A DNA stretch of 64,000 nucleotides from IMG/VR virus record IMGVR_UViG_3300035664_000005, positions 36,946-100,945 of that record; one strand, written 5' to 3'. The translations under genes were made by a program, and so were the position numbers. The notes below the pieces were generated by a model. It was not told the DNA's origin and did no database searches. It was given only the letters and a program-made list of their open reading frames with translations. Positions 1 to 64,000 of the stretch are shown here, in pieces; the stretch's first letter is position 1, and each line of letters starts with the position of its first letter. The stretch comes from a virus.

Positions 1-732
1 CCTGATGAATCTTCCCACGAATATATCCGTAAACAAACATATTTTTATGAACGGGTAAAACAAGTAAGAGAAGCAGTTATTGCGGATTATTGCGATAAAT
101 ATAAAGTTTTTGATTTCATTAACACAGAGACATGGATTCAACAGTCTGTGAATTTGGCGGAATATTTTGATGGCGCGTCGGTTCCCGACCCGCAAATAGA
201 CGGCTTAAGTATTTCACTAAAACCAAAAGCAATGAATTACCATACGGATTTTGAAATAAAAAAAATGTGCGAAGATTCAGATAATTTTGTGCTCACCTGT
301 AATGTCTATTGGAATGATGATTACAAAGGCGGAGAGATTGTTTTTTTTGACTCAGATCAATTACTTCCATATAAACCCAAACAAGGAGAAGTGCTGATTT
401 TCCCGTCAGGTTCACCATTCTTCCCCCAAGACGGACAGGCGTTTTACCACTGTGCAAATAGTGTGTTTAAAGGCAAAAAATATTTTTCACGAAATTATTT
501 GCAATACAAGCATGTACCGACTGAGGAAATGCGCGACGCACAGGAAGACTACCCCACTGGTGATCGTGTGAACGGCGACCATCACTACGCTTCTCTTTTC
601 AATCAAATGATGGACGTGAGTACGAGTAATGAAAAGAAATTCCTTGTTCACCCAATTGCGAAAAGATTTTATAAAAAACTTGATGAGTGCATTTTGGTGA
701 ATGACTTTAGCAAAAAAGATTTTTTTCAGTAA
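1..732 (+). CDS. 2OG-Fe(II) oxygenase, 5'-truncated by the window edge
   Basis: The reading frame is open from the first base, so the gene starts outside the window; a GTG at 148 is an internal codon. The protein looks like a prolyl-4-hydroxylase-type double-stranded beta-helix dioxygenase, which would hydroxylate a substrate using Fe(II), 2-oxoglutarate and O2. The HxD iron-binding pair is His-Thr-Asp at 241-249, the core strand GGEIVFF follows, and a distal His (448-450) and Arg (490-492) fit the third iron ligand and the 2OG-binding residue. Related oxygenases lie at 16692 and 40172. The substrate is unknown. It converges on the ParB-like gene, with the two ends overlapping by 7 bases. Confidence 0.75.
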   Translation, partial: PDESSHEYIRKQTYFYERVKQVREAVIADYCDKYKVFDFINTETWIQQSVNLAEYFDGASVPDPQIDGLSISLKPKAMNYHTDFEIKKMCEDSDNFVLTCNVYWNDDYKGGEIVFFDSDQLLPYKPKQGEVLIFPSGSPFFPQDGQAFYHCANSVFKGKKYFSRNYLQYKHVPTEEMRDAQEDYPTGDRVNGDHHYASLFNQMMDVSTSNEKKFLVHPIAKRFYKKLDECILVNDFSKKDFFQ

Positions 733-1493
733 TTTGCGTGTGCGTCAACAAAATTGAGTACACGCTCTGCTGTTGTTTCGCCGTCTGTGCCCGGGTCGCT
801 CTTTAGCCAACGAATAAAGTCATACCATTTTCTTTGCTGATCAGGGCTGTCAAACACGAGCGTGTATTGAACAATTGTTTTTGAACCGTTAGCAACAACT
901 GAAGGTGCTCCCTGAGTCACTGCTTGCTGTATGTCTGTGCCTTTGGGTGCGGTAAGCATTGTTTCACCGTTTTCCATTTGCGTACTTACAACGGTTGGGT
1001 TGTTTGACGGTTCTATCGTTGCTATTGGTTGGATGACTGGTGCTTCGTAGGGCGCATCGTCTTCTTGATAGTAGTCACCTTCCATGGCGGCTAAATCAAA
1101 TTCGTCCCATCCAAGCGCATCTATTAAATTGTCGTATTGTCCGCCGACTTCTCCAAGAAGTTCAAACAACATATTGCTGTCGGTGGTTCCAAGTTCGTTT
1201 GTTCGGTTGTCGGCTAAAGCGTAGGCAATAGCGCTTTCATTGTCGCCCTCAAATTTGACGCAAGCAATTTTATCCCAACCAAGTTTTTTAGCGGCTTCGT
1301 ATTGGTGGTTTCCTGCAATAATTGTTGAGGTTCCATCCTTGTTGTCTTTGATGACGATTGGTTTTACTTGACCGAATTCTTTGTATGACGCAACAATTGC
1401 GTCTATGTTGCCTTTTCGTGGGTTGTTTTCTAAATGAATAAGTTCTGAGAGCGGAACAGCCAAGTGTTCAATGTTTTTGTGAATGTTAGACAT
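726..1493 (-). CDS. ParB-like nuclease-fold protein
   Basis: A 255-residue protein whose first ~120 residues have the ParB/sulfiredoxin-like pattern: a PLSELIHLENNPR opening, then GQVKPIVIK, IIAGNHQYEAAKKLG (the counterpart of the ParB GEHR box, here GNHQ), and ALADNRTNE. There is no recognisable ParB HTH domain; the C-terminal half is an acidic Pro-rich linker followed by a ~55-residue domain ending in a conserved-looking WYDFIRWLKSDP segment. Stand-alone phage proteins of this type often accompany DNA methyltransferases (one lies at 8726) and are thought to act in DNA modification or regulation rather than partition. It is last in a minus-strand operon with 1494-1838 and ruvC. Confidence 0.75.
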   Translation of the reverse strand: MSNIHKNIEHLAVPLSELIHLENNPRKGNIDAIVASYKEFGQVKPIVIKDNKDGTSTIIAGNHQYEAAKKLGWDKIACVKFEGDNESAIAYALADNRTNELGTTDSNMLFELLGEVGGQYDNLIDALGWDEFDLAAMEGDYYQEDDAPYEAPVIQPIATIEPSNNPTVVSTQMENGETMLTAPKGTDIQQAVTQGAPSVVANGSKTIVQYTLVFDSPDQQRKWYDFIRWLKSDPGTDGETTAERVLNFVDAHANY

Positions 1494-1838
1494 TTATAAT
1501 CCTGTTTGTACACGGACATTGGCGTTCAATGTCCTTAGTGCGTCCAACGATGTTCGCACGGTTAGCAATTTTTCTCTTTTAGATTTAACTAACGCCTCGC
1601 TAATCTTATACGAATATGACTCGTCGGAAAGTTTGTAGTCAGCCCACGCTTCACGCTCTTTGATGGATCCCTTGGCGGCTAGATATTCTTTAGCCCAATT
1701 ACTTTTCATTAAAGAATCTTTTTTCGCTGCATCAACTGCAAGCACTTCAAATGCTTCGGTTTCCTCTTCAAGAATGCCAAGCAGACGCATAATCTCTGAT
1801 TCAATTTCCACTTGAGATATTGGTTGTGACCTACCCAT
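1494..1838 (-). CDS. Hypothetical helical protein between ruvC and the ParB-like gene
   Basis: A 114-residue protein I do not recognise. It is charged and predicted mostly helical, with Glu-rich N-terminal helices and a basic C-terminal half; there are no Cys clusters or membrane segments. Its start overlaps the end of the RuvC-like gene by 8 bases and its stop directly abuts the start of the ParB-like gene, so the three are probably translated from one message. Size and position would suit a small accessory DNA-binding protein, but no motif supports a specific role. Confidence 0.6.
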   Translation of the reverse strand: MGRSQPISQVEIESEIMRLLGILEEETEAFEVLAVDAAKKDSLMKSNWAKEYLAAKGSIKEREAWADYKLSDESYSYKISEALVKSKREKLLTVRTSLDALRTLNANVRVQTGL

Positions 1839-2358
1839 TTTGTTCTCCTGTTATTGCCGTGAAATCGCATTTTTTTAGCGCCAAAACTTGATCTGTATTC
1901 CACTCGTATTGAGACAGACCCAAGTATGTGAGCGTCATTTGTTCAAGAATCCAAGCATCACATCTGTCATTGCCGTCTCCACCCGACCAGATTATCCCTG
2001 TTTTTGCTGAGATCGCTGACATTACTTCAGATTTACCTGAGTTTCCTTTTCCCGTAGCAAATTTGGCTCTACAGGTTGGAGGTATAACCACGACTGGCAC
2101 TCCCAGTTCGCGTAACGCGACCCTTACAACTCCTCCAAGTTCTCCTATGGAGTGGGCTTGCGAATGTCGTGAAGCATATGAGTAGCCTTCTACTGCCACT
2201 ATTTGAACACCAGCCTCTTGGGCTAGAGCCAAGATTTCGTTTCTTATTTCTAGGAGTCGTTCGGATCCTTTGTTTTTGGATTTGATGCTCGTTGTTAGAC
2301 CGCCGATACTGACACCCGTGCTGGTCAGGGAGAGGTCTAAACCCATTATTTTTGCCAC
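1831..2358 (-). CDS. ruvC: RuvC-like Holliday junction resolvase
   Basis: A 175-residue RNase H-fold nuclease of the RuvC type, cutting four-way or branched DNA during recombination and before packaging. The acidic active site is visible: Asp8 in GLDLSLTSTG, Glu57 in AVEGYS, and Asp131/Asp134 in GNDRCDAW; a basic loop around ATGKGNSGKSEV sits before the third site as in RuvC. Length fits the family. The start is GTG (GTG GCA AAA ATA ATG); no ribosome binding site precedes it, and a TAATCT box ends 6 bases upstream, suggesting a leaderless message. It heads the ruvC / 1494-1838 / ParB-like operon. Confidence 0.85.
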   Translation of the reverse strand: MAKIMGLDLSLTSTGVSIGGLTTSIKSKNKGSERLLEIRNEILALAQEAGVQIVAVEGYSYASRHSQAHSIGELGGVVRVALRELGVPVVVIPPTCRAKFATGKGNSGKSEVMSAISAKTGIIWSGGDGNDRCDAWILEQMTLTYLGLSQYEWNTDQVLALKKCDFTAITGEQNG

Positions 2359-2364
2359 ATTTGT

Positions 2365-2370
2365 AGATTA
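2365..2370 (-). promoter_or_regulatory. Putative -10 box for leaderless ruvC transcript
   Basis: On the minus strand TAATCT (TANNNT) is followed by six bases and then the GTG start of ruvC, so transcription would begin at the start codon itself. No Shine-Dalgarno-like sequence is present. The same spacing is seen before genes at 8399, 13592, 17267 and 58288. No clear -35 is visible. Confidence 0.4.
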
Positions 2371-2380
2371 CTATATTTAT

Positions 2381-3430
2381 GTGGAAAACATAATCTTCAG
2401 TGAAAACAAGGTTGAGGTTTTGAATAAAAAAATTTTTGTTGCCATTCCTTCGTTTCAGGAAGAGGATTTGCTAAATACGGTTGACAGCATTTTTTTGAAT
2501 GCTTCAAACCCGAACCGCGTAATTGTTGGCATTTGTAATCAACGAGTTGTAGACGGCGAATTTGAGTCTTTTGAATGCTACGACGATCATGTCAAAGTTA
2601 TAAATGTGCGATCACCCAAGCCGATGGGATTGGGGTTTGCATATTTTGCTATCTGCCAAATGGTGCAAGACGAAGAGTATTTTATGCGGATTGATGCTGG
2701 TACGAGAATGAAACCCGACTGGGACAAAATTTTGATTGAATCCTATGAATCGGTTTGTCGCCATACGGGTAACAAAACGATTATTAGCGGTCAAATCGGT
2801 GCTTTTTATAAAACAGACGAGGAACTGAGCGCGGGTTACTACACCGATGACCTTTGGACATTTAAAGAAGGTTGCTGGTTTCAGGATTTTGCTCACCCCG
2901 AAAGCGAATATTGGGTAGATGGGCTGATAAAGCAGTTCGTAATGACCGTTTGGGATGTTGATGAAAATAAATATAATTCAAATAAAGACTCAATAAGTAA
3001 GTTTATTTGGAACAATGAAGATAAAAATTTGGGATTTAAACAAATATGTTTTGTAAACGGTGCTTTTCATTTCTCCAAAAGTCAACTCGTAAGAGATTGC
3101 CCGCCTGACCCTAGAATGGTTTTTTGGGGCGAAGAACACCTCTTGGGTCTCAGGGCTATCACCAGAGGTTATGGGATTTACGCATTAAATATTAGCGTGC
3201 TATTTACTCTAAGTAAACCAAAGTCCTATGTTGAAGGTCAAGGCGTTTTAAATTGGAGGAATTTTAGCAACGAGACATTTGTTCAAAGCCAAAATGTTTT
3301 AGCAAAAAAAATTCTTTTAGGTGAAGAATACGGTTTGTTTGGTGCACCAAATGAAGAACTTTACCAACAGTACTTCGGTCAAATAGGACTAAAAAACGAA
3401 GACAAAGAAAAATGGATTAAAAATGATTAA
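2381..3430 (+). CDS. GlcNAc-transferase-like glycosyltransferase
   Basis: A nucleotide-sugar glycosyltransferase-A-fold protein resembling the eukaryotic Skp1-type/GT60 N-acetylglucosaminyltransferases. The start IFVAIPSFQEEDLLNTVDSI and then NRVIVGICNQ match the beta-strand/nucleotide-binding region, MRIDAGTRMKPDWD supplies the DxD-like metal-binding position (here Asp-Ala-Gly), and VFWGEEHLLGLRAITRGYGIYA fits the C-terminal acceptor/catalytic region. The frame opens further upstream but that part overlaps ruvC; GTG 2381 or TTG 2420 are the likely starts, neither with a good ribosome binding site. The acceptor is unknown: possibly host surface glycans, a phage structural protein or modified DNA bases. 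It overlaps the next gene by 8 bases. Confidence 0.7.
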   Translation: MENIIFSENKVEVLNKKIFVAIPSFQEEDLLNTVDSIFLNASNPNRVIVGICNQRVVDGEFESFECYDDHVKVINVRSPKPMGLGFAYFAICQMVQDEEYFMRIDAGTRMKPDWDKILIESYESVCRHTGNKTIISGQIGAFYKTDEELSAGYYTDDLWTFKEGCWFQDFAHPESEYWVDGLIKQFVMTVWDVDENKYNSNKDSISKFIWNNEDKNLGFKQICFVNGAFHFSKSQLVRDCPPDPRMVFWGEEHLLGLRAITRGYGIYALNISVLFTLSKPKSYVEGQGVLNWRNFSNETFVQSQNVLAKKILLGEEYGLFGAPNEELYQQYFGQIGLKNEDKEKWIKND

Positions 3431-3857
3431 TAAAAAATCTGCTCCACAAAAAAATATTGTTTCCATTGACAAACAAGGGGCTTGGGGTGATGTTTCTTAT
3501 TATCATAAACTTGAATGCGGGCATATAGAGGTTCGCAAACGGGCATCAACAGCCCCAAGAATTGCGTGTACTTGGTGTGTTATCGGTGAAGAAAAAGGCA
3601 GGGAACTTAAAGCATTGACTATTGTTCAGCCACCAACCCTTGAAGAGGTGTGGGATTTTTACGATGATTCAATAAACGAGGAAGTTAATGTTGCCCAACT
3701 ACGGGCTGGTATCGCCAGTGCTGTGGGTTGTCCACAGGACAGCGTTGAAGTGGTATCTGAAGTTGGCGAAGACAATATTCTTCGTGTCAATTATGTAACA
3801 ATTTTTTTGGACATTGAACTTGCAAAGAAAATAGGCAAATATCAAAAAAACATTTGA
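3423..3857 (+). CDS. Hypothetical protein with N-terminal zinc-ribbon-like motif
   Basis: A 144-residue protein of unknown function. Residues ~28-60 carry LECGHIEVRKRAS followed by IACTWC, a CxH...CxxC arrangement that could bind zinc. The rest (EEVWDFYDDSINEEVNVAQLRAGIASAVG then an alternating hydrophobic C-terminal strand region) looks like a small alpha/beta domain. It overlaps the end of the glycosyltransferase gene by 8 bases and is presumably translationally coupled to it, but nothing shows that the two act together. Confidence 0.6.
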   Translation: MINKKSAPQKNIVSIDKQGAWGDVSYYHKLECGHIEVRKRASTAPRIACTWCVIGEEKGRELKALTIVQPPTLEEVWDFYDDSINEEVNVAQLRAGIASAVGCPQDSVEVVSEVGEDNILRVNYVTIFLDIELAKKIGKYQKNI

Positions 3858-3861
3858 TGTT

Positions 3862-3872
3862 CCCCGAAGGGG
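3862..3872 (+). other. Short CCCC-GAA-GGGG hairpin between genes
   Basis: A 4-bp GC stem with a 3-base loop, 5 bases after the stop of 3423-3857 and about 60 bases before the whiB-like start. Too small and without a U-tract, so not a convincing terminator. Similar C-run/G-run hairpins lie before the genes at 8726 and 14156. Confidence 0.3.
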
Positions 3873-3930
3873 CTAGTAGGGTAAAGCGAAATAACAATTA
3901 CCTAAAAGTTAGATCGGGGGCAACTTAGGC

Positions 3931-4278
3931 ATGAAACTCATTGAAGATTTTTTTGACACGAAAAAAGCCGCGTGCAAAGGCGAAGACATCACTTTGTTTT
4001 ATCCGATTCTCCCCGCTGGTCAGCATCGCAAAGACGTTGAAATTGCAAAACATTTATGCTCGCAGTGTGAAGTGATTGAAGGATGCTTGGAGTATTCGCT
4101 TCACTATGAGCCCCTTGGAATTTGGGGAGGGAAAAGCGAAGTTGAACGAGAAGTTTTGAGACAACAAAAAAATATTTGTTTACCTATTGATCGCAAAGCA
4201 TCACATTCTGTGCGCAGATCAGTTAGAGCGGGTCGGGTTGGCAGAATAGTTCGGCGAATAGACTCGTTGAATGAGTAA
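3931..4278 (+). CDS. WhiB-family iron-sulfur transcriptional regulator
   Basis: A 115-residue Wbl protein. Four cysteines (Cys15, Cys43, Cys46, Cys52) in the C...CxxCxxxxxC arrangement bind a [4Fe-4S] cluster, and GIWGG (63-67) is the family turn that contacts the sigma factor. A basic C-terminal tail (RRSVRAGRVGRIVRRI) would be the DNA-binding part. Wbl proteins bind region 4 of the housekeeping sigma factor and alter promoter choice; phage copies can repress or mimic host WhiB regulators. The family is confined to actinobacteria and their phages, so this gene is the best host marker in the window. Its last 8 bases overlap the primase-helicase start. Confidence 0.9.
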   Translation: MKLIEDFFDTKKAACKGEDITLFYPILPAGQHRKDVEIAKHLCSQCEVIEGCLEYSLHYEPLGIWGGKSEVEREVLRQQKNICLPIDRKASHSVRRSVRAGRVGRIVRRIDSLNE

Positions 4279-6025
4279 TGCTTCCGTACCTATCCATGTA
4301 GATCGGTTCATTGCCAAACTGAATGGTGTCCGACCGACCAGCAACGGTTTTGAGGCTAGATGCCCGTGCCGAAACGACGACAACAACCCTTCGCTTTCAA
4401 TCGGGATAGGTAGTGAAGACAAAATTTTGATTACTTGCCACCGTGGGCAGGGTTGCTCCGTGGAACAAGTTTGTCAGGCAATGGGTGTGACCGTAAAAGA
4501 GTTGTACCCCGAGAAAAAGGAAGAAAGAAAACTATCACTAGTAGCCACATATGACTACCGTGACGAAAATGGAAAACTTCTTTTTCAAAAACAACGATTC
4601 GTAGACCAATGGGGTAAGAAAACTTTCCGGCAACGAAGACCAGATCCTGTCAACAAAGGGAAATACATTTTTTCTTTAGATGACACACCAAAAATTTTGT
4701 ACCGCTTGCCCGATGTGCTTCACGCTAAAAGCAACGGCGATGTGATTTGGCTCGTGGAGGGTGAGAAAGACGCTGACAACTTAGTCAAACTTGGTTTATG
4801 CGCAACCACACCACCAAACGGAGCGGGCAAGTGGCTGGATATTCACACACGCGCGTTAGAGGGTGCACAGGTTTGGATAATTGCCGATAACGATTCGGTC
4901 GGTAGAGACCACGCCAAGATGGTGAGCAACACCCTTCAACAAAATGGTTGCACTGTTATCAATTGGGTTCCTCCAAATAATTACAAAGATGTTTCCGAAC
5001 TTCTTGGTGCAGGGGGAAGTGTTGATGACTTGATTGAAATGGATAATGCTGAACCACTTGATGACATTGTTCAGCATGAAGAAGAAGAGCAACAGACGGA
5101 AGCAATTGTTGAAGCAACAACCCCATTGATTGCTCTTGCTGAACGCATAAATTCTCTGCTGATACGAGAGGACATCTCGGAGACGGTGCGCCTAACCAAA
5201 GCATCAATGATGATCGGGTCTTTTGGGCATGAAGATGAAATTGACAGAGGAAGGCTTGTTAATTGGTCGGATTTTCTATTGGAGACAGAAAATGACGAAT
5301 ACGACTGGATTATTCCGAATGTTCTTGAAAGAGGCGAACGAGTAATCGTTGTCGCTGCGGAAGGCGTCGGCAAAACCATGCTCGCCAGACAGATCGCAAT
5401 ATGCAGTTCTTTTGGAATTAATCCGTTCAATTTTTCAAGAATGAAACCAATCAGAACATTAACAATTGACCTTGAAAACCCCGAAAGAATTATTAGGAGA
5501 ACCTCATCAAATATAATGGGAGCCGCTCGGCGACTTGGATACTTGGAAGGTCAACCTGAATGCCATATTTTGATAAAGCCTTCAGGTGTGGATTTGATGC
5601 GACCAGCAGATCGCCTCATAATTGAAGAAGCGGTAGAAACTATCAAACCTGATCTCATTTTGCTCGGTCCTATTTATAAGTCTTTTGTGGATCCCGGTGG
5701 CAGAACATCTGAATCAATAACTGTTGAAGTGGCAAAGTATTTTGACATGTTGCGCGATTACTACAACTGTTCGTTGTGGCTTGAACACCACGCACCATTG
5801 GGTACATCTTCATCCACGAGAGATCTGCGACCATTCGGTTCGGCTGTTTGGTCACGCTGGCCGGAGTTCGGTCTATCGCTGACTCCCGACCCAACTGCTA
5901 TTGGTGATTATGTCTATGATGTGCGACATTTTCGTGGCGCGCGAGACCTGCGGGCATTTCCGACTAAAATGAGAAGAGGGAAAATCTTCCCGTTTGAAGT
6001 TATTGAATTCATGGACACAATTTAA
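4271..6025 (+). CDS. Primase-helicase-like protein (zinc motif, TOPRIM, RecA-type ATPase)
   Basis: A 584-residue replication protein. Order of parts: an N-terminal Cys-rich segment (CPC at 31-33, Cys56, Cys62) like the DNA-template-binding CHC2 finger; a TOPRIM domain around residues 155-235 (WLVEGEKDADNL, then WIIADNDSVGRDH, giving the metal-binding Glu and Asp-x-Asp); an acidic linker; and a RecA/RepA-like ATPase with Walker A AAEGVGKTM near residue 364, Walker B-like DLILLGP and LEHHAP. It probably unwinds DNA at the phage fork; whether it can prime is uncertain because a full catalytic primase domain is not obvious between finger and TOPRIM. Co-translated with whiB (8-base overlap). Confidence 0.8.
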   Translation: MSNASVPIHVDRFIAKLNGVRPTSNGFEARCPCRNDDNNPSLSIGIGSEDKILITCHRGQGCSVEQVCQAMGVTVKELYPEKKEERKLSLVATYDYRDENGKLLFQKQRFVDQWGKKTFRQRRPDPVNKGKYIFSLDDTPKILYRLPDVLHAKSNGDVIWLVEGEKDADNLVKLGLCATTPPNGAGKWLDIHTRALEGAQVWIIADNDSVGRDHAKMVSNTLQQNGCTVINWVPPNNYKDVSELLGAGGSVDDLIEMDNAEPLDDIVQHEEEEQQTEAIVEATTPLIALAERINSLLIREDISETVRLTKASMMIGSFGHEDEIDRGRLVNWSDFLLETENDEYDWIIPNVLERGERVIVVAAEGVGKTMLARQIAICSSFGINPFNFSRMKPIRTLTIDLENPERIIRRTSSNIMGAARRLGYLEGQPECHILIKPSGVDLMRPADRLIIEEAVETIKPDLILLGPIYKSFVDPGGRTSESITVEVAKYFDMLRDYYNCSLWLEHHAPLGTSSSTRDLRPFGSAVWSRWPEFGLSLTPDPTAIGDYVYDVRHFRGARDLRAFPTKMRRGKIFPFEVIEFMDTI

Positions 6026-6026
6026 A

Positions 6027-6668
6027 ATGGCTGAAAAGGGACTAACAAGAGAATTTCTCGCTGAACGAGACCTGCGCATTTTCAAGATGAGGCAGGCTGG
6101 CGTTCCAATTGCGGAGATTGCACGAAGGTTTGGTATTGGCACATCCAATGTTTCAAACTCCGTGAAAAGACAATTGAATAAACTTAGTCAAGAAGCCTTG
6201 CTTATTTATCCTGAAGTTCTTCAGATGGAACTTGAACGATTAGATGCTCTTCAATCCGCAATCTGGCCGTTAACGCAACACAGGAAACAGAAAATGGATG
6301 ACGGCACAGAGGTCTCTATTGAGCCAGATATCAAGGCGGTGTCAACGGTGCTTTCAATCATTGATCGTCGCGCAAAATTGCTTGGTATGGAACAAACGAA
6401 TGTAAATGTTCAGATGGATGTCCGTGATTCTTCTCCGATACGAGCGGTATTGGCTGGCGCGCCGGGCGTTGTTCAGGCTGAGAAGTTTGATTCCGAGGCT
6501 GAGGCTAAGAAACTTTTGATATTGATGAGCGATGCGGGGATTATGCCGAAAGATACGATCAAACAACTTCTTGGTGATATGCCAGCCTTGAGTGATGGAG
6601 AAGATGAGATTGAAGATGCGGAGGTTGTGGATTCGTTGGAATCACCAACAGAGATAGAGTCTATCTAA
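6027..6668 (+). CDS. HTH protein, possible small terminase subunit
   Basis: A 213-residue protein starting at ATG 6027, directly after the primase-helicase stop; the frame also opens upstream at 5994, but that would overlap 32 bases. Residues ~18-45 form a helix-turn-helix (RQAGVPIAEIARRFGIGTSNVSNSV), followed by long helices (IYPEVLQMELERLDALQSAIWP ... VLSIIDRRAKLLGM) and an acidic C-terminus. HTH plus oligomerising helix plus acidic tail is the usual architecture of phage small terminase subunits, and RRAKLLGME is common in them. The large subunit lies 40 kb away at 47105, so the assignment is not supported by context; a transcription factor is the main alternative. Confidence 0.5.
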   Translation: MAEKGLTREFLAERDLRIFKMRQAGVPIAEIARRFGIGTSNVSNSVKRQLNKLSQEALLIYPEVLQMELERLDALQSAIWPLTQHRKQKMDDGTEVSIEPDIKAVSTVLSIIDRRAKLLGMEQTNVNVQMDVRDSSPIRAVLAGAPGVVQAEKFDSEAEAKKLLILMSDAGIMPKDTIKQLLGDMPALSDGEDEIEDAEVVDSLESPTEIESI

Positions 6669-6726
6669 TTTCAAGAAGTGATGATTTCGCGCAGTCCATC
6701 TCAATCAAAGATGGCATTATTGTTAA

Positions 6727-6900
6727 ATGATATTTTCACTTATTTTCATCGCCATCACCGTTTTAGCGCTTCATCTTTTTGTCATGAGATCAATTGATTC
6801 ATACGACGGATATGGGGGCGTTAGCGCATATCGCGAATGGAAACAATTTGAGACAAAGTACAATATGTATTTTGAAAACAACAATTCTTCTTCTTTGTAG
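6727..6900 (+). CDS. Small single-pass membrane protein
   Basis: A 57-residue open frame in an otherwise empty gap. It begins MIFSLIFIAITVLALHLFVM, a clear ~20-residue membrane helix with a short N-terminus, then a hydrophilic tail rich in Tyr, Ser and Asn. No ribosome binding site is visible; CATTAT ends 6 bases before the ATG, loosely like the leaderless promoters elsewhere here. A small phage membrane protein (for example a spanin, holin-like or superinfection factor) is possible, but nothing specific identifies it. Confidence 0.5.
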   Translation: MIFSLIFIAITVLALHLFVMRSIDSYDGYGGVSAYREWKQFETKYNMYFENNNSSSL

Positions 6901-6905
6901 AAATT

Positions 6906-7676
6906 CTATCTAAGATCAAAGTAGTAGGAAGTTTCGTTCCACTGTTTTATTTTTGGTTGTTCTAAAAGTGTTTTCATTTCTTCTAAATAACTTTTACTTT
7001 TTGCCCCCTCGGAGTGAAGGGTATTTGTGTAGTGACCAATTACTGCTCTCCTGAGAATTATCCCTTTAGGCTCTAACGCACAGTGAATTAGATTGCCGTG
7101 CCAAATCAAAACATCTCCTTTTTTGGCGAGGAAAGTAAAATGTTCGTGATCGTTGTGCGATTCAATTTCTTTTGTAAGACGTGGGTTTTGCCAACGACCG
7201 TTCACTATTTCTTGGTCTTTACCCATGTAAACCGCTTGTTTGTCAAATTTCCATTTGTGGGATTTAGCAATTAACTGGAATGGTCCTGCTTCCATAGTGA
7301 CATCTTCTGCTGCAACCCACGCACCAATGTAGTTATTGTACGCAATCGGATTAGACAGCATTGAATCTTGATGCCATGGTTTTTGGCTGGTTGTTCCCCA
7401 AGTGTCAACACGATGTAGTGCTACAGGTAATTCTAAATCTATAAAAAATTGATTTATTGAAGAATGACACATTATGTCCATCACTTCAGGGTGGTTCAAG
7501 TATTCGTGAGGATCGTTCCCAGATTCCATTGACCAACCAAAATTGTTTCCATGTTGGTCAAAATTATTTGAGTGTTCCTTGTTCCAACTGTCAATATAGC
7601 GATCTATCAGATCATCGCTTATGGCTTTTTCTAGTACCACATAGCCATTCTCTTTAAAAAATTCAACATTGTTCAT
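6906..7676 (-). CDS. Phytanoyl-CoA dioxygenase (PhyH)-family oxygenase
   Basis: A 256-residue 2-oxoglutarate/Fe(II) dioxygenase of the PhyH family. KENGYVVLEKAIS at the N-terminus is the typical family opening; WHQDS gives the iron-binding His102/Asp104, IWHGNLIHCA holds the distal His, and ILRRAVIGHY the 2OG-binding Arg. PhyH enzymes hydroxylate small molecules such as acyl-CoAs, natural products or modified sugars; the phage substrate is unknown. It is just downstream (6 bases) of the uncharacterised gene 7683-8315 in a two-gene minus-strand operon, so that protein may share its pathway. Confidence 0.8.
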   Translation of the reverse strand: MNNVEFFKENGYVVLEKAISDDLIDRYIDSWNKEHSNNFDQHGNNFGWSMESGNDPHEYLNHPEVMDIMCHSSINQFFIDLELPVALHRVDTWGTTSQKPWHQDSMLSNPIAYNNYIGAWVAAEDVTMEAGPFQLIAKSHKWKFDKQAVYMGKDQEIVNGRWQNPRLTKEIESHNDHEHFTFLAKKGDVLIWHGNLIHCALEPKGIILRRAVIGHYTNTLHSEGAKSKSYLEEMKTLLEQPKIKQWNETSYYFDLR

Positions 7677-7682
7677 AAGGTT

Positions 7683-8315
7683 TTAAAGATCGTCCCTGTA
7701 AAATATTTCAAAGCCACAGTGCATTACCGCTGAAGCCAGTGTACCAAAGTATGTTTGTCGGTCTATTGATGGATCAACTGGCTCGGTATCTATTCTGAGT
7801 GATGCTTTCAATGCGGCGGGATATTCAATGTCTCTCATGGCTTTCCCACCGTTGAACCAGAGCACATCACCGAAATCAATTTTTCTTCCAAGTTTTACTT
7901 GATATGACATTGCGACGAAGACATGGTCGTCGGATTTTAGATGCGTAAACGAAACACACTCTTTGACTGGAGAATTTTTTATTGCGAACAGGCTTGCTAG
8001 GTTTTCTCCAGTTGTTTCTGCTGGAGACATTGAGCAGTACCCTTCGGCTGCGAGTGTGTATTCGGTGATACCCCACCCTTTTCTCATGATGACAGATGCC
8101 TCTATTACCGACCTAATGCGTTCGTCTTTTGGGGTACCAAAAGTATCCTTAAGTTGAATTATTGTCGCCAACTCATTATTTTTCCAACCAAATATATTAA
8201 TATTTAAATCAGAACCTATTCCGTCTTCGTCAACTAAGGCTATTTTTGCTGTTTTGATAGATTCAACACATAGGGCTATCTTGTCAAAGTCGGTTTCGTA
8301 AAAGCCTGTATACAT
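7683..8315 (-). CDS. Hypothetical protein upstream of PhyH gene
   Basis: A 210-residue soluble protein I cannot assign. It has a mixed alpha/beta pattern with several aromatic-rich strands and ends in a segment with CGFEIFYRDDL. There are no nucleotide-binding or metal motifs that I can defend. It is first in the minus-strand pair with the PhyH-type oxygenase, separated by 6 bases, and diverges from the histone-like gene at 8399. A GTAAGG about 10 bases before the ATG may serve as ribosome binding site. Confidence 0.6.
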   Translation of the reverse strand: MYTGFYETDFDKIALCVESIKTAKIALVDEDGIGSDLNINIFGWKNNELATIIQLKDTFGTPKDERIRSVIEASVIMRKGWGITEYTLAAEGYCSMSPAETTGENLASLFAIKNSPVKECVSFTHLKSDDHVFVAMSYQVKLGRKIDFGDVLWFNGGKAMRDIEYPAALKASLRIDTEPVDPSIDRQTYFGTLASAVMHCGFEIFYRDDL

Positions 8316-8386
8316 ATAAGGGAAACCTTACAACATTACGATTTTACAAAAATGATGAGGTTACATTTGAGGCATTAAGTCTGTAC

Positions 8387-8392
8387 TAGTGT
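8387..8392 (+). promoter_or_regulatory. Putative -10 box for leaderless transcript of 8399 gene
   Basis: TAGTGT followed by six bases and the ATG at 8399; no ribosome binding site lies between. The same TAGTGT box precedes the gene at 58288. The divergent gap 8316-8398 must also hold the promoter for the minus-strand pair. Confidence 0.4.
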
Positions 8393-8398
8393 TTTTCT

Positions 8399-8689
8399 AT
8401 GACCTCAAAACAAACAAAAAAATCAGTTAAAAAAAGCACTTCAAATAAGAAAGCGCCTGCTAAAAAGGCTCCCGTTAAAAAGGCGTCGGCTCCCAAAAAG
8501 CCTGTCAATGTTCGCCCCGAGGATGCCGATCGTTTGTTGGCAACTGCCAACGAAACAAAACAGCAGTTCGCTAGCGCAGATAAGTTGATGAAAACACTGG
8601 CTCAACAGCCTTCCATCATTCGGGCTAATGATGTAAAATCTTTGCCTCTTCGCAAAAGAATGCTTGCGTGGTTTAAAATTTCAAAGTAG
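8399..8689 (+). CDS. Lysine-rich histone H1-like small protein
   Basis: A 96-residue protein. The first ~40 residues are almost only Lys, Ala, Pro, Ser and Thr, with repeats such as KKAPAKKAPVKKASAPKK, closely like histone H1 tails and the Lys-rich tails of actinobacterial HU/HupB. The second half (ADRLLATANETKQQFASADKLMKTL) is a short helical region, perhaps for dimerisation. It could bind DNA or RNA non-specifically in nucleoid takeover or genome compaction. It seems to be a single-gene unit between a divergent promoter and the methyltransferase, with a leaderless-type promoter. Confidence 0.6.
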   Translation: MTSKQTKKSVKKSTSNKKAPAKKAPVKKASAPKKPVNVRPEDADRLLATANETKQQFASADKLMKTLAQQPSIIRANDVKSLPLRKRMLAWFKISK

Positions 8690-8693
8690 TCTT

Positions 8694-8709
8694 ATCCCCA
8701 TGAGGGGAT
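8694..8709 (+). other. Hairpin ATCCCC-ATGA-GGGGAT upstream of methyltransferase
   Basis: A perfect 6-bp stem with a 4-base loop, 5 bases after the stop at 8689 and 16 bases before the methyltransferase ATG. It has no U-tract and is followed by TTCGGGGGAAACAACA, whose G-rich part may be the ribosome binding site. It may be an RNA stabiliser or weak terminator. Confidence 0.35.
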
Positions 8710-8725
8710 TTCGGGGGAAACAACA

Positions 8726-10102
8726 ATGACAACAGATGCTGATGTGCTGCCCCTGAATATAGATGAAAATATTCTTCTTGGCGATGTCCGAGAAACTTTG
8801 GCTTTGTTGCCAGATAAAAGTATTCACTGTGTGGTTACATCCCCTCCATATTGGGGTTTGCGTGATTATGGAACAGCAACTTGGATTGGGGGCGACCCCG
8901 AATGTTCCCATAAGCGTGACAGTAAATTCAGTGAAAGTTGCTCCACAGGACAAAAACTTTTAGAAGGCGCAATCGGTGACGGGATATATAAAGTTCAATG
9001 TCCTCGTTGCGGCGCAATGCGCGAAGACAGTCAACTTGGTTTAGAACCAACAGTAGATGAGTATGTTGAGCATATGGTTCAAGTTTTTCGGGAAGTTCAT
9101 AGAGTTCTGCGAGATGACGGAACTCTTTGGTTGAATCTCGGTGACTCTTATGCGGGGAGTAACGGAAACGGATGGAAACAATCCATTGCGTCAACAAATG
9201 CTTCAAACGCTGGTGGGGAAAACGAGGACTTCAGAGCAAAGATCGGCAGAGACGACGGCGATTTAAAACCGAAAGATTTGGTTGGTGTTCCTTGGCGTGT
9301 GGCTTTTGCGTTACAGGCAGATGGATGGTATTTGCGTCAAGATATTATTTGGGCTAAACCCAACCCGATGCCAGAATCTGTAAGGGATAGATGCACAAAA
9401 GCCCACGAATACATTTTTCTTTTGACAAAAAAATCTCATTATTTCTTTGATAGCGAAGCAATTAAAGAACCAGCCAAATATGCTTATGACGACAGGGGGG
9501 CTCGTGCGGACAGCCGTAAAGACGCAGGGATCTCAAACGCAATGCACGGTTCAACTGGTGCATTTAGAAACAAGAGGTCAGTATGGACAGTGACAACGAA
9601 ACCTTTCAAAGAAGCACATTTTGCGACCTTCCCACAGGATCTAATAGAGCCCTGTATTGCTTCTGGTACGAGCGAGAAGGGATGTTGCGCTCAGTGTGGC
9701 TCCCCGTTGGTTCGTCAAGTTTTACGCAAGCGAATCGCACGCAACGAACTCCCCCAAGAAGATCCCCGTTACCGCCCGAACGACTACAACGGCGCGTATG
9801 GGGAAATCAACGGGAAAGGGGACGCTGGCTATACCCAAACAAGCACAACAGGTTGGGAAAAAGCGTGTAAGTGTTTAACAGAAGATGTCGTCCCCTGCAC
9901 GGTTTTGGACGTGTTTTTTGGTGCTGGCACGACAGGCGTTGTGGCACAGAAATTGGGCAGAAATTATAAGGGTTGCGAGTTAAACCCTGAATATGCCGAG
10001 ATAGCAACAATTCGTCTCATTAACGATAAAGAAAAAAACAGGCTTTTAAAAGAAGCCGAAGATAGCCAACCTTCTTTATTTGAGGTTGCTTCCGACGAGT
10101 AA
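8726..10102 (+). CDS. Site-specific DNA methyltransferase (beta-class, N4-C or N6-A)
   Basis: A 458-residue SAM-dependent DNA methyltransferase. Catalytic motif IV is TSPPYWGLRDYG (SPPY at 39-42), favouring N4-cytosine though N6-adenine enzymes can also have it, and it lies before the SAM motif I DVFFGAGTTGVVAQKLGRNY near the C-terminus, so motif order is the beta class. Two Cys pairs (CPRCGAM; CCAQCGSPL) suggest structural zinc sites flanking the target-recognition region. No cognate restriction enzyme is nearby, so it is probably an orphan protecting phage DNA from host restriction or marking it. Starts at ATG 8726 after a G-rich leader. Confidence 0.85.
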   Translation: MTTDADVLPLNIDENILLGDVRETLALLPDKSIHCVVTSPPYWGLRDYGTATWIGGDPECSHKRDSKFSESCSTGQKLLEGAIGDGIYKVQCPRCGAMREDSQLGLEPTVDEYVEHMVQVFREVHRVLRDDGTLWLNLGDSYAGSNGNGWKQSIASTNASNAGGENEDFRAKIGRDDGDLKPKDLVGVPWRVAFALQADGWYLRQDIIWAKPNPMPESVRDRCTKAHEYIFLLTKKSHYFFDSEAIKEPAKYAYDDRGARADSRKDAGISNAMHGSTGAFRNKRSVWTVTTKPFKEAHFATFPQDLIEPCIASGTSEKGCCAQCGSPLVRQVLRKRIARNELPQEDPRYRPNDYNGAYGEINGKGDAGYTQTSTTGWEKACKCLTEDVVPCTVLDVFFGAGTTGVVAQKLGRNYKGCELNPEYAEIATIRLINDKEKNRLLKEAEDSQPSLFEVASDE

Positions 10103-10156
10103 TAAATGTTGTATGATTTATCTACATAGAATTCTCTTTGACTTGGAGGTCAAATA

Positions 10157-10588
10157 ATGTCAGCATCAGCACCCCTTCTTCTCCCAATGACAGTCACAGG
10201 CGCATGTGCAACAACTTCAACAGTTGTCGCTCGCACTCCTGTTGCAGGTCGTGTCCGTGGCATCACAGTTGCAGTTGGTACTGCTCCTGCGGGTTCGGTT
10301 TTGAGTGGAACAGTTCGTAAGGCAACTTCCTCTGGAACTGTTATTGGAACTTGGTCAATCGCCGCTGGAGCAACTTCTGCTGTAGCGACAATGTCATCCA
10401 CAGATGGTGCTGACGAACTCGCAGCAGACGATCTCGTTCTTTTGGTTGTTGGTGCAGTTGGTTCGGGTACCGCTGGTTCTAACTTGACCGCTCTTCTTCA
10501 GATTGATCAGTCAGCAGACCAAGACGGTTCAGATGTTGTTGCAGTAGCAACACTTCGTGGCAACCACCCAGGTAGCGTTGTAGCCTGA
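10157..10588 (+). CDS. Small beta-rich Ala/Ser/Thr/Gly protein, possible virion decoration protein
   Basis: A 143-residue protein made mostly of Ala, Gly, Ser, Thr and Val with no Cys, Trp or Tyr, a composition typical of small all-beta structural proteins such as capsid decoration or fibre subunits. It has a strong ribosome binding site (TTGGAGGTC) 8 bases before ATG, its own upstream gap and a strong terminator after it, so it is probably a highly expressed single gene. A head-decoration role is an inference from composition and expression signals; I recognise no domain. Confidence 0.55.
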   Translation: MSASAPLLLPMTVTGACATTSTVVARTPVAGRVRGITVAVGTAPAGSVLSGTVRKATSSGTVIGTWSIAAGATSAVATMSSTDGADELAADDLVLLVVGAVGSGTAGSNLTALLQIDQSADQDGSDVVAVATLRGNHPGSVVA

Positions 10589-10627
10589 TAATTAAGTAAG
10601 TAAAAGAGAATTAAACCCGACAAACTT

Positions 10628-10665
10628 TTAGTCCCCCACTTCCGTGCAGGTCGGTGGGGGACTAA
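10628..10665. terminator. Strong hairpin terminator, probably bidirectional
   Basis: A perfect 12-bp stem (TTAGTCCCCCAC / GTGGGGGACTAA) with a 14-base loop lies between the convergent genes ending at 10588 (+) and 10672 (-). A moderately T-rich stretch follows on the plus strand, so it most likely stops the 10157 gene and shields against the opposing operon. Confidence 0.8.
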
Positions 10666-10671
10666 TTGTAT

Positions 10672-11037
10672 TTATGGGCGTAAAAATGTTATAGCGACTC
10701 TCTCGCTTGCCCTCACAAGCAAAAACAATGCTTCTGTTTGTGTGTGTGTCAAACACCATTCCGATATCTCTGTATCAGTAACAAGTTCCAAATATTCACA
10801 AAAGAATCTTGCCCTACCACACATAAACGGTGGCACCCCGCATTCTTCTGCTTCCATGAAGCCTTCTGCTAAAAGTTTTTCTTTAGCGCCACACGCTAAA
10901 AGTATTGCGCCCCATATGTCTATTTCTTTTGTGTATGGGTCGTAGGTTGCGTGGTTGGAGAACCCGTGTTCTTTTATGTAGTCAACAGCCTTGTCGTAGA
11001 TGCTGTCAGCGCCAAGTTGTTTTAAGGTTGGGAACAT
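10672..11037 (-). CDS. Hypothetical protein, DUF6197-like
   Basis: A 121-residue protein resembling the small actinobacterial/phage family I remember as DUF6197: a pattern of DIWGAILLACGAKEKL then TEISEWCLTHTQTEALFLLVRASE, with a conserved Gly-Ala-hydrophobic centre and a C-terminal W...T..E....L helix. The molecular function of that family is unknown. It is the last gene of the ribonucleotide reductase operon; the start codon abuts the stop of the preceding gene (shared base 11037). Confidence 0.55.
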   Translation of the reverse strand: MFPTLKQLGADSIYDKAVDYIKEHGFSNHATYDPYTKEIDIWGAILLACGAKEKLLAEGFMEAEECGVPPFMCGRARFFCEYLELVTDTEISEWCLTHTQTEALFLLVRASERVAITFLRP

Positions 11038-11294
11038 TATTCTTTTGAGATTCCCTTTTTACTACAAAGATCGGCATATGCATGGTTTGGGGTTTCCCCT
11101 ATTCCTACAGTCTGCTTGTATTCGTCGGTGAACAGATCAACGGCTTCGCAGTCATCACCTTCAAAATAGTTGAGCATCGCTTCCGTGAACTCATCGCACT
11201 CTGCGAATGCAAGCCACTTCCCACCCTCATATATCCCCCCATACCTCGCTTCCCTTATGACGACGGGGTAAAGGTTGATCCGTTTGTGAGTCAT
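11037..11294 (-). CDS. Hypothetical 85-residue protein in RNR operon
   Basis: The frame extends further upstream into the reductase gene, but ATG 11294 (MTHKRINLYPVV) immediately follows the reductase stop and is the natural start. The product is acidic (FEGDDCEAVDLFTDEY) with a beta-hairpin-like YGGIYEGGKWLAFAE. I recognise no family. Tight coupling to the reductase gene suggests shared timing, not necessarily shared function. Confidence 0.55.
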   Translation of the reverse strand: MTHKRINLYPVVIREARYGGIYEGGKWLAFAECDEFTEAMLNYFEGDDCEAVDLFTDEYKQTVGIGETPNHAYADLCSKKGISKE

Positions 11295-11295
11295 T

Positions 11296-13224
11296 TCATT
11301 TGATCGGACATGCACCTGTTGCACAGTCATCAAGCGATAATTCTGAACCTGTTGCCTGACTTAACGGCAAAGATGGATCAATTTTTTTCACAAGTGCATC
11401 ATAATCGGCTTGGCTGATCTGTTCATATGGAGGAAGCGGGAAGTTGTGGTCTGCGTGTAGGAGAAATGATACCGATTTGACACCAGTGTCATAATTTTTT
11501 GACAACCATTCTTTGATTGATTCAAGTTCTTCTTTTCTATAATAAACAGTTACAGACACGGCGTTGTCCGCCCACTCTGTCTGCATTTTTTTGACCCATT
11601 CAAGTTGTTCTACTGCCGTCATGTTCTCGGCGAGAACCGCATTATCTGGTGACTTGCATGGGAACTCAACGACATAGCGTGAGTGGTCTTCTCTGCCGTC
11701 AATACCGATATCCCAAACAACCTTGTGTCCTCTCGCACGCAAGCCTGTCACAAGGGCGTCAGACGCACCAAAACGCACCCTACGGATGTAGAACGGCGCG
11801 AATGCGGGATGAATGCCCGGAGTGATACCGGGGAGTAAGGAGAGCGTCCCTGACGGTTGGACAGTGGTAAGTCTGACGGAACGAGGGAAGCCTTTTTCCT
11901 TTGAGTAATACATGTCAAATTCGTCTAGGTGTCTGTAAGCCTCATCTAGCCAAGAAACTTGCTCTGCTGAAGCCTGTAAAACGCCAGAGATGCTTTGTCC
12001 TAGTCGTGCGTTTTTCGCAACGATTGCGTTTGTTTTTGCATAAGGGTAGGCAAGACGGGTGATCTGTTTTTGAACCATGTAAAGAAGTTCGGATATTTCT
12101 TTTAATTGTTTGATGTCGCAGATATTGGGTAGGAATATGGTTGAAAGATTGCATGACTCTCCATCGCCTAAACCAATTTCGGCACATGGGTTGAAACCTT
12201 CAATGGTTTTATCTGCTCGTTCTTCTTTAAGTCTTCCGAACTTGCGGGCGAGACGGCGATTTACAAGACCGTAAGGTTCGCCACCACCCGTATAGCCCTT
12301 CCATAGTTCGGGCATGATGTGGTCGTAGTAGTCGGCATAGATGCTGTTGTTTGAGTTGGCTCGGTAACCGGGGATGTCTCCCGAAGCCCAATTTTTTGCT
12401 CGCAAAAACAGAACATCGTCGGGGTCGCCGATAGCGATCTGTGCGGAGCGTCGTGATGAGCCTGAGACAACCACACGACCGATTATGTTGCAAATGTCTA
12501 GGACATCAATTGAGCGAAGTTTCTTTCCCTCTCTTGCTTCCATCACTCGGCAGATGTCTGCAATCCCGTCCACCAATGCGCCGGGTCCGCTTGCTGTGCC
12601 TCCAAATGTCTTGAGGGGTGCACCAAATTCTCGGATAAGAATCGTTGAGTATGAGAATGATTTACCTGTATCAAAATATGACTTCAATACGCTGTGTAAT
12701 AGTCTTCGCCAACCTTGACGAGAATCAGGGACAATAATGTCTGCGTCGTTTGAACGCTCGTGAGTGATTTTTACATTAGGGAGAACCTTTGGAAGATCGT
12801 GAATTTTTGCTCGTTCCACCGAGAATCCGACACCACCGCCGAGCATGAGGTGGTCAAAAAGAAATTCAAAATCTTCTACCTTTTCTATGTTTACGAAATA
12901 GCAGTTATTGAGCGAGGCGGCGTTGAATTGTTTGATGAGTGGAGTTCCGAGTTGCCAAAGAGCACGACCCGAGAATGATCCACGCAGGTTGAAGACATGA
13001 TCAAAAAGTTTTTCTGCTTGAGTTTTGGTGAGCGGAGTTCCAATGTCTATGGCTCCGTTAACACAGCGTTGAACGGTTTCTAGCCAAGTTTCGTTGCGAT
13101 TAAGGTCTTCAATGCGTCGCGAATATGTGCGAAGGTATACAACTTCGCCTAGCCCATTAAATCCCCAAGGAGGTGTCTGAGTCTTGTATTGGTCAACAAA
13201 TTCTTGGGATAGGTGAGCGGTCAT
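11296..13224 (-). CDS. nrdJ: Class II (adenosylcobalamin-dependent) ribonucleotide reductase, monomeric type
   Basis: A 642-residue RNR converting ribonucleotides to deoxyribonucleotides for phage DNA synthesis. It follows the Lactobacillus leichmannii-type monomeric layout: GRALWQLGTPL and NNCYFVNI (first active-site Cys), LGGGVGFSVE, GSSRRSAQI, then FNPCAEI (thiyl-radical Cys) with SCNLST (second redox Cys), QPSGTLSLLPGITPGIHPAF, and a C-terminal CATGACPIK whose two Cys match the re-reducing pair at the end of the Lactobacillus enzyme. A cobalamin enzyme needs no oxygen or second subunit. The frame opens at 13251 but ATG 13224 has a good AAAGAGGA site upstream and is preferred. First gene of a three-gene operon. 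Confidence 0.9.
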   Translation of the reverse strand: MTAHLSQEFVDQYKTQTPPWGFNGLGEVVYLRTYSRRIEDLNRNETWLETVQRCVNGAIDIGTPLTKTQAEKLFDHVFNLRGSFSGRALWQLGTPLIKQFNAASLNNCYFVNIEKVEDFEFLFDHLMLGGGVGFSVERAKIHDLPKVLPNVKITHERSNDADIIVPDSRQGWRRLLHSVLKSYFDTGKSFSYSTILIREFGAPLKTFGGTASGPGALVDGIADICRVMEAREGKKLRSIDVLDICNIIGRVVVSGSSRRSAQIAIGDPDDVLFLRAKNWASGDIPGYRANSNNSIYADYYDHIMPELWKGYTGGGEPYGLVNRRLARKFGRLKEERADKTIEGFNPCAEIGLGDGESCNLSTIFLPNICDIKQLKEISELLYMVQKQITRLAYPYAKTNAIVAKNARLGQSISGVLQASAEQVSWLDEAYRHLDEFDMYYSKEKGFPRSVRLTTVQPSGTLSLLPGITPGIHPAFAPFYIRRVRFGASDALVTGLRARGHKVVWDIGIDGREDHSRYVVEFPCKSPDNAVLAENMTAVEQLEWVKKMQTEWADNAVSVTVYYRKEELESIKEWLSKNYDTGVKSVSFLLHADHNFPLPPYEQISQADYDALVKKIDPSLPLSQATGSELSLDDCATGACPIK

Positions 13225-13298
13225 TACGTCCTCTTTCGGCGCATAGGGCAATATGGGTAAAGAACCATATTACAGCACCCCGCATTTTCAGTAAAATC

Positions 13299-13592
13299 CT
13301 AATTACGGGTAAGGTTATATTTTCTTGCTTCGGTCAGCGAGATTATTTGACCTTTAGCGAATTTCCGTACTTTTGCGATAACACCAGCAGATACTTCCTC
13401 GGGGACAAAGAAATCTTCTTCTACTCTGAATGTTTGCCTGTCATCTAATGATTGAAAAATACCTAAGCCAAGAAGTTTTTCGGGGGGTTTATGCCCTTTG
13501 GGCACACAATTCCCTGTTGGGTCACCACAGACAATGCACGGCTCTCCTGTGGCACGAAGAATCTCTATATCACCATAGATGTATTCAGGCAT
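13299..13592 (-). CDS. Hypothetical protein with CxxC...C metal-binding-like N-terminus
   Basis: A 97-residue protein with an N-terminal PCIVCGDPTGNC segment that may bind zinc, followed by beta-rich VEEDFFVPEEVSAGVIAKVRKFAKGQIISLTEARKYN. The C-terminal part resembles small phage proteins of unknown role. ATG 13592 is chosen over a TTG two codons upstream because TATCAT ends 5 bases before it, matching a leaderless promoter; no ribosome binding site exists. It lies upstream of the ribonucleotide reductase operon, 74 bases away. Confidence 0.6.
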   Translation of the reverse strand: MPEYIYGDIEILRATGEPCIVCGDPTGNCVPKGHKPPEKLLGLGIFQSLDDRQTFRVEEDFFVPEEVSAGVIAKVRKFAKGQIISLTEARKYNLTRN

Positions 13593-13597
13593 AAACA

Positions 13598-13603
13598 ATG
13601 ATA
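13598..13603 (-). promoter_or_regulatory. Putative -10 box for leaderless transcript of 13299-13592
   Basis: Minus-strand TATCAT followed by five bases (TGTTT) and ATG. A terminator for the preceding gene lies just upstream (13624-13647), so an independent promoter is expected here. Confidence 0.45.
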
Positions 13604-13623
13604 CATCGTGCCCCCAAAAGGAA

Positions 13624-13647
13624 AAGGAGCACCTTGCGGTGCTCCTT
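13624..13647 (-). terminator. Rho-independent terminator after 13693-13938
   Basis: A 10-bp perfect stem (AAGGAGCACC / GGTGCTCCTT) with a 4-base loop, followed on the minus strand by TTCCTTTT. It lies 46 bases beyond the stop of the basic small protein gene and before the next minus-strand promoter. Confidence 0.8.
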
Positions 13648-13692
13648 AGTCATTCCTTCTATGCGGGGGGCATAGACTTTTTGCCCCAAGTG

Positions 13693-13938
13693 TTATCCCT
13701 TGGTTGCGAACTTGTTTTCTGCTTTCATTGCCTTCATTTCCTCTGCGAACAGTTCCTCAAATTCGTCGGTGTATCGTGTTTGAAGAACAAACGATGCTCG
13801 TCGTTTTGCCTCGTTGCGACGCTTTGCTTCAATCTTCCGAAGTTCTGCGCGTCGTACACGCTCTTCTGCGGGGAGTGGTTTGCGACCGCGGCTCACGCCG
13901 AGTTTCTTTTTAAGTTGCTGATATGTCGTTGTAGCCAT
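13693..13938 (-). CDS. Small basic helical protein
   Basis: An 81-residue, strongly charged helical protein; the centre is rich in Arg, Lys and Glu (EERVRRAELRKIEAKRRNEAKRRA) and could form a long helix or coiled coil. It opens ATTTYQQLKKKLGVSRGRKP, somewhat like a DNA-binding AT-hook-type Gly-Arg-Lys-Pro segment. Good ribosome binding site (AAGGAG) before the ATG; own terminator. Single-gene unit, function unknown. Confidence 0.6.
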   Translation of the reverse strand: MATTTYQQLKKKLGVSRGRKPLPAEERVRRAELRKIEAKRRNEAKRRASFVLQTRYTDEFEELFAEEMKAMKAENKFATKG

Positions 13939-14155
13939 TATGGGCTCCTTGTCTTTCTATTTAGTTGTTTATGTATTTCTTACAAAAGAGATACTAACTA
14001 ATGGCTTGATGAAAAACAACCCGATATTTAGGAAATATCTAAAAATGTTTTTCCCTTTATCCACAGGGGTTTGAGCGGAGTTGCTAAACCCCATCTATGG
14101 GGGCTACACTTACGGTATAAGTAATATACCTACAAATACTAAAGAAAGAGAAACA
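13939..14155. promoter_or_regulatory. Divergent control region with palindromic CCCCATCTATGGGG
   Basis: The 217 bases between the minus-strand basic protein and the plus-strand phosphatase contain no credible gene. They hold the near-palindrome CCCCAT-CT-ATGGGG (14089-14102), then GGTATAAGTAAT, which could be a -10 region for the phosphatase operon about 40 bases before its ATG. An operator role for the palindrome is a guess. Confidence 0.35.
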
Positions 14156-14644
14156 ATGAAGACATCTTTAATAACCCCGCCAACGGTAAGGAACCTAGAA
14201 GAAGCAAGAGAACAATGTCTTGAATACGACGCGGTTTTGACTGCGGGTCCGTATCGCGATGAGGTTAGAAACTTCAATCACCCTATTCACAAAGTCGTTG
14301 AATTTAGCGACACAATGTTTGAGGAGCACGGCGGACCGACATATGAGGACATCGTTGAACTCGTAGAGTTTGGTGTAGGCGTCCCAAAATTGTTGGTGCA
14401 TTGTCACGCGGGTATTTCCCGTTCAACAGCAACAGCATGGGGAGTGGCGATAGCAAACGGTAACGATCCGTTAGAAGCATTTCTATACCTTCAAGATAAA
14501 CACCCTGAAGAGAAAGGGTTTTTTAATCAAGGAAAACGACCATTCGCACCGAATATCTTGATCGTCAAACATTTGGATAAGTACTTTAATCTTGGTACGA
14601 CACTCTTGGAAATTCGTCATAAGCATTCCGAATCAGGTTGGTAA
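14156..14644 (+). CDS. Cysteine-dependent protein (dual-specificity-like) phosphatase
   Basis: A 162-residue P-loop phosphatase of the protein-tyrosine/dual-specificity superfamily. The signature is HCHAGISRS at 82-90, with nucleophile Cys83 and phosphate-binding Arg89; Asp52 in VEFSDTM could be the general acid. The frame opens at 14081, but ATG 14156 has a purine-rich AAGAAAGAG site and begins the family-like region. Substrate may be a host or phage phosphoprotein, or an RNA 5' phosphate or inositol phosphate, as in other superfamily members. It heads a plus-strand run of enzymes up to 17249. Confidence 0.8.
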   Translation: MKTSLITPPTVRNLEEAREQCLEYDAVLTAGPYRDEVRNFNHPIHKVVEFSDTMFEEHGGPTYEDIVELVEFGVGVPKLLVHCHAGISRSTATAWGVAIANGNDPLEAFLYLQDKHPEEKGFFNQGKRPFAPNILIVKHLDKYFNLGTTLLEIRHKHSESGW

Positions 14645-14648
14645 AGTA

Positions 14649-15620
14649 ATGAAAGTTTTTTGGAACGAAAACTACACATCCATCAAATATGATTTTGATA
14701 CATCAAGAAAATCTGACGATATTGTCAATTTGATTAGCAAAAAAGTTTTGGAAACCCCTGCAAAAGTTCGTGTATTGCAGGATGTCCCAACAATAGAGAT
14801 AGTTGACCCCGAAAAGGCAACCGACATCTCAAAGACTGAACAACTAATTAAAAGATGGTTGAGTCCTCAATATGTTGAGGCATTGAAAACAAACAACGAC
14901 TCACGGCTATCGCAGAGTCAAGGTTTTGAATGGTGTTCAAACACTTACAAGTTTGCGCGAGCACATACACATGGACTGATCGCATCAGTTGATGAAGTCT
15001 TGGCAAACGGGGGGAGAAGCGGAAGCCTTTCTTCAGGTTTGCATCACGCATCAAAAACTGGTGGTGCAGGGTTTTGTACGATCAACGGCATAGCACTGTC
15101 AGCAATTTACGCATATGAACAAGGTCTTGAACCAATAGTTTTAGATTTTGACGCACATTGCGGTGGTGGCACTATGGACTTCTTGAAAACCTTCAACGGG
15201 GTTTTACAAACCCAAAACAAGATTTTTGGAAAATCAACACCTCCGATCCGTCACATTGATTTATCAACTAACTACTTTGACGAATACGACATTGAAGTTG
15301 ATGAAACTTGGGCAAACTTACATGTTCTTGATTGGGAAGAAGATTATTTAGAAGAAATACAAAAATCCCTCTCATTAGCGGAGCCGTTTATGACTGATAA
15401 AACTATATTTATCTACAATGCAGGGATTGACCCGATTGGTTCACATGAGATAGACGAAGAAGTTATAGCGCAACGGGAGAAGATTGTTTCGGAGTTCATC
15501 GGCGGTCACAAGGCTATCTTTGCGTTAGCGGGTGGATATTCGGATATATCAACAACAAGAGAAGATGTAGCAAAAATGCACCTCAAAACGATTTACGGTT
15601 GGTCATGGCAGACGAAATAA
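14649..15620 (+). CDS. Histone deacetylase / acetylpolyamine amidohydrolase-family enzyme
   Basis: A 323-residue arginase-fold zinc amidohydrolase. Family signatures in order: LSSGLHHAS (His132-His133, catalytic pair), GFCTINGIA, LDFDAHCGGGT (zinc ligands Asp168 and His170), YNAGIDP (zinc ligand Asp261) and LAGGYS (transition-state Tyr297). All catalytic residues are present, so it should be active. Bacterial members deacetylate acetylpolyamines or acetyl-lysine (AcuC-like). The start is ATG 14649, four bases after the phosphatase stop. An HDAC-family gene is unusual for a phage; possible jobs are removing acetyl groups from host proteins or polyamines used in DNA condensation. Confidence 0.85.
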   Translation: MKVFWNENYTSIKYDFDTSRKSDDIVNLISKKVLETPAKVRVLQDVPTIEIVDPEKATDISKTEQLIKRWLSPQYVEALKTNNDSRLSQSQGFEWCSNTYKFARAHTHGLIASVDEVLANGGRSGSLSSGLHHASKTGGAGFCTINGIALSAIYAYEQGLEPIVLDFDAHCGGGTMDFLKTFNGVLQTQNKIFGKSTPPIRHIDLSTNYFDEYDIEVDETWANLHVLDWEEDYLEEIQKSLSLAEPFMTDKTIFIYNAGIDPIGSHEIDEEVIAQREKIVSEFIGGHKAIFALAGGYSDISTTREDVAKMHLKTIYGWSWQTK

Positions 15621-15871
15621 TTCACGGGCTATACGCCACATACACAAACACCAAATGCAGGTGCTCGTTGTGCAAAAAAGCCGCGGCGGAATATATGCGT
15701 GGCTACAGGAAAACTTCCACAGGTAAAAATAACGCGAAGTTTCATCAGATCGTTGCCAATAAACGCTCACAAATTGCTATCAAATGGATTAAGGAAAACC
15801 ATCCTCAGCAATGGGATAAGATATGTTCGCGAGCCATAAGAATTGTTGAAAAACAAGAAAGAGGAGAATGA
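15605..15871 (+). CDS. Small zinc-binding phage protein (HG...CRCxxC type)
   Basis: An 88-residue protein with HGLYATYTNTKCRCSLCKKA near the N-terminus, followed by YMRGYRK. The H-x-Y-C-x-C-x2-C arrangement is a recurring small actinophage motif and probably binds one zinc; the tail is helical and basic. Likely a nucleic acid-binding protein, unproven. It overlaps the 3' end of the deacetylase gene by 16 bases. ATG 15605 rather than 15599 is chosen, but both are possible. Confidence 0.6.
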   Translation: MADEIIHGLYATYTNTKCRCSLCKKAAAEYMRGYRKTSTGKNNAKFHQIVANKRSQIAIKWIKENHPQQWDKICSRAIRIVEKQERGE

Positions 15872-15872
15872 A

Positions 15873-16106
15873 ATGCCTTACGGCGCTGACAATATAGAAA
15901 ATCGTTTTGATGACTTTGTGGAAGAAACAAACAAAAAGATAGAAGAACTTGAAGCAAAAGTTCGCTTCCTTGAGAGTGAACTCGGTAAAAACAAAATAGA
16001 CAGTAAATCAATTATCAACATCACTAATCAGGAAATCAAAAGTTCTCTTGGTTCTACGATCAAAACAATTGGCGACATTGTCAAGAAAAATAATTTAAAA
16101 AAATGA
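15873..16106 (+). CDS. Small coiled-coil protein
   Basis: A 77-residue protein. ATG 15873 has a strong GAGGAG site 6 bases upstream, better than the earlier in-frame ATG. Residues ~15-40 (VEETNKKIEELEAKVRFLESE) form a heptad coiled coil. It overlaps the following methyltransferase start by 4 bases. No known family; perhaps an oligomerisation partner of a neighbour. Confidence 0.6.
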   Translation: MPYGADNIENRFDDFVEETNKKIEELEAKVRFLESELGKNKIDSKSIINITNQEIKSSLGSTIKTIGDIVKKNNLKK

Positions 16107-16690
16107 ACAAATATGTGGGTGACAGCAATCAGGAAGCATTCGTACTGGATGTTCTTGACTACAAAAGAGATGGTTTCTATGTTGAACTTGGCGCTTTTCA
16201 TTCCTCTGAAGGAAGCAACACTTACGCTCTAGAAAAGTCGTTCGGTTGGCAGGGTGTTTCTTTTGAACTAGTTGATGAACGCCGTGAAGAGTTCATTCAA
16301 AATAGGTCAAACCCGTGCATGGGTGATGCCCTCAATTTTGATTACATAAGTTATTTTCATAACAATCACTTTCCGAAACAGATTGACTACCTACAAGTTG
16401 ATATTGACTCAGGGTACGACAGGGCTACTAGACCTATCGGGAATCATTACACAACACTTTTGGGTTTAATCACCGTCCCCTTAACGCAGTACAGATTTTC
16501 TGTAATAACTTTTGAGCACGACGCCAATATGTATTTCCGTAACAGCGGGCAGAGGGATGCTCAACGAGAGATACTTGACTGTCTTGGCTACACCTTGGTA
16601 ACTAGAACGATTCATGAAGATTGGTGGGTTGATCCGATAGTCGTAAGCCCTGATATGTATAAGAAACATATGAGGTGGGAGACGCTTTAA
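16103..16690 (+). CDS. FkbM-like SAM-dependent methyltransferase
   Basis: A 195-residue Rossmann-fold methyltransferase. GFYVELGAFHSSEGSNTYALEK is motif I for SAM binding, GWQGVSFELVDE the following acidic strand that holds the ribose, and DYLQVDIDSGYD the motif IV region. This is the FkbM-type layout, used for O-methylation of sugars or small molecules. Target unknown; since it is sandwiched between a deacetylase-like and a 2OG oxygenase gene, a role in glycan or small-molecule modification is plausible. Ends 1 base before the next gene. Confidence 0.7.
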   Translation: MNKYVGDSNQEAFVLDVLDYKRDGFYVELGAFHSSEGSNTYALEKSFGWQGVSFELVDERREEFIQNRSNPCMGDALNFDYISYFHNNHFPKQIDYLQVDIDSGYDRATRPIGNHYTTLLGLITVPLTQYRFSVITFEHDANMYFRNSGQRDAQREILDCLGYTLVTRTIHEDWWVDPIVVSPDMYKKHMRWETL

Positions 16691-16691
16691 T

Positions 16692-17249
16692 ATGTCCAAC
16701 CCGTACCTGCCGTTCATTTACTTAACAAATTTTCTTTCCGCAAATACTTTTCAAGAAATTCTTATTCAGGCTAAATCCTCTGAGGGAATGTCATCCGAGC
16801 AAACCCCACATTTAATGAATCTTGCGAATGTCAACACTTTGGATGTTCAATCACAGATCCGCAATATATACCCTCGTTACCATCAAAACGCAGGGCTCAA
16901 AATAAAGGGCGGAAATGTCCTTGTTTTTTCCGACAACCGAGGCATGGATGTCCATCAAGACAATGTGCCCAACAAAGACTATCCCAACGATCCAGATGTT
17001 GGCTTCAAACCTAATGCGTCTGCTATCTACTATCTGAATGATGATTACGAAGGAGGGGAGATCTGTTTCACGACAGAGCGTCCTAGTGAACCGCAATCAT
17101 CAACAGATAATCCAAATCTCAAAAATTTGTTCACTCTGAAACCGCAACCAAATTCGTGCGTGTTTTTTGATGCTTCGCTGTGGCATTGGGTTAGACCTGT
17201 AACCAACGGCAAACGGTTCTCTTCAACATTCTTTTTACTAGTTGAATAA
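16692..17249 (+). CDS. 2OG-Fe(II) oxygenase (prolyl-4-hydroxylase-like)
   Basis: A 185-residue dioxygenase with a complete active site: MDVHQDN gives iron ligands His88 and Asp90, IYYLNDDYEGGEICF is the conserved core strand, LWHWVRPV supplies the distal His165, and GKRFSSTFF the 2OG-binding Arg175. Prolyl-4-hydroxylase-like phage enzymes may hydroxylate phage structural proteins, but no target is known. It ends the plus-strand enzyme run starting at 14156. Confidence 0.85.
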   Translation: MSNPYLPFIYLTNFLSANTFQEILIQAKSSEGMSSEQTPHLMNLANVNTLDVQSQIRNIYPRYHQNAGLKIKGGNVLVFSDNRGMDVHQDNVPNKDYPNDPDVGFKPNASAIYYLNDDYEGGEICFTTERPSEPQSSTDNPNLKNLFTLKPQPNSCVFFDASLWHWVRPVTNGKRFSSTFFLLVE

Positions 17250-17254
17250 AGCGC

Positions 17255-17260
17255 TAATGT
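17255..17260 (+). promoter_or_regulatory. Putative -10 box for leaderless small gene 17267
   Basis: TAATGT then six bases then ATG, with no ribosome binding site between; the spacing matches the other leaderless candidates in this window. Confidence 0.35.
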
Positions 17261-17266
17261 AGTTAG

Positions 17267-17425
17267 ATGCTTGAAAAAACATCTTTAGCCGAAACCGAAT
17301 TTAACGCTCTTTACAATAACAATACTCGTGCTTTACAAGACGAGATAGCGTTGCTCAAATTGAAAATTAGCGAACTCCGAGGTCAAATAGATTGGCTAGA
17401 ACGAGAAAACGCTAAACATCTATAA
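17267..17425 (+). CDS. Small coiled-coil protein (52 residues)
   Basis: An open frame of 52 residues with a strong heptad pattern (LQDEIALLKLKISELRGQID then WLEREN), so almost entirely a coiled coil. It fills the gap after the 2OG oxygenase and converges, end to end, with the small minus-strand gene 17426-17575. Codon use looks coding. Function unknown. Confidence 0.5.
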   Translation: MLEKTSLAETEFNALYNNNTRALQDEIALLKLKISELRGQIDWLERENAKHL

Positions 17426-17575
17426 CTATTGTTTTCTGTTCCTAACTTCCTCATTAGGGCTCAAATCTTTTAACATCTCAGCAACACGCTTGTATTGTTC
17501 TTCAGGGCTCAACTTAAAAAATTGTTTGTCAACTTTTTTTGTTCTTTGAATAATCTTATCTGTTGGCTTAGCCAT
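17426..17575 (-). CDS. Small basic protein (49 residues), last gene of the head operon
   Basis: A minus-strand frame starting MAKPTDKIIQRTKKVDKQF and ending NEEVRNRKQ. Its ATG lies 4 bases beyond the stop of 17579-18400, within GGAAATGATCAATG, so it is co-translated with it. The middle LSPEEQYKRVAEMLKDLSP looks like a short helical hairpin. No family recognised. Confidence 0.5.
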   Translation of the reverse strand: MAKPTDKIIQRTKKVDKQFFKLSPEEQYKRVAEMLKDLSPNEEVRNRKQ

Positions 17576-17578
17576 TGA

Positions 17579-18400
17579 TCATTTCCTTTCCGATTCGTCA
17601 AGTATTACTATACGAAAATTTTCAAGAGATGCCAATTTTTCGCTTATTGTTCGTTTTCTCGGGATTGAAGGGATAAGCAGATCAACAGTCCGTGGGATGG
17701 ATTTATAAATGTCCATGATGTCATCAAAAAGTTCAAGGGGAAGCGTTTCTGAACCATTCCCATCCGCTTTAATCATTGCCTTACTCCAGTCACCTGTTTT
17801 GGCGGCAATCTTTACTTCTTCAAGATGGGCTACATAAAGTTGGTTTTGTAATGTCCCTAGTTTTGACGCTCGTGCAAGGTTTTCTGGTGTGCTGTCGTAA
17901 ATGTCGGAAGCATCCAAATAGAACATTCCTTCGTCTACCCAACCCCCAATTCCAACTTCTCGCGCGCCTTCTAAAGGGTTATCAAAAATTTCTTCACCGT
18001 GATAAGTCAGCCAAGACATCACAAGCCTTATCGCTTCATCGGTTGGTTGACCATCATCGTCGTACATTTCCGAGGCTGGTTTTTTAATTCCATGCTTGTT
18101 TCGTCCGATTGCAATGCCTTTAACGATGTCATCTTTTTGTGTTTTCTCTACAGTAAAGCCGCCCTCGTTCGCCTTGAGCAGCATTTGTTTGATGCGTTCT
18201 TTTCGTTCAGGATTTTCCTTAACAAAGTTTCTAACTTTTTTTCTTGCTAGGTTCCTAGCGATTTCAATAGCCGCGCCAATTGGGACATTGTCTTCGTCGC
18301 CGAGGGTGAACATACCATCGCCATCGCCATCTTTGGGTACTTTGTCTGAGGAGAAACCACCAATTGGTGTACCAAGTATCTTGTATAAAAGTTTGCTCAT
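17579..18400 (-). CDS. DGDGDG-module protein of unknown function
   Basis: A 273-residue protein. It begins with a module (ILGTPIGGFSSDKVPKDGDGD) that also occurs twice in the 838-residue protein at 21465; DGDGDG at 24-29 looks like a single calcium-binding loop of the EF-hand/dockerin kind. The main domain (~85-200) has a distinctive KGIAIGRNKHGIKKPASEMY, then LVMSWLTYHGEE, EVGIGGWVDEGMFYLDASDI, which I do not recognise but which looks conserved (Gly-Trp and Asp-rich). It lies near the end of the head operon and may be a virion-associated protein. Confidence 0.6.
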   Translation of the reverse strand: MSKLLYKILGTPIGGFSSDKVPKDGDGDGMFTLGDEDNVPIGAAIEIARNLARKKVRNFVKENPERKERIKQMLLKANEGGFTVEKTQKDDIVKGIAIGRNKHGIKKPASEMYDDDGQPTDEAIRLVMSWLTYHGEEIFDNPLEGAREVGIGGWVDEGMFYLDASDIYDSTPENLARASKLGTLQNQLYVAHLEEVKIAAKTGDWSKAMIKADGNGSETLPLELFDDIMDIYKSIPRTVDLLIPSIPRKRTISEKLASLENFRIVILDESERK

Positions 18401-18403
18401 GGG

Positions 18404-18751
18404 TTATTTTGCTTTTACGACTCCGTCAGGGATGACAGCGAACCTACATTTTCCTTCAGGGGCGACAGGGAGCGAGATTATCTTGCACGAAGTACCGCCT
18501 TCGTATAAAACACAATTAGAACACTTGACGCCTATCTGTGCCACTTCATTTTTTGATGGATCATCATAACCAGCCCATACACCTGTGTAATCTTGATTGA
18601 ATTTTCCATATTTTTGAGTGATTTGGATAAGCGAATCAGCAAGTGCTTGTTCTTCGGGGTTAAGAGTTGGTGTTTGTGGTTTAGATATGGCAATCATCCT
18701 CATAGGCATTTGCGACATCAGCATCTCAATGAACGATTTTTCTGTTGTCAT
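18404..18751 (-). CDS. Cysteine-cluster head-region protein
   Basis: A 115-residue protein starting at ATG 18751, right after the thermonuclease stop and behind AAAGGAAA. The C-terminal half has four cysteines as CSNCVLYEGGTSCKI ... GKCRFAVIPDG (C-x2-C-x8-C-x12-C), suggestive of a small Fe-S or zinc site; the spacing is like high-potential iron-sulfur proteins, but this is only pattern similarity. A comparable set of Cys occurs in the neighbour at 19163. Function unknown. Confidence 0.6.
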   Translation of the reverse strand: MTTEKSFIEMLMSQMPMRMIAISKPQTPTLNPEEQALADSLIQITQKYGKFNQDYTGVWAGYDDPSKNEVAQIGVKCSNCVLYEGGTSCKIISLPVAPEGKCRFAVIPDGVVKAK

Positions 18752-18752
18752 T

Positions 18753-19160
18753 TTATTTTGTTTCCTTTTTGAACTCTGCCCAAGTTTTATCTCCGACGCC
18801 ATAGTATTCTCTAGCGTTCCCTGACTGAATCATGTCAATATTAAGACACGCTGTTTGAGGGTCATCAATTTTGTCTGAAGAATAAATTCTTGCCAAAACA
18901 CGACCATACTTGTCGCTCTTATCAGGAATTGTGTTAACAAAAACCCATTTATGATTCGTGATCCAATCCTCAACAAACTTCTTTGCCTTCAACCCAAGTT
19001 CCTTTTCTTTCAAATCTTTTGTCCGTGATTCAGGGGTGTTGATACCATATAAACGAACACGGATTTTATGATGAACGCTAAAACCAAGATCAACCATTAA
19101 ATCAACGGTGTCGCCGTCAACTACTTTGAGAATTGTTGCTCCGTACCAAAATCTTTCCAT
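18753..19160 (-). CDS. Thermonuclease (staphylococcal nuclease-like)
   Basis: A 135-residue SNase-fold protein. DGDTVD (calcium-binding Asp), RLYGINTPES (Arg36 and Glu44) and KYGRVLAR (Arg87) reproduce the SNase catalytic triad Arg/Glu/Arg almost at the same numbering, so it should be an active calcium-dependent DNA/RNA nuclease. No signal peptide is visible, so it acts in the cell or is carried in the virion. ATG 19160 with AAGGA upstream is preferred to the TTG two codons earlier. Coupled to the genes on both sides in the head operon. Confidence 0.85.
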   Translation of the reverse strand: MERFWYGATILKVVDGDTVDLMVDLGFSVHHKIRVRLYGINTPESRTKDLKEKELGLKAKKFVEDWITNHKWVFVNTIPDKSDKYGRVLARIYSSDKIDDPQTACLNIDMIQSGNAREYYGVGDKTWAEFKKETK

Positions 19161-19162
19161 AA

Positions 19163-19924
19163 TCAATCCTTATCTTTAGAGTTTTTATATCGTTCCAACA
19201 ATCGTCTGCCCTTTTCAGCAAGACGCGCCGCTGCTTCTCTGTCTTGTGGGACTGGTTCACCCCAAGCCGCGGCGGAAAGAGCGAGCCGTGTTGGGCGCCC
19301 TTTTTCGTCTTTCATAGGACCAGAAGGGTTGGTGAAGAACCGTGTAAGAAACGATCCTTTGCGACGCATCTTTTCTGGTGTATCGGCACGACCCTTAACT
19401 CCTGGTTTTAAATTAGATCCTTGAGTTCTGTTGAAGTGCGCCCTGCCAGCGGCGGTCAATCCACCCTTTGGGTCGCGCAATGGTTTAGCGGACTTCTCTT
19501 TGACGATCGGACCACCAGTAACCCATGCACGGCAAGTTCTCTTTGATGCACACTTAAAATCAAACGCTTCGCAATATCCAAGTTCACCAGCACTATCAAT
19601 TGCTTCCCACTCATCCTTACGCTCGCCGTTAGTAACGCCCTTTTCTATGCAATCCTTCATAGACGGAGTCTGTATAAACAAAGCACAGTTTCCGCACAGT
19701 TGTTTTTTTGCCGACGCAGTATCAACATCCCACTCTTTTGCTAACTTTCCCCAATAATCATTATTGGGTTCAGAAGGATTAAGCGGACCGTACATTGCTG
19801 TCTTGATTGCTTTACCACGGTTACTTAGGTTTGTTGCAATGTCCTGTGTCGCTTTAGGGCAAGATTCTTCCGCTTTAACACGAACAGAGATCGGTTGACC
19901 GTTAATCAAATCAGTGAATTTCAT
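19163..19924 (-). CDS. DUF6321-like head-region protein with N-terminal Cys cluster
   Basis: A 253-residue protein. Residues ~75-140 hold CGNCALF ... KDC ... GYCEAFDFKCASKRTCRAWV, a Cys cluster followed by WVTGGPI. The C-terminal ~110 residues (GGLTAAGRAHFNRT, LKPGVKGRADTPEKMRRKGS, RPTRLALSAAAWGEPVP) match a basic phage domain I remember as DUF6321, common in head-gene regions of diverse phages; it is thought to be virion-associated and DNA-binding, without proof. First gene after the major capsid terminator, with GAGGAA before its ATG. Confidence 0.7.
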   Translation of the reverse strand: MKFTDLINGQPISVRVKAEESCPKATQDIATNLSNRGKAIKTAMYGPLNPSEPNNDYWGKLAKEWDVDTASAKKQLCGNCALFIQTPSMKDCIEKGVTNGERKDEWEAIDSAGELGYCEAFDFKCASKRTCRAWVTGGPIVKEKSAKPLRDPKGGLTAAGRAHFNRTQGSNLKPGVKGRADTPEKMRRKGSFLTRFFTNPSGPMKDEKGRPTRLALSAAAWGEPVPQDREAAARLAEKGRRLLERYKNSKDKD

Positions 19925-19939
19925 AGTTCCTCATTATCC

Positions 19940-19986
19940 CACAAAACACAAAACCCCCACCCCAACCTTGCGGTCAGAGTGGGGGT
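19940..19986 (-). terminator. Terminator after the major capsid gene
   Basis: On the minus strand ACCCCCAC pairs with GTGGGGGT (8 bp), with an inner GACC/GGTT-like extension and a GCAA loop, followed by TTTTGTGTTTTG. It sits 20 bases past the capsid protein stop. Confidence 0.8.
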
Positions 19987-20005
19987 CGTGTGAATTATTT
20001 ATTGA

Positions 20006-21316
20006 TTAGGCTGATGGAGCCGCATCAAAATTTACCTTCACGAACGACTCTGGTCGCTTCACAGCGAGAGCCAATCGTTGCTCGGCAAGGATCACGATTG
20101 CGTTACGCACGAAGAAGTCTGCATGCTGTTCGCTCACTCGGATGCTTGGTGATTCACGGTCGTAGATTTGTGCTCCCGTACCGAATGCACCAATAAGTGC
20201 TGTACCTTCAGCAATTGCTGGAGTGTCCACTACTGGAATTCTCCACAAACGCTGCTCGCCACCCATTGCAACAGAGACTGCTACGACGTAAGCGCCGTTG
20301 CCATCTTTGCTGAGTTCAATGTCTTCCCAATCGTTCGGGTTAAGAACGATACCCGATGGCTCGTAGTAAGCCAAGAAGGAAAGAGTTGCGGCACGACGGA
20401 CTGCGTCAGCCTTGGTGTCGCTCATGCCTGCTGTTGCTGAGTATGTGCCATCCGACCAGTCATAGGTTTGTACGCCCGGTGTATTCAAGATACCTCGGAG
20501 GTTTTCGCCAGTGCCTGAACCGTTCAAGATCTGTGCATCTTCCTGCAAACGGAGACCGTACATCAACTCGTTGTCAATGATTGAGCGTAGTTGTGGCTCA
20601 TCAGCAAGAACGTTGCGGTGTGCGGCTTCCCAGTGTGCCATTGTGCGAACAGGAGCCTGCTCACCAACGAAGGTGAAGGACGACTGTGGCTTCGCACCGA
20701 AAGCATCGCCTGAACGCTCAGCAACTGCTGATGCGTTGTTGACGAAACCTGTCATACGGAAGTATTCAATGATCGCGGCGTTCGTGGTGCGGCTTGGGAA
20801 CAAGTCACGGACACGCTTCGTGCGCATTGGAGGGATAACCATTGCATCGCGTTGGATGGTTCCAAACGAGCCAGGTGTACCTGTTGGAAGTGCCGAGTAC
20901 AGATCTTTTACGCTGTAATCGCTACCCGAACGGTATGGGCTTGGCATGTTTGCTGAACCGCTTGCGAGCAACGACTTGAACTCTGCTGAAGCAAGGAATG
21001 CTTCGCCGATTGTCTTTGCACGCATTGGCTGTACTGCGTTTTGCAATTCGGCAGTTGCATAAGCCGAAGCCTGTGCTACTGAATCTTGTGGTTCTGAAGC
21101 CCATTTGTCAGCATCGCGCATTGACTCAAGGCTCTCAACGAGTGACTTGATTTCGCGGATGTCTGACATGTTCTTGTCAAACGCTGTTTTTTGTTCTGCT
21201 GATACAACTACAGTGCCATCTTCAATTTTGAAGTTGTCTGCGATTGTTTTGTTTTCTGCCATCTTGGCGCGCATTGCACCTTGAAGTTCAGTTAAACGGC
21301 TGTTGTCAAATGACAT
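20006..21316 (-). CDS. Major capsid protein (HK97 fold)
   Basis: A 436-residue HK97-type capsid protein. A helical N-terminal ~105 residues (delta/scaffold-like, MAENKTIADNFKIEDG ... IREIKSLVESLESM) is followed by the mature domain with EYFRMTGFVNNASAVAERSG, then NELMYGLRLQEDAQILNGSGTGENLRGILN, GIVLNPNDWEDIEL and the P-loop/A-domain LWRIPVVDTPAIAEGTALIGAFGTGAQIYDRE. All are hallmarks of this family. ATG 21316, 8 bases after AGGAG, is preferred over a GTG three codons earlier. It is flanked by terminators on both sides, so it has its own promoter and is probably very highly expressed. Confidence 0.92.
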   Translation of the reverse strand: MSFDNSRLTELQGAMRAKMAENKTIADNFKIEDGTVVVSAEQKTAFDKNMSDIREIKSLVESLESMRDADKWASEPQDSVAQASAYATAELQNAVQPMRAKTIGEAFLASAEFKSLLASGSANMPSPYRSGSDYSVKDLYSALPTGTPGSFGTIQRDAMVIPPMRTKRVRDLFPSRTTNAAIIEYFRMTGFVNNASAVAERSGDAFGAKPQSSFTFVGEQAPVRTMAHWEAAHRNVLADEPQLRSIIDNELMYGLRLQEDAQILNGSGTGENLRGILNTPGVQTYDWSDGTYSATAGMSDTKADAVRRAATLSFLAYYEPSGIVLNPNDWEDIELSKDGNGAYVVAVSVAMGGEQRLWRIPVVDTPAIAEGTALIGAFGTGAQIYDRESPSIRVSEQHADFFVRNAIVILAEQRLALAVKRPESFVKVNFDAAPSA

Positions 21317-21439
21317 GTTGTTCACTCCTAGTGAATTGGATTTTGTTGGTGGTTACTTATTTTTTTATTATTAAGACTTCGGTAAGCACCTAGTCCAGTT
21401 ACATTTGCTGTATTACGAGAATAACATCAAAGTAACATT
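21317..21439 (-). promoter_or_regulatory. Upstream region of the capsid gene
   Basis: About 120 AT-rich bases between the terminator of the 838-residue protein gene and the capsid start. A promoter must lie here because the terminator isolates the capsid gene. Minus-strand TTACTT...TAATAC (14-base gap) is one candidate, but none is convincing. Confidence 0.35.
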
Positions 21440-21465
21440 AAAAATGCAACCCCTTTTATTGGGTT
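21440..21465 (-). terminator. Terminator at the stop codon of 21465-23981
   Basis: Minus strand AACCC / GGGTT stem with an AT-rich loop, then GCATTTTT. The stem reaches the stop codon of the gene it ends. Confidence 0.6.
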
Positions 21466-23981
21466 TACTTTGCGTAGTGTCGTTTTACTACTCGTGGGCA
21501 ACATTTTTTGGCGTACTTGACTCCGTATTCGCCGTCGTCAAATCCTGCCCATTTTTTGGTTGTTTTTCGGTTCCGCCAAGGGTGGTCTAGTGGAAGTAGA
21601 TCATTGTCATCAAAATATTTGACATCTTTCGGTTTGTCTGACATCAATAGCGACAAAAACTTGGAAACACGCTTGTTCGCAGAGGTTTTGTCACCATCTT
21701 CAAGACCTCGCATATACACATTTTTGAGGTCTCGCAGGTTAGCCCGTTGTGAGGCTTTGGCTTTTGCGTTGTGCTGACGGACACGGACAGCAAGGTTATT
21801 GATATCGGTACTTGTCACGGTTGGTGGCTTCTTTTTGGGTTTTGGCACACCCTTAAAAGAAATCAGACCAGTCTGAGCAATTGAACTTTGAGCATCCTTT
21901 TTACCGAAACCCTTACGCTCTACAGATTTAAACTCATCCCCAAGATTCACTTCTTCTTTCCAGACAAAAACAGGAACACGGAAATCGGGGTGATTATCAT
22001 ATGCGGCTATAAGACGATGATGTCCATCATAAATGCTTCTCTTTCCGTCAGCCCATTCTCGCAATATTATTGGATAAAATACACCCTCTTGGCGAATACG
22101 CTGATTCATGCCACCAGAATTAATTCGCCGCTGATCCTCCAAATACTCCGCAGACTCACTGTCCAGTAACGAAAGATTATACGCATTCTCCGCAGGAAGT
22201 TTCATTAACTCGGCAGCACTGAATTCCTCGTCACCATGTCTTTCCGAACTTTTTTTAGGATCCAAAAAATCAGGATTCACATCAGAGCGCATCTTCTTCA
22301 GAGCCTCCGTTGTCAAAACATCGGGTAGTTTCACTACAGGGATTTTGTCTTCTCCACCAATAATTCCACCAGTTGTGAACCCGTCACCGTCACCGTCTTC
22401 ATTAGACCTACTACCAATTGGTGTACCCAAAACCTTTTTTCCAAATTTGGAACCCTGACGGCGAGGATTATTCCTAGGGCTGTTATCCCCTCGGATACCT
22501 GTTACACGGTTGTAGTCAGACACATTCGTGCAAGGCAACCAAACAAGTTTCCCGTCAGACGCCGTGTATCTGCGGATACCGATACAGCCCAAGTTTCTTG
22601 CACGGATACGGGCGGACTCTGCGTTGCTAAAAGTATCAGGGTCTGTTGAACGGCTAACAAAGTTAACAAAACCTTTTTGTTTCATTTTATTTTTAGGAAA
22701 ATGTCTCCCACCAGAAACATGGTGAGAACCACTTATTTCAAACAAGTTATCGTCGTCAGAAGTAACTATTTTCTCTTGCTTTGTATACAGAGCATCAAAC
22801 ATCTTCTTGATCATGTCATCTGGAAGCACCCCCGCTTTTTGTGGAGGAAAATCTCCTCGTTCAATCAAGAATGCGTTTTGTCCGCGTGTTTCCATCGCCA
22901 AAGCGCCGTGTACTTCAGCAGGTAAAGTCAATTTGTGTGCTTGGTACGCGGCTTCTTCACCGTGACGATCAAATCCGCGACCAGTCGCCAAATGACCCAA
23001 AACATCGTGCACCGCCCTGAACTTGTCATTGGTCGCGTCACTCCAATAAGGGTGAGATCCAGTCACTGAAGTTTTCATAACTTTCAGTCGTCGGTTCCGT
23101 ATAAAATCCTCGTGCATTTCATAAAATGATTTATACGGATCTTCATCAACGAATTCAAATTTGATACCCTGCTCTTCCAAGAATTTGAACTGACGGTCAA
23201 GTTCTCCCGCAAATTGGTCGTATGCTTTTTTTGCCTTCTCATCTAATACGGGCATACGGTCATATTGAGATACAATTTTTTTTCTTCTATCTGTATCTAT
23301 TCCGACTACTTCTGAGAAGTCTTGATCATCTAAGGTCGCTGAAAGTCCTTTAATTCGTTGCGCTAATTGCATTTCAACGCCTTCAGGACCTATCTTTTTT
23401 ATTTGTTCTAAAACAGTCCTTGCAATTACGGGAATTTTGTCTTCACCACGAGCGTTAGATGTAAAGCCGTCACCGTCGCCATCAATCTCCGATACACCAC
23501 CAATTGGGCGACCAACCGAAGTACCCAAAGCCTTTCCTGAGAAAGAACCAGTTACTAGTCCACCACCCGGCAAGGTGGCGATACCCGTAATGGGTTTTTC
23601 GTCAAGGTTCTCCCAACCCTTCTTCGGTGCCCGATGATTGCAAACAGCATAATACTTTTTCCCATCAAGCATGACGGTTCGTACACCACCACAACCACGA
23701 GCCTTAGAAATAGCAACCGCATCAGCACGATTCTCGTAATAGGCATCAGACTTTGTTTCCAAACGCTTGGTGCGTTGAACCATTTTTGGCAAAGGCTTCT
23801 TCTTCTTTGATGCAAGGACTTTTAGATATTCTTCTTCACCTTTTTTGATTGCTTCATACTCTTCATGCGACCCACAAGGCATCCAACCATTTTCGGTTTC
23901 ATGGGCGCCTTTGCATCCGAGCATACGTGCGACACGAAGAGCCTGTTCTCGTGTGGTCAAATCAGGTTTTTTATCGGTCAT
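21465..23981 (-). CDS. Large multidomain head-region protein: Cys modules, DGDGDG modules, HDVLGH domain, ParB-like domain
   Basis: An 838-residue mosaic. Three copies of a short module (A..AR.LGC.G....G.....C) lie at ~14-36, ~87-114 and ~455-484. Two copies of a GK.LGT...DGDGDGFT....GEDKIPV module are at ~149-185 and ~516-549, DGDGDG at 167-172 and 529-534, probably calcium loops. Between them (~230-400) is a domain with AVHDVLGH (325-330), GEEAAYQAH and ETRGQN, whose His/Glu pattern suggests a metal site. Residues ~625-680 form a ParB/sulfiredoxin-like domain with DGHHR at 652-656. The C-terminus is basic. A virion-carried multi-enzyme protein is plausible. Translationally coupled (ATGA) to 23978-24235. 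Confidence 0.65.
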   Translation of the reverse strand: MTDKKPDLTTREQALRVARMLGCKGAHETENGWMPCGSHEEYEAIKKGEEEYLKVLASKKKKPLPKMVQRTKRLETKSDAYYENRADAVAISKARGCGGVRTVMLDGKKYYAVCNHRAPKKGWENLDEKPITGIATLPGGGLVTGSFSGKALGTSVGRPIGGVSEIDGDGDGFTSNARGEDKIPVIARTVLEQIKKIGPEGVEMQLAQRIKGLSATLDDQDFSEVVGIDTDRRKKIVSQYDRMPVLDEKAKKAYDQFAGELDRQFKFLEEQGIKFEFVDEDPYKSFYEMHEDFIRNRRLKVMKTSVTGSHPYWSDATNDKFRAVHDVLGHLATGRGFDRHGEEAAYQAHKLTLPAEVHGALAMETRGQNAFLIERGDFPPQKAGVLPDDMIKKMFDALYTKQEKIVTSDDDNLFEISGSHHVSGGRHFPKNKMKQKGFVNFVSRSTDPDTFSNAESARIRARNLGCIGIRRYTASDGKLVWLPCTNVSDYNRVTGIRGDNSPRNNPRRQGSKFGKKVLGTPIGSRSNEDGDGDGFTTGGIIGGEDKIPVVKLPDVLTTEALKKMRSDVNPDFLDPKKSSERHGDEEFSAAELMKLPAENAYNLSLLDSESAEYLEDQRRINSGGMNQRIRQEGVFYPIILREWADGKRSIYDGHHRLIAAYDNHPDFRVPVFVWKEEVNLGDEFKSVERKGFGKKDAQSSIAQTGLISFKGVPKPKKKPPTVTSTDINNLAVRVRQHNAKAKASQRANLRDLKNVYMRGLEDGDKTSANKRVSKFLSLLMSDKPKDVKYFDDNDLLPLDHPWRNRKTTKKWAGFDDGEYGVKYAKKCCPRVVKRHYAK

Positions 23982-24235
23982 TTCTTCTTCTTCTTTTTCT
24001 TCTTTTCGCTCTCGGAAATGTATGGTGTAATCATCCCATAAGTTTTATGCATTTCATCAATCTTGTCTTGATTTCTCATAAGATAACTGACCATTGACTC
24101 AAGGTCACCGTCTTCACCATTGTCTTCGGCGAAACCGAACGCTGTAGCAATAATTTTTGAACGCGTATTAGCGTTTTTTACTTTTTTGTATAGTTCAACT
24201 TTTATCGCAGTTTTTTGTTTTTCTGTGAGTTTCAT
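23978..24235 (-). CDS. Small helical protein with C-terminal poly-lysine tail
   Basis: An 85-residue helical protein (MKLTEKQKTAIKVELYKKVK, then acidic AEDNGEDGDLESM) that ends in eight consecutive lysines. The tail-encoding AAGAAGAAAAAG stretch runs into an ATGA overlap with the next gene, so the same purines probably act as its ribosome binding site. Also overlaps the upstream 1443-residue gene by 4 bases. The Lys tail could bind DNA or capsid interior. Unknown family. Confidence 0.6.
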   Translation of the reverse strand: MKLTEKQKTAIKVELYKKVKNANTRSKIIATAFGFAEDNGEDGDLESMVSYLMRNQDKIDEMHKTYGMITPYISESEKKKKKKKK

Positions 24236-27200
24236 GTCAGCCTCTTGTACCTTATCGCTCTATCTCTAAGCAAATTTTTTCTTCTTATATTTCGGTAAGC
24301 AGATTTCTCCCCAATTTTGTTGTCAGCGAAATTCAGGGCGGCACCCGAATATAGGGGCATGTGTTCTATGAACCAATGTTTTATGTAATCTCTACGGGCT
24401 TGTTCTTGGATACCACCAGAATCCATCATAAAGATTGCATCTTGGAGGGAAAGAGGTACACCAGATTTTTGTAGATCAACGAACGCTTTGACTCGTTGGT
24501 ACTCTTCATCCGTTGTAATTAAACCACTGCCACCCAAAACTTCATAAGTCCGCATTGCTGCTTTGAAGTGGCTCATCCTGTAACTATCTAGAGGTTCCTC
24601 GTTCTTAAACCCGACACGAGCCCAAATGTATTGTCCATCTTCCGCTGGACTTACTTGTGCTTCTTTAACCCCTATTTTTTCTAAATACCTGAAAGCAACA
24701 CCGTTATAAACTGTTGCCAATCCTGCTCCTTTGTCGCTATTTTTTGAAATGAAAAAACTTTGTTGATAGACGCTTGGTGGGTTTCCATTCATTTGTAATC
24801 TGCGTGTAGATGCCGCGATTCGCTCTCTCACTACCCTGCCGTCTTCATCTACTTCGTCAAACTCAACGTCAATAATTGTTTCATCAGGATTGTAGCGAAA
24901 ACGCTGCACTCGTGTCCTATAAAACTTCCCGTTTGCACCTACGATCTGGTCAAAGGTGTAAGCCTCTCGCAAATATCCCTCTTTTTGTTCGTTAGAAAGA
25001 GTCCCCCATTTTTCTGGTGTCATACGAACAAAATCAGGAAGCATATTGTTTGAATCTTCAGGATCGCCACCGTAATCAGGGAACTGAGATTCCAAATAGG
25101 TTTCAACCTCTGATGCACGTTTAGCAACTGCTTTTTCTATACTTGTGTCAATATCTGATTTAAGTTTTTCCGATGTTAGTTCTGGCGCTTCAAGTTCTTT
25201 AGGATCAACAAAGTATCCTTCCTGAAGTCTCAGAAGAGCCTTGTCAAAATCTTCTCTCAGTGAATTTCTTTGACGCATCCCGTGTTGTGCTTCGGCAATG
25301 CTAATTCTCGCCCTACCTATTTCACTGACAGCGCGGTTTATCGCTGAGGGTGACGGATTGTCCTCGTTTGATAATTTTTCAAGTTTTTCAACAGCATCTA
25401 AAATTCTTGCTCGCGCTTCTTCAATTCTAGCCAAATCGTCCGAGTCATTCCCATATCTGTAGTCGGCACGAATTTGTTCAACAGCGGCAGTGACATCTCT
25501 GCCGTCAGCAACTTGGGCTACACGTTGACTCAAATTATCAACATACGCCATTTCAAGTCGTTGTTGGGTTTCAGCAACATCATATTTGTTTTCATCAATT
25601 ACTGCAAGGACACCCGAAAGGTCTTTCACATCACTAATTTTTAGTACTGCTTGTTCCAAAAGTTTTTCTTCAATTGGATCCAACATTTTCTCAACTGGTG
25701 TGGGTCTATAGCGAAGTTGTTCAGGTGTACCTACGATTCCTTTTGGTTCCCCAACTTTGAATGCTTCCAATGGCGCCAATTTTCCTTCTTGGAACTCTTT
25801 TAAAAGTCTTTCTTCTAGTTTTACTCTCACAAGTTTTGCTTTTGCATCAGCAATATTTTCCAACTGTGCGCTTATCGGACTTTGAGTGCCGATATTTTGT
25901 TTCATGATTTCAAGTTGTTCTTTGATGGTGTTTTGATATGTGTCACGAAGAGATTCCGCTTGTTCAATCCTCGTAGCGATTTGGGCAGCGCCACCAAAAT
26001 CCCCATTAAACAGACCTGCGGTATAAGATCTTTCCCAGTTTACGAATTCATCAAGCCGTGTTTGCAGTTTTGTTTTATAAAGTTCTTTCGCTTGCAAATA
26101 CAAAATCCCGTTAGAGGAATCTAAGAGTTCATTAACATCATTATTTAATTCAGGATCATCAATATCGGCAATGGGCTGATCTGCACCAATTACTGCACGC
26201 ACAGGGACATCGGGTCTTGCTCCTTCAATACCGAAAGGGTTTTGTTGTATGACCGCGTTGATGACACGGTTTTCTTCATACATTCTTTCTCTGCCCTGTA
26301 TCGCTAACACCAGTTTTTGAATTGCTCGTTGACGTTCTTCACCTTCTAACGCGTTGAGCAATTCTCGTTTCGCGTCGCGTATTTGATTATTGAAATCGGA
26401 TGCTTTTTCCGAATTAGATGCAATGATTTGATTGAGTGCTTCAATATCCCCGTATATGCCGTCCTGCAATTGGGCTGAATTGTATATTACAGGGTTTTGA
26501 TTTTTTGCAATTTGATATTGCGAATTGATGGTATTAACTTCGGAATAATTTAGATCTTCAATGATTTTAAATTCTTCAGCAAGTTTTGGATCATTAAAAC
26601 GGCGCGGTCCTGCTGGTTGTGGTTGTGGTTGTGGTTGCTTATCTAGGGGATCGTTAACCAAGTTGCGTTGAGGTACGGGTCTGCGGCGCCATTCAATATT
26701 TGCTTCAATTTCTAATTGACGCATTTCCATCTGTTTTATTTTTTCATCAGACCCTTGTTGTGCCGCCCACGCGATCAGATACCTGTCACGCACCATGTCT
26801 CGTGCGCGTCCTCCGTTTTCTGTTCCCAAGTCTCGTTGAAGATTTAACCACGAGTCTCCTGCGTCCCTCAACCTTTTTTCAAGGGTCACCTGTAATCTTT
26901 TTTCTCTTGCCAATAGATCTTTAAGTTCGTCTAAGTTCGCGGAATTAAAATTCTGCATATTGTCGTAATTGTTGATTATGTCAAAATTGACGTTATTGAG
27001 CGCATCATTAATTTTTGCTTGATCTCGGTCTTCTTTGAAAGTTGCCTCAGGAACAAGGTACCCTCTTCTCATTGCGGGTGGTAAAAGGTTCGGTCTTGGC
27101 GGTGGAGGCTGAGGTACATCTCGTCCTTGTTCCACAATGGAAAGCGGTGTCAATTCTTCGGGGTTCGGTTTTCTTCTCTTCGGTTTATTTTCTTCTGCAT

Positions 27201-28563
27201 CAAGTCTGCGAAGTTCCTGAAGATCTGGTTCTAGTAAATCAACTTCTGGTTTTGGGCGGCGAGGTTTTACTATTTTTGGTTTGTCTTTTGCGGGTTTATC
27301 CTTACCTTCTGCCCTCAATTTTCTAGCGGCTTGCTCTCTTAATAGGAATTGGGTTCTTTCCCTGCTGACTCCGCCCTTTTTTCTTAATTCAGTTTCTATT
27401 TCTTGATCAGTCATATTCCGAATTCCCTCAGGGATCGGTTGTAGATCAACTTCATTCATCCCTTCAAAATTCACGGGCGTTATTTCTCGTTGCTCTTCCC
27501 GACGCGTTGGTGCTTTTGGTTTCTGAGTCGCTTCAACGACAGCACGACGACGACGGCGAGCAGGGGCTTCACCAGTTCTTGGCGCGCCGGGTTGAACGAG
27601 TTCTCGTTCCATTCTTCGCGCTTCTGAATCGCGAAGGTTTCCTCGTCGGCGTTGGGGTGGTTTTTTACCCCTACGGTTCAATTCTGCGTTAACTTTATCT
27701 AGCCGTTGCTTTGCGGTTAACCTTTGCGCGCTTACGGGGAGCATGCCAATCATGCCATCATCGCGAGGTTTATCTACTGCGTCTCGCAGTCTTTCAACCG
27801 ATTCCTGTGCATCTTGGTACTGTTTCTCTAAATCCTCGTCACTCATGGTGCGAAGGTTCTCTACATATGGGTCTTTGTCATCTCGTCTTGGAAGTGCAGG
27901 GGTATCACGATTTGGAATCGGACGAGTAGGACGAACAGGTGTTTCGCCAGTACGCGGTGCACCCGGCTGTTCAATTTCGCGATCAATTCTTCGTTGCTCG
28001 GATTCCCGTAGGTTCGGTGCACGCCTTCTGCGTGGAGCACGAGGAGCAGGAGTTAATTCGTTTGGTGCTTCGGGTGTGTCAACCGATGGTGGTCGTGCGA
28101 CAACAGTTCTGCGACGTTGCCCAACGAGACCTCGCGCAACGTTTCGCAGACCCCCTGTTTCTCCTCCTTCTAATCTTTCTGCAATACCTCGCAATCCCTG
28201 TTCAAGACGACCAGAACCTCTGTCTTGTGGGTTTAAGCGATTGAGAATTCTGCGTTCACGACGAGCAATACGCTCTCCTCTACGGACATCATCAACATTT
28301 TCTAACCGCTGACCGATGTCCGAAATTTGGTTGGCAATTCTTCTTGCAACACCCCAACCGCAAGACCTACCGAAACGGTCTGTGATTTGTCCGCCATATC
28401 GTGTCCCAACAGGGCAACGCCATCCGCCCCTTCGGTTAGTTCCGGGGATAGACAAACTCGGATCCCACAAAGCGCGGACTGACTTAACTTCGTAAGCCAT
28501 TGTTGACGTGTTTCTTTCACTAAGAAACGACTTGGCTTTAAAATCAACAATGTTTTGGAGCAT
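24232..28563 (-). CDS. Giant head-region protein: shared CPVGT module, Arg/Pro linkers, coiled coils, GNAT-like C-terminal domain
   Basis: A 1443-residue protein. Residues 1-90 hold the module shared with 28851 and 32533 (FKAKSFLSERNTST, then WDPSLSIPGTNRRGG, then CPVGTRYGGQ...C at 50-68, then ARRIANQI). A repeat-rich basic region follows (~90-480: GLRGIAERLEGG, NVARGLVGQRR, NLRESEQRR / NLRDSEARR with PGAPRTGE, Pro/Arg stretches), then ~600 residues of helical coiled coil. The C-terminal ~250 residues look like a GNAT acyltransferase: GAGLATVYNGVAFRYLEKIG as acetyl-CoA pyrophosphate loop and helix, and DGQYIWARVGF as the last strand. Probably packaged in the head; the acyl acceptor is unknown. 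Confidence 0.65.
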   Translation of the reverse strand: MLQNIVDFKAKSFLSERNTSTMAYEVKSVRALWDPSLSIPGTNRRGGWRCPVGTRYGGQITDRFGRSCGWGVARRIANQISDIGQRLENVDDVRRGERIARRERRILNRLNPQDRGSGRLEQGLRGIAERLEGGETGGLRNVARGLVGQRRRTVVARPPSVDTPEAPNELTPAPRAPRRRRAPNLRESEQRRIDREIEQPGAPRTGETPVRPTRPIPNRDTPALPRRDDKDPYVENLRTMSDEDLEKQYQDAQESVERLRDAVDKPRDDGMIGMLPVSAQRLTAKQRLDKVNAELNRRGKKPPQRRRGNLRDSEARRMERELVQPGAPRTGEAPARRRRRAVVEATQKPKAPTRREEQREITPVNFEGMNEVDLQPIPEGIRNMTDQEIETELRKKGGVSRERTQFLLREQAARKLRAEGKDKPAKDKPKIVKPRRPKPEVDLLEPDLQELRRLDAEENKPKRRKPNPEELTPLSIVEQGRDVPQPPPPRPNLLPPAMRRGYLVPEATFKEDRDQAKINDALNNVNFDIINNYDNMQNFNSANLDELKDLLAREKRLQVTLEKRLRDAGDSWLNLQRDLGTENGGRARDMVRDRYLIAWAAQQGSDEKIKQMEMRQLEIEANIEWRRRPVPQRNLVNDPLDKQPQPQPQPAGPRRFNDPKLAEEFKIIEDLNYSEVNTINSQYQIAKNQNPVIYNSAQLQDGIYGDIEALNQIIASNSEKASDFNNQIRDAKRELLNALEGEERQRAIQKLVLAIQGRERMYEENRVINAVIQQNPFGIEGARPDVPVRAVIGADQPIADIDDPELNNDVNELLDSSNGILYLQAKELYKTKLQTRLDEFVNWERSYTAGLFNGDFGGAAQIATRIEQAESLRDTYQNTIKEQLEIMKQNIGTQSPISAQLENIADAKAKLVRVKLEERLLKEFQEGKLAPLEAFKVGEPKGIVGTPEQLRYRPTPVEKMLDPIEEKLLEQAVLKISDVKDLSGVLAVIDENKYDVAETQQRLEMAYVDNLSQRVAQVADGRDVTAAVEQIRADYRYGNDSDDLARIEEARARILDAVEKLEKLSNEDNPSPSAINRAVSEIGRARISIAEAQHGMRQRNSLREDFDKALLRLQEGYFVDPKELEAPELTSEKLKSDIDTSIEKAVAKRASEVETYLESQFPDYGGDPEDSNNMLPDFVRMTPEKWGTLSNEQKEGYLREAYTFDQIVGANGKFYRTRVQRFRYNPDETIIDVEFDEVDEDGRVVRERIAASTRRLQMNGNPPSVYQQSFFISKNSDKGAGLATVYNGVAFRYLEKIGVKEAQVSPAEDGQYIWARVGFKNEEPLDSYRMSHFKAAMRTYEVLGGSGLITTDEEYQRVKAFVDLQKSGVPLSLQDAIFMMDSGGIQEQARRDYIKHWFIEHMPLYSGAALNFADNKIGEKSAYRNIRRKNLLRDRAIRYKRLT
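28300..28467 (-). repeat. Copy 1 of shared WDPSLSIPGT-CPVGT-ARRIA module
   Basis: Codes for residues ~33-88 of the 1443-residue protein; nearly identical in protein and visibly similar in DNA to copies at 31518-31685 and 34783-34950. Two Cys 18 residues apart flank a Gly-rich turn, and a helix with paired Arg follows. Confidence 0.85.
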
Positions 28564-28832
28564 TACTCCCCGATTTTTGCTTTGGCGATCGCTAAATTGT
28601 CCTCAGAGTATGACATCACTTGATACTCAAAACGAGAAGCAGACTTAATCCACCAACTAACAGGGTCAGTTATTTTACCTCTTTTTAATGCGTCGCCGTA
28701 ATCGCTTTTAGGGTCATCAATGTATTTTTGGATTTGTTTACCAGTTTCACCAGCACCAAAAATCTCTACATCTTTTCCATCGCACGAAATACCAAAATCG
28801 TGATTTGTTACTATCGCTATTGATGCTTTCAT
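28563..28832 (-). CDS. Hypothetical 89-residue protein
   Basis: A small soluble protein between two giant head-operon genes; its TAA stop overlaps the ATG of the 1443-residue gene (TAATG). It contains VTNHDFGISCDGKDVEIFGAGETG and DPVSWWIKSASRFEYQV, suggesting a small alpha/beta fold. No family recognised. Similar small genes (32184, 36758) alternate with the giant genes and may be their chaperones or antidotes; this is only a positional idea. Confidence 0.55.
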   Translation of the reverse strand: MKASIAIVTNHDFGISCDGKDVEIFGAGETGKQIQKYIDDPKSDYGDALKRGKITDPVSWWIKSASRFEYQVMSYSEDNLAIAKAKIGE

Positions 28833-28850
28833 AAAGTTTTTTCCATTTCT

Positions 28851-31800
28851 TTAACGAAGAATTTCATTCATCAGACCGTCAACGAATCTTGTGTCACCCA
28901 ATTGAGCCAAGTTATACTCTAAATTCTCGCGTCTTTCAGTTTTCATCGTGTCTTCCACCGCATCATAAACAGCGTCAACTTGATCCAATTGATCAAAAGA
29001 ATCTGCTATTGCTTTTCTTGCTGTGGCTATAGTTTCTTGAAGTTCTTTCTTAATCGCTTGCGTTTCTCGTATCTTGTCTTGACCTTGTAAGCCACTCAAA
29101 CGCTTCTTATACCCCTGCCAAGGTCTTGGATCCATACCGTGAACAAATCCAAAATAATTTACCAATTCCGCTGCTGTTTTTCTTTCAAATCTTGCCCGAC
29201 CGAAATCTAAAGGAACCGCACCGTTGCCCGCAAATAAATCTCCATTGCCAGCGTGCCTATCTCTCACATCCATTATCGCATTAAGTATCCCATTGAATAA
29301 TCGCGACTGAGGGTCGGTTATTTTGCTCGGATCATAACCTCCTGCGAGTTTACCGTCGGAGTTATTTAAAAAAATGTCCATCAAAAGGAAAGGACCTGTA
29401 TCATCTCCGCCTGCGATTCTTGGTGATCCGTTTGCAAACCCAAGATTTTTGGCAAGGATGTTCCCAATGACTTCTGCGTGCTGAGATCCAGAATTGCCGT
29501 CGTTGTAGGCGTCGTCATAGTCTTCGTCGCCAAATTTTAGAAAGTATCCTCTGCCCCATTTTTGTGGGTTTTCATCAAGCAACAAAAAGTATTGCGGACT
29601 TGTAATTCCAGAACCAACAGGCATTTTGACAAAGTCAATCCCATTTTCTTTCAGTGCCTTAACTAGGGCAATGTTTTCTTGAATTCGCTGTGGGGGCAGT
29701 GCACCTAAACCTGCTTGAACATCTGTGCCTATTCCTCTTCGGACATCAATGGTTAATTTTTCTAGTTTTGCACCAATTTGAGCGTCGTCAAGATTTGGGA
29801 AAACTTTCAGTACAGCATCTCGTATTTCTGGAGTGAGCCCTCGGCGATCAGCGAAGTTTGCTGTACGGGCTTCCAGTGCATCTAAGATAAAGTCGTCTGG
29901 AATATCTGCCAACGAACCTTTATACGCTTTTGCTTCATCTACAGTGTTGATTCCTTTGTTGCCTACTGGCACTGAAACAAATTTTCCGTCTTTGGGTTGA
30001 AGTTTTGGCATGGCGGTCTCGTGGTTGTCCGCAAGGTTGTTCATTTTTAATGCTGGTGTGTTTCCACTTTTTGGGTTTGACGGTGTTGGCGTCGGCGCTT
30101 TAGATGTGGTTGATTTCGCATTTACCGCTTGTCGGAGTTTTCTGTGTTGTTCGCTAACTTTTCGTAAATCATCCATCACACCGACATCAGGACGCTGCCC
30201 CATTTGTCGTATTAATTTTATCTGTCCTCTTTTGTCATCTTCAATGCCTTCTACAAGACTAATCAGGTCGCTCAATTCGGTTTTTGAAACTGCTTTTGGT
30301 TGAAGCAAAATTGCTTTAACCTGTTTGTCAAATTCTTCACCCCACACATAGTTTGGGTCGCTCTTTATTTGTTTGATTGCTTCAGTGACAGCATCGCGAG
30401 CGGCTTTTTCTTCTGTGACTTTGTTTCGTTTATTCCGTTTAACTGGTTTTGCTGGCGCTGGTTCGGGAACGTCGTCAGGTGTTGGTTTGCGTGTTGCGCT
30501 ACGACCTGCACCTTGTGCCGTTGCTTGTCTGCGACGACCACGATTGTTTCGCGGACGACGAGGTTTTGGTGTTGGTGGTTCAAAATCTTGTGGTGCGTTA
30601 CGTCCGTGAGCATTTTTCCAAGCGTCACGAAGATTAGATTTATTGATTGCGTACCATTCACGGCGTGTCAGCATTCCAGCGTTTCCGCCACCTTCACGAA
30701 TTTCACGAACGCGTTTTGCGTACTCGTCATATTTTCGTAATACGTAAGGTTTGAAGTCTTCTGATGCTAAGGCGTCTGATGCGTCTCGTGCTGTGAGTAC
30801 ATCAACATTTTCTGCTTGTGGTGCAACGCGTGGGCGTGCCTGTGGGCGTTTTCCTGCTGGTGCTGGTCGTTTCGTAGGGCGTGGTTTCGGTGCAGGATTG
30901 TTTCTACCGTTCAAAAATGCTTTACCCGCCGTCGTTACCTCTAGGGTGTATTTTGCTCTGTCGGGATCAAAAACCCCACCTGCTGGAGTGTCGTTCTTTT
31001 TTTTACGAAGGAAACCTTTTTTGACTAATCGTTTAATGATTGGTTCATCTTCCGTAGTGACGCCTACCCAATCGTCCCAAACAGCACCAGTCCCCCCGTC
31101 GGGATGTGCTTCAAGAACGCGTTGTAGAAAATCTCGGTCTTCCTTTTCTTCGCGCAGATTTTTTTTCGGTGCCTTTGGCGTGGGCGCTGTTTCAGGGATT
31201 ACATCACGACGCCTATTACGAGGAACTCGTGCTGGAGATTCTGCTTCAGGCATAGTCTCTGTGACTCGCCTTTTTGGAACCCGTCGTTGCCCAACAAGAC
31301 CGCGTGCGACATTTCGCCAACCGCCGTCAATGTCATTTGCTTCTGCAACTCCGCCACGACCTACTTGTGGTTTTGGTGCATCCCCGCCTTCAAGACGCTC
31401 AGCGATACCGCGTAAGCCTCCTTCAACACGACCAGTCTCAGGAACTCCGCCAAGCCTTCTCATCATTCGTGCATTACGACGATCAAGACGACGCTTCCGT
31501 TTGTCATCATCTCGTTGTTCTAGTCGTTCACCGATATCTGCAATTTGGTTTGCAATACGGCGTGCTATACCCCATCCACATGAGCGTCCGAACCTGTCGG
31601 TGATTTGTCCGCCGTATCTTGTTCCTACAGGGCAACGAAAGCCCCCACGACGATTAGTTCCGGGTATAGAAAGACTTGGATCCCAAATAGCGCGAACACC
31701 TTTGATTTCAAAATGTGCTGATGAACGAGTTTGATCCGATATGAAAGAAGACGCTTTGAAAGTAAGAACATTTTTGAACTCCTCATTAGAAAACTCAGAC

Positions 31801-32105
31801 AGTAAAACTTCAGAGATTGACAGAACAGGGAGTGTTTCTAATTCTTTTTTTACGAGAGAAATATTTGCAACTTTTTTCTGTGATGCCATCCCTGAAGGGC
31901 TTGGTCCTTCAATGATTTTTGATGCGTCCATTGTTTGAACTAGTTCAGGTTTAGTGATTGGTGTTTTGCCATATTCTTCGCGCAACATTTTGGCGAGGTC
32001 TTTTGCAGGCTCAGACATAGGTTCAAAAGTGGAACCCTGAGGTGTTGATGTGACAACCATGAAAGGGGTCTCGTCGCGATTTTTGATAACAAAAACTAAC
32101 TTCAT
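28851..32105 (-). CDS. Giant head-region protein with shared CPVGT module and C-terminal kinase domain
   Basis: A 1084-residue protein. An extra ~110-residue N-terminal domain precedes the module (FKASSFISDQT, WDPSLSIPGTNRRGG, CPVGTRYGG at ~158-166, ARRIANQI). Basic linkers follow, with GLRGIAERLEGG and NVARGLVGQRR as in the 1443-residue protein, a winged-helix-like stretch (~345-420) and long Arg/Pro-rich regions. The C-terminal ~350 residues form a HipA/PI3-4K-like kinase: YFLKFG (ATP-binding Lys), HAEVIGNILAKNLGF (Glu helix), DVRDRHAGN (catalytic loop near 945) and LDFGRARF (metal-binding DFG). All key residues are present, so activity is likely. Substrate unknown; possibly injected with DNA to phosphorylate host proteins. 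Confidence 0.7.
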   Translation of the reverse strand: MKLVFVIKNRDETPFMVVTSTPQGSTFEPMSEPAKDLAKMLREEYGKTPITKPELVQTMDASKIIEGPSPSGMASQKKVANISLVKKELETLPVLSISEVLLSEFSNEEFKNVLTFKASSFISDQTRSSAHFEIKGVRAIWDPSLSIPGTNRRGGFRCPVGTRYGGQITDRFGRSCGWGIARRIANQIADIGERLEQRDDDKRKRRLDRRNARMMRRLGGVPETGRVEGGLRGIAERLEGGDAPKPQVGRGGVAEANDIDGGWRNVARGLVGQRRVPKRRVTETMPEAESPARVPRNRRRDVIPETAPTPKAPKKNLREEKEDRDFLQRVLEAHPDGGTGAVWDDWVGVTTEDEPIIKRLVKKGFLRKKKNDTPAGGVFDPDRAKYTLEVTTAGKAFLNGRNNPAPKPRPTKRPAPAGKRPQARPRVAPQAENVDVLTARDASDALASEDFKPYVLRKYDEYAKRVREIREGGGNAGMLTRREWYAINKSNLRDAWKNAHGRNAPQDFEPPTPKPRRPRNNRGRRRQATAQGAGRSATRKPTPDDVPEPAPAKPVKRNKRNKVTEEKAARDAVTEAIKQIKSDPNYVWGEEFDKQVKAILLQPKAVSKTELSDLISLVEGIEDDKRGQIKLIRQMGQRPDVGVMDDLRKVSEQHRKLRQAVNAKSTTSKAPTPTPSNPKSGNTPALKMNNLADNHETAMPKLQPKDGKFVSVPVGNKGINTVDEAKAYKGSLADIPDDFILDALEARTANFADRRGLTPEIRDAVLKVFPNLDDAQIGAKLEKLTIDVRRGIGTDVQAGLGALPPQRIQENIALVKALKENGIDFVKMPVGSGITSPQYFLLLDENPQKWGRGYFLKFGDEDYDDAYNDGNSGSQHAEVIGNILAKNLGFANGSPRIAGGDDTGPFLLMDIFLNNSDGKLAGGYDPSKITDPQSRLFNGILNAIMDVRDRHAGNGDLFAGNGAVPLDFGRARFERKTAAELVNYFGFVHGMDPRPWQGYKKRLSGLQGQDKIRETQAIKKELQETIATARKAIADSFDQLDQVDAVYDAVEDTMKTERRENLEYNLAQLGDTRFVDGLMNEILR
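31518..31685 (-). repeat. Copy 2 of shared WDPSLSIPGT-CPVGT-ARRIA module
   Basis: Codes for residues ~141-196 of the 1084-residue protein. Differs from copy 1 mainly at Ile for Leu before WDPSL, Phe for Trp before the first Cys, and Ile for Val before ARRIA. Confidence 0.85.
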
Positions 32106-32183
32106 TGGGTGCTTTCCATGATCGGGAAGGGTTTAACAGACCTTCTATACCGTGTAGTGGTATCGCCTATCAAATATTAGCAC

Positions 32184-32510
32184 TTATTTTGCTGAGTATT
32201 TTTTGCTGTATTCATCTATTTCTGCCACTAATTCGTTGACGCGATTTTTAGGCACATCCTCATTGGTGACAAATTTATAATCCTTTGGATCGCTTTGTGA
32301 ACCTCTATGGTCTAAAAGGCTGACGACCATGCCCTTATCCTCAAACATTCCCGCATTATTAGGGTTGTCTGAGTGTGTTCGGATGCGGAGACCGTTGTGT
32401 TTGGATGCCCTAGAGACTTTGTACCAAATCCATTTATTTTCATCATAATGGACGACAAGTTGGTGCAACTCTGTCTGAATCCGTGACTCGTAAGTTATTG
32501 GAAAACCCAT
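32184..32510 (-). CDS. Hypothetical 108-residue protein
   Basis: Small acidic/basic mixed protein (HQLVVHYDENKWIWYKVSRA, then a C-terminal helix VNELVAEIDEYSKKYSAK) between two kinase-bearing giant genes. No recognised family. The ATG follows TAGAAT plus six bases, the leaderless spacing seen elsewhere, although a weak GAAGG also lies 12 bases upstream. Confidence 0.55.
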   Translation of the reverse strand: MGFPITYESRIQTELHQLVVHYDENKWIWYKVSRASKHNGLRIRTHSDNPNNAGMFEDKGMVVSLLDHRGSQSDPKDYKFVTNEDVPKNRVNELVAEIDEYSKKYSAK

Positions 32511-32516
32511 AGTTAT

Positions 32517-32522
32517 ATTCTA
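32517..32522 (-). promoter_or_regulatory. Possible internal promoter -10 box before 32184-32510
   Basis: Minus-strand TAGAAT, six bases, ATG. It lies in the 22-base gap after the 837-residue gene; being in AT-rich sequence it may be chance. Confidence 0.25.
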
Positions 32523-32532
32523 CCTTCAGACA

Positions 32533-35046
32533 TTAAAAGTTCCCCGTCATTTGATCTAGATTGGCTAAACCCCAAGCAATTCGTGCTTCAGCCACCCTTC
32601 TAAGTTGAACCAAATGATTTTTTTCCGAATCCGACAACTTAATACCGTTAGCCTCAATTCGTTCAACGCTCAACTGTTCGTCCAATCTTTCTCTAATTCT
32701 CTCAAAAGACCTACGCATTGTCTTTTTATAAATATTCCGATCACGATCATTCTGAAATTCGTAGCCCAAACTTTCTAATTCGTCAAACGGATTATTGGCA
32801 GGCTCGTCCATATAAGCCCTCAAACTTGGATCAGCAACAACGAGGTCTGCGGAGTCTCTCACCCACTCATCAAATTCTTGTTCGTCATAGTTGGGGTTTG
32901 GAACTCTCCCACCGAACAACATGCCATTGTCAATAATTGCCAAACGGACACGTCCGCCTTGTTCTGTCATCAAGAAATTACCACCGTGTCTATCTGTGTT
33001 GCCAAACACAAAGTCCATCGCCAATATTCTTGCCGAGTCGCGCGGGTTGATTTTTTTGGCTTGGGCTTCAGTCATCATGCCTGCATCACGCCATTGACCC
33101 TGAACACCATTTTCCCATTGTGCAACATCCCGCATCATCATCCATCGTTTTGGTGGTTGACCAGAAACAGAACCTACCCTTAAATGGTTTTCATTATTAC
33201 CGAACTCTAAATCTTGAGCGACTCGCATTCCAACGTTTTCTAGTAAAGCGTCGTTCCTTCCGTATGTTGAAGTTTTCAAATACCAAACTTCTCCATTAAT
33301 TTTGTCCGTAACTCTAAACACTTGCCACGGACCTGGAGCAGCCCAATTTTTGTCTGCTATTAGTTTAAATTTGTACCTTCTATTTTCAAACTGAGATCCC
33401 TCACCTTCATCAAAACCTTGATCTAGTTTTTCGGCAATTTTTGCATCGGTGAACAGCAATGGACGACCATTCGCATTTAACTGCTTGAACTGACCATCAA
33501 AAACCGCTTCAATAACTACGCCATCTGGAACATCTGCAAGATTTCCGTTATCTTCGTGAAGAAGTTTTACGGCTCTTTGTAGGTCAGCCTCTTTCCCGTA
33601 TCGGCGAGGTGTTCTGCCACCTTTACCAGCGTCAGCATCAGGGACAACCCTTGAAGCGGGCAAGGAGTCTAAGGGTTCAGGAGTTGGAGGTGTTGGTGGT
33701 GTCTGAGGTGTCGGAGGTGTCGGTGAACTTGTGTTTTCGTTATTTCCGTCGCTTAGATCCAAAAACTGTTGACTAAAATCGCGTAAGTAACGATTCAGTG
33801 ACGCTTGACCCTGTGGACCTCGGTACTCTTGTTCTAGCGCGTCACCATCAACGATATTTCTGGCTAGGAAACCACGAAATTTTCCGCTTTCTTGTGGGAG
33901 TAGTTCAATTTCCCAGTTTCCCTTTTTCCATTTCGTTGAACCATCAGGTTGGTTAATAGCATCCCAACCTTCTCCACCGAAATCTGGCATTTTCATATTT
34001 GCCTGTGCTGTTGGTGCTTTAGGTGGTTGACCGGGTTTGTTGTCTGGGTTTTTTATTTTTCTGTTGACATAATCTCCTCTGTTATTGAGGTATCCGTCAT
34101 TGTCGTAATAGCGTCCAAATCTTCTTTCAAGTTCTGCTTTTTCTTCACCTTCAGGGAAATCTGCTTCTCGCCAATAAGCGTTATCGGGAAGACCTCGTTC
34201 ACGGAAACGATTACGCACATTTCTGATAGAACGCTCATCGGGAAGACTGCTACCGATGTCCACAGCAGATGATGGGTCGGCAACAAAATCTGGGTCTGCT
34301 TCAACAACCGTTGGGCGAGGCGCAGATGGTAATTTTCTTGTTGGCACTTTTGTGGGTTTTGGTTTATCGCCGTCTACAAAATCTGCTTCTGGTTTTCTGC
34401 GTGCAGTTCGTTTTGCCCCTTGTTGGGCAGCCGTTCGCCGACGTCGTCTTTGCTTGTTCGGTTTTGGTGGTTCTCCCGTGCGTGGGGCACCCGGTTCTAC
34501 AAGTTCTCTTTCCATCCTGCGTGCTTCTGAGTCACGAAGGTTTCCTCTCCTACGAGGCGTTTTCTTTCTCTTGGGTGCGTTTGGTTTTGGTGGAATTGTT
34601 GTAGGAGATTTTGGACGAGCCGATGGTTTTATTTGTCGTGGCTTCTGTTCGCCGTCAAGTGCTTCAGCGATGTTTCTCGCTCCACGTTCAAGTAAGCCGG
34701 GTTTTTGTTGTCTTGCCAAGAAGCGTTGCATGCGAGCATTTCGTTTAGCAAGACGATTATTGCGTTTGCGATCGTCAATGTTTTCTAACCGTTCGCCAAT
34801 GTCTGCGATTTCGTTGGCGATTCGTCGCGCTACTCCCCAACCGCAAGAACGACCGAACCTGTCAGTTATCTGACCTCCGTAACGAGTCCCCACAGGACAA
34901 CGCCAACCGCCACGCCGATTAGTTCCCGGTATAGACAAACTTGGATCCCACAAAGCACGAACACCTTTTACTTCGTAATTAAAAGTGCTTGCTGTTTGTT
35001 CTGAGATGAAAGTCAAAGCCTTGAAGTTGACTTCGTTTTTTTGCAT
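32533..35046 (-). CDS. Large head-region protein with shared CPVGT module and C-terminal PI3/4K-like kinase domain
   Basis: An 837-residue protein. N-terminal module at 1-90 (FKALTFISEQT, WDPSLSIPGTNRRGG, Cys50/Cys68, ARRIANEI), then basic linkers including NLRDSEARRMERELV and PGAPRTGE, a middle domain around residue 360 (MPDFGGEGWDAINQ ... YLRDFSQQFLDL), a Pro/Thr hinge, then NLADVPDGVVIEAVF and the kinase. Kinase landmarks: VWYLKTS (Lys), LLENVGMRVAQDL (Glu/Asn helix), WMMMRDV (hinge), FGNTDRHGGN at 681-690 and IIDNGMLF (DNG near 706-708). Complete enough to be active. The start is separated by only a stop codon from 35047-36765. Confidence 0.72.
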   Translation of the reverse strand: MQKNEVNFKALTFISEQTASTFNYEVKGVRALWDPSLSIPGTNRRGGWRCPVGTRYGGQITDRFGRSCGWGVARRIANEIADIGERLENIDDRKRNNRLAKRNARMQRFLARQQKPGLLERGARNIAEALDGEQKPRQIKPSARPKSPTTIPPKPNAPKRKKTPRRRGNLRDSEARRMERELVEPGAPRTGEPPKPNKQRRRRRTAAQQGAKRTARRKPEADFVDGDKPKPTKVPTRKLPSAPRPTVVEADPDFVADPSSAVDIGSSLPDERSIRNVRNRFRERGLPDNAYWREADFPEGEEKAELERRFGRYYDNDGYLNNRGDYVNRKIKNPDNKPGQPPKAPTAQANMKMPDFGGEGWDAINQPDGSTKWKKGNWEIELLPQESGKFRGFLARNIVDGDALEQEYRGPQGQASLNRYLRDFSQQFLDLSDGNNENTSSPTPPTPQTPPTPPTPEPLDSLPASRVVPDADAGKGGRTPRRYGKEADLQRAVKLLHEDNGNLADVPDGVVIEAVFDGQFKQLNANGRPLLFTDAKIAEKLDQGFDEGEGSQFENRRYKFKLIADKNWAAPGPWQVFRVTDKINGEVWYLKTSTYGRNDALLENVGMRVAQDLEFGNNENHLRVGSVSGQPPKRWMMMRDVAQWENGVQGQWRDAGMMTEAQAKKINPRDSARILAMDFVFGNTDRHGGNFLMTEQGGRVRLAIIDNGMLFGGRVPNPNYDEQEFDEWVRDSADLVVADPSLRAYMDEPANNPFDELESLGYEFQNDRDRNIYKKTMRRSFERIRERLDEQLSVERIEANGIKLSDSEKNHLVQLRRVAEARIAWGLANLDQMTGNF
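34783..34950 (-). repeat. Copy 3 of shared WDPSLSIPGT-CPVGT-ARRIA module
   Basis: Codes for residues ~33-88 of the 837-residue protein, nearly identical to copy 1. Confidence 0.85.
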
Positions 35047-36765
35047 CTACTTTTTCTTTCGTTGCTTTGCCAGATCGGGCTTGATGAATGTCTCATATAG
35101 CCATCGTGGAGCGGTTCGTTTTACACCGTCGGCGCCTGTGTATTCCACGAGTGCCAATGCATCAGGAATGTTTCCCGTATCAGCAATAAATTTGAATGCA
35201 CCTTCAGAATTTTTTGCGAAGTCTTCAATATTTTTGATGATGTTGTCTTTGGTGCTTGATTCTGCAAGCGAGTTAATCATCCGTGGGAATTTGCGTTTTT
35301 CACCAATTGTGAAGGGTCGCGAGCGTTCAATGCTGACCGTTACACCGTTTGGAGCGACGAAAGCGATCTTGCTCATTGACGGACCACCAAGAAGCGCTAA
35401 ATCGTCTGCGCCTATGTCGGCAGGTAATTGAATGGCGCGAACCATCGCACCGTCAACCATGTCAGGGTTTTCACTGAATGAACGAAGAACAGATGAAGGA
35501 ACAACTGGTCGTAGAATTACGCCGTCTCGTCGGATCATTCGTCCTTCGCCTGCTGGCGCACCTTTAAGCGTTGATATTGACTGCCGAACCGAAGCGTTGA
35601 ACTTATCTTTTTGGAAAGCGCCAGTTCGTGGGATTTGTGCCATGCGACTGATTTGAATTGTTCGCGCATTACTTGGGTTTCCCTCTAATACTTCTGAAAG
35701 ATTTTCGGCTCTTGCTTGCGGAAGTTTCGGTGCCGCTGTCGGGCGCATTGCTCGTCTGATTAGTTCTAACGGACCTGGTATTTCAAATAGTTGTGCACCG
35801 CAAGTAGAGAAACGGTTGTCTGTGAATCGTCCACCAAATTCAAAACCAGCAGGGCATCGTGCTTGACGCTTACGATTTGGCTTCAACCGACTGAGAGCAC
35901 CTTGTCCCCCGCCCGGTATTAGCGCACCGTAAACGCGTGAACGAATCGGAGAAGTCAGAGGGGAGATGTTTCCGGGTGTTAACGCTGAACCAATGCCTTG
36001 CAATGCTCTTCCTGCACCTGAACTAGAACCAACCAATCCTGCTTTTTCTTCTAAACCTTCTGAGTCATCTTTACCTACTCGGTATCCACCGCCACGCTTT
36101 TTGTATTCACGAACAAGCCAAGCATTCGCATATGCAGATGGATAAACATTAAATTTCTTTTTGGCTTCCGCTTTAACTCGTGCATAAAGTTCGGGGTCTG
36201 TAGGGATATTTTCACTTTTTACTGTGAATTCATCAGACTTAATTGTGGACACATTGATTGGTTTCTTGTCTTCACGGGTTTGAGAGTTTTCGGCTCGTCG
36301 TTTCCTGTTTACGGCGGAAGCAATTTGCTCGGGGGTCATACTCATCGCTCTAGACTTTTTCACACATTTTGGATACTTACCTGAATTTGCGTCCTCACGA
36401 CCGCAAGACTCAAAGCCTCCACCCTTTTTAGGGCGAGAGATGTCAACCCATTCTTCTTCAAACCATTTTCCTAAGCCACCGCGTTTTGTTTCATCGCCGA
36501 TAAAAGTCTCCGAACCCAACCGTGATGTCCGTGATTTTACATAAAGAGTTGCTTTAAAGTTGAGCAAAGACCTGTCACCGTTTAACGGTGTTTTTCTAAG
36601 CGCTGAACCTTTGGTGAAAATAGTTTTTCTTTTTGAATTTGATGGGTCAAAATAGGTTTCGTTGCCTAAGACAATGTTGGTTCGTTTTAGTAAGGTTTTT
36701 TCGCGAACAGATATACGAAGTTTCCGAGCAAAGTATTCAAAGTTTTGGTTGAGATAGTTACTCAT
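35047..36765 (-). CDS. DUF5872-like head-region protein with divergent CPAG module
   Basis: A 572-residue protein. Residues ~96-160 have GLGKWFEEEWVDISRPKKGG ... CGR ... YPKC, and ~190-230 have PELYARVKAEAKKKF then YPSAYANAWLVREYKKRGGG; both are typical of the viral/bacterial segments I remember as DUF5872 and its N-terminal partner. A divergent form of the shared module is internal here: CPAGFEFGGRFTDNRFSTCG at 304-323. The opening NFKATLYVKSRTS also resembles the pre-module stretch of the giant proteins. The C-terminal ~200 residues (RMIRRDGVILRPVVPSSVLRS, IAFVAPNGVTVSIERSRPFTIG) look like a beta-rich structural domain. Probably a virion protein; function unknown. Confidence 0.65.
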   Translation of the reverse strand: MSNYLNQNFEYFARKLRISVREKTLLKRTNIVLGNETYFDPSNSKRKTIFTKGSALRKTPLNGDRSLLNFKATLYVKSRTSRLGSETFIGDETKRGGLGKWFEEEWVDISRPKKGGGFESCGREDANSGKYPKCVKKSRAMSMTPEQIASAVNRKRRAENSQTREDKKPINVSTIKSDEFTVKSENIPTDPELYARVKAEAKKKFNVYPSAYANAWLVREYKKRGGGYRVGKDDSEGLEEKAGLVGSSSGAGRALQGIGSALTPGNISPLTSPIRSRVYGALIPGGGQGALSRLKPNRKRQARCPAGFEFGGRFTDNRFSTCGAQLFEIPGPLELIRRAMRPTAAPKLPQARAENLSEVLEGNPSNARTIQISRMAQIPRTGAFQKDKFNASVRQSISTLKGAPAGEGRMIRRDGVILRPVVPSSVLRSFSENPDMVDGAMVRAIQLPADIGADDLALLGGPSMSKIAFVAPNGVTVSIERSRPFTIGEKRKFPRMINSLAESSTKDNIIKNIEDFAKNSEGAFKFIADTGNIPDALALVEYTGADGVKRTAPRWLYETFIKPDLAKQRKKK

Positions 36766-37075
36766 TTTGTGAAGATTCTTTCGGATTTACGATTTCTGCT
36801 ATTTCTGACGGCAGTTGAGTTTTCCATTTTTTAGCCAGCAAATCTAAAAGGTACTTATTTTCATCATTTAAAAGATTCGTGCTTATATCATAATACGACA
36901 TTTTTGAGGTGGCTTTTTCAATAGTCATTTTTCCTGTTGAAACAAGCCCTACATATATGGTTTCGGCAAGTTTCTTGTCAGGGCACATCACCGCAAAGAT
37001 TTTGGAGTCCTTTTCAAAAAGAACATACGGGGAGCCACTAATACCCACGCTTGGGGCGATTACCGCATATCTCAT
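36758..37075 (-). CDS. Hypothetical 105-residue protein
   Basis: ATG 37075 sits behind GAGGGGGAATAGT just after the stop of 37077-37838, so the longer frame from 37132 is rejected. The product starts MRYAVIAPSVGISGSPYVLF, an alternating hydrophobic beta pattern, then a helical C-terminus. Its end overlaps the DUF5872-like gene by 8 bases. One of several small genes interleaved with large ones in the head operon. No family. Confidence 0.55.
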   Translation of the reverse strand: MRYAVIAPSVGISGSPYVLFEKDSKIFAVMCPDKKLAETIYVGLVSTGKMTIEKATSKMSYYDISTNLLNDENKYLLDLLAKKWKTQLPSEIAEIVNPKESSQNE

Positions 37076-37076
37076 A

Positions 37077-37838
37077 CTATTCCCCCTCCAAAAGCCTGTG
37101 GAGAACAGTGTCATTGGGGGGCGCAGACTCAATCATCATGTCAACCAATTTTTTAACTTCAATTCTTTGAATTTCCATCAGCCTTTTGGTGGCGTTGCTT
37201 ACTTCTTTCTTGATTGCATACAGTTCTTTTACTTGTTTATTGGAAATTGATTTCATGTCAAAAAGTTTTGGGTCATCCACAATGCCGTCTAGTTCTTTGA
37301 TTAAGTTGGCTCCCAAAGAACTAGGGTCAATTTTTTTTAACTCTTTAAGGGTTTCTTCCGCGATCTCTATGAGTTTGGTGAAATTACTTTGACTACGACC
37401 ATGTCTTTTTTGTAGTTCCGTGTTGACAAAAGAATTGCGGTACGCCTTGACGACCTGTTCTAACGAAGTGTCTTCCATGTTGAAAGGCTGAAGAATTGAG
37501 TCGTGATCAACAGGGATGACATCAACACCTTCAGCGTTTTCGCTTAACAAAAAATTGCTTACATCCCTTTCCCCGTTCAACATCACCACATCCATTAAAT
37601 GCATGTAAAGCAATTTGTCGCTTTGCACGGCTTCCAAGTTGTCTGGCGTTGTCTGTTTTATTTTGCCATCATAAGAATCAATTGATGAATCAGCCATAAT
37701 TGAGATTAGACCTTTTTGAGGGTCAAGTTTCATAACTCGCAAAGCAGACGACGGGTATCCAAACTCTTCCAAAATTACATGACCTAAAACTTCAGATAAA
37801 GGTTCATACCATTTTGATTTAATTACTTTGTCGTTCAT
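37077..37838 (-). CDS. Short kinase-like protein (C-lobe of HipA/PI4K-type fold)
   Basis: A 253-residue protein aligning by eye with the kinase domains of the 1084- and 837-residue proteins: LSEVLGHVILEEFGY matches the helix after the ATP-binding Lys, LISIMADSSID the hinge, LMDVVMLNGERDVSNFLL (88-97) the catalytic loop and VIPVDHDSIL (D111-D113) the metal loop. The catalytic loop reads E-R-D-V-S-N rather than D-R-H-x-G-N, and the N-terminal strands are nearly absent (only VIKSKW). It may be an inactive pseudokinase, or complete itself with the N-lobe-like stretch in the upstream 775-residue protein, to which it is coupled by a 4-base ATGA overlap. Confidence 0.5.
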   Translation of the reverse strand: MNDKVIKSKWYEPLSEVLGHVILEEFGYPSSALRVMKLDPQKGLISIMADSSIDSYDGKIKQTTPDNLEAVQSDKLLYMHLMDVVMLNGERDVSNFLLSENAEGVDVIPVDHDSILQPFNMEDTSLEQVVKAYRNSFVNTELQKRHGRSQSNFTKLIEIAEETLKELKKIDPSSLGANLIKELDGIVDDPKLFDMKSISNKQVKELYAIKKEVSNATKRLMEIQRIEVKKLVDMMIESAPPNDTVLHRLLEGE

Positions 37839-40162
37839 GGCTTCAACTTTACTTCTATTGGATAGATACCTTGCTCTTTGATGTCATCCAACTTGGTTTG
37901 GATGTTTTTGACAAGATCTTTCATATGATCAGAAAACTCTTCGCGCGACATAGGCGATGCATCTCCCGGTTTATATGGGAATGGGTCTACGCCAACTGTT
38001 TTACCTTTAATACCCAAACTTTCTTGAAACACTTTCGCCATAGCGAGAGCCTCGGTGATCGTTCCTTGATACTCCACGACATTTAGCGTTAGTTGCTCGT
38101 CCGCTGGTAAATGGTCATTCGCTAATTGAATAGCAGCCCATCTGTGGTGACCATCAACTACATATCCATCACTTGAAGTCAAAATCGGGCTCTTCCACCA
38201 TGCGGCTTTGGATTCCTTCAACCATTTTTCCCGCGCGGCAGTCCACTCGGGTGTTCCCTTCTCTCCCCACTCTTTTCTGGCAGTCTCGTAAGCCGAAAGT
38301 ATTCCTTCTGACTGCCCATCAATTTGCGCGTTCTTCAATTGATTTTGCGATGCGAACAGAGTTTTTGGATCCTTTGCTTTGGTCTGTAAAGCATTCTCTG
38401 GATCGGGATGTGTATCTTCCAAGAATTGAAATAATTCTGGTTCTGTTTTAACTTCCGTGGAACTCCAATTAGTTCTTTCAAAAACCCATTGTTTATCTTC
38501 TTCGGAGACATCTCCAAATGTTTTAGGTTTGTTCAACTTGTTTGAAAGATCTTTATATTTGTCTATATCTTCTTGACTAGTGAGTTTCTTTGGTTTAAGT
38601 TCCCCTTCAATAAGACCCGACTGAAACGCACGCATAGCGGGAGTGTCCGCCCCTTTTGTCGCCCCACCGCTTTGAGGCATGTTTTGACGCTGAACACCAA
38701 TGTTTTCGTTGCAAAACAAATTCTTTGCAGAGTAAAGACGGCATAGGTCAATATCGTGTGTTTCTTCAAAGTTTTTGAGCCAAGCCGCTTTTTCTTCTGG
38801 TGTGATGCTTCCAAGTTTTTCCAACTCTTCGGCTCGTTGCGCTCCTATATCTTTTATTTCTTTTTCCATTTGCTTGGCACTGTTTTGCACCAATTTTTGT
38901 TGACCGTCATCAGGGATTTCAACTTCGTAACCTAAAGCCAACAAAGCAACAGCCTCTTCAACATCGTCTGTTTGATAGATCGGATTGTCGGAAAGTACAC
39001 TCTTTTTGCCTGACCGCGTAACTCCGTATTTATCCAACAATTCCGCATCGCTCAAATCGTGAAGTTTGCCAGAACCCATCCCGTCATCAAGCAAAGTTCG
39101 CAACTTTGATGCCGCCCCCTGAGCAACTAATTTTTGGGTATCTTCTCTGCCGAAACTTTCATTTGAATATTTAATAGTAAAAAGTTTGCCATTTTCCCTA
39201 TCCCTGAGACGACTTGTTCTTCCCTCATGAACAACTTCAAACCGACCAGTCTCAAGAACATTTCCGTCTTTATCTTTTTTGTCCATGTTGTCAAGAACTG
39301 CGTTCAAAATTAATTCGTCGGATATCTCGTTTAAAGGTTTACCGTTTTTAAGATGATCTGCCGCTTTTTCTGCGGTATCTATATCTTTGTTTACGGTTGG
39401 GAGATCGTGTGAAACATTTTTCCCATTTATATCCGCAGCGCCAACTGAAAATTCGTTGTCTTTTGATTTAGCGACTTTGCTTCTACCAAGATTGAACCCA
39501 CTCCTTGACTTGCGCTTGCCCATATTTTTTTCTTTATTCTTATTCATGGACGCAATAAAGGCTCTAGCGTCAACGGACGAGTTTGATTTAATTCTTTCCG
39601 CTATTGCTTCTAATTGTTCTTTTCTTTTATCCGAAATTTTTCCTCGCTTATGAAGCGAATCAACCGTAAAATCAAGCACATCAGCGCCACCAGAGTTAAA
39701 CAAAGAAACTGCCAACAAAACGCTATCTGTAATAGACCCCTGTCCGTCACCATACGAATAGTCAAACGCCTGCAAAGCAATTAATGATGCTGTTTTTGCG
39801 GATCCTTTAACATTTTTATCCGCCAAAATCCCTCTAGCACCATCCACTAATTTGTCCATCATTTTCGCTGCACCCCTAGCGACCTGAGATGCGTCAGGGA
39901 CAAGACAGTTAGACATTTGCATGTCGGTAAATTGGTTTGCGTTTGGAGTACCGGGTGGACACCTTAATTTTCCTGCTGCGTCAACAATGACACCAGCGGC
40001 ACGAGCGGCACGTGTACCAACAGAATTCAAAGAAGGATTATCTTTTATGGTCGGTCCGAGATAACCCTTAAATAGAAGAAGGTTGTCCTGAACGACGGAA
40101 ACAGATTTTCGGTATTCTGCGACTCTTTCGTTTGCGTCAAAAGCGCGAGACGATTTAATCAT
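37835..40162 (-). CDS. Large head-region protein with CPPGT module, kinase N-lobe-like stretch and C-terminal ParB-like domain
   Basis: A 775-residue protein. The shared module appears in divergent form (RCPPGTPNANQFTDMQMSNC, Cys68-Cys86). Residues ~265-345 resemble the region before and including the kinase N-lobe of its neighbours: AADHLKNGKPLNEISDELIL, then GKLFTIKYSNESFGRED and QKLVAQGAASKL; the rest of a kinase domain is missing. The C-terminal ~110 residues are ParB/sulfiredoxin-like with GYVVDGHHRWAAIQLAN (DGHHR 670-674), like the 838-residue protein. Many such domains are nucleases or nucleotide-dependent enzymes in phage and toxin contexts. Couples to 37077-37838. Confidence 0.6.
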   Translation of the reverse strand: MIKSSRAFDANERVAEYRKSVSVVQDNLLLFKGYLGPTIKDNPSLNSVGTRAARAAGVIVDAAGKLRCPPGTPNANQFTDMQMSNCLVPDASQVARGAAKMMDKLVDGARGILADKNVKGSAKTASLIALQAFDYSYGDGQGSITDSVLLAVSLFNSGGADVLDFTVDSLHKRGKISDKRKEQLEAIAERIKSNSSVDARAFIASMNKNKEKNMGKRKSRSGFNLGRSKVAKSKDNEFSVGAADINGKNVSHDLPTVNKDIDTAEKAADHLKNGKPLNEISDELILNAVLDNMDKKDKDGNVLETGRFEVVHEGRTSRLRDRENGKLFTIKYSNESFGREDTQKLVAQGAASKLRTLLDDGMGSGKLHDLSDAELLDKYGVTRSGKKSVLSDNPIYQTDDVEEAVALLALGYEVEIPDDGQQKLVQNSAKQMEKEIKDIGAQRAEELEKLGSITPEEKAAWLKNFEETHDIDLCRLYSAKNLFCNENIGVQRQNMPQSGGATKGADTPAMRAFQSGLIEGELKPKKLTSQEDIDKYKDLSNKLNKPKTFGDVSEEDKQWVFERTNWSSTEVKTEPELFQFLEDTHPDPENALQTKAKDPKTLFASQNQLKNAQIDGQSEGILSAYETARKEWGEKGTPEWTAAREKWLKESKAAWWKSPILTSSDGYVVDGHHRWAAIQLANDHLPADEQLTLNVVEYQGTITEALAMAKVFQESLGIKGKTVGVDPFPYKPGDASPMSREEFSDHMKDLVKNIQTKLDDIKEQGIYPIEVKLKP

Positions 40163-40171
40163 CGCCTCCCC

Positions 40172-40594
40172 TTACTCGTCAATATCCCAAAATACGCCAC
40201 ATGCCGAACGATTCCCTGACCGTATTTCTTTGACTTCATGTCTGATGTTGGAATCATAAAACAATAATGCGCCTTTTGATGGTTTAATTGCTAAATCTTG
40301 GTCTGGAAAATATATTTCTCCGCCTTCAAACTCACTACTCAAATATACAACAACCGAAATGTGTGGTGGTGTGGTGTAACTAAAGTCGTAGTGAACACCC
40401 ATGGATTCGGTGGGTTTCATGTCGTAAACAACAAACTCCATTTGAAATGGATATTTTTTTAACTGTTTGTTGACTGTTGAGGAAATTTCGTGGCTTATCT
40501 TCTCCTCTAAATGTTTTGCGTTAGGTAAAACCTGTAGAGCGACTACATCAAAAATTTCTTCTTCGGTGAAAAAGTTTGAATAATATTTAATCAA
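40172..40594 (-). CDS. Small 2OG-Fe(II) oxygenase inside the head operon
   Basis: A 140-residue minimal prolyl-4-hydroxylase-like dioxygenase. MGVHYDF gives His68/Asp70, VVYLSSEFEGGEIYF the core strand, IRHEV the distal His119 and GNRSACGVFW the 2OG-binding Arg129. It is encoded among head genes, 9 bases upstream of the 775-residue protein gene, which makes hydroxylation of a capsid or head protein an attractive but untested idea. Confidence 0.82.
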   Translation of the reverse strand: MIKYYSNFFTEEEIFDVVALQVLPNAKHLEEKISHEISSTVNKQLKKYPFQMEFVVYDMKPTESMGVHYDFSYTTPPHISVVVYLSSEFEGGEIYFPDQDLAIKPSKGALLFYDSNIRHEVKEIRSGNRSACGVFWDIDE

Positions 40595-40617
40595 CTCCTT
40601 CTCCCTTCAGGGGGATT

Positions 40618-40884
40618 TTAACTTTCGCTTGAGTCAGATTCCTTATTGATCGTTGACATTGGAACCACATCATCGTCCTCTACTTCTTTTTTCTTAGAAG
40701 CCTTTTTAGGTTCCACTTTTTCTTCTACTACTTGTTCAACGACTATTGGTTCTTCCTTAACTTCAACCTCAACAACAGCAACCTCTACTTCAGGCGTCAC
40801 TACCGCAGGGACTTGTTCTTGTTTTGTTTCAAAAAGAAGACCTGAAGTGTTGACCGAGTCATTCAGTTGGTTTTTCTTCTTCAC
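40618..40884 (-). CDS. Acidic disordered protein
   Basis: An 88-residue protein rich in Glu, Val, Lys and Pro (VEVAVVEVEVKEEPIVVEQV) with an acidic Ser-rich end, surely disordered. Overlaps the preceding scaffold-like gene by 4 bases. Small acidic proteins in this position can be scaffold or decoration accessories; no direct evidence. Confidence 0.5.
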   Translation of the reverse strand: MKKKNQLNDSVNTSGLLFETKQEQVPAVVTPEVEVAVVEVEVKEEPIVVEQVVEEKVEPKKASKKKEVEDDDVVPMSTINKESDSSES

Positions 40885-42209
40885 TTGTCAAAACCTGTCT
40901 CAATTTCAAGCATTTCAAGTTCCATCAAACTGCTCAAGAACTCTTTGGCTTCATCATCAAGAAGTGTCTTCTCTTCTGACCACTCAGCAGGAATCATGTC
41001 CTCTTTGCCAAGTTCCATTGCACGTTTCTTGATATGTGCCATTGCCTTGGTCTTGTCTTTTGCGCGACCATACGCCATGATTGCGTTCTTCAAGTCTTCT
41101 TCGTCCTTGATTGGATAAGAGCCGTCAGCCATAGCCATTCCGCCCTTAGCCATTTCCATGCGCTCATCTTCGTCGTACATTGCTTTCAAAGCAATGTCGG
41201 CTACTTCTTCGTCAATGTCAGCGGCTTCTTCGGGATCGTATTCGTCAAATCCAAGAATTTCACCGTCAACACCAACATAGACATCGTAAGACTTTCCATC
41301 AAGTCCTTCAATCTCTACGGCGTATGCGTCATATCCGTCAAACATATCTGCATCAACAGAAACGACTTCACCATCAATTGACTTTGTCGCAATAGCAGAA
41401 GCCTCACTGAATGAAATAACTTTCTGACCCGGAACTGTTGCTACTTCGCCGATTAAGTCTTCATTGAGGAGATGCCAACCCATGCATTCTCCGCTTGTTC
41501 CGTCAAAGTAAGCCTCAACAGGTTTTCCATCTTTGCGTTGAACATCAACAACAAAAATATCAACTTCATCTGCGTAGCCTGAGTCAAGAACTTTTCCTGC
41601 AAACATGCTCTCAGCCATACCCTCAACTTCTAGAAGACTTGGCATTGTGTCTTGCTGTTCACATCCACCCGGGCATGATGCACAAATTTCTGAACCACCC
41701 GCATAAACCTGACGCTCAATTGCGCAAACAAAAGCAAGATCGTCATAGTCTGCCGACTTGACACCCATTGTTTCCATGCGCTTGGCGCGAGCCTTCTTGC
41801 GTTGCTCCATCATCTTTTCAATTTCGCCGTACATTTTTTCTTCTTCTTCATCAAGATCTTCTGGCATGTCTTCGTCTTCTTCATCTTCTTCTGTGACGAC
41901 AGGCATTACTGGCTTCTTCTTTTTCTTAGGAGCAGGCAGATCCATTTCTTCGTCCAGCATTTCCATTTCCTCGTCAGCCATTTTTGCCACCTTCTCATCC
42001 GATGCGCTAACCCATTCTGATTTTTCTTCTGCTACTTCTGGCGCAGCGTCAGCGGGTACGGCTTCTTCTGTTTGGGTGACAGCCTTTGCTCCGCACTTGC
42101 CGCAAACTTTTGAGCCGGGCTTGTAGCCACATTCTGCTAACTCCAAACCTTTAGCGCATTCAATTCCGCCGTCAGCCAAAAGTTTTACTATGGGTGTTTC
42201 GCTAGCCAT
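40881..42209 (-). CDS. Scaffold-like head protein (acidic, PepSY-like repeats, DUF6582-like C-terminus)
   Basis: A 442-residue acidic protein. An N-terminal CxxC segment (CGYKPGSKVCGKCG), a Glu/Asp/Met-rich helical stretch, a small Cys cluster (CASCPGGC), then two PepSY-like units (KPVEAYFDGTSGECMGWHLL; KSYDVYVGVDGEILGFDEYD). The C-terminal SYPIKDEEDLKNAIMAYGRA, then KAMAHIKKRAMELG matches a short phage head domain I remember as DUF6582. Position between protease and capsid genes fits a scaffold cleaved by the protease. ATG 42209 has AAGGAG upstream; the frame also runs upstream to 42359 with a Cys-rich extension that may be real. Confidence 0.6.
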   Translation of the reverse strand: MASETPIVKLLADGGIECAKGLELAECGYKPGSKVCGKCGAKAVTQTEEAVPADAAPEVAEEKSEWVSASDEKVAKMADEEMEMLDEEMDLPAPKKKKKPVMPVVTEEDEEDEDMPEDLDEEEEKMYGEIEKMMEQRKKARAKRMETMGVKSADYDDLAFVCAIERQVYAGGSEICASCPGGCEQQDTMPSLLEVEGMAESMFAGKVLDSGYADEVDIFVVDVQRKDGKPVEAYFDGTSGECMGWHLLNEDLIGEVATVPGQKVISFSEASAIATKSIDGEVVSVDADMFDGYDAYAVEIEGLDGKSYDVYVGVDGEILGFDEYDPEEAADIDEEVADIALKAMYDEDERMEMAKGGMAMADGSYPIKDEEDLKNAIMAYGRAKDKTKAMAHIKKRAMELGKEDMIPAEWSEEKTLLDDEAKEFLSSLMELEMLEIETGFDK

Positions 42210-42413
42210 GTTCGTGGACTCCTTATAGTGCATTGTTTTAGCAACACACCGTGATGGATTAGAGCAAACAGAGCATGGCGTCAAGCGTTTTTCGCCTGAC
42301 ATCAAACACTGATACTTTGCTGTTTTTTGTGGTAAACCTGTTATTGAAGTATAACTCATAATAGTGTTTTGTTTTTGCTACAAATGGAACCAACGTAAAA
42401 AGGTTTTAATTAT

Positions 42414-44552
42414 TTACATTGTGTCCATAATGTTTAGCAACGCTTCAAACGCATCGTCTGTCACGCCACCAATTTCAACCTGTACACCCTCTTCTGTAAC
42501 CTCTGATTTGATTTGGTAATAATCCAAAATTGGATCCAAAAGTTCTTTGACTTCATACAAACTGTGTTCTGTTGAAGAGATAAACAGCATTTCTTTTTCA
42601 TCAACCGACAGGGATTTGGCTTCAATATCAGAAATGGCGCCCCCTGCACTCAATACTTCTTTAAGAAGGTTGAAGGCATTTTGTAGTTTTGTCATGTTGC
42701 GTGAGTTGATCACTCTGCCTGCTTTGACTTCAATGTCTTCCTCGGCGTCCTTGCCCATGAGTTCAGAAATAGCCGCCATCAACATCGGAATCATGCTTTG
42801 AGGAGTCATGCTCTCCCCGCCACCACAACCACAGTCATTTTCTTTTTCTGAGTCGTAGTAAGGCATTTCCATGATGCCACCCTTATCGTCGTCGCCTTCC
42901 ATGATCCAGTTATCTTTGTCTGCCATGTAGTTGATGAAATCAGGTTCTTCATTCATGAATTCCTTGAGAGCCTCGTAAGCCTTTTCGTTGCCCTCGTCTT
43001 CGTTTTCAAACTCAACATCTTCAAGTTGCATTTCTTCTTCGCCCTTTGGCTTATCTTCTTCGGCAAGACGGGTGGCAAGTTGTTCCATCATTTCGTATCC
43101 TTTTTCCTCGCTATCAAGGAAATCAAAGATTGATTTGAGTTCTTGTTCGTTGAGTGAATCCAAAGATTTCCCCGGCTTGAGAATGTCACCCAATCGGTTG
43201 TTGAACTCTGAATCGCTCCAATTGTTCTTCTTCAATTTGCCACGACAGTTCTTCATGCCGGGATGATGGCATCCTTCGTTCGGCCAGAGACCAGTTGTTT
43301 CGTGGTGAAGCCAAGCACAGATGTTGCTCAATGGGTACAACTCGGGGTGGTTCGCGAGAATAACTCTGCATCGTCGGAAACCGCCCGGCTTTTTCATGAT
43401 TGGGCGCCAATAACGGAGCAGTTTCTCAAGGTTCCCACGACGCGGACCGTATCCACGGGTGCGGGCAGTAACGATTTCTTGTGGAATGATGCCACCAAGA
43501 GGGTCAGCCTTTTCAGGGGACTTGGGTTTTACCCCTGCTGGGACTTGTGGGTCTTGTTCCATTCGGTATCGGTCTTCAAAACGACGTTCACCGTCAGAGC
43601 CACTTGGCTTATCGCCATCAATATTCACATATACGGTTTGTGGCTTAACTCTTGTTGGTTCCCCAATCATGAACTGATCGTTTTCGTAATGATAGGAAAC
43701 ACGCATCGTGACTATTTCGCCTGTTTCTCCTCTGTGATCAAAAATGACGCTGTTTGGGTCAGATTCGCGAATTCTTACTGAGCCACCAAACTTTTTTGCT
43801 AAGGCGTATGGAAGGTTTTCTTTTCGTCCTTTTTCGGGCATTTGGGCATTGACAGCGTCATCGTTGCCGTCTTCTTCTGACTCTTTGCGAGGCTTCTCTT
43901 CTTCTTCGGGCTTTTGCCTTGCCATACTCCCCGCCAAAATACGCATCAACAAAGAACGACCCTGTTCTGTGAGTTTGCCATTCTCGTCACGCATCTGTCC
44001 CTTGATGCCCTCGTTTGCGTTTTGTCCCTCAACGGATTTGATTGAGATAGTTCCAGTCAATTGGTTTGCGCCGTGAAGAACAGGGCTTGCCTCGTAGAGT
44101 TCAACTTTTTTAAGGACATTCGCTTGGCGCTTTGGGTCAAAGTCAGCGTCAAGTGTTTTGTAGCCGATAGACCATTCTTGTTCTTCGCCGAAGAAAGCGA
44201 CATCAGCAAAAGCCTGTTTGCCTCGTTCTGACTTTAGGTTGAATTGAACCTTGGCGTAAAGACCGCCGATTCCCGCGGCGCGCATTTTCATTGGAAGACG
44301 GGGATCCGAGGCTGGTACTTCGTACATTTCAAGAACTTTGCCAATGGGTTCATTCCAGTTGTGACCCCATACAACTCGCGGTTTACGCCTCTTCAGGCTT
44401 TCGTTGAATGCGCCCGGCACGATAATGTCGCCAACGGAGTCTTTGTTTCCGATACCAGCAACGAAACATTCAACGACACCAAGTGCTTCGTCAATGTTGA
44501 ATTGACCTTGTAGCGCTTTATATTGCTGTGACTCAGATATTGCTGTTGGCAT
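42414..44552 (-). CDS. HK97-type prohead protease with C-terminal extension
   Basis: A 712-residue protein. The first ~175 residues are a U35/S78 prohead protease: GDIIVPGAFNESL, VVWGHNW (catalytic His64), EWSIGY (Ser128), and LYEASPVLHGANQ. It would trim scaffold, capsid N-arms and perhaps head-packaged proteins during maturation. The long extension includes a Glu/Lys linker, a Cys/His domain around 400-450 (GGFRRCRVILANHPELY, CAWLHHETTGLWPNEG), acidic helices and a C-terminal alpha/beta domain, suggesting fusion of protease and scaffold functions. ATG 44552 with GGAG upstream is preferred over an earlier ATG. Confidence 0.85.
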   Translation of the reverse strand: MPTAISESQQYKALQGQFNIDEALGVVECFVAGIGNKDSVGDIIVPGAFNESLKRRKPRVVWGHNWNEPIGKVLEMYEVPASDPRLPMKMRAAGIGGLYAKVQFNLKSERGKQAFADVAFFGEEQEWSIGYKTLDADFDPKRQANVLKKVELYEASPVLHGANQLTGTISIKSVEGQNANEGIKGQMRDENGKLTEQGRSLLMRILAGSMARQKPEEEEKPRKESEEDGNDDAVNAQMPEKGRKENLPYALAKKFGGSVRIRESDPNSVIFDHRGETGEIVTMRVSYHYENDQFMIGEPTRVKPQTVYVNIDGDKPSGSDGERRFEDRYRMEQDPQVPAGVKPKSPEKADPLGGIIPQEIVTARTRGYGPRRGNLEKLLRYWRPIMKKPGGFRRCRVILANHPELYPLSNICAWLHHETTGLWPNEGCHHPGMKNCRGKLKKNNWSDSEFNNRLGDILKPGKSLDSLNEQELKSIFDFLDSEEKGYEMMEQLATRLAEEDKPKGEEEMQLEDVEFENEDEGNEKAYEALKEFMNEEPDFINYMADKDNWIMEGDDDKGGIMEMPYYDSEKENDCGCGGGESMTPQSMIPMLMAAISELMGKDAEEDIEVKAGRVINSRNMTKLQNAFNLLKEVLSAGGAISDIEAKSLSVDEKEMLFISSTEHSLYEVKELLDPILDYYQIKSEVTEEGVQVEIGGVTDDAFEALLNIMDTM

Positions 44553-44604
44553 GATGCTCCAAAAATGTTTGTTTATTAACAATAAACTATTTAGGGCACC
44601 AAAA

Positions 44605-44643
44605 AAGGAACACTTTCAGTATATAGGGGGTATTTTACTGAAA
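44605..44643 (-). terminator. Inverted repeat with T-run after the portal gene
   Basis: Minus-strand TTTCAGTA ... TACTGAAA (8-bp perfect arms, 14-base loop holding CCCCC) starts right at the portal stop codon, and CCTTTTTT follows seven bases later. It may be a partial terminator setting the ratio of portal to protease/scaffold. Confidence 0.5.
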
Positions 44644-46854
44644 CTACTCTCCGTTGAATCCAAAACGAAGACGGCAACGACAGTTAAAAGTTAAAGCAGG
44701 AGGAGCGATTGGGTCGCCGGGGAAACGCAACATCATCCCGTCAACAACAAATCCATCACCAAAATTCACTGTTTTGCCTTCAAGAAACTTATGGGCAGTA
44801 CGAACACGGGAATCTTTTCGGGTTAACCAAGTCTTTGTAAAACCGCCAGTACTGTCTTTGCCTGCCAAGTACACACCTCCGTTGTAGGAAGATTGTGCTT
44901 CATGTTCAGCGATGTCTCGTTTACGCTTGGAAATAAGTTTTAGAAATATTGCGATCAAAGCCAATCTTAAAAGCGTAGATTTATCCTCTTCGTTTTCTTC
45001 CATCAATGCAACAGCAATAGCGGCGGCGATTTCCTCGGCTGTGCTTGTGTTCGCTTGTTGCATTCTTTCTATCTGCTGTTGAGCAAGTTTTTCAACTTCC
45101 TGAGGTTCAAGCGCTACTTCTTCGCTAGTTCGCGAAGCAACATACTCTTTGGCGTCTTGGTAGATGGCGATAATGATTGGTTCCAGATCGTCTGCAAGTT
45201 GCTTGTTCCATACCTCAGGATCAAACACCATGTCCACCGTTAGAGCGCCACTTGCTAATGCTTTTATTCCTCGTTTGCCGAATGCTTTTTCCATAACAAC
45301 TCTTTGTTGTCTTTCAAAAAGCCTTTCCAAGGCACGATCAATAATTTCCGTCCATCTGTCAGTGTCGGTATCTGCCTTTGTTTCAAGTTCGTTGAGAAAC
45401 TTAAGTTGCATCTCTTCTTGAATTTTTTCAAATTCCGAAAGTTGTTGATCAGGGGTTAGAGCCGCTGTTTCCGTAGGTGCTCCTGCTGGTAAGTCTGGCG
45501 CGGGGATGGGCGCTGGTGGTGCAGGCTGAGGCATTTCCATAGCGCCTTCTTGCGGTGGGAGACCACCCGGCACAGCGTTTGGATCAACACCAGCCATATC
45601 AACTGGTTGTTGCTCTTCAGGTTTAAATGGTTTCTCCGTATTGGCAATCGGCGTAAGGTTCGGGTTGGAGAGAAGACTGTCAGCAAGTTCTGACTCAACT
45701 TTCTTACGACCCGTTGCGCTTCGGTATTCATTAAGACTAATTAAGCCTTGCTGAAATTCGTCCATCACATAGCGTTCACGTTCTTGTTTGGCGAGAATAA
45801 GAATTGGAATATCGTCAGTGTCAAAGTCAACATAATATTTATCGTCAAGTTCATCAAGTGCGCGAGCAAGGGTGTGAAGATGGGGCGCCATTGTTTCCAT
45901 CCAAAACACTCTTAGTTCTTCAGAAGCGTTCGCAAAAGTTCTGCCAGCAGCGTTACCTATAACCGATTCTGGAACACCGAACGCGGCAAAGATTTCGTTC
46001 TTTTGTATTTCGCGCATTTGCGTGTAGGCGGCATCTCGTGGTGATGCAGAAGTGTCCACATAGTCCACGCCTGCTTCCGATGCAATAACAGTCGTGGAAC
46101 CTGTCTTTGAAAGGTTGCCTCGGAAACGGTTTTTTAGTTCCTGCTTGTCGTCGTCTTCCATGTCGCCACGAACAACCAACAGTCCGCCGGGTCGCCCATC
46201 GTTAAGAAGATAATTGCGATTATAAAGTTTTGACAAAGTCTCTAATTCAATCGCTATGCCAGCAGATTCCATTGGAGTCATTGAAAGATATGGGTCTAGG
46301 GGATGTGGTCTACGAATCCAACAAACATCTTCTGGTTTTAGTGTGAACTTTGTTCCGTTGCGCATGTCCACTTCAAAACCCGATACAAACTTTTTGGGGT
46401 CAGGGACTGGTGCTGTGTGTTGTGGAGGGAGGAGTTGAAGAGCAATAATTTTCCCGTCACGAGAACGAACTTTCTCAATGAAAACACCTCTTGTGCTCAT
46501 CAAAAGTTGTGCAGAAATTCTGTATCTAAAAGCAAAAGAGTTTTCGCCTTCGTTGGATTTTGAGTTAAAAATCTCCAACAAGGATTCGTTGCCTTTTGTT
46601 TTTTCTCCGCGCTGATCGTTACCTTTTCTCAGGATGACTGGTAGCCGCGCTTGGTTTCCCGCGATTGCATCAATGCATCGGAAAACCCATGTAACTTTTT
46701 GCATACCGTCTCGGTACGCACGCTCAATATCCCAACCGTCTTTATACGGTTTGCCTGCTCGTTGTGTATCAAACGCGATAGGCGCGCCGGGATTGGACAT
46801 CGCTTTTTCACTGACGTTCCTGAGATCTTTATTGTTATTGCTGTTCCAAGCCAT
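44644..46854 (-). CDS. Portal protein fused to MuF-type head morphogenesis domain
   Basis: A 736-residue protein. Residues ~40-400 are HK97-type portal (TWVFRCIDAIAGNQARLPVI, PESVIGNAAGRTFANASEELRVFW, ATGRKKVESELADSLL), the dodecameric DNA gate of the head. A Pro-rich hinge (~420-470) is followed by helices and, at the end, TKTWLTRKDSRVRTAHKFL ... NCRCRLRFG, the signature of the SPP1 gp7/MuF minor head domain. Portal and MuF are usually separate genes, so this is a natural fusion. Its ATG overlaps the stop of the preceding membrane-protein gene (TAATG). Confidence 0.9.
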   Translation of the reverse strand: MAWNSNNNKDLRNVSEKAMSNPGAPIAFDTQRAGKPYKDGWDIERAYRDGMQKVTWVFRCIDAIAGNQARLPVILRKGNDQRGEKTKGNESLLEIFNSKSNEGENSFAFRYRISAQLLMSTRGVFIEKVRSRDGKIIALQLLPPQHTAPVPDPKKFVSGFEVDMRNGTKFTLKPEDVCWIRRPHPLDPYLSMTPMESAGIAIELETLSKLYNRNYLLNDGRPGGLLVVRGDMEDDDKQELKNRFRGNLSKTGSTTVIASEAGVDYVDTSASPRDAAYTQMREIQKNEIFAAFGVPESVIGNAAGRTFANASEELRVFWMETMAPHLHTLARALDELDDKYYVDFDTDDIPILILAKQERERYVMDEFQQGLISLNEYRSATGRKKVESELADSLLSNPNLTPIANTEKPFKPEEQQPVDMAGVDPNAVPGGLPPQEGAMEMPQPAPPAPIPAPDLPAGAPTETAALTPDQQLSEFEKIQEEMQLKFLNELETKADTDTDRWTEIIDRALERLFERQQRVVMEKAFGKRGIKALASGALTVDMVFDPEVWNKQLADDLEPIIIAIYQDAKEYVASRTSEEVALEPQEVEKLAQQQIERMQQANTSTAEEIAAAIAVALMEENEEDKSTLLRLALIAIFLKLISKRKRDIAEHEAQSSYNGGVYLAGKDSTGGFTKTWLTRKDSRVRTAHKFLEGKTVNFGDGFVVDGMMLRFPGDPIAPPALTFNCRCRLRFGFNGE

Positions 46855-47030
46855 TATTCAGATCCCAACAGATACCCATAGATTCCGCAAGCAATACCAC
46901 CAGTAATAAATCCCGCAGGCGGAAATATAAGACCAGTACCTAACGCAACGCCTACGACGAATAGAAACATCAAACAGTTTGCAAGGTTGCGGCGTGTGGC
47001 GAATAACTTGAGTTTACGATAAATATCCAT
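46854..47030 (-). CDS. Small two-helix membrane protein, first gene of the head operon
   Basis: A 58-residue protein with two hydrophobic segments (LANCLMFLFVVGVALGTGLIF and GFITGGIACGIYGYLLG) and a basic N-terminus. ATG 47030 lies 9 bases after AAGGTG; a GTG four codons upstream is less likely. A holin-like or membrane-anchoring role is possible, but a holin at the start of a head operon would be unusual. Unknown. Confidence 0.5.
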   Translation of the reverse strand: MDIYRKLKLFATRRNLANCLMFLFVVGVALGTGLIFPPAGFITGGIACGIYGYLLGSE

Positions 47031-47104
47031 TGAGACCGTCACCTTAGCAAATGAAAGACCTATTTAATACTACATTATGTATCTACCTATTTTTACGAGG
47101 GCTA
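47031..47104. promoter_or_regulatory. Divergent promoter region between head operon and terminase
   Basis: The only gap between the 30-kb minus-strand head operon and the plus-strand terminase. It contains the palindrome-like TACATTATGTA. Plus-strand TATGTATCT and minus-strand TAGTATTAAAT are -10-like. A shared late-gene control point is inferred from the layout. Confidence 0.45.
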
Positions 47105-48409
47105 ATGGCTGACTGGGATAAAATTTACGAATACCTGCAACCGAAGGATCCGTTGTTTTGTCCTGAGGAAGCATCGTTAACTCAAAAAGTTTTTTTAAGA
47201 AGTTACTCACTTGAAGGTCTTTTTGGTGGGGCGGCTGGTGGAGGTAAATCTTCTGCGTTGCTGATGTCCGCTTTGCAGTATGTAGATGTCCCTAATTATT
47301 CAGCAATTCTCTTTCGTCGCACATATGCGGACTTGGCTTTGCCGGGTGCGCTAATGGATCGTTTCCGTGGTTGGGTTTCGGCATATGAGGATGTTCATTG
47401 GAACGCCAATAGTTATGTTGCAACATTCCCATCTGGCGCCCGTATTTCGTTCGGATATTTGAACAATACAAACGACTATTTGCGTTATAAAGGTTCAGAA
47501 TTCCAATTTATTGGGATGGACGAAGTGACAGAAATTCGCGAATCTGACTACAGGTATATGTTCTCTCGTTTACGCCGACCTGCTTCAGGTCCACTGTCCA
47601 AGGTTCCCCTACGAATGCGGTCAGCCTCTAACCCTGCCCCGAACTGGGTTCGTCAAAGATTTATTGTGGAGGGTAAAAATGAGCAGAGATTTTTTGTGCC
47701 TTCATTTTTAACTGATAACCCAGGAATTGACGCTGAGTCATATCGTCAAGCATTGTCTGTCCTTGACCCTGTTGAGCGCCGAAGGCTTGAATTCGGTGAC
47801 TGGTGGGCAACCACTCTTGGCACATTGTTTGACAGAACCGACTTTCCGATCATTGATGGATCCGATGTCCCTGTTATCACTAGTGCCGCGCGCGCCGTTC
47901 GGTATTGGGACTTGGCGGCTACCGAACCTCACTCGGGGAATACTGACCCCGACTGGACAGTGGGCACTTTGATGCTATTTGACCAAGGAATCGCCTACAT
48001 CATGGATGTTCGTAAAATTAGGGCAAAATCAGACAAGGTGGAAACCTTCATTTCGCAGACCGCCCAAGAAGACGGCAAAGCGGTGGCTATCAGAATGGAG
48101 CAAGAACCGGGTTCCTCGGGTAAAGCCTTAATTGATCAATATGCAAGATATGTCGTACCGGGTTGGGACTTACAGGGGGTTCGTTCATCTGGGGATAAAG
48201 AAACTAGAGCAAGACCATTCGCAGCGGCTGTTGCTAATGGCAATGTTCGGTTGGTTCGCGGAAAATGGATTACTGATTGGCTTGACGAAATATCTTCTTT
48301 TCCTGAGGCTTGTAATCATGACGACCAAGTGGACTCAGCGGTTGGAGCATTTACATTTTTAACTGGCTTGGGGTTGCCTCAGAGGAAAAGGGCGACTATC
48401 ATCGTGTAG
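47105..48409 (+). CDS. terL: Terminase large subunit
   Basis: A 434-residue packaging motor/nuclease. Walker A is GAAGGGKS at 42-49; FQFIGMDEV (~134-142) is Walker B; the C-terminal nuclease has RYWDLAATEP and later CNHDDQVDSAVGAF, the Asp clusters that cut the concatemer. ATG 47105 follows ACGAGGG; an upstream ATG at 47051 is in the promoter region and adds a hydrophobic stretch, so it is rejected. It starts the plus-strand half of the window; no small subunit is adjacent (see 6027). Confidence 0.92.
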   Translation: MADWDKIYEYLQPKDPLFCPEEASLTQKVFLRSYSLEGLFGGAAGGGKSSALLMSALQYVDVPNYSAILFRRTYADLALPGALMDRFRGWVSAYEDVHWNANSYVATFPSGARISFGYLNNTNDYLRYKGSEFQFIGMDEVTEIRESDYRYMFSRLRRPASGPLSKVPLRMRSASNPAPNWVRQRFIVEGKNEQRFFVPSFLTDNPGIDAESYRQALSVLDPVERRRLEFGDWWATTLGTLFDRTDFPIIDGSDVPVITSAARAVRYWDLAATEPHSGNTDPDWTVGTLMLFDQGIAYIMDVRKIRAKSDKVETFISQTAQEDGKAVAIRMEQEPGSSGKALIDQYARYVVPGWDLQGVRSSGDKETRARPFAAAVANGNVRLVRGKWITDWLDEISSFPEACNHDDQVDSAVGAFTFLTGLGLPQRKRATIIV

Positions 48410-48446
48410 GTAAACCTATACCACTATTGCCGAGAGGGTTAAACTA

Positions 48447-48698
48447 ATGAAGAAAGCATATAAATCCCCAACCAAAACGCAGTTACGAACTGCCACTAAT
48501 CAAAGCAAAGATGTAATTGCTGAATGGGTGAAGAAGTCAAGAAAAAATCTTGAACTAAGCCAAGAGGGGTTAGCAGAAATTGCGGGCATTGATCGCAAGA
48601 CTATTAACAGAATTGAGAACGGTCACTTTTCTCCGAGTATTGAAACTTTGGTAAGAATTTCTGTTTCGCTTAACTCAAAAATTCCTTCACTCGTATGA
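48447..48698 (+). CDS. XRE-family HTH regulator
   Basis: An 83-residue Cro/CI-type DNA-binding protein: ARKNLELSQEGLAEIAGI-type helix-turn-helix (LSQEGLAEIAGIDRKTINRI) followed by ENGHFSPSIETLVRISVSL, the classic HTH_3 pattern. Short, so probably a dimeric operator-binding repressor or activator of the recombination genes that follow. Preceded by GAGAGGG; overlaps the next gene by 4 bases (ATGA). Confidence 0.85.
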   Translation: MKKAYKSPTKTQLRTATNQSKDVIAEWVKKSRKNLELSQEGLAEIAGIDRKTINRIENGHFSPSIETLVRISVSLNSKIPSLV

Positions 48699-49210
48699 GC
48701 GAATTACCTTTTAGAAACATTGACAGGCTTAAGCCTTTCCTTGAATTTCGTAAAGCATTAATGGCAGTGGAAGAAAGTGCTTTACAAAATTTGGAAACAG
48801 ATGACGAGCAACTATGGTATGACACCCTTGTCTTGCTTCACTCAATCAAAGGTGATGTTGCTTCTATGTTCACACAATATTCAAATCTGTTCGCAAACAA
48901 AATTGAGACTGATGAAGCAACAGCGTCTAATGGTCAAAAAATTGAGAAGAAATCAGCGTTTGATCGCAAAGGTTGGAAGCATGAAGATCTTGCTTCGGAG
49001 GTTTTGCGGAGACTAAATGATTTGTCTGTTGACATGGATACGGGCGAAGTTGTTATGACAGCCAATGAGGTGGCTATGAAACTTCTTGACTATGTACAGC
49101 CCTCTTATTGGCGCATAAAAGAGTTGTCAAAATTGGGTATTAACGCAGATCAATACTGCGAAGTGGGAGAACTTAAAACAAGCATCATCGTAAGAAAGGA
49201 ACAATCATGA
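48695..49210 (+). CDS. Hypothetical protein in recombination operon
   Basis: A 171-residue, mostly helical, acidic protein (LETDDEQLWYDTLVLLHSIKG, then a C-terminal VQPSYWRIKELSKLGINADQY). The C-terminal part resembles short stretches seen next to Rad52/RecT-type genes. Co-translated with the XRE regulator and overlapping the Rad52-like gene by 4 bases. No motif gives a function. Confidence 0.55.
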   Translation: MSELPFRNIDRLKPFLEFRKALMAVEESALQNLETDDEQLWYDTLVLLHSIKGDVASMFTQYSNLFANKIETDEATASNGQKIEKKSAFDRKGWKHEDLASEVLRRLNDLSVDMDTGEVVMTANEVAMKLLDYVQPSYWRIKELSKLGINADQYCEVGELKTSIIVRKEQS

Positions 49211-49902
49211 ACAATATCTATTCACAATTGACAGAATCTTTTCCACCCGAAATGGAAAAGCGCCTCAACAAAGGTGGCGCAAATTTGGTTTATGTACCAA
49301 TTAGCGAAGTTATCAACCGTATGAACAAAGTTCTCGGTGTAGAAAATTGGTCATTCACCGTCAAGAATTGGCAACAACTTGGGACATCAATTGTTGCTCA
49401 AGTTTCTGTGGTCGCAACAATTGAGGGCAATACCGTTACTCGTGATGGAGTTGGTGGACAGAAAATTAAGATGTCCAAAAATGGTGACCCTGTAGACATC
49501 GGAGACGAAGTTAAGGGCGCAGTTTCAGATGCTCTAAAAAAAGCGGTTCAGACTCTTGGTATTGGTTTGTATCTTGCTCGTTCAGAAGAAGCAATTGAAA
49601 TAGAGCAGGCGATGGAAGCCACAACGGTCGTATCTTTGGCTCCTGTTGTCTCTCCCAAATATGCGCAGTTCAAAACATTGCTTGAAGCAAAAGATGAGAA
49701 CAGAGCAAAGATCAAGAGTTTTTGGTCTAACTACGGTGGGGGTCGCCCTGTGCCTAAGCCTTCAGAGTTCACCGAAGAAGAACTTGATGCGCTTATTACA
49801 GAACTCATTTCTTATCAGTTTGAAGGGTCGGTTATTGTAGAAACGCCGACGCCTAAAAAGATCAAATCTCCTGAGATGCCACCTCGCAAAGATATTGACT
49901 GA
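49207..49902 (+). CDS. Rad52/22-like single-strand annealing protein
   Basis: A 231-residue recombinase. YVPISEVINRMNKVLGVENW, then a beta-hairpin (TSIVAQVSVVATIEG) and KGAVSDALKKAVQTLGIGLYL are the landmark features of the Rad52 DNA-annealing core. It would anneal ssDNA in phage recombination and repair; the nuclease that supplies ssDNA is probably the next gene. AAGGAA ribosome binding site; overlaps both neighbours. Confidence 0.82.
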   Translation: MNNIYSQLTESFPPEMEKRLNKGGANLVYVPISEVINRMNKVLGVENWSFTVKNWQQLGTSIVAQVSVVATIEGNTVTRDGVGGQKIKMSKNGDPVDIGDEVKGAVSDALKKAVQTLGIGLYLARSEEAIEIEQAMEATTVVSLAPVVSPKYAQFKTLLEAKDENRAKIKSFWSNYGGGRPVPKPSEFTEEELDALITELISYQFEGSVIVETPTPKKIKSPEMPPRKDID

Positions 49903-50668
49903 TGTGCTCAACGCTCCAGAATATCTTTCACCAAGTTCAATAAGCACATTTCAACAATGTCCGTATAAGTACAAACTTTCTCGGATAGATGGGCTCAAAG
50001 AACCCGCCACCGAACATACATTGTTGGGCAATTATGTTCATTCTATTTTAGAAGAGTTCTATCGTCTTGAAGCATCAGAGCGAACAGTTTTTAACGCACG
50101 AACTTTATTTCGTGCTGTTTGGGATGATTACTCTGAAGAAGTTACCAAAATTTATCGTGGGAACAAATCTCGTATAGATGAGTTTCGGTTGAGGGCTCGC
50201 TACTGCATAGAGAACCTTATGGCGATGGAGCCGTCTAACGAAATTGAATTTGACGGTATTGAGACAGAACTAAATCACTCTGTGCTTGGCGTCCAAATTA
50301 AAGGCTTTATTGATAGATGGGCTGTCAAAGAGGGCAAAATAGACATTGGAGACTACAAGACAGGGAAAGTCCCTCAATTGCGATTCCGTGATGACAAGTT
50401 TGATCAACTACTAATTTACGCTGTTATTTTGTCCGAGATTGAGGACAAGGAGATTGGCACCCTAGAGTTGTTGTACATCAAAGACGGGGTTAAACTAACC
50501 AAGAATCCAACCCAAGAAGATATAAATAGAATTAAAGAAATGTTAGTAGAAATAAGAAGTGCCATAGACGAACGATGCCAAACAGAGGTTTTTGAAACCA
50601 AGGTTGGTGTATTGTGCGGATGGTGTCACTTTAAACCTATATGTCCTGCATGGAGTAAAAATAAATGA
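49895..50668 (+). CDS. RecB/Cas4-like exonuclease with Fe-S cysteines
   Basis: A 257-residue PD-(D/E)XK nuclease. SPSSISTFQQCPYKYKLSR, GNYVHSILEEFY, IKGFIDRWA and IDIGDYKTGK are the RecB-nuclease motifs including the catalytic Asp and D-Y-K; Cys in CPYKY with CGWCHFKPICP at the end would hold a 4Fe-4S cluster as in AddB/Cas4. Partner of the Rad52-like protein for end resection. The start is uncertain: TTG 49895 or GTG 49904, both overlapping or abutting the previous stop. Confidence 0.82.
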   Translation: MTDVLNAPEYLSPSSISTFQQCPYKYKLSRIDGLKEPATEHTLLGNYVHSILEEFYRLEASERTVFNARTLFRAVWDDYSEEVTKIYRGNKSRIDEFRLRARYCIENLMAMEPSNEIEFDGIETELNHSVLGVQIKGFIDRWAVKEGKIDIGDYKTGKVPQLRFRDDKFDQLLIYAVILSEIEDKEIGTLELLYIKDGVKLTKNPTQEDINRIKEMLVEIRSAIDERCQTEVFETKVGVLCGWCHFKPICPAWSKNK

Positions 50669-51174
50669 ACGATGAAGCATTCTCGCGACTTGTCGCGGAA
50701 GAAGTAAAAAACAAAGCATCTGAAGCACAGAAAAAATATCTGATGATGCCCGAGAATCTAGATAGATGGAAGCGGGCGTTGCAATATCTTTCCACAAATC
50801 TTGAAGAACAGATCAAAGAGATTGACCAACAAGAAGCAATACGCCTAACCAAGTACAAAAATTTGGGGACAGAAGGCGATCTTTTGCTTGCTGAAGCGTC
50901 GGCGACATCTGGCGTTCGTAGATCAAAAATTGATAGGTTCAGATTTTTTGTGTCAGCCAAACTTGATGAGGTTTCAAGGATGGTTGCATCTGTTTCTGAG
51001 GAAAATCCGTTAGATGATTTTCACCGCAAAGCAATAAAAAAGTGGTGGTCTCTAATGCAAGAATTTGAAATGGAACCAACACGAATTGACTATGCGCTCT
51101 ATGCGTCATTAGACGGCAAATGGGATTTTGAAGATCTCAGCCTAGAAAACAATTTTGACGATCTTGAAGATTAA
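50665..51174 (+). CDS. Hypothetical helical protein
   Basis: A 169-residue charged, helical protein (EEVKNKASEAQKKYLMMPEN; EEQIKEIDQQEAIRLTKYK) with a C-terminal acidic tail. Starts by a 4-base overlap with the RecB-like gene. Possibly a DNA-transaction accessory factor; no homology recognised. Confidence 0.55.
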   Translation: MNDEAFSRLVAEEVKNKASEAQKKYLMMPENLDRWKRALQYLSTNLEEQIKEIDQQEAIRLTKYKNLGTEGDLLLAEASATSGVRRSKIDRFRFFVSAKLDEVSRMVASVSEENPLDDFHRKAIKKWWSLMQEFEMEPTRIDYALYASLDGKWDFEDLSLENNFDDLED

Positions 51175-51185
51175 GGAATTATTTC

Positions 51186-52319
51186 TTGACTCGTCAGCGA
51201 TTATTTCTTGACACATCATGCGTTGACGCGGCAAGAGAAAGACTCCGCCATGTATACGACACTTTTGACACTGTCTGCTATCAATTTTCTGGAGGCAAAG
51301 ACAGCACAGCCATAATTTATTTGGCTAAAGAAATACACGAAGAAAGAAATCTTGGAAAAGTAAAAGTTATTTTTCGTGATGAAGAGATGGTCAGCCCTGC
51401 CGTAGTCAAGTTCGTTGAGAAAGTGCGTCAATACGATTGGGTTGACATGGAATGGTATTGCCTTCCATCGGGTCAAGAGATTTGGGTTTTAGGTAGACGA
51501 GAGTATGTTTTGTTGTGGTCTCCTCAACGAAAAGCCGAAGGTCGTTTAGTTAGAGAGATGCCTGAGTGGGCTATTAGGGCTGAGCACTTTGGTTTAGATC
51601 CATCAAAGCCTTGCCCCAATCTTGTTGACTATTACACGATGCAAGGCAAAAAAGGTAGAACCGCTTTTGTTATGGGTGTGAGAGCAAACGAGTCAATGGT
51701 CAGGTATCGCTCATGCGTACAAAAATTGCATGAAAACTATATTGTTTCGCCGTTCTTGTTGCAAAAATCAATCCCCTTAAAATTTGCGAAAGTCATTTAC
51801 GATTGGACTACCGAAGATGTCCTCAAGTTTATTATTGATGAACACAAAGCCGAGTACTGCGAATATTATGATTTGGCTGAATTGACTGGTAGCAACAGTC
51901 GTGTAGGTATCCCTTTGCATTCCGTTGCTATTCGTAGAATCGGTGATGTTGTTGCTACTGAACCTGAGTTCTACGATCAACTTGTCCGCTGTTTTCCTCA
52001 AATAGATGCACAACGCAGATATTGGGCTGATTTTGATATTGAATCTTTGATATTGGGTTACGCGTCCAAAGGTTGGGATGGTATTTCTGATTGTATTGAC
52101 GACCACATGTTGACGCCGGGGATGCGTTTAGATGCATTGAAATTTGCATCCGCTTTCCGTAAAAAGCGGGCAGTTGATCCATATGGTTTTCCGCTTGAGT
52201 ATTTAGTGAGGACTTTGCTTCTCAACGAATTTCATCAGTCAACGCCAACTCCTGTCGGTCCTAAAACGAGGGCGCACACTATGAGGTTGAAGGCGATTGA
52301 AGCAGGGGACGATTACTAG
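51186..52319 (+). CDS. PAPS reductase-like adenine nucleotide alpha-hydrolase (IbrA-like)
   Basis: A 377-residue PP-loop ATPase: YQFSGGKDST near residue 33-42 is the pyrophosphate-binding loop, and later FVMGVRANESMVRYRSC resembles the (E/R)xG-region of PAPS reductases, without the C-terminal sulfonucleotide-reductase ECGLH motif. With the ParB-like gene two positions downstream it recalls the IbrA/IbrB pair of Escherichia coli and many phages, whose biochemical role is unresolved. TTG start with AAGGAA upstream; the stop is adjacent to the next ATG. Confidence 0.78.
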   Translation: MTRQRLFLDTSCVDAARERLRHVYDTFDTVCYQFSGGKDSTAIIYLAKEIHEERNLGKVKVIFRDEEMVSPAVVKFVEKVRQYDWVDMEWYCLPSGQEIWVLGRREYVLLWSPQRKAEGRLVREMPEWAIRAEHFGLDPSKPCPNLVDYYTMQGKKGRTAFVMGVRANESMVRYRSCVQKLHENYIVSPFLLQKSIPLKFAKVIYDWTTEDVLKFIIDEHKAEYCEYYDLAELTGSNSRVGIPLHSVAIRRIGDVVATEPEFYDQLVRCFPQIDAQRRYWADFDIESLILGYASKGWDGISDCIDDHMLTPGMRLDALKFASAFRKKRAVDPYGFPLEYLVRTLLLNEFHQSTPTPVGPKTRAHTMRLKAIEAGDDY

Positions 52320-52823
52320 ATGGCTTTTAATTATGTTGAATCTTTTCATATTGGTGGATTTTGGTCTAAGGAAGTCGCAAAAGTTTTGAATGGTCGCGGA
52401 GTTAGATGTGTTGCGCCTGATGTCAAGATCGCCAAAAACGATCATGAGCGTGATGAAATGACGAAGTTTGAGAAAGACATTATTTTTGATTGGACAGATA
52501 AATGCCTTGAGGTCAAATCTTCAACACGCGAATTTACCGATGATGTTTTTCAATATCCTTTTGATTCTCTATTTGTTGACACTGTTTCGGGATATGACGC
52601 CAAAGTTGACAAACCTCTTGCTTATGTTCTGATTTCGCAGAAAACTCGTGGGATTGTTTGTATTTCACCTAAAACTTATGACGAATGGAGAAAGGTGAAC
52701 ACCTTTGACCGTAAGAGGGAAATTATGGAATGGTTTTATAGTGCCCCTAAAAGTGTTTTACAACCTTTTGATTCTTTGGTTAATCATCTAATTAAAATAC
52801 AGAACGAAAGCGATGGCTGGTGA
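52320..52823 (+). CDS. PD-(D/E)XK nuclease-like protein
   Basis: A 167-residue protein. KDIIFDWTDKCLEVKSSTRE carries Asp then Glu-x-Lys (EVK), the hallmark spacing of small PD-(D/E)XK nucleases such as VRR-NUC or Holliday-junction types, inside a beta-alpha-beta arrangement. It is tightly wedged between the PAPS-reductase-like and ParB-like genes (abutting, and overlapping at TGATG), so the three probably work together. Confidence 0.6.
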   Translation: MAFNYVESFHIGGFWSKEVAKVLNGRGVRCVAPDVKIAKNDHERDEMTKFEKDIIFDWTDKCLEVKSSTREFTDDVFQYPFDSLFVDTVSGYDAKVDKPLAYVLISQKTRGIVCISPKTYDEWRKVNTFDRKREIMEWFYSAPKSVLQPFDSLVNHLIKIQNESDGW

Positions 52824-53371
52824 TGGAAATATCTTTTGTAGATAACAGACAACTCAAGATCCCTTCATGGGGTGCAACTAGTATTTTGCGACCCGAAAAG
52901 ATGCTCCTCAAGGCTTCAATGATTGATTATGGGTGGATACAGCCAATAGTTGTCAAGTCTTCCGACAACATGATTATTGACGGCTATCAGAGGTACCTAA
53001 TATCTCTTGACGACGAAAAGTTCATCAAAAAGCACGGGAACATGATTCCTGTGATTTACAAAAATGTAGATGAAGTTGAGGCGATAATTATGCATATTCG
53101 CCTGAACCGTGCTCGTGGTGCTGTGAATTCATATGCTCTCAGCCGTGCTGTCAAAAGATTGATTTCGTCGGGCAAATATGAGGAAGATGATTTGTCTAAC
53201 TTGTTTTTGATGCACGACGATGAAATTGATTTGCTTATGTCTGATGGTCTTTTGAAGAAGAAGAACTGGCAGAAATATGAGTATTCTCGTGCGTGGGTAC
53301 CGATTGAGGTTGCAAAACCAGTTGTAGTGGATAATGTGACCATTGAGCGACCACCCAATAAGGATCGCTAA
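52823..53371 (+). CDS. ParB-like nuclease-fold protein (IbrB-like)
   Basis: A 182-residue ParB/sulfiredoxin-fold protein. GWIQPIVVKSSDNMIIDGYQRYL is the ParB-type strand plus the DGYQR box (counterpart of GEHR/DGHHR), preceded by a conserved NNRQLKIPSW-like start and followed by MHIRLNRARGAV, like ParB N-R-x2-R. Its own HTH region is ALSRAVKRLISSG. ATG 52823 overlaps the nuclease stop (TGATG); an upstream GTG is possible. Confidence 0.75.
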   Translation: MEISFVDNRQLKIPSWGATSILRPEKMLLKASMIDYGWIQPIVVKSSDNMIIDGYQRYLISLDDEKFIKKHGNMIPVIYKNVDEVEAIIMHIRLNRARGAVNSYALSRAVKRLISSGKYEEDDLSNLFLMHDDEIDLLMSDGLLKKKNWQKYEYSRAWVPIEVAKPVVVDNVTIERPPNKDR

Positions 53372-53374
53372 ATA

Positions 53375-53401
53375 TTGCCGTTAGTTCATATGTGGTAAAA
53401 T
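53375..53401 (+). promoter_or_regulatory. Putative promoter of the connector/tail operon
   Basis: TTGCCG, a 15-base spacer, then TAAAAT, 27 bases before the ATG at 53429, which has a strong TTTAGGAGAG ribosome binding site. The spacer is short of the 17-base ideal. Confidence 0.4.
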
Positions 53402-53428
53402 TCGGGTGTCCCTTTTAGGAGAGTACTC

Positions 53429-53833
53429 ATGCCACGACCAAGAATGACGGAAGATGTTGAATTCCGCACAGATGTAAACACCGAGGGTGACCTTATTCGT
53501 CGCGCGCGCTTTGTCCAACGTCCTCGTCGTGTAGGAGGTCGGAGTGTTCCGGGTAATGCTCCCTACTACCGTCGTCGTCGGGCTGAACTAAACGCAGCAA
53601 GGCGTCAACAGCGTGGAGCAGTAGCGGGCGCAGGTAATGCCGCGCGCCGTGGTCGTGCCGCTCAGAGAACAGCACGAGGAGCAGGTCGTGCAGGTCGTAA
53701 CGCGGGCAACCCAAGAACAGTGACCCCAAGAAGTGCCCAAGGCGGTCGTCGTGGTGGAGTCAGAGGTGCATTAGCACGGGTAGCAAGAGCAGCCGCTGAC
53801 AGGCTTGAGAGACGCCGTAATCGTCGTCGCTAA
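53429..53833 (+). CDS. Arginine-rich basic protein
   Basis: A 134-residue protein in which Arg, Ala and Gly dominate (PYYRRRRAELNAARRQQRGA, AARRGRAAQRTARGAGRAGR, RLERRRNRRR). It must be extremely basic and disordered, and should bind nucleic acid. It is first in the connector/tail operon. DNA condensing in the head or coating the packaged end are plausible roles; ribosomal or RNA-binding interference is an alternative. Confidence 0.55.
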   Translation: MPRPRMTEDVEFRTDVNTEGDLIRRARFVQRPRRVGGRSVPGNAPYYRRRRAELNAARRQQRGAVAGAGNAARRGRAAQRTARGAGRAGRNAGNPRTVTPRSAQGGRRGGVRGALARVARAAADRLERRRNRRR

Positions 53834-53849
53834 CAATCGGAGGTAACCG

Positions 53850-54725
53850 ATGGCTTTGGTGACGGTTTCTGATCTAAAGACTTACATGGATATTAGTTTT
53901 TCTAATAGACAAGAAGACGCTGCTCAATTTGTCATTGATGGTCTTCAAAGTGAATTGGAAACATATTTGCGCCGACCAATTGAAGTTGCGACATTTGTGG
54001 AAACTTATGTTCTTGATTCTGACCATGTTGGTTTGCCGATGGGTTCAAGTCTGTTCAATGATGTTTATAACTCCACCGATGTTGACCCTGTTGGAATCAT
54101 TACTTACGGTACACCGCCTCCAACAATTTATTTGAAGAACTCTCCTGTGGTTTCTGTTCAAAGTGTAACTGTTAAGAATCTTTCTGAAGTTCAGCAAACT
54201 TTGGGTGAGGCGTTAAAGAGGCAAGCGACAGTTAGTTCGGCAACGGTTTCGGGTTCTAATGTTACTTACACTGCTTCTAATCACGGTATGACTGTTGGTC
54301 AAACTGTGTCTATCACGGGCATGTCTAGTAGCGCGTTAAATTTAACTTCCAAGGTTATTACTTCTGTTGCTACTAATACATTTGTTGTTTCACAAAGTGG
54401 TCTCACGGCAGGTACCTACGCTCAAGCAGGTACCGCAAATGCATACGGCTACGACTACACGGTTCGCACATACGGCATTGACTATTACCGTGGATACGCC
54501 AACGACAATGTGACCGTGACTTACACCGCTGGTTTAGCGGGCGATGGAATAAAAATGTTTAAGTTAATGATTCTTCGCGCCGCGGCTCGCGAAGTACAAA
54601 ACATGCACGACGATGTTGTAGGTATCAAAGATCTTGGTGCCCGTGAAGTTGCTTTACAGGAAACAGGTTTCTTGGAAAAAGAATTAATGTCTGTGAAACG
54701 GTGGCGCAGAAACAGGATTGGTTAG
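53850..54725 (+). CDS. Head-tail connector protein with inserted beta domain
   Basis: A 291-residue protein. N-terminal helices (VSDLKTYMDISFSNRQEDAA, then IDGLQSELETYLRRPIE) are typical of gp6/head-tail adaptors, and the C-terminal AREVQNMHDDVVGIK continues it. Between, residues ~125-200 are a Ser/Thr/Val/Gly-rich insert (YTASNHGMTVGQTVSITGMS) that looks like a surface-exposed immunoglobulin-like or carbohydrate-related beta domain. Strong ribosome binding site (GGAGGTAACCG). Confidence 0.72.
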   Translation: MALVTVSDLKTYMDISFSNRQEDAAQFVIDGLQSELETYLRRPIEVATFVETYVLDSDHVGLPMGSSLFNDVYNSTDVDPVGIITYGTPPPTIYLKNSPVVSVQSVTVKNLSEVQQTLGEALKRQATVSSATVSGSNVTYTASNHGMTVGQTVSITGMSSSALNLTSKVITSVATNTFVVSQSGLTAGTYAQAGTANAYGYDYTVRTYGIDYYRGYANDNVTVTYTAGLAGDGIKMFKLMILRAAAREVQNMHDDVVGIKDLGAREVALQETGFLEKELMSVKRWRRNRIG

Positions 54726-54728
54726 ATC

Positions 54729-55229
54729 ATGCCGGGTGATCTGAGAATAAAAATAACAGTTGACGCAGAAGCGGCAATCAAAAGAATGAAAGATATGCGA
54801 GATAGGTCTAAAGATTTTAGACCAGTCTTTAGATGGGCTAAACGAGAACTTGGATTGATGAACGGACAAAATTTTGCTCAAGGTGGTTTACCTTCTGGCA
54901 AACCGTGGTCTCCACTTGATCCCGAATATGCTGCTTGGAAAGCCACCGCTTACCCCGGCAGACCCGACATGGTAGTCAGCAAAAAATTGTTTAATTCTTT
55001 GCGCAACCTTAACGGTCCTGCAAATTCTATTCGTTTCATGAAAGCCACATTTGGAACAGATGTTGAGTACGCAAAATTCCATCAATACGGAACATCAAAA
55101 ATGCCGAAGCGTCAACTTGTTTATGAACCGAAAGGCTTTGCTGCGCGAGTTGCTTTGCTTTCGGCGAGACATGTTGTGGATGGTAAGTTGGGTGCAGGCG
55201 CGGGCGACTTAGCATTTGAGGGCAATTGA
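54729..55229 (+). CDS. Tail completion / virion morphogenesis protein (Mu gpG / P2 gpS-like)
   Basis: A 166-residue protein with FAQGGLPSGKPWSPLDPEYA, SKKLFNSLR, TFGTDVEYAKFHQYGTSK and MPKRQ, all typical of the phage virion morphogenesis family that finishes the head-tail joint. It lies where expected, between connector and sheath genes. Confidence 0.8.
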   Translation: MPGDLRIKITVDAEAAIKRMKDMRDRSKDFRPVFRWAKRELGLMNGQNFAQGGLPSGKPWSPLDPEYAAWKATAYPGRPDMVVSKKLFNSLRNLNGPANSIRFMKATFGTDVEYAKFHQYGTSKMPKRQLVYEPKGFAARVALLSARHVVDGKLGAGAGDLAFEGN

Positions 55230-55840
55230 TGAGCACACCAGTAACAGATTTGATGCACGGAGCACAGTGGGCTAAATATTATGTCAACACATATTTGAAT
55301 AGTGATTTACCCAACAGGATAAATCGTTATCGTTCAGGTTGGAACTTAGATTCCAGTGAGTTGCCAACACCTGAATTCTTTTTAACCTATGAGCCGATTG
55401 CTCTTGACCACTGGCCGACAATTATCACCGTTTGCTTATCAAGTTCCCCTTTTGAGCGGATGATGCAAGGCGGACAGGGTGACCCCTTATACAGAGTTAC
55501 ATACAGTATGCGCACCTACATTTGGACTAAAACCGAGGGTTCTGAAGCCGTGACCTTAATGCGAGATAGATTGACGACGGTTGTCAGGTCGGCTTTGATG
55601 GATAAACCTTGTCTGACACGGTATGACAGCGATTTTGACGCAGAGGTCATGATTGATGAATCCTCACTTACTGAAGAGTTTTCTGACTTAACCCTCATAA
55701 AAGGTGACCGCGTATTAGCGGGAGCATATTTAGGCTACAATTTAATACTGAACGAAACAATTTACCGTGATCAGATTGCGGCGATAACTGGCTATCAAAT
55801 TGAGAACTACAACTTGCGCAATACAGGGGCTACCTACTGA
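55229..55840 (+). CDS. Putative tail terminator/neck protein
   Basis: A 203-residue protein. The middle YEPIALDHWPTIITVCLSSSPFERM and the strand-rich YRVTYSMRTYIW resemble the tail terminator fold region of phage neck proteins; family match is not strong. Placement right after the tail completion gene and before the sheath supports it. ATG 55229 shares a base with the previous TGA. Confidence 0.55.
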   Translation: MSTPVTDLMHGAQWAKYYVNTYLNSDLPNRINRYRSGWNLDSSELPTPEFFLTYEPIALDHWPTIITVCLSSSPFERMMQGGQGDPLYRVTYSMRTYIWTKTEGSEAVTLMRDRLTTVVRSALMDKPCLTRYDSDFDAEVMIDESSLTEEFSDLTLIKGDRVLAGAYLGYNLILNETIYRDQIAAITGYQIENYNLRNTGATY

Positions 55841-56223
55841 TGAAACCATCATTTGAAACTGAGAACCACACCATCCCTTCAGGTATACGGGTATGGAATA
55901 AGACAAACGGCTATCTAGAAGTATCCTCGGAGGGTCATCTGCTTGAAGGTCAAACCGCCGCTTGGGTTGAAAAAAGCCCTGAAAATCTTTCCCTTGTAGA
56001 ACAAGGGTTTTTGGAAATTATTGGAATGAGCGTGGACGACGCCCCTGTCGTAGAAACAGAGCGTGCCGAAACCCCAAAAAAAAAGAAACCTTCATCCTCA
56101 GCACCAACGGTAGAAGCATCTCTCAGTTCGGACACAGAAGATCAAGTTGTTGCGGATGATAATAAAAATGATGTAAAAGAATCAACCCAATCAAATAACG
56201 ATGTTTCTGTTGAGACAGTTTAA
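55840..56223 (+). CDS. Small tail-region protein with acidic disordered tail
   Basis: A 127-residue protein with an N-terminal ~60-residue beta-like domain (TIPSGIRVWNKTNGYLEV, VEQGFLEIIG) and a Lys patch (PKKKKPSSS) followed by a Ser/Asp/Glu-rich disordered end. Shares its first base with the last of the preceding gene. No family; a minor neck or chaperone component. Confidence 0.5.
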   Translation: MKPSFETENHTIPSGIRVWNKTNGYLEVSSEGHLLEGQTAAWVEKSPENLSLVEQGFLEIIGMSVDDAPVVETERAETPKKKKPSSSAPTVEASLSSDTEDQVVADDNKNDVKESTQSNNDVSVETV

Positions 56224-56276
56224 GTAATGTATACTCGTTTTACAGAAATTTCTTCAACTCAAATGGATGGTGCTAG

Positions 56277-57743
56277 ATGGCCGGAGTAACAATTACAACA
56301 GCAGTTCGTACAGGCGCTATCAATACTGGTACCGCAGATGCTGCGAAATTCTTCCTATTAGGAACAGCAGAGCGTGGGAAAAGTGATTTAGCCTATTCGG
56401 TAACTTCGCTTGAGGATTTTGAAACCAAGTTTGGTTCGCATGTAAGCGGCTCCTACTCGTGGTATTCCATGAAAACCTTCTTTGAAGAAGGCGGCGTTGA
56501 GGCTTATTTCAAAAAAGTTGATGCTTCTGACGGCGTAGTCGCAACGAAAGCGTTTACGACTGCAACTTCTGCTGGTGCGGGTGTTACTTTCACAGCGGTA
56601 AGCAAAGGTACTTGGGGTAATACAGCAACATTCGTTGTCGCCAACAATACAACTACTTTTGATGTAACGATCACCTACAGCGGTACAGTAATTTATTCCG
56701 GCACAGGCTTAGCATCGTTGACCGAATTGGTTGCATCGGCGAACGCAGACACCACACTGGCAGACTATTACACCTGTGCTCTCTCATCGGGTGCAACTGC
56801 GTCACAGTTGTTGGCGACAGCCTCTTCAACTTCTGCATCCAACGGATCAAACGGAACGATTGCAAAATCGGATTTCATTAGCGCAATTAGCGCGTTCACG
56901 GAGGATCTTGGTTCAGGTGCTGTAGCGGCACCGGGTGTTGCTACGGGTAGTTCGGACAGCGCATTGTATGATGCTCTTCGCACACACGCCGCATCATATA
57001 ACCGTATTGCTCTTTGTGGTTTCGTTTCTACAGCAAGTCTTGCGAATGCACGCTCAGCATCAACTGGCTACACAGGAACCGAATACCACGAATACATGGC
57101 GTTCTACCATCCTTGGGTGCAAATTCCAAACGGTTCGGTAACTGTTGATGTACCACCAGAAGCGTATGTAGCCGCTGTTCGCGCACGCACACACAATGCT
57201 GTTGGTGCTTGGAAGGCTTATGCAGGTGTTGCATCTGAAGCAAAGTTTGTTACAGGAACCACTTTGGCTGTAAGCAGGGCTGACGGCGATCTCATGGATG
57301 CCGCATATGTCAATCCAATTCGTGTCATCAATGGTCGTGTTCGCATCTATGGTGCTCGTTCACACTCTTCAGTTGTTGCTCAGTGGCGTTTCATTACTGC
57401 TCGCGACACAATCAACTACATCAATGTTGAAGCAAATGCTCGTTTAGAGGATTTGGTGTTCTCAACGATTGATGGTCGTCAAACATTGTTTGCAAATATC
57501 ATCAACGCAATTCAATCTGTTGTTGAACCAATCCGTATCAACGGTGGCTTCTATGAGGGTTTTGCTACCGATGGTCGCCGTGTTGATTACGGCTACACAA
57601 TCAAGTGTGATGCTTCATTGAACCCAGTTTCCCAACTTGAAGAGGGAACAATCAAGGCAAGACTTGGTGTTCGTGTTTCAAGTATTGGTGACAAAATTGA
57701 AGTTGATCTCATCAAGTCAAATCTAACAACTGCTTTGGCATAA
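56277..57743 (+). CDS. Contractile tail sheath protein
   Basis: A 488-residue sheath subunit. FFLLGTAERGKSDL near the N-terminus and the C-terminal HSSVVAQWRFITARDTINYI, INGGFYEGFATDGRRVDYGY and ASLNPVSQLEEGTI-type strands are the conserved sheath core; the middle Ala/Ser/Thr-rich beta region (~85-240) is the variable outer domain. Establishes the phage as a myovirus. Expected to be very abundant. Confidence 0.88.
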   Translation: MAGVTITTAVRTGAINTGTADAAKFFLLGTAERGKSDLAYSVTSLEDFETKFGSHVSGSYSWYSMKTFFEEGGVEAYFKKVDASDGVVATKAFTTATSAGAGVTFTAVSKGTWGNTATFVVANNTTTFDVTITYSGTVIYSGTGLASLTELVASANADTTLADYYTCALSSGATASQLLATASSTSASNGSNGTIAKSDFISAISAFTEDLGSGAVAAPGVATGSSDSALYDALRTHAASYNRIALCGFVSTASLANARSASTGYTGTEYHEYMAFYHPWVQIPNGSVTVDVPPEAYVAAVRARTHNAVGAWKAYAGVASEAKFVTGTTLAVSRADGDLMDAAYVNPIRVINGRVRIYGARSHSSVVAQWRFITARDTINYINVEANARLEDLVFSTIDGRQTLFANIINAIQSVVEPIRINGGFYEGFATDGRRVDYGYTIKCDASLNPVSQLEEGTIKARLGVRVSSIGDKIEVDLIKSNLTTALA

Positions 57744-57754
57744 CGGAGGAATAA

Positions 57755-58234
57755 ATGGCTCGTCCAACATTGTTTAAGAATCTCGCTACACAGCGCCAAA
57801 TCGTTGGCAAGATCACGCCATCGCAAGGTACTGTTGGTTTGCCGACTTTCCCTGACTACTTCACGCAGATTGCTGGCGGAGAAATCACCGCATCTGTTGA
57901 GAAGGTTTACCACGGTGGAGACTTGTTCTCCGAGACCCTTTGTGCACCAATGGAAATTGGCGACATCACCCTCACTGGCTATGTGTCAACTGATGCGGCG
58001 TTTATGCAGAAGATTCAGGCTTTGCGTCCACTTGTTGGTCGTATCCGCTACGACATTGATGTCCATGTTTTTGACTGCGATATCGCTGTGCCGGGTGCCG
58101 ACCGACAGTACACAAGCGCTTTGCTTGTAGGTTTGACTGAGCCAGATGGTGATGCAACCTCGGGTACACCAGCAACATTCACACTGACATTCAGTGTTGC
58201 TACTGTTTCTGTAGGTAACGCCCCTCAAGTTTAA
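57755..58234 (+). CDS. Tail tube protein
   Basis: A 159-residue beta-barrel tube subunit following the sheath, behind GGAGGAATAA. KVYHGGDLFSETLCAPMEIGDITLTGY and a C-terminal ATFTLTFSVATVS match tube proteins of contractile tails, which form the inner channel. Followed by a weak TTCCC-TTTTT-GGGG hairpin (58235-58250) that may reduce readthrough. Confidence 0.8.
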   Translation: MARPTLFKNLATQRQIVGKITPSQGTVGLPTFPDYFTQIAGGEITASVEKVYHGGDLFSETLCAPMEIGDITLTGYVSTDAAFMQKIQALRPLVGRIRYDIDVHVFDCDIAVPGADRQYTSALLVGLTEPDGDATSGTPATFTLTFSVATVSVGNAPQV

Positions 58235-58274
58235 TTCCCTTTTTGGGGTTGCATTTTGATCGTTGAAGCCATGT

Positions 58275-58280
58275 TAGTGT
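58275..58280 (+). promoter_or_regulatory. Putative -10 box for leaderless start at 58288
   Basis: TAGTGT, seven bases, ATG, and no ribosome binding site; identical box to the one before 8399. It would give the chaperone genes their own message after the tube gene. Confidence 0.35.
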
Positions 58281-58287
58281 TGCGCGT

Positions 58288-58836
58288 ATGACCAACATTC
58301 AATTCAATTCAGAAGATAGTGCAGACAGTCAATCAACGATGGGTTCGTTTCCTCGGCGAGTGGATCAAATGACAGTAGAGCCAGACAATGTTTTGGATAG
58401 CCTCAAAAAGGTTATTCAGGATAAGGTTCGTCGTGGAGATGTTTATATTCCGATCCCTGAGCGACCGGGTGTGATGATTCGTGTTTCTCCTAACATTACG
58501 CAACAGCAATTGAAAGTGTGGCGTAGGAACGCTGGCGATGAACGCAAGGGCGGTATGGACACTTTGAAGTTTTCAACCAATTTGATTGCCGCTACCACTA
58601 CAGGCATTTTGCTTAATGATGTTGTCGCAACTGATGACAATGGTGTTGAAGTTACTTTTGCTTCACCAGAAATTATGCAAATGACAGGAACAACAAGACC
58701 ACACCCTGATTGTGTTTTGGCTTTCTTTGGTCTTGAACCTCATGTTGAAGCCGCGGCTGTAGCAATTATTGAAGCCGCAGGCTACGGAGATGCAGTTGAT
58801 GCATTGGACCCTACGAAGAGGTCTTCCGGGAATTAA
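58288..58836 (+). CDS. Tail assembly chaperone, first frame
   Basis: A 182-residue protein in the position (tube gene, then here, then tape measure) occupied by tail assembly chaperones, e.g. lambda gpG or Mu-type gp. VTFASPEIMQMTGTTRPHPD and LAFFGLEPHVEAAAVAIIEA resemble them. It is acidic in its N-terminus and binds the tape measure before assembly. A -1 frameshift near the 3' end would join it to the 58800-59012 frame. Confidence 0.65.
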   Translation: MTNIQFNSEDSADSQSTMGSFPRRVDQMTVEPDNVLDSLKKVIQDKVRRGDVYIPIPERPGVMIRVSPNITQQQLKVWRRNAGDERKGGMDTLKFSTNLIAATTTGILLNDVVATDDNGVEVTFASPEIMQMTGTTRPHPDCVLAFFGLEPHVEAAAVAIIEAAGYGDAVDALDPTKRSSGN

Positions 58837-59012
58837 CGGACGATTTCCGCATAGTTTTAGCGGCAAGGCTTGGCGACCTCTTCAAAACAGATCCAATTAA
58901 ACTTCTTGACAGCGACACCGATGAATGGATCATCCGTCTTGCTTGTGCTAAAGTTATACAGACGGATAGAGAAAAACAGGAAGCGGAAGACCGACGACGA
59001 TCTCGTCAGTAA
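58800..59012 (+). CDS. Tail assembly chaperone, -1 frame extension
   Basis: After TGA at 58797 the -1 frame is open to TAA 59012 with no credible start codon. It reads PYEEVFRELTDDFRIVLAAR, then KLLDSDTDEWIIRLACAKVI, clearly coding. The two frames overlap by 37 bases, so the product is probably made by -1 slippage in the overlap, giving a ~241-residue fusion if slippage is at GACCCT (58807-58812; CCT to CCC). No classical XXXYYYZ heptamer exists, so the site is unproven. Confidence 0.6.
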   Translation, partial: CIGPYEEVFRELTDDFRIVLAARLGDLFKTDPIKLLDSDTDEWIIRLACAKVIQTDREKQEAEDRRRSRQ

Positions 59013-59059
59013 TCTGCTGGAGCGCTCATATTCATAACCTTTAAAACGGAGATGGATGT

Positions 59060-62000
59060 ATGCCAGCAGCCGAGCGCGTAGTAATTGATATTGAAGTTAA
59101 TTCTGATATTGCCACAATTGAGGCTACTCGTCGCGCGCTTGAAGATTTAACTGACGCTCAGAGGAAATATAACCGTGAGCGAGACCGCGAACCCAGTGGC
59201 GGTGGTGGCGGCGGTGGCGGCGGTGGCGGCGGTGGTGGAGACGACGATGGCGGACGCGGGCGTCGCGGTGGGCGAGGCGGGCGAGGTGGACGAGGTGGAC
59301 GCTATCAAGGTTTTGCTGGACAAGTTTTTGACTTCCGTGGTGACATAGGAAAAGCCATCGCGAGTTACGGAAAACTTCTTGGATTAGTTAACAAACTTGC
59401 AATGATTTCTTTTCCACTGATGTTAGGTGCTTTAAGTGCAATAAGTCTTGCTTTTAAAGCAGGAACTTATTTTCAGAAAATGTACGCATCAGCAATGTCT
59501 ACTTTGGCTACTGCTGTTGGTGTTGCGTTCGTTGCTATAACAACTCTGTTGGCTGCTCAAAGGGAGTTTGCTGCTGTACAAAGTTCTCCTGCCTACTTTG
59601 AAGGAACAGTAAATACCACCGATAGATTCGTTGCCGCTAGTCAAGCGATGTCAATGTTTACTGATAACTCACAACTTGCTGTTGTTGGTGCCAAGGGTTT
59701 ACAGTCTGCCTTTACCACCTTGAGCAAAGTTAAGCCGATCACTGGTCAAACAACTGCGGCTTTCACTAGTTTGATGGATGTTGTTGCTGGTAGTGGTGGA
59801 GATCTAGAAGGTGGTTCCAAAAAACTTGCCGAGTTTTTAGCGGCTGTACAGAAAAAGGGAAGCCTTGCTGGTGGCGCTGAAGCCGCTAAAGATTTAGGTC
59901 CTGATTTTGAAAAGATAGTTAAAGAAGCGGGCGCTCTCGGTATTAAGACCAGCGACGAGTTTTTGAAAGCCGCCGCTGAAGGAAAACTTGGTGAAACTTT
60001 TGCAACAAAATATGCTGGAACTTTAGACGCGTTAAATAATACGGTTATGGGTCGTTTTAAATCGGCTATTTCAAATATTAAAAGTCAATTGACCGAAATC
60101 GGTGGTCAATACCTTGGAGATGCTGGAAACGCAATTGGGCGTCTTGAGGGAATAGTTAGCAAAGTCATCACACGTTTGTCTTATGTATTACAAAGTTTTG
60201 ATGTCAGCGGAAAAATGGGCGGTTTTCTTGATGCCGTAGATAAGGGTGCAGACAAATTCATTGTTTTGATGACTAAATATCTCAATACGACACCAACCCT
60301 TTTTCAGTTTTTGGGAGATAGTTTCAACACAATTGGTAATGCGTTTGACGCTATGCAGGATTGGATGCGACAGTTCCAAGCCGCTGGCGAACTGATCAAC
60401 GAATATTTCTTTAAACCTCTTTTCTCTGCTATTGGTTCAAGTTTTACGCTGAGTATGACAAGTCTTGCGCAGACTCTTGAGAGTAACAAAGGAGCCATTC
60501 AATCCTTTGCCATGCAGATTGCTAGCACGCTTTCTGCTATTGGCAAATATGGTGATGTGGTTCGTCAACTATTTATCGGTGCGATGCCTGCTCTTCAACT
60601 TTTGTTGAAAGTTGTTGAATTGTTTTTCAAAGGTTTGGCGGCTTTTGGTAAAACCGCAATGGCTATAGCGAATGCATTTGAAAGTGTTTTTGGAAAACAA
60701 GTTGGCGGAGTTATCAAACTTGCCGCCCTGTATTCATTGTTCACTATTGCTAAAAGATTTTTTACTGTTCTTGGAACTATGTTCGGAAAAAAGATGACAG
60801 GCGCAATGAATGTTCAGGCTGGTGTCGTGAATGTTAACGGTTCTCCAGTTAGTAGCGCCGGGGATCTGGTAGACGGTAAAAGTGGAAGAATTGCAAAACA
60901 TTTTAAAGAGGGAGGAAAATTTGCAAAAATCGGCGGAAAACTAAAGAACGCCAAGACATTTTTAAAGACGGGAGCGAAGCAGGCAGCAACAAAATTGGCT
61001 ATACCGCTCGCAATCGCGACGGGTGCTTATATGGCGGGAAGTAAAATCGCCAGCAAGTTTAATGATGACTCTGTTAAATCTAGAGGGACATCCGCTGCTG
61101 CGAGTGCGACTGCTGGTGCGGCACTTGGTGCGACCATCGGCTCTGTGTTCCCGGGTGTCGGAACGGCGGCAGGGGCAATTATTGGTGGCATTGTTGGAGG
61201 TATTACTGGTTATGTGAAAGCAGGTAAACAGCGAAAAGAAACTCGCAAAGCCGCAAAAACAATGGTGGAAGACTACGGCAAAAGCATTGATGAGGCTGTC
61301 GCTGGCGGAAACGTTGAAGACCTTATAGCGATGAAAGAGCAGTTAAAGTCTGATCGCGCAAAATTTGTTAACACAAACGCTGACCCTGCGTATGCTGCTC
61401 AGGCTTTAAAAAAATATAATGAGGAATTTGACAAACTTAATACCAAAATATTGAATTACACAACTGCTGTTGGTATTTCTGATAAATATTTTGGTGTTGG
61501 TGCGGAGTCTTTGAATAAAATGGCTGAGGCTGCTGGAATAGATCTCACAGCACAAATGTTGACTTTCCGTGATGTTCTTGATCTTGTCGGTAAAACTGCT
61601 GAGGAAAAAGCAAGACTTATCAAGGTTGCTTGGGCGAATATTGGTGCTTTTGCGGTATCTGAATCAATGAGTTATTTTGACAAAAAAAAGCAAGCAGCAG
61701 AAGCCGGGAAAGCGGTTGATGCTACTCAGCAATCAATTTTAACAGGTGGCTATACCGAGGCAACAGCAGATAAATTTCTTGAACAATTGTTGCAATTCAA
61801 TGTTGCTACTTTTGGTGATGTTGGTGGTATAAGTACTACCTTCGCCACTTTGGAGAAAGAGTTGACAACTGGATCTTTTAAAGATTTAACTGATGTCCAA
61901 AAAGAATATTTGCGCTCTGAGGCTGCTAAAGCCGGAGTTAGTGCTGAAGGTTTGCTAAAAAATATTGATAGTACAGAATTGGCGACACTTCTTGGAGGCA

Positions 62001-62461
62001 ATCAAGCGTTAGATGGTTACAAAAACGCGGACGGCACTTTAAATGGGGAAAGAATCATGTCGTTTATTACATCAAAGATGACTGGTCCTAATGCTGACGC
62101 AGGATTTTTGCAAAACCTTATTGACGCGCAACAGTCGGCAGACGGAAGCGTAAACGCACTTCAAACAAACGCCCTGCTGACAACGGGGACTATTGCACCA
62201 AACCTCTTAGGGGCAACTGGCACCATGTCTCCCGCAGAAAGGAACGCAAGAGGAATAACTGGAACACCAAATGCTTACACCGTTCCTGCGAATCCAGCAT
62301 CAAATCAGCAATTCTTGACAACATTGAACATCACTGCGTCAATGTTGGATGGTAAAACCATTGATCAAATTGAGAGGGTTATCACTAAGGCTATTCGTGA
62401 ACAAAAAGAACGCGGTAGCAGTACGGGCACTCTCACTGGCTCAACGTCCAAAAACTCGTGA
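59060..62461 (+). CDS. Tape measure protein
   Basis: An 1133-residue protein, the expected large gene after the chaperones, behind AACGGAG. N-terminal helices, an unusual poly-Gly and RGG stretch (~47-82), two or three hydrophobic segments (~105-165), long helical repeats through ~550, a Gly-zipper-like membrane stretch (~650-730: IPLAIATGAYMAG, GAALGATIGSVFPGVG), and a helical C-terminus. Tape measures set tail length (about 0.15 nm per residue, so a tail near 170 nm) and are often carried into the cell membrane during injection, which the hydrophobic parts fit. Confidence 0.85.
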   Translation: MPAAERVVIDIEVNSDIATIEATRRALEDLTDAQRKYNRERDREPSGGGGGGGGGGGGGGDDDGGRGRRGGRGGRGGRGGRYQGFAGQVFDFRGDIGKAIASYGKLLGLVNKLAMISFPLMLGALSAISLAFKAGTYFQKMYASAMSTLATAVGVAFVAITTLLAAQREFAAVQSSPAYFEGTVNTTDRFVAASQAMSMFTDNSQLAVVGAKGLQSAFTTLSKVKPITGQTTAAFTSLMDVVAGSGGDLEGGSKKLAEFLAAVQKKGSLAGGAEAAKDLGPDFEKIVKEAGALGIKTSDEFLKAAAEGKLGETFATKYAGTLDALNNTVMGRFKSAISNIKSQLTEIGGQYLGDAGNAIGRLEGIVSKVITRLSYVLQSFDVSGKMGGFLDAVDKGADKFIVLMTKYLNTTPTLFQFLGDSFNTIGNAFDAMQDWMRQFQAAGELINEYFFKPLFSAIGSSFTLSMTSLAQTLESNKGAIQSFAMQIASTLSAIGKYGDVVRQLFIGAMPALQLLLKVVELFFKGLAAFGKTAMAIANAFESVFGKQVGGVIKLAALYSLFTIAKRFFTVLGTMFGKKMTGAMNVQAGVVNVNGSPVSSAGDLVDGKSGRIAKHFKEGGKFAKIGGKLKNAKTFLKTGAKQAATKLAIPLAIATGAYMAGSKIASKFNDDSVKSRGTSAAASATAGAALGATIGSVFPGVGTAAGAIIGGIVGGITGYVKAGKQRKETRKAAKTMVEDYGKSIDEAVAGGNVEDLIAMKEQLKSDRAKFVNTNADPAYAAQALKKYNEEFDKLNTKILNYTTAVGISDKYFGVGAESLNKMAEAAGIDLTAQMLTFRDVLDLVGKTAEEKARLIKVAWANIGAFAVSESMSYFDKKKQAAEAGKAVDATQQSILTGGYTEATADKFLEQLLQFNVATFGDVGGISTTFATLEKELTTGSFKDLTDVQKEYLRSEAAKAGVSAEGLLKNIDSTELATLLGGNQALDGYKNADGTLNGERIMSFITSKMTGPNADAGFLQNLIDAQQSADGSVNALQTNALLTTGTIAPNLLGATGTMSPAERNARGITGTPNAYTVPANPASNQQFLTTLNITASMLDGKTIDQIERVITKAIREQKERGSSTGTLTGSTSKNS
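59198..59301 (+). repeat. GGC/GGT poly-glycine run and RGG repeats in tape measure gene
   Basis: Fourteen glycine codons in a row (59198-59239), an Asp patch, then repeated Arg-Gly-Gly units (~59255-59301). In-frame GGN trinucleotide tract prone to expansion or contraction. Confidence 0.85.
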
Positions 62462-62480
62462 GAAACCTAGGTAAAGAACT

Positions 62481-63281
62481 ATGGCTAAAACTTTAACTGT
62501 TTGGGTGAGATTAAAAGATCCGACGCCAGAGGCTGATCGTCTCTCTTCTTCAACACCGGGCGCGTTGCCTCTTATTTTGCGTATGAGGTCATCAAACGCG
62601 AACATAGAGGAAGATTTTGTTTTTCCGTATAGTCCTAGGGAAATAAATATCGGAAGTTTGTCGGATGAAATGGTTCAAATAGATCGTCCGGGCACCACAC
62701 CGATTGTTGCTTTCAAATCTCACAAACTTATGACTATTGATTTCACGGCACTTATCGCACATCCCGGTGACGGTCTTATACAGAGTGTTGATTCACAAAT
62801 TTTTGCTTTACGAAGATTTGCTTCAAGTAGTGACAAAGTTTTTGAGTTGGTTAATTATGATATTTTTACTCGTACCCCTTTTGTTTATAGAAATATGAGT
62901 AAAGAAAGGTTGAGTGGTTTGTTTTTCTCTATAACTGAGATGAGCGTTGATGTGACTAGAAGAAATAAAGAGAATTCAATTACTAGCGCGAATGTGAAAC
63001 TTAGTTTGGTTGAAAACCGAAATCCGAATATCAATATTGCGTTAATTCCACCTTTGTTTTACAAAAAAGAGACAGGGAAGAATACGAGCACTACCAAAAA
63101 AGTGGTTGGTGATACGGTCAACAAAGTTTCAGATGTATCACTGACTGTAGGTGGAACAATTATTCTTACTCAAAAAGGGAAAAAGCCGATGTTATGCCCT
63201 GACCCTTCAGGGGCAAAGAAAGCAAATGGGGAACCAAAACTTATTTCTATTAAACCGAATCAACCCAATTATTGTGGCTAA
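62481..63281 (+). CDS. Putative baseplate/tail-tip protein
   Basis: A 266-residue protein after the tape measure. The first ~200 residues are beta-rich with EINIGSLSDEMVQIDRPG and TIDFTALIAHPGDG, similar to the N-terminal domain of XkdP/LysM-type tail proteins that sit at the tape measure-baseplate joint; the end (VGGTIILTQKGKKPMLCPDP) may be a small LysM-like or zinc element with two Cys. Peptidoglycan binding is possible, not shown. Confidence 0.55.
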   Translation: MAKTLTVWVRLKDPTPEADRLSSSTPGALPLILRMRSSNANIEEDFVFPYSPREINIGSLSDEMVQIDRPGTTPIVAFKSHKLMTIDFTALIAHPGDGLIQSVDSQIFALRRFASSSDKVFELVNYDIFTRTPFVYRNMSKERLSGLFFSITEMSVDVTRRNKENSITSANVKLSLVENRNPNINIALIPPLFYKKETGKNTSTTKKVVGDTVNKVSDVSLTVGGTIILTQKGKKPMLCPDPSGAKKANGEPKLISIKPNQPNYCG

Positions 63282-63284
63282 CCA

Positions 63285-64000
63285 ATGATTTCTGACAAAA
63301 CATTAATTATCGTCGGGCATGATCAAGTTCAAGCGGTTCGCCAAATAGCCCAACATGTTACAAGTATCACTGTGAGTTACACAATTGATGGTGCTTCACA
63401 GGTGACAGTTGAATTAGTGGACGAAAAACTTGCCATGTGGAACGCTAATTATTTTGCTATTAGCAACATCTGTTTATTTAATGATGGAACAATGACAGAA
63501 CGGTACATGATTGCTAGCCATGAAATTTCCAAGGGCGAAGGTGAGTATTTCAAAATTACTTTGGAGTTACGCACTGAAGCAATTCAACGAATGAAACTTA
63601 ACAAAAAACCTCAAGCGTTTAGATCTACCACAGGCTACGAATTTGCGCAGAAGGTTGCAAAAGAGTTTGGTTTAGGTTTCATAGGGCAACCTCCCAAAGG
63701 TATCAAAACCACCACCATTAAGGTGAAAACAGATAAAAATCAGGAATCCGTGTTTGACGTTCTTGTTCGTTCAGCAAAAGACCTTCAATACCTTTGTTTC
63801 GTAATGTATGCGGTGGAAGGACTGGATGTTTCAAAACCTCCGATACCTACATTATTTTATGGTTCCCCTAACTGGCTTCTTGGTCGTTGGGGTATAGAAA
63901 AAACACCTGCTTACACATTCACTACGGCTGATGGGAAAAAAGAAACTCGTTCTTTGTTTTTTATTCCCCTCAAATACCCAAATGACGACAAAATGAATTT
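63285..64000 (+). CDS. Baseplate hub-like protein, truncated by window end
   Basis: ATG 63285 starts three bases after the previous stop; the frame is open to the window end (238 codons). The sequence is beta-rich (QVAVELVDEKL-like SQVTVELVDE, EGEYFKITLELRTEAIQ) with RSTTGYEFAQKVAKEFGLGF and VFDVLVRSAKDLQYLC, resembling XkdQ/gpD hub proteins that bridge tube and spike. Continues beyond the window. Confidence 0.65.
   Translation, partial: MISDKTLIIVGHDQVQAVRQIAQHVTSITVSYTIDGASQVTVELVDEKLAMWNANYFAISNICLFNDGTMTERYMIASHEISKGEGEYFKITLELRTEAIQRMKLNKKPQAFRSTTGYEFAQKVAKEFGLGFIGQPPKGIKTTTIKVKTDKNQESVFDVLVRSAKDLQYLCFVMYAVEGLDVSKPPIPTLFYGSPNWLLGRWGIEKTPAYTFTTADGKKETRSLFFIPLKYPNDDKMN

Follow-up and report, generated by a model that had tools for sequence, protein, structure and literature searches.

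A two-cysteine module shared by a multi-gene array of phage head-operon proteins with apparently exchangeable tails

The window analysed here, meaning the whole stretch of 64,000 nucleotides that forms bases 36,946-100,945 of a virus record of 100,945 bases (IMG/VR record IMGVR_UViG_3300035664_000005), has a G+C content of 43.7%. It carries a head operon on the minus strand, comprising a portal-MuF fusion, an S78 protease, a Cys-rich protein (X), a 2OG-oxygenase-like ORF, five array proteins, a DUF3721 protein and an HK97-type capsid protein. A preliminary description had placed five large proteins between the portal/protease genes and the capsid gene. All five ORFs hold at the start codons proposed there, all on the minus strand, with the portal-MuF (44644-46854) and S78 (42414-44582) genes on one side and the capsid gene (20006-21325) on the other. 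The ORF at 37077-37838, which that description did not list, is added here. The features, in the order of transcription, are as follows.

44644-46854, minus strand: portal protein fused to MuF, opening the head operon (Pfam Phage_portal 3.2e-48, Phage_Mu_F 9.8e-7; phrog_2662 portal)
42414-44582, minus strand: S78 prohead protease with a C-terminal Cys-rich domain (Peptidase_S78 7.2e-11; proheadase_HK97; phrog_6439)
40881-42359, minus strand: X, a Cys-rich acidic protein with a PepSY domain (2.9e-5), between protease and array; position kept in relatives
40172-40594, minus strand: 2OG-oxygenase-like ORF within the head operon, between X and the array
37835-40162, minus strand: slot a, with type a module, putative kinase N-lobe to about residue 334 and a ParB-like cassette after it (PHROG, module pattern, comparison with relatives)
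39905-39961, minus strand: module type a, CPPGTPNANQFTDMQMSNC, residues 68-86 of slot a
37077-37838, minus strand: putative detached kinase C-lobe, out of slot a via the ParB cassette, DRH changed to ERD (comparison with relatives; weak PI3_PI4_kinase match)
35047-36765, minus strand: slot b, with a DUF5872/KWFxExW segment, then type b module; C-terminal 250 aa kept in near relatives (DUF5872 3.7e-15; phrog_23735 1e-16)
35800-35856, minus strand: module type b, CPAGFEFGGRFTDNRFSTC, then GAQLF, residues 304-322 of slot b
32533-35046, minus strand: slot c1, with FKA lead-in, type c module, basic Pro-rich linker and predicted PI3/4K-HipA-like kinase (Pfam PI3/PI4 kinase 2.9e-8; catalytic residues; fold)
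34843-34899, minus strand: module type c, CPVGTRYGGQITDRFGRSC, then GWG, residues 50-68 of c1
28851-32105, minus strand: slot c2, with a 110-aa extension, FKA lead-in, type c module and divergent predicted kinase (DRHxGN...DFG)
31578-31634, minus strand: module type c, CPVGTRYGGQITDRFGRSC, residues 158-176 of c2
24232-28563, minus strand: slot c3, with FKA lead-in, type c module, long linker and C-terminal domain of predicted GNAT fold (model pLDDT 87.7; Foldseek)
28360-28416, minus strand: module type c, CPVGTRYGGQITDRFGRSC, residues 50-68 of c3
21465-23981, minus strand: two-Cys DUF3721 protein with phrog_3170 and ParB-like parts, the final gene before the capsid gene (DUF3721 3.2e-14; phrog_3170 2.1e-41)
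20006-21325, minus strand: major capsid protein (MCP), HK97 fold, 0 Cys, candidate delta-domain cut K140|D141 (Phage_capsid 2.3e-44; PDB HK97 alignment)

The gene order portal-S78-X-a-b-c(1-3)-DUF3721-MCP recurs across relatives. In this phage the Cys-rich phrog_6439 domain (43203-43430) is fused to the protease; relatives encode it on its own, between slots a and b, and capsid proteases of Microbacterium and Arthrobacter phages contain it too. Two 2OG-Fe(II) oxygenase-like ORFs are present (40172-40594 and 148-732), the former directly upstream of the Pro-rich array, whose proteins could be its hydroxylation substrates. A second common motif, LGTxxG...DGDGDG(F/M), is present in two copies in the DUF3721 protein and in one copy in a post-capsid gene (17579-18400); relatives have it too (e.g. 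L036:15351-16904).

The array proteins are linked by a two-Cys module of the form C-P-x-G-x7-T-D-x5-C, which falls into three subtypes ordered along the array, type a in the first protein, type b in the second and type c in the last three. The shared module claimed for all five proteins is borne out, since the pattern CP.G.{7}TD.{5}C has exactly one match in each, giving 5 matches in the window ORFs vs 0 in 300 shuffles. The three type c copies are near-identical, as had been noticed, and share the FKA...WDPSLSIPGTNRRGG lead-in, and in each of them FKA precedes the first Cys by about 41 residues. Across 40 diverse copies of the module, R-C-P and the second C are invariant and the Gly and Thr nearly so. 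The possibility that the module is a known Pfam, PHROG or NCBIfam domain was rejected, as no match from these collections overlaps it, and the CPxG module is absent from the DUF3721 protein. The predicted structure of the module region is of low confidence (pLDDT about 36-56 over residues 21-90).

Beyond the module, the proteins carry different domains, as the preliminary description had proposed. This applies to the predicted kinases of c1 and c2, the GNAT domain of c3 and the ParB-like part of slot a; the DUF5872 segment of slot b, which had been counted among the distal domains, instead precedes the module. By fold and by its catalytic Lys, Glu, DRHxxN and Asp, the c1 tail is a predicted PI3/4K-HipA-type kinase; its Foldseek matches are PI4K, Vps34 and HipA, and these catalytic residues are invariant in 30 proteins, the relatives of c1 including c2. 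The c3 tail is a GNAT fold in the structural model, with top Foldseek matches that are mostly GNATs (best E 6.7e-4, low TM-scores). In slot a, residues 1-334 match the slot-a proteins of relatives through the putative kinase N-lobe, while the ORF at 37077-37838 aligns with residues 367-613 of the relatives' slot-a kinase (36-38% identity, E about 1e-49 to 1e-55). Between the two lie a ParB-like segment of about 440 residues and its stop codon, and a ParB-like cassette thus appears to have split the kinase into N-lobe and C-lobe ORFs (37077-40162). The DRH motif of the C-lobe is gone (ERDVSN), so the split kinase of this phage is probably inactive. A close relative, L029, has the same split arrangement.

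The module is common in aquatic virus contigs. A protein search of IMG/VR yielded 49 related loci, most with several module proteins, and a degenerate DNA pattern applied to virus contigs marked at least 119 stretches; an HMM confirmed a module protein, of up to 3,254 aa, at each locus that was checked. By tblastn, no module copy was found in 50,697 isolate phages; relatives of the type b and c proteins were likewise absent from isolate phages, and the type a protein was matched in its ParB region only. When 257 Gb of genome contigs from bacteria and archaea were scanned, the same degenerate pattern gave 15 matches, 6 of them genuine, in three MAGs, and 9 due to chance. Bacterial chromosomes were dismissed as the home of the module, as the 6 genuine matches sit on what look like phage contigs. 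Three contigs with genuine modules (L178, L184, L185) belong to one Phycisphaerae MAG (ETNP2_MAG_79) and are probably phage contigs binned into it.

Fifteen contigs of 100-160 kb, with 2-5 modules each, reveal the genomic setting. Here 49 of 50 module matches lie upstream of the single capsid gene on the same strand, all 49 clustered and with E <= 1e-15; the lone outlier is weak (E 1.3e-5). The preliminary description had held that module matches mainly outside head operons would speak against its proposal; with 49 of 50 upstream of the capsid gene, this is not the distribution found. Because WhiB genes occur in 14 of the 15 contigs and whiB is described as restricted to Actinobacteria (PMC6802176), the hosts are probably Actinobacteria, presumably uncultured aquatic ones.

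Module and tail differ strongly in how they evolve. Against relatives L006 and L024, the first 60 residues of c1 are 100% identical in amino acids with fourfold sites only 54-69% identical, whereas the last 240 residues share 17-42% identity. Near relatives in general have modules 90-99% identical and tails that are 20-40% identical or unrelated, and in slot a unrelated tails sit under modules 59-81% identical. The modules are evidently under strong constraint, and with near-complete conservation of the module beside divergent tails, the module behaves like a part of the head and the tails like effectors. By motif scan, slot a of relatives holds a kinase, an HExxH zincin, ParB + zincin (L041, L046, L051, L077) or kinase + zincin (L039). 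HExxH zincin motifs were found in 52 module proteins (not de-duplicated), mostly of type a. In giant relatives the list grows to include RNase T and NUDIX, along with a single protein that matches ADP-ribosyltransferase (ART); L111 combines NUDIX with a weak HipA-like kinase (Pfam). Judged by these comparisons, the attached domains are exchangeable under a conserved module.

We regard these genes as a multi-gene polyvalent effector array within the head operon, in which the shared module would anchor the proteins in the head for co-ejection with the DNA (probability about 0.6). An alternative, which we consider unlikely, is that the array proteins are virion components with mainly structural or assembly roles (scaffolding, capsid size, DNA condensing), their enzymes acting in head maturation with no effector delivery. 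Such roles would suit the module and lead-in, which evolve like core proteins of a capsid operon, the basic linkers, and the slot-b tail, which is 80-98% conserved in near relatives, i.e. not exchanged, so that b may be structural. They would also suit the two modules fused within one protein (1476-2434 aa) in L073, L115, L118, L124 and L162, an arrangement which suggests that slots b and c work together. However, the tails differ widely and replace one another within a slot, unlike assembly factors, and a repertoire of ART, NUDIX, RNase T, HipA-like kinase and zincin is typical of host-directed effectors.

The distribution of cysteines also bears on where these proteins reside. In the type c proteins of this phage (1443, 1084 and 837 aa) the two Cys of the module are the sole cysteines, and across 99 type c proteins the Cys content outside the module is 0.07 per 1000 residues, 92 of them having none. 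The same phage has 0 Cys in its capsid and tape measure proteins but 15-31 per 1000 in its reductase, methylase and primase. In addition, the 200 residues downstream of the type c module are strongly basic; both traits, few Cys and basic flanks, are in keeping with a virion component. The proteins could instead be ordinary late proteins that stay unpackaged and act in the producing cell, in which case the module would be a mini-domain for regulation or metal binding that has nothing to do with the virion. The module by itself gives no sign of what it binds, which leaves some room for this very improbable reading, but Cys is excluded outside the module as in the capsid and tape measure proteins and unlike the replication enzymes, the linkage to head genes is strict in 15 of 15 contigs, and the domain repertoire is that of polyvalent proteins.

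Exclusion of Cys would suit a protein that spends time outside the cell in the virion; if so, the pair that is kept must have a function, be it as a disulfide or as half of a metal site. One version, a refinement of the effector array and not exclusive of it, would make the module a redox switch, in which a disulfide formed in the virion locks the protein in the head and reduction on entry frees the effector. We hold this to be rather doubtful. The Cys-to-Cys span of 19 residues in all 274 module copies examined speaks for it, as do the 92 type c proteins in which the pair stands alone and the neighbouring DUF3721 and DUF5872 segments, whose cysteines likewise occur as isolated pairs; the pair could, however, be half of a zinc site whose other half lies in the Cys-rich X or S78 C-terminal domains. 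A related and equally doubtful extension is that the roughly 60-residue lead-in plus module is a portable, general packaging tag that loads unrelated enzymes, with an oxidised Cys lock opening in the reducing cytoplasm of the new host.

The preliminary description took the module for a common head-packaging or protease-processing tag. The first part agrees with its being a head-operon feature; processing fits better the hydrophobic-Lys-Ala sites upstream than the two-Cys module itself. Of 68 distinct type c N-termini, 61 have the motif [FY]K[AGS] where the conserved domain begins, and the motif is present in 55 of 73 type b N-termini. The broader [FYILV]K[AS] is enriched in several, though not all, head proteins, namely in the N-termini of b, c, S78 and DUF6321; it is marginal in type a (29 vs a shuffle maximum of 29), and no enrichment was found in X, DUF3721, portal or genes outside the head operon. 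These motifs near many N-termini suggest, though weakly, prohead-protease sites, although that of S78 itself may simply be the first strand of its fold. For the capsid protein, the predicted cut K140|D141 aligns within one residue of HK97 K103|S104, and the mature N-terminus of mycobacteriophage LittleE, DLDRNN, resembles the capsid sequence at this position (PMC3706429). Lys would be P1 both here and at the candidate [FY]K-A sites of the array, and from the HK97 alignment and the likeness to LittleE it is therefore a plausible P1 for capsid and array proteins alike. The conserved capsid motif EFK[SAT]L (residue 116) was dropped as a cut site, the HK97 alignment favouring K140|D141.

Module, operon position, conservation pattern, tail exchange, cysteine pattern and domain folds are all read from the sequence; packaging, cleavage, docking and injection are what we infer for the effector array. 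Each protein would begin with an N-terminal segment, differing in length between proteins and in many cases closed by an [FY]-K-A site that S78 may cut in the procapsid; next would come a very conserved short domain with the two-Cys module at its core. Module and lead-in would serve as a retention or docking handle that places the protein inside the procapsid, and the basic, Pro-rich linker of type c may associate with the DNA or lie along it. The exchangeable enzymatic tails (kinase, GNAT and ParB-like here; zincin, RNase T, NUDIX and ART in relatives) would accompany the genome into the actinobacterial cell, where host proteins or defences would be their targets; beneath the conserved module they are swapped in the fashion of polymorphic toxins.

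Among known systems, the nearest are the polyvalent proteins, large multidomain proteins encoded in a virion-gene context, with zincin, ParB, GNAT, kinase and ART domains, that are predicted to be injected with the DNA (Iyer et al. 2017, PMC5512222). The array resembles them in its exchangeable architecture, overlapping domain repertoire and adjoining genes for virion components, and this match of zincin, ParB, kinase, GNAT and ART favours the earlier proposal that the tails are injected effectors. The repertoire is found across the family, not all of it in one phage; a single polypeptide joins at least two unrelated effector or nucleic-acid domains in L041, L046, L051, L077, L039 and L111, and in the window only in slot a (kinase N-lobe + ParB). 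The array differs in that its domains are spread over 2-5 adjacent genes sharing one short two-Cys module, and in that its kinase is PI3/4K-HipA-like, whereas polyvalent proteins have a kinase group without C-lobe (PMC5512222). Neither "cysteine" nor "HipA" occurs in the text of PMC5512222.

Phage P1 offers a tested parallel for the proposed head processing and co-ejection. According to PMC12810830, several head-internal Dar proteins (DarA, DarB, DdrA, DdrB, Hdf, Ulx) are co-ejected with the DNA, the N-terminus of DarA is cut by the prohead protease near the site used in the capsid protein, and DarA-Hdf pairs are bound to the capsid wall. Compared by description, the systems differ in that no common sequence tag is described for the Dar proteins in the passages considered; none of the Pfam, PHROG and NCBIfam matches of the array is named Dar. 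The array is also like MuF-linked and polymorphic toxins, which, as cited in PMC5512222, have a conserved delivery part, variable C-terminal effectors and displaced cassettes beside the main gene. Its shared part is, however, a separate two-Cys module, with MuF fused to the portal instead and no MuF match on the array proteins.

To our knowledge, how phages select the proteins packaged in their heads is understood in a few systems only. If the effector array is real, a shared module on unrelated enzymes would make the choice of head loading directly testable; the module may serve as a search handle for unrecognised injected effectors and possibly as a loading tag. It would also broaden the concept of the polyvalent protein, a single giant polypeptide, to an array of several genes with interchangeable tails, in a large group of probable actinobacterial phages that is spread through aquatic samples and includes none of the isolates searched. 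A literature search gave nothing relevant on phage PI3/4-kinases, DUF3721 or DUF5872 in phage heads, or head operons of freshwater actinophages.

Giant proteins after the portal, at the same genome position as the array, are also encoded by Gordonia phage GMA6 (Orf13-14) and Streptomyces phage Gilgamesh (gp48), neither with a two-Cys module by HMM. At this position GMA6 carries a gene annotated as ART and a protein with the zincin motif, and the Gilgamesh protein, encoded right after the portal gene (L191:18697-32571), has 4626 aa and a single Cys.

What the first reader, a model, noticed from the sequence alone, without database searches (positions are those of the whole stretch)
28851..35046. 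Two HipA/PI3-4K-like kinases encoded in a phage head operon
DRHAGN with LDFGRARF, and DRHGGN with IIDNGMLF, plus ATP-binding Lys strands and Glu helices upstream, give two complete kinase active sites at the C-termini of the 1084- and 837-residue proteins. Kinases in phage early regions are known; kinases fused to head-type modules are unusual.
Basis: partly seen in the sequence, partly recalled or inferred. Interest (0 to 1): 0.72.

Follow-up and report, generated by a model that had tools for sequence, protein, structure and literature searches.

The report
Swappable kinases in phage head operon
Uncultured phages carry, among their capsid genes, a row of large proteins with a fixed front end and interchangeable kinase back ends, each followed by its own matching small gene, which looks like a set of host-targeting weapons packed in the virus head with built-in safety partners.

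Summary
The 837- and 1084-residue proteins end in complete PI3/PI4K-HipA-clan kinase domains. Lys, Glu, DRHxxN and the second Asp are invariant across 29 domains down to 14% identity. AlphaFold models (pTM 0.81 and 0.88) match CtkA, PI3K, VPS34 and HipA. dN/dS of related kinase pairs is about 0.1-0.2. The array sits between protease and major capsid protein, in an order conserved in relatives.

The larger finding is that the array behaves like a polymorphic-toxin locus. Paralogous slots share a near-invariant ~70-residue N-terminal module found only in this phage group. C-terminal enzymes are exchanged by recombination: phages identical at the N-terminus can have kinases only 28% identical. 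All 59 kinases with readable flanks are followed by an 89-117-aa ORF whose family follows the kinase type, not the N-terminus. Slot 0 swaps kinase, metallopeptidase, DUF3626 and ParB-like ends; in this window its kinase is split and catalytically degraded.

Best reading: head-packaged, host-directed effector kinases with cognate inhibitor (immunity-like) proteins. Packaging, target and inhibition are inferred, not shown. Closest known kinds: MuF polymorphic toxins, and the HipA-family kinase between portal and capsid genes of Gratiaviridae.

The parts
32533..35046 (-). Slot A: 837-aa protein, constant basic N-terminus plus C-terminal type I PI3/4K-HipA-like kinase
   Evidence: ORF; PF00454 E 2.9e-8; N-terminal 300 aa pI 11.1, C-terminal 350 aa pI 5.1
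32536..33639 (-). Kinase domain of slot A (residues 470-837); DRHGGN at about 32977-32994
   Evidence: A2 invariant K/E/DRH/N/D; AlphaFold pLDDT 79, pTM 0.81; Foldseek top hit CtkA, Tel1 and PI3K-delta among hits
34771..34977 (-). Constant N-terminal module of slot A (KxVRAxWDPxLSIPGTNRRGGWRCPVGTRYGGQITDRFGRSCGWGVARRIAN)
   Evidence: Shared by three paralogues in the window and about 41 viral loci
32184..32510 (-). 108-aa cognate partner ORF of the slot A (type I) kinase
   Evidence: Same family follows the type I kinases of L018, L019, L005, L052, L048 and L038
28851..32105 (-). Slot B: 1084-aa protein, N-terminal extension plus constant module plus C-terminal type IV kinase
   Evidence: ORF; slot conserved between slot A and slot C in relatives
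28854..30008 (-). Kinase domain of slot B (residues 700-1084); DRHAGN at about 29244-29261
   Evidence: A3 invariants; AlphaFold pLDDT 87.9, pTM 0.88; Foldseek hits PI3K, VPS34, CtkA, HipA
31506..31712 (-). Constant module of slot B
   Evidence: 79% identical to the slot A module
28563..28832 (-). 89-aa cognate partner ORF of the slot B (type IV) kinase
   Evidence: Same family follows the type IV kinases of L018, L019, L034, L004, L026, L042 and L037
24232..28563 (-). Slot C: 1443-aa protein with the same constant module and a conserved, unidentified C-terminal domain (WARVGF...HQDxIFAxDD)
   Evidence: no convincing Pfam, PDB or PHROGs assignment
23978..24235 (-). 85-aa ORF following slot C, overlapping its stop codon
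   Evidence: Conserved after slot C proteins in L004, L009, L010 and L025
37835..40162 (-). Slot 0: 775-aa protein, constant N-terminus with variant CPPGTPNANQFTD motif, kinase N-lobe (to residue 336), then ParB-like insertion
   Evidence: Residues 1-336 align to 1-347 of the intact 613-aa kinase of L010, 56% identity; ParB-like match
37077..37838 (-). 253-aa detached C-lobe of the slot 0 kinase, catalytic motif degraded to GERDVSN
   Evidence: Residues 9-250 align to 368-609 of the L010 kinase, 37% identity; same arrangement in L006
36758..37075 (-). 105-aa partner ORF of slot 0 (type 0)
   Evidence: Family shared with intact slot 0 kinases of L010, L004, L018, L025, L026 and L027
35047..36765 (-). 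572-aa conserved head-operon protein with divergent CPAGFEFGGRFTDN module (DUF5872 hit); no variable end seen
44644..46854 (-). Portal protein fused to a C-terminal Phage_Mu_F domain (context)
   Evidence: PF04860 3.2e-48 and PF04233 9.8e-7
42414..44582 (-). Prohead protease, S78 (context)
   Evidence: PF04586, phrog_80
20006..21325 (-). Major capsid protein (context)
   Evidence: PF05065, phrog_10

Best explanation
The protease-to-capsid interval encodes an array of polymorphic, probably head-packaged effector proteins. SHOWN by sequence: (1) a near-invariant N-terminal module is shared by the paralogues of each phage; (2) the C-terminal enzyme, usually a PI3/4K-HipA-like kinase with a complete active site under purifying selection, is exchanged as a cassette; (3) each cassette travels with its own ~100-aa downstream ORF. 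INFERRED: the basic N-terminal half targets the protein into the prohead; the kinase is injected with the DNA and phosphorylates host proteins, most likely Ser/Thr sites of translation or other core machinery as HipA, HipT and T7 kinase do; the small ORF is a cognate inhibitor that keeps the kinase silent in the producing cell and is lost or diluted on injection. Approximate confidence by step: kinase fold 0.97, catalytic competence 0.85, host-directed effector 0.65, packaged in the virion 0.6, partner is an inhibitor 0.55.
For: Kinase; dN/dS in five related kinase pairs about 0.10-0.19. Constant N, variable C: identity matrix, e.g. slot A L018 vs L009 N-terminus 100% / kinase 28%, slot B L024 vs L025 97/30, slot B L009 vs L025 86/98; blastn similarity with 91-95% flanks stops inside slots A, B and C. 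Partner: found after 59 of 59 kinases with readable downstream sequence; every kinase cluster has one partner cluster, Mantel r 0.43 with kinase vs 0.16 with N-module; within-slot tests, partner identity 59 vs 23% (slot A, p 0.0035) and 58 vs 24% (slot B, p 0.0002) for same vs different kinase type, while N-terminal identity does not differ. Slot 0 swaps kinase, metallopeptidase, DUF3626 and ParB-like ends and leaves remnants. Synteny portal-protease-p492-slot 0-p572-slots-838-MCP conserved. [quoted passage not shown] HipS is a small inhibitor of the HipT kinase (PMC10627512).
Against: No virion proteome, no activity and no host are available. The N-module has no known packaging function. Partners match no known immunity protein, HipB or HipS. 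No integrase was found, so immunity of a lysogen is not supported as the reason for a partner; it would have to protect the producing cell late in infection. A chaperone or adaptor role for the partner fits the co-inheritance equally well. The co-inheritance partly reflects physical linkage and shared descent as well as functional pairing.
Confidence: 0.6

Rival explanations
1. Assembly enzymes: the kinases act inside the producing cell or prohead, phosphorylating capsid, scaffold or protease-linked proteins, and the small ORFs are their dedicated chaperones or adaptors.
For: Location between protease and major capsid protein, constant structural-looking N-terminus; one partner per enzyme also fits a chaperone.
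Against: Assembly proteins are nearly constant across the closer phages (portal and capsid protein often 93-98% identical) while the kinases differ by about 70% and, in slot 0, are swapped with metallopeptidase, DUF3626 and ParB-like ends; such variability is not expected of an assembly enzyme.
Confidence: 0.17
2. Superinfection exclusion or inter-phage defence: the kinases are made late and stay in the cell, harming competing phages; the small ORF protects the producer. This is the idea proposed for the Gratiaviridae HipA kinase, by analogy with the 933W kinase.
For: Precedent for a HipA-family kinase between portal and major capsid genes (PMC8008677); strong diversification between nearly identical phages.
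Against: Does not explain why every complete kinase carries the same constant basic N-terminal module or its slot 0 variant.
Confidence: 0.13
3. Non-catalytic structural domains: kinase folds kept only as scaffolds.
For: The window's own slot 0 kinase is degraded to ERDxSN and still kept, in L006 too.
Against: K, E, DRH, N and the second D are invariant in 29 domains down to 14% identity, with strong purifying selection.
Confidence: 0.06
4. Lipid (phosphoinositide) kinases, as the Pfam name suggests.
For: Best Pfam and PDB profile hits are PI3K and PI4K.
Against: The same clan holds the protein kinases HipA, CtkA, FAM20 and PIKKs, which are also hit.
Confidence: 0.04

Closest known systems
MuF polymorphic toxins of temperate phages (Jamet et al. 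2017, PMC5576092; also Zhang et al. 2012, PMC3482391)
   Same: Head-module location, constant N-terminal domain, variable C-terminal enzyme, small ORF immediately downstream, predicted delivery from the virion.
   Different: N-terminal module is not MuF (MuF sits on the portal here); several slots per genome instead of one; payloads are mainly PI3/4K-HipA-like kinases, and the word kinase does not occur in the 2017 main text; no integrase found here.
HipA-family kinase between portal and MCP genes of 'Gratiaviridae' (Microbiome 2021, PMC8008677)
   Same: HipA-like kinase at the same genomic position.
   Different: There a kinase next to an AAA ATPase and a glycosyltransferase in phages assigned to Bacteroidetes hosts; here an array with a constant module, swapped cassettes and cognate partners.
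Polyvalent proteins of phages and conjugative elements (Iyer et al. 2017, PMC5512222)
   Same: Large multidomain proteins, often beside virion genes, with kinase, ParB-like and metallopeptidase domains, predicted to be packaged and injected.
   Different: Their kinases are described as a group of the Ser/Thr/Tyr kinase superfamily that lost the C-terminal subdomain; here they are PI3/4K-HipA-like with a C-terminal helical part; HipA is not mentioned there.
HipBA and HipBST toxin-antitoxin kinases (PMC10627512)
   Same: Kinase clan and motifs; in HipBST a small protein encoded alongside inhibits the kinase.
   Different: No HTH HipB and no detectable HipS or HipA N-subdomain similarity in the partners; large phage-specific N-terminus.
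H. pylori CtkA and eukaryotic PI3K/PI4K/PIKK/FAM20 kinases
   Same: Fold class and DRHxxN plus second-Asp motifs.
   Different: About 10-15% identity; domain context unrelated.

Membership tests
PI3/PI4-kinase-HipA clan | ATP-binding Lys, alpha-C Glu, DRHxxN catalytic loop, metal-binding second Asp | tested here: met
   Invariant in A2 and A3. DRHxxN was used to pick members; Lys, Glu and second Asp were not.
PI3/PI4-kinase-HipA clan | Bilobal kinase fold | tested here: met
   AlphaFold pTM 0.81 and 0.88; Foldseek prob about 1.00 to CtkA, PI3K and VPS34, but query TM-scores only about 0.25-0.39.
PI3/PI4-kinase-HipA clan | Phosphotransferase activity | not testable with these tools
   Needs purified protein.
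HipA toxin family proper (HipBA/HipBST) | Cognate HTH antitoxin HipB, or a HipS / HipA N-subdomain partner | tested here: not met
   Partners have no such Pfam or PDB match; 5 of 29 kinase domains match Pfam HipA_2, but not the slot A domain.
CotH-type kinases | CotH family profile match | tested here: not met
   No CotH match in any Pfam scan.
MuF polymorphic toxins | MuF domain N-terminal to the toxin | tested here: not met
   PF04233 only on the portal protein.
MuF polymorphic toxins | Head or packaging module location | tested here: met
   Between protease and MCP.
Polymorphic toxins in general | Constant N-terminus with exchanged C-terminal domains | tested here: met
   slot 0 variants.
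Polymorphic toxins in general | Cognate small ORF downstream | tested here: met
   59 of 59 kinases; type-specific.
Polymorphic toxins in general | Toxicity of the C-terminal domain and protection by the ORF | not testable with these tools
   No expression data.
Polyvalent proteins (Iyer 2017) | Kinase belongs to the Ser/Thr/Tyr kinase group without C-terminal subdomain described there | tested here: inconclusive
   Models have a C-terminal helical part and PI3K/HipA-type matches; direct comparison with their alignment was not possible.

The most novel reading that the evidence does not exclude
A new, MuF-independent class of phage-head-delivered polymorphic effectors. One small conserved module addresses an interchangeable set of PI3K/HipA-like protein kinases (and, in slot 0, other enzymes) into the capsid, and each kinase carries its own private inhibitor, so these phages run several toxin-immunity pairs as virion cargo and renew them by cassette exchange.
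Probability: 0.4. Interest if true: 0.82.

Novelty: new variant of a known kind. Interest (0 to 1): 0.66.

Why it matters
It would show that polymorphic-toxin logic (constant delivery part, swapped enzyme, private partner) operates in phage heads without MuF, with kinases as payload and in several copies per genome. It offers a concrete candidate for a head-packaging module, a set of candidate small kinase inhibitors, and a route to find which host proteins phages phosphorylate at injection. The prediction is testable gene by gene without the phage.

Tried and rejected
Cultured relatives: the 837-aa protein, the N-module and three kinase domains from related loci found no match in 50,697 phage records, and the A2/A3 kinase profiles found no significant kinase in five actinobacteriophage head regions. 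Prophages or hosts: no confirmed match of the N-module in the genome-contig collection. Lysogeny: no integrase in four records (records may be fragments). Lead that the slot B N-terminal extension is a fused partner: not supported, hhalign E 0.05-0.5. Lead that all partners form one family: not supported except types II with 0 and IV with IVb. Lead that partners are HipS-like: no support. Slot C C-terminus as GNAT: suspected by eye, not supported by Pfam, PDB or PHROGs. CotH relation: no match. Mis-assembly as the cause of the split slot 0 kinase: unlikely, since L006 has the same split, though L006 may be a very close relative.

Full report
1. What is there. The window is the last 64 kb of a 100,945-base IMG/VR virus record. 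On the minus strand lies a head operon: portal with C-terminal MuF domain 46854-44644, S78 protease 44582-42414, a 492-aa protein, then an interval of large proteins (775, 253, 572, 837, 1084, 1443, 838 aa) with small ORFs between them, then an HK97-type major capsid protein 21325-20006. The finding's two ORFs are exactly as given.

2. Kinases. The 837-aa protein matches PI3_PI4_kinase above the curated cut-off. The 1084-aa protein has no single-sequence Pfam kinase match, but it joins the same family. In alignments of 29 domains, down to 14% identity, the Lys, the Glu, the DRH, the Asn and the second Asp are invariant. Members were gathered by the DRHxxN motif, so its own conservation is partly circular; that of Lys, Glu and the second Asp is not. 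Of the 29 domains in A2, 12 match PI3_PI4_kinase and 5 match HipA_2. The profiles' best PDB matches are PI4K, PI3K and FAM20. AlphaFold models are confident, pTM 0.81 and 0.88. Foldseek gives CtkA first for slot A, and PI3K, VPS34, CtkA and HipA for slot B, with probability near 1 but low TM-scores (about 0.25-0.39 on the query), so the fold class rather than close similarity is supported. Related kinase pairs have dN/dS of about 0.10-0.19; where dS was saturated it could not be computed, which includes the window's own comparisons.

3. A third kinase. The 775-aa gene and the following 253-aa ORF are two pieces of a kinase that is intact as one 613-aa protein in L010 and L004: residues 1-336 and 9-250 align to 1-347 and 368-609 of it. 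A stretch of about 440 residues with a ParB-like match follows the Lys strand, and the catalytic motif of the second piece reads GERDVSN. L006 has the same arrangement. This copy is very probably dead.

4. Constant front, variable back. The 837, 1084 and 1443 proteins share a module of about 70 residues, WDPSLSIPGTNRRGGWRCPVGTRYGGQITDRFGRSCGWGVARRIAN, with 47 invariant columns among 11 diverse copies. It occurs in about 41 viral loci, often several times each, in no confirmed prokaryotic genome contig and in no phage record searched. Kinases that are not cut by a contig end carry it or the slot 0 variant, apart from the detached 253-aa pieces. Within a slot the kinase type changes independently of the front: L018 and L009 are 100% identical in the slot A N-terminus and 28% in the kinase core; L024 and L025 are 97% and 30% in slot B; L009 and L025 are 86% and 98% in slot B. 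In blastn, L024 and L025 match at 94% over 14.1 kb up to the middle of slot B and resume at slot C; L009 and L018 match at 91-95% in the flanks with breaks at the C-terminal parts of slots A, B and C. Slot 0 has a constant front and, in different phages, a kinase, a HELSH-bearing metallopeptidase-like end, DUF3626 or the ParB-like insertion, and a remnant of a displaced DUF3626-type end lies downstream in L007.

5. Partners. All 59 kinases (or kinase C-terminal pieces) with readable downstream sequence are followed by an ORF of 89-117 aa, often overlapping or abutting the stop codon. Each of ten kinase clusters maps to a single partner cluster; partner similarity tracks the kinase (Mantel r 0.43) more than the N-module (0.16). 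Holding the slot fixed, partner identity is 59% within and 23% between kinase types in slot A (p 0.0035), and 58% versus 24% in slot B (p 0.0002), while N-terminal identity is the same within and between types. By profile comparison the partner families are mostly not detectably related to each other, except II with 0 and IV with IVb. None resembles a known family. In L042, whose slot 0 protein carries further sequence behind the kinase, the partner resembles by eye the ORF following the metallopeptidase in L007 rather than the kinase partners.

6. Interpretation. The anatomy is that of a polymorphic-toxin locus placed in a phage head operon. The front part is strongly basic (pI 10.3-11.1 over 300 aa), the enzyme end acidic, which would suit packing with DNA. 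I infer head packaging, injection, host protein phosphorylation, and inhibition in the producing cell by the partner. None of these four steps was tested. The nearest cultured phages by capsid and portal are mostly Actinomycetota phages (terminase hits are more mixed). In the same interval Gordonia phages carry VIP2-like ADP-ribosyltransferase genes and HExxH-bearing proteins, so this interval looks like a general dock for effector genes. The host is therefore perhaps an actinobacterium, a weak inference.

7. Known or new. HipA-family kinases between portal and MCP are known in Gratiaviridae (PMC8008677). MuF polymorphic toxins with downstream small ORFs are known (PMC5576092). Polyvalent packaged proteins with other kinases are known (PMC5512222). 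A small inhibitor next to a HipA-like kinase is known in HipBST (PMC10627512). The combination here, with a new module, several slots, kinase cassettes and type-specific partners, I did not find described in the eight literature searches made; subscription papers and preprints are largely not covered. I therefore call it a new variant of a known kind.

Noticed in passing
window 24232-24834 (C-terminus of slot C): Conserved domain with WARVGF and HQDxIFA motifs in the slot C proteins; by eye GNAT-like, but no Pfam, PDB or PHROGs support.
   Followed up: partly
window 31791-32105 (first ~105 aa of slot B): Slot B proteins carry a conserved extra N-terminal domain (MNLVFIIKNRDNTPFMVV...) of unknown role; not detectably related to the partner ORFs.
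   Followed up: partly
window 40172-40594: 140-aa 2OG-Fe(II) oxygenase within the head operon (PF13640 9.8e-10).
   Followed up: no
window 21465-23981: 838-aa protein before the capsid gene with two DUF3721 copies, a phrog_3170 match and a weak ParB-like match near its C-terminus.
   Followed up: no
L007 about 5780-5945: Remnant of a DUF3626-type end (KPAPVGTPTVDAVWSP) downstream of the metallopeptidase-like slot 0 gene, like displaced cassettes in polymorphic toxin loci.
   Followed up: partly
L003 7384-8124: Slot 0 reduced to its constant N-terminal part (246 aa) with no enzyme end.
   Followed up: no
L054, L056, L058 (Gordonia phages): The portal-capsid interval holds VIP2-like ADP-ribosyltransferase genes and HExxH-bearing proteins whose N-termini share a KVRDxxYWGAPxGTPI-like motif; a culturable parallel worth checking.
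   Followed up: no
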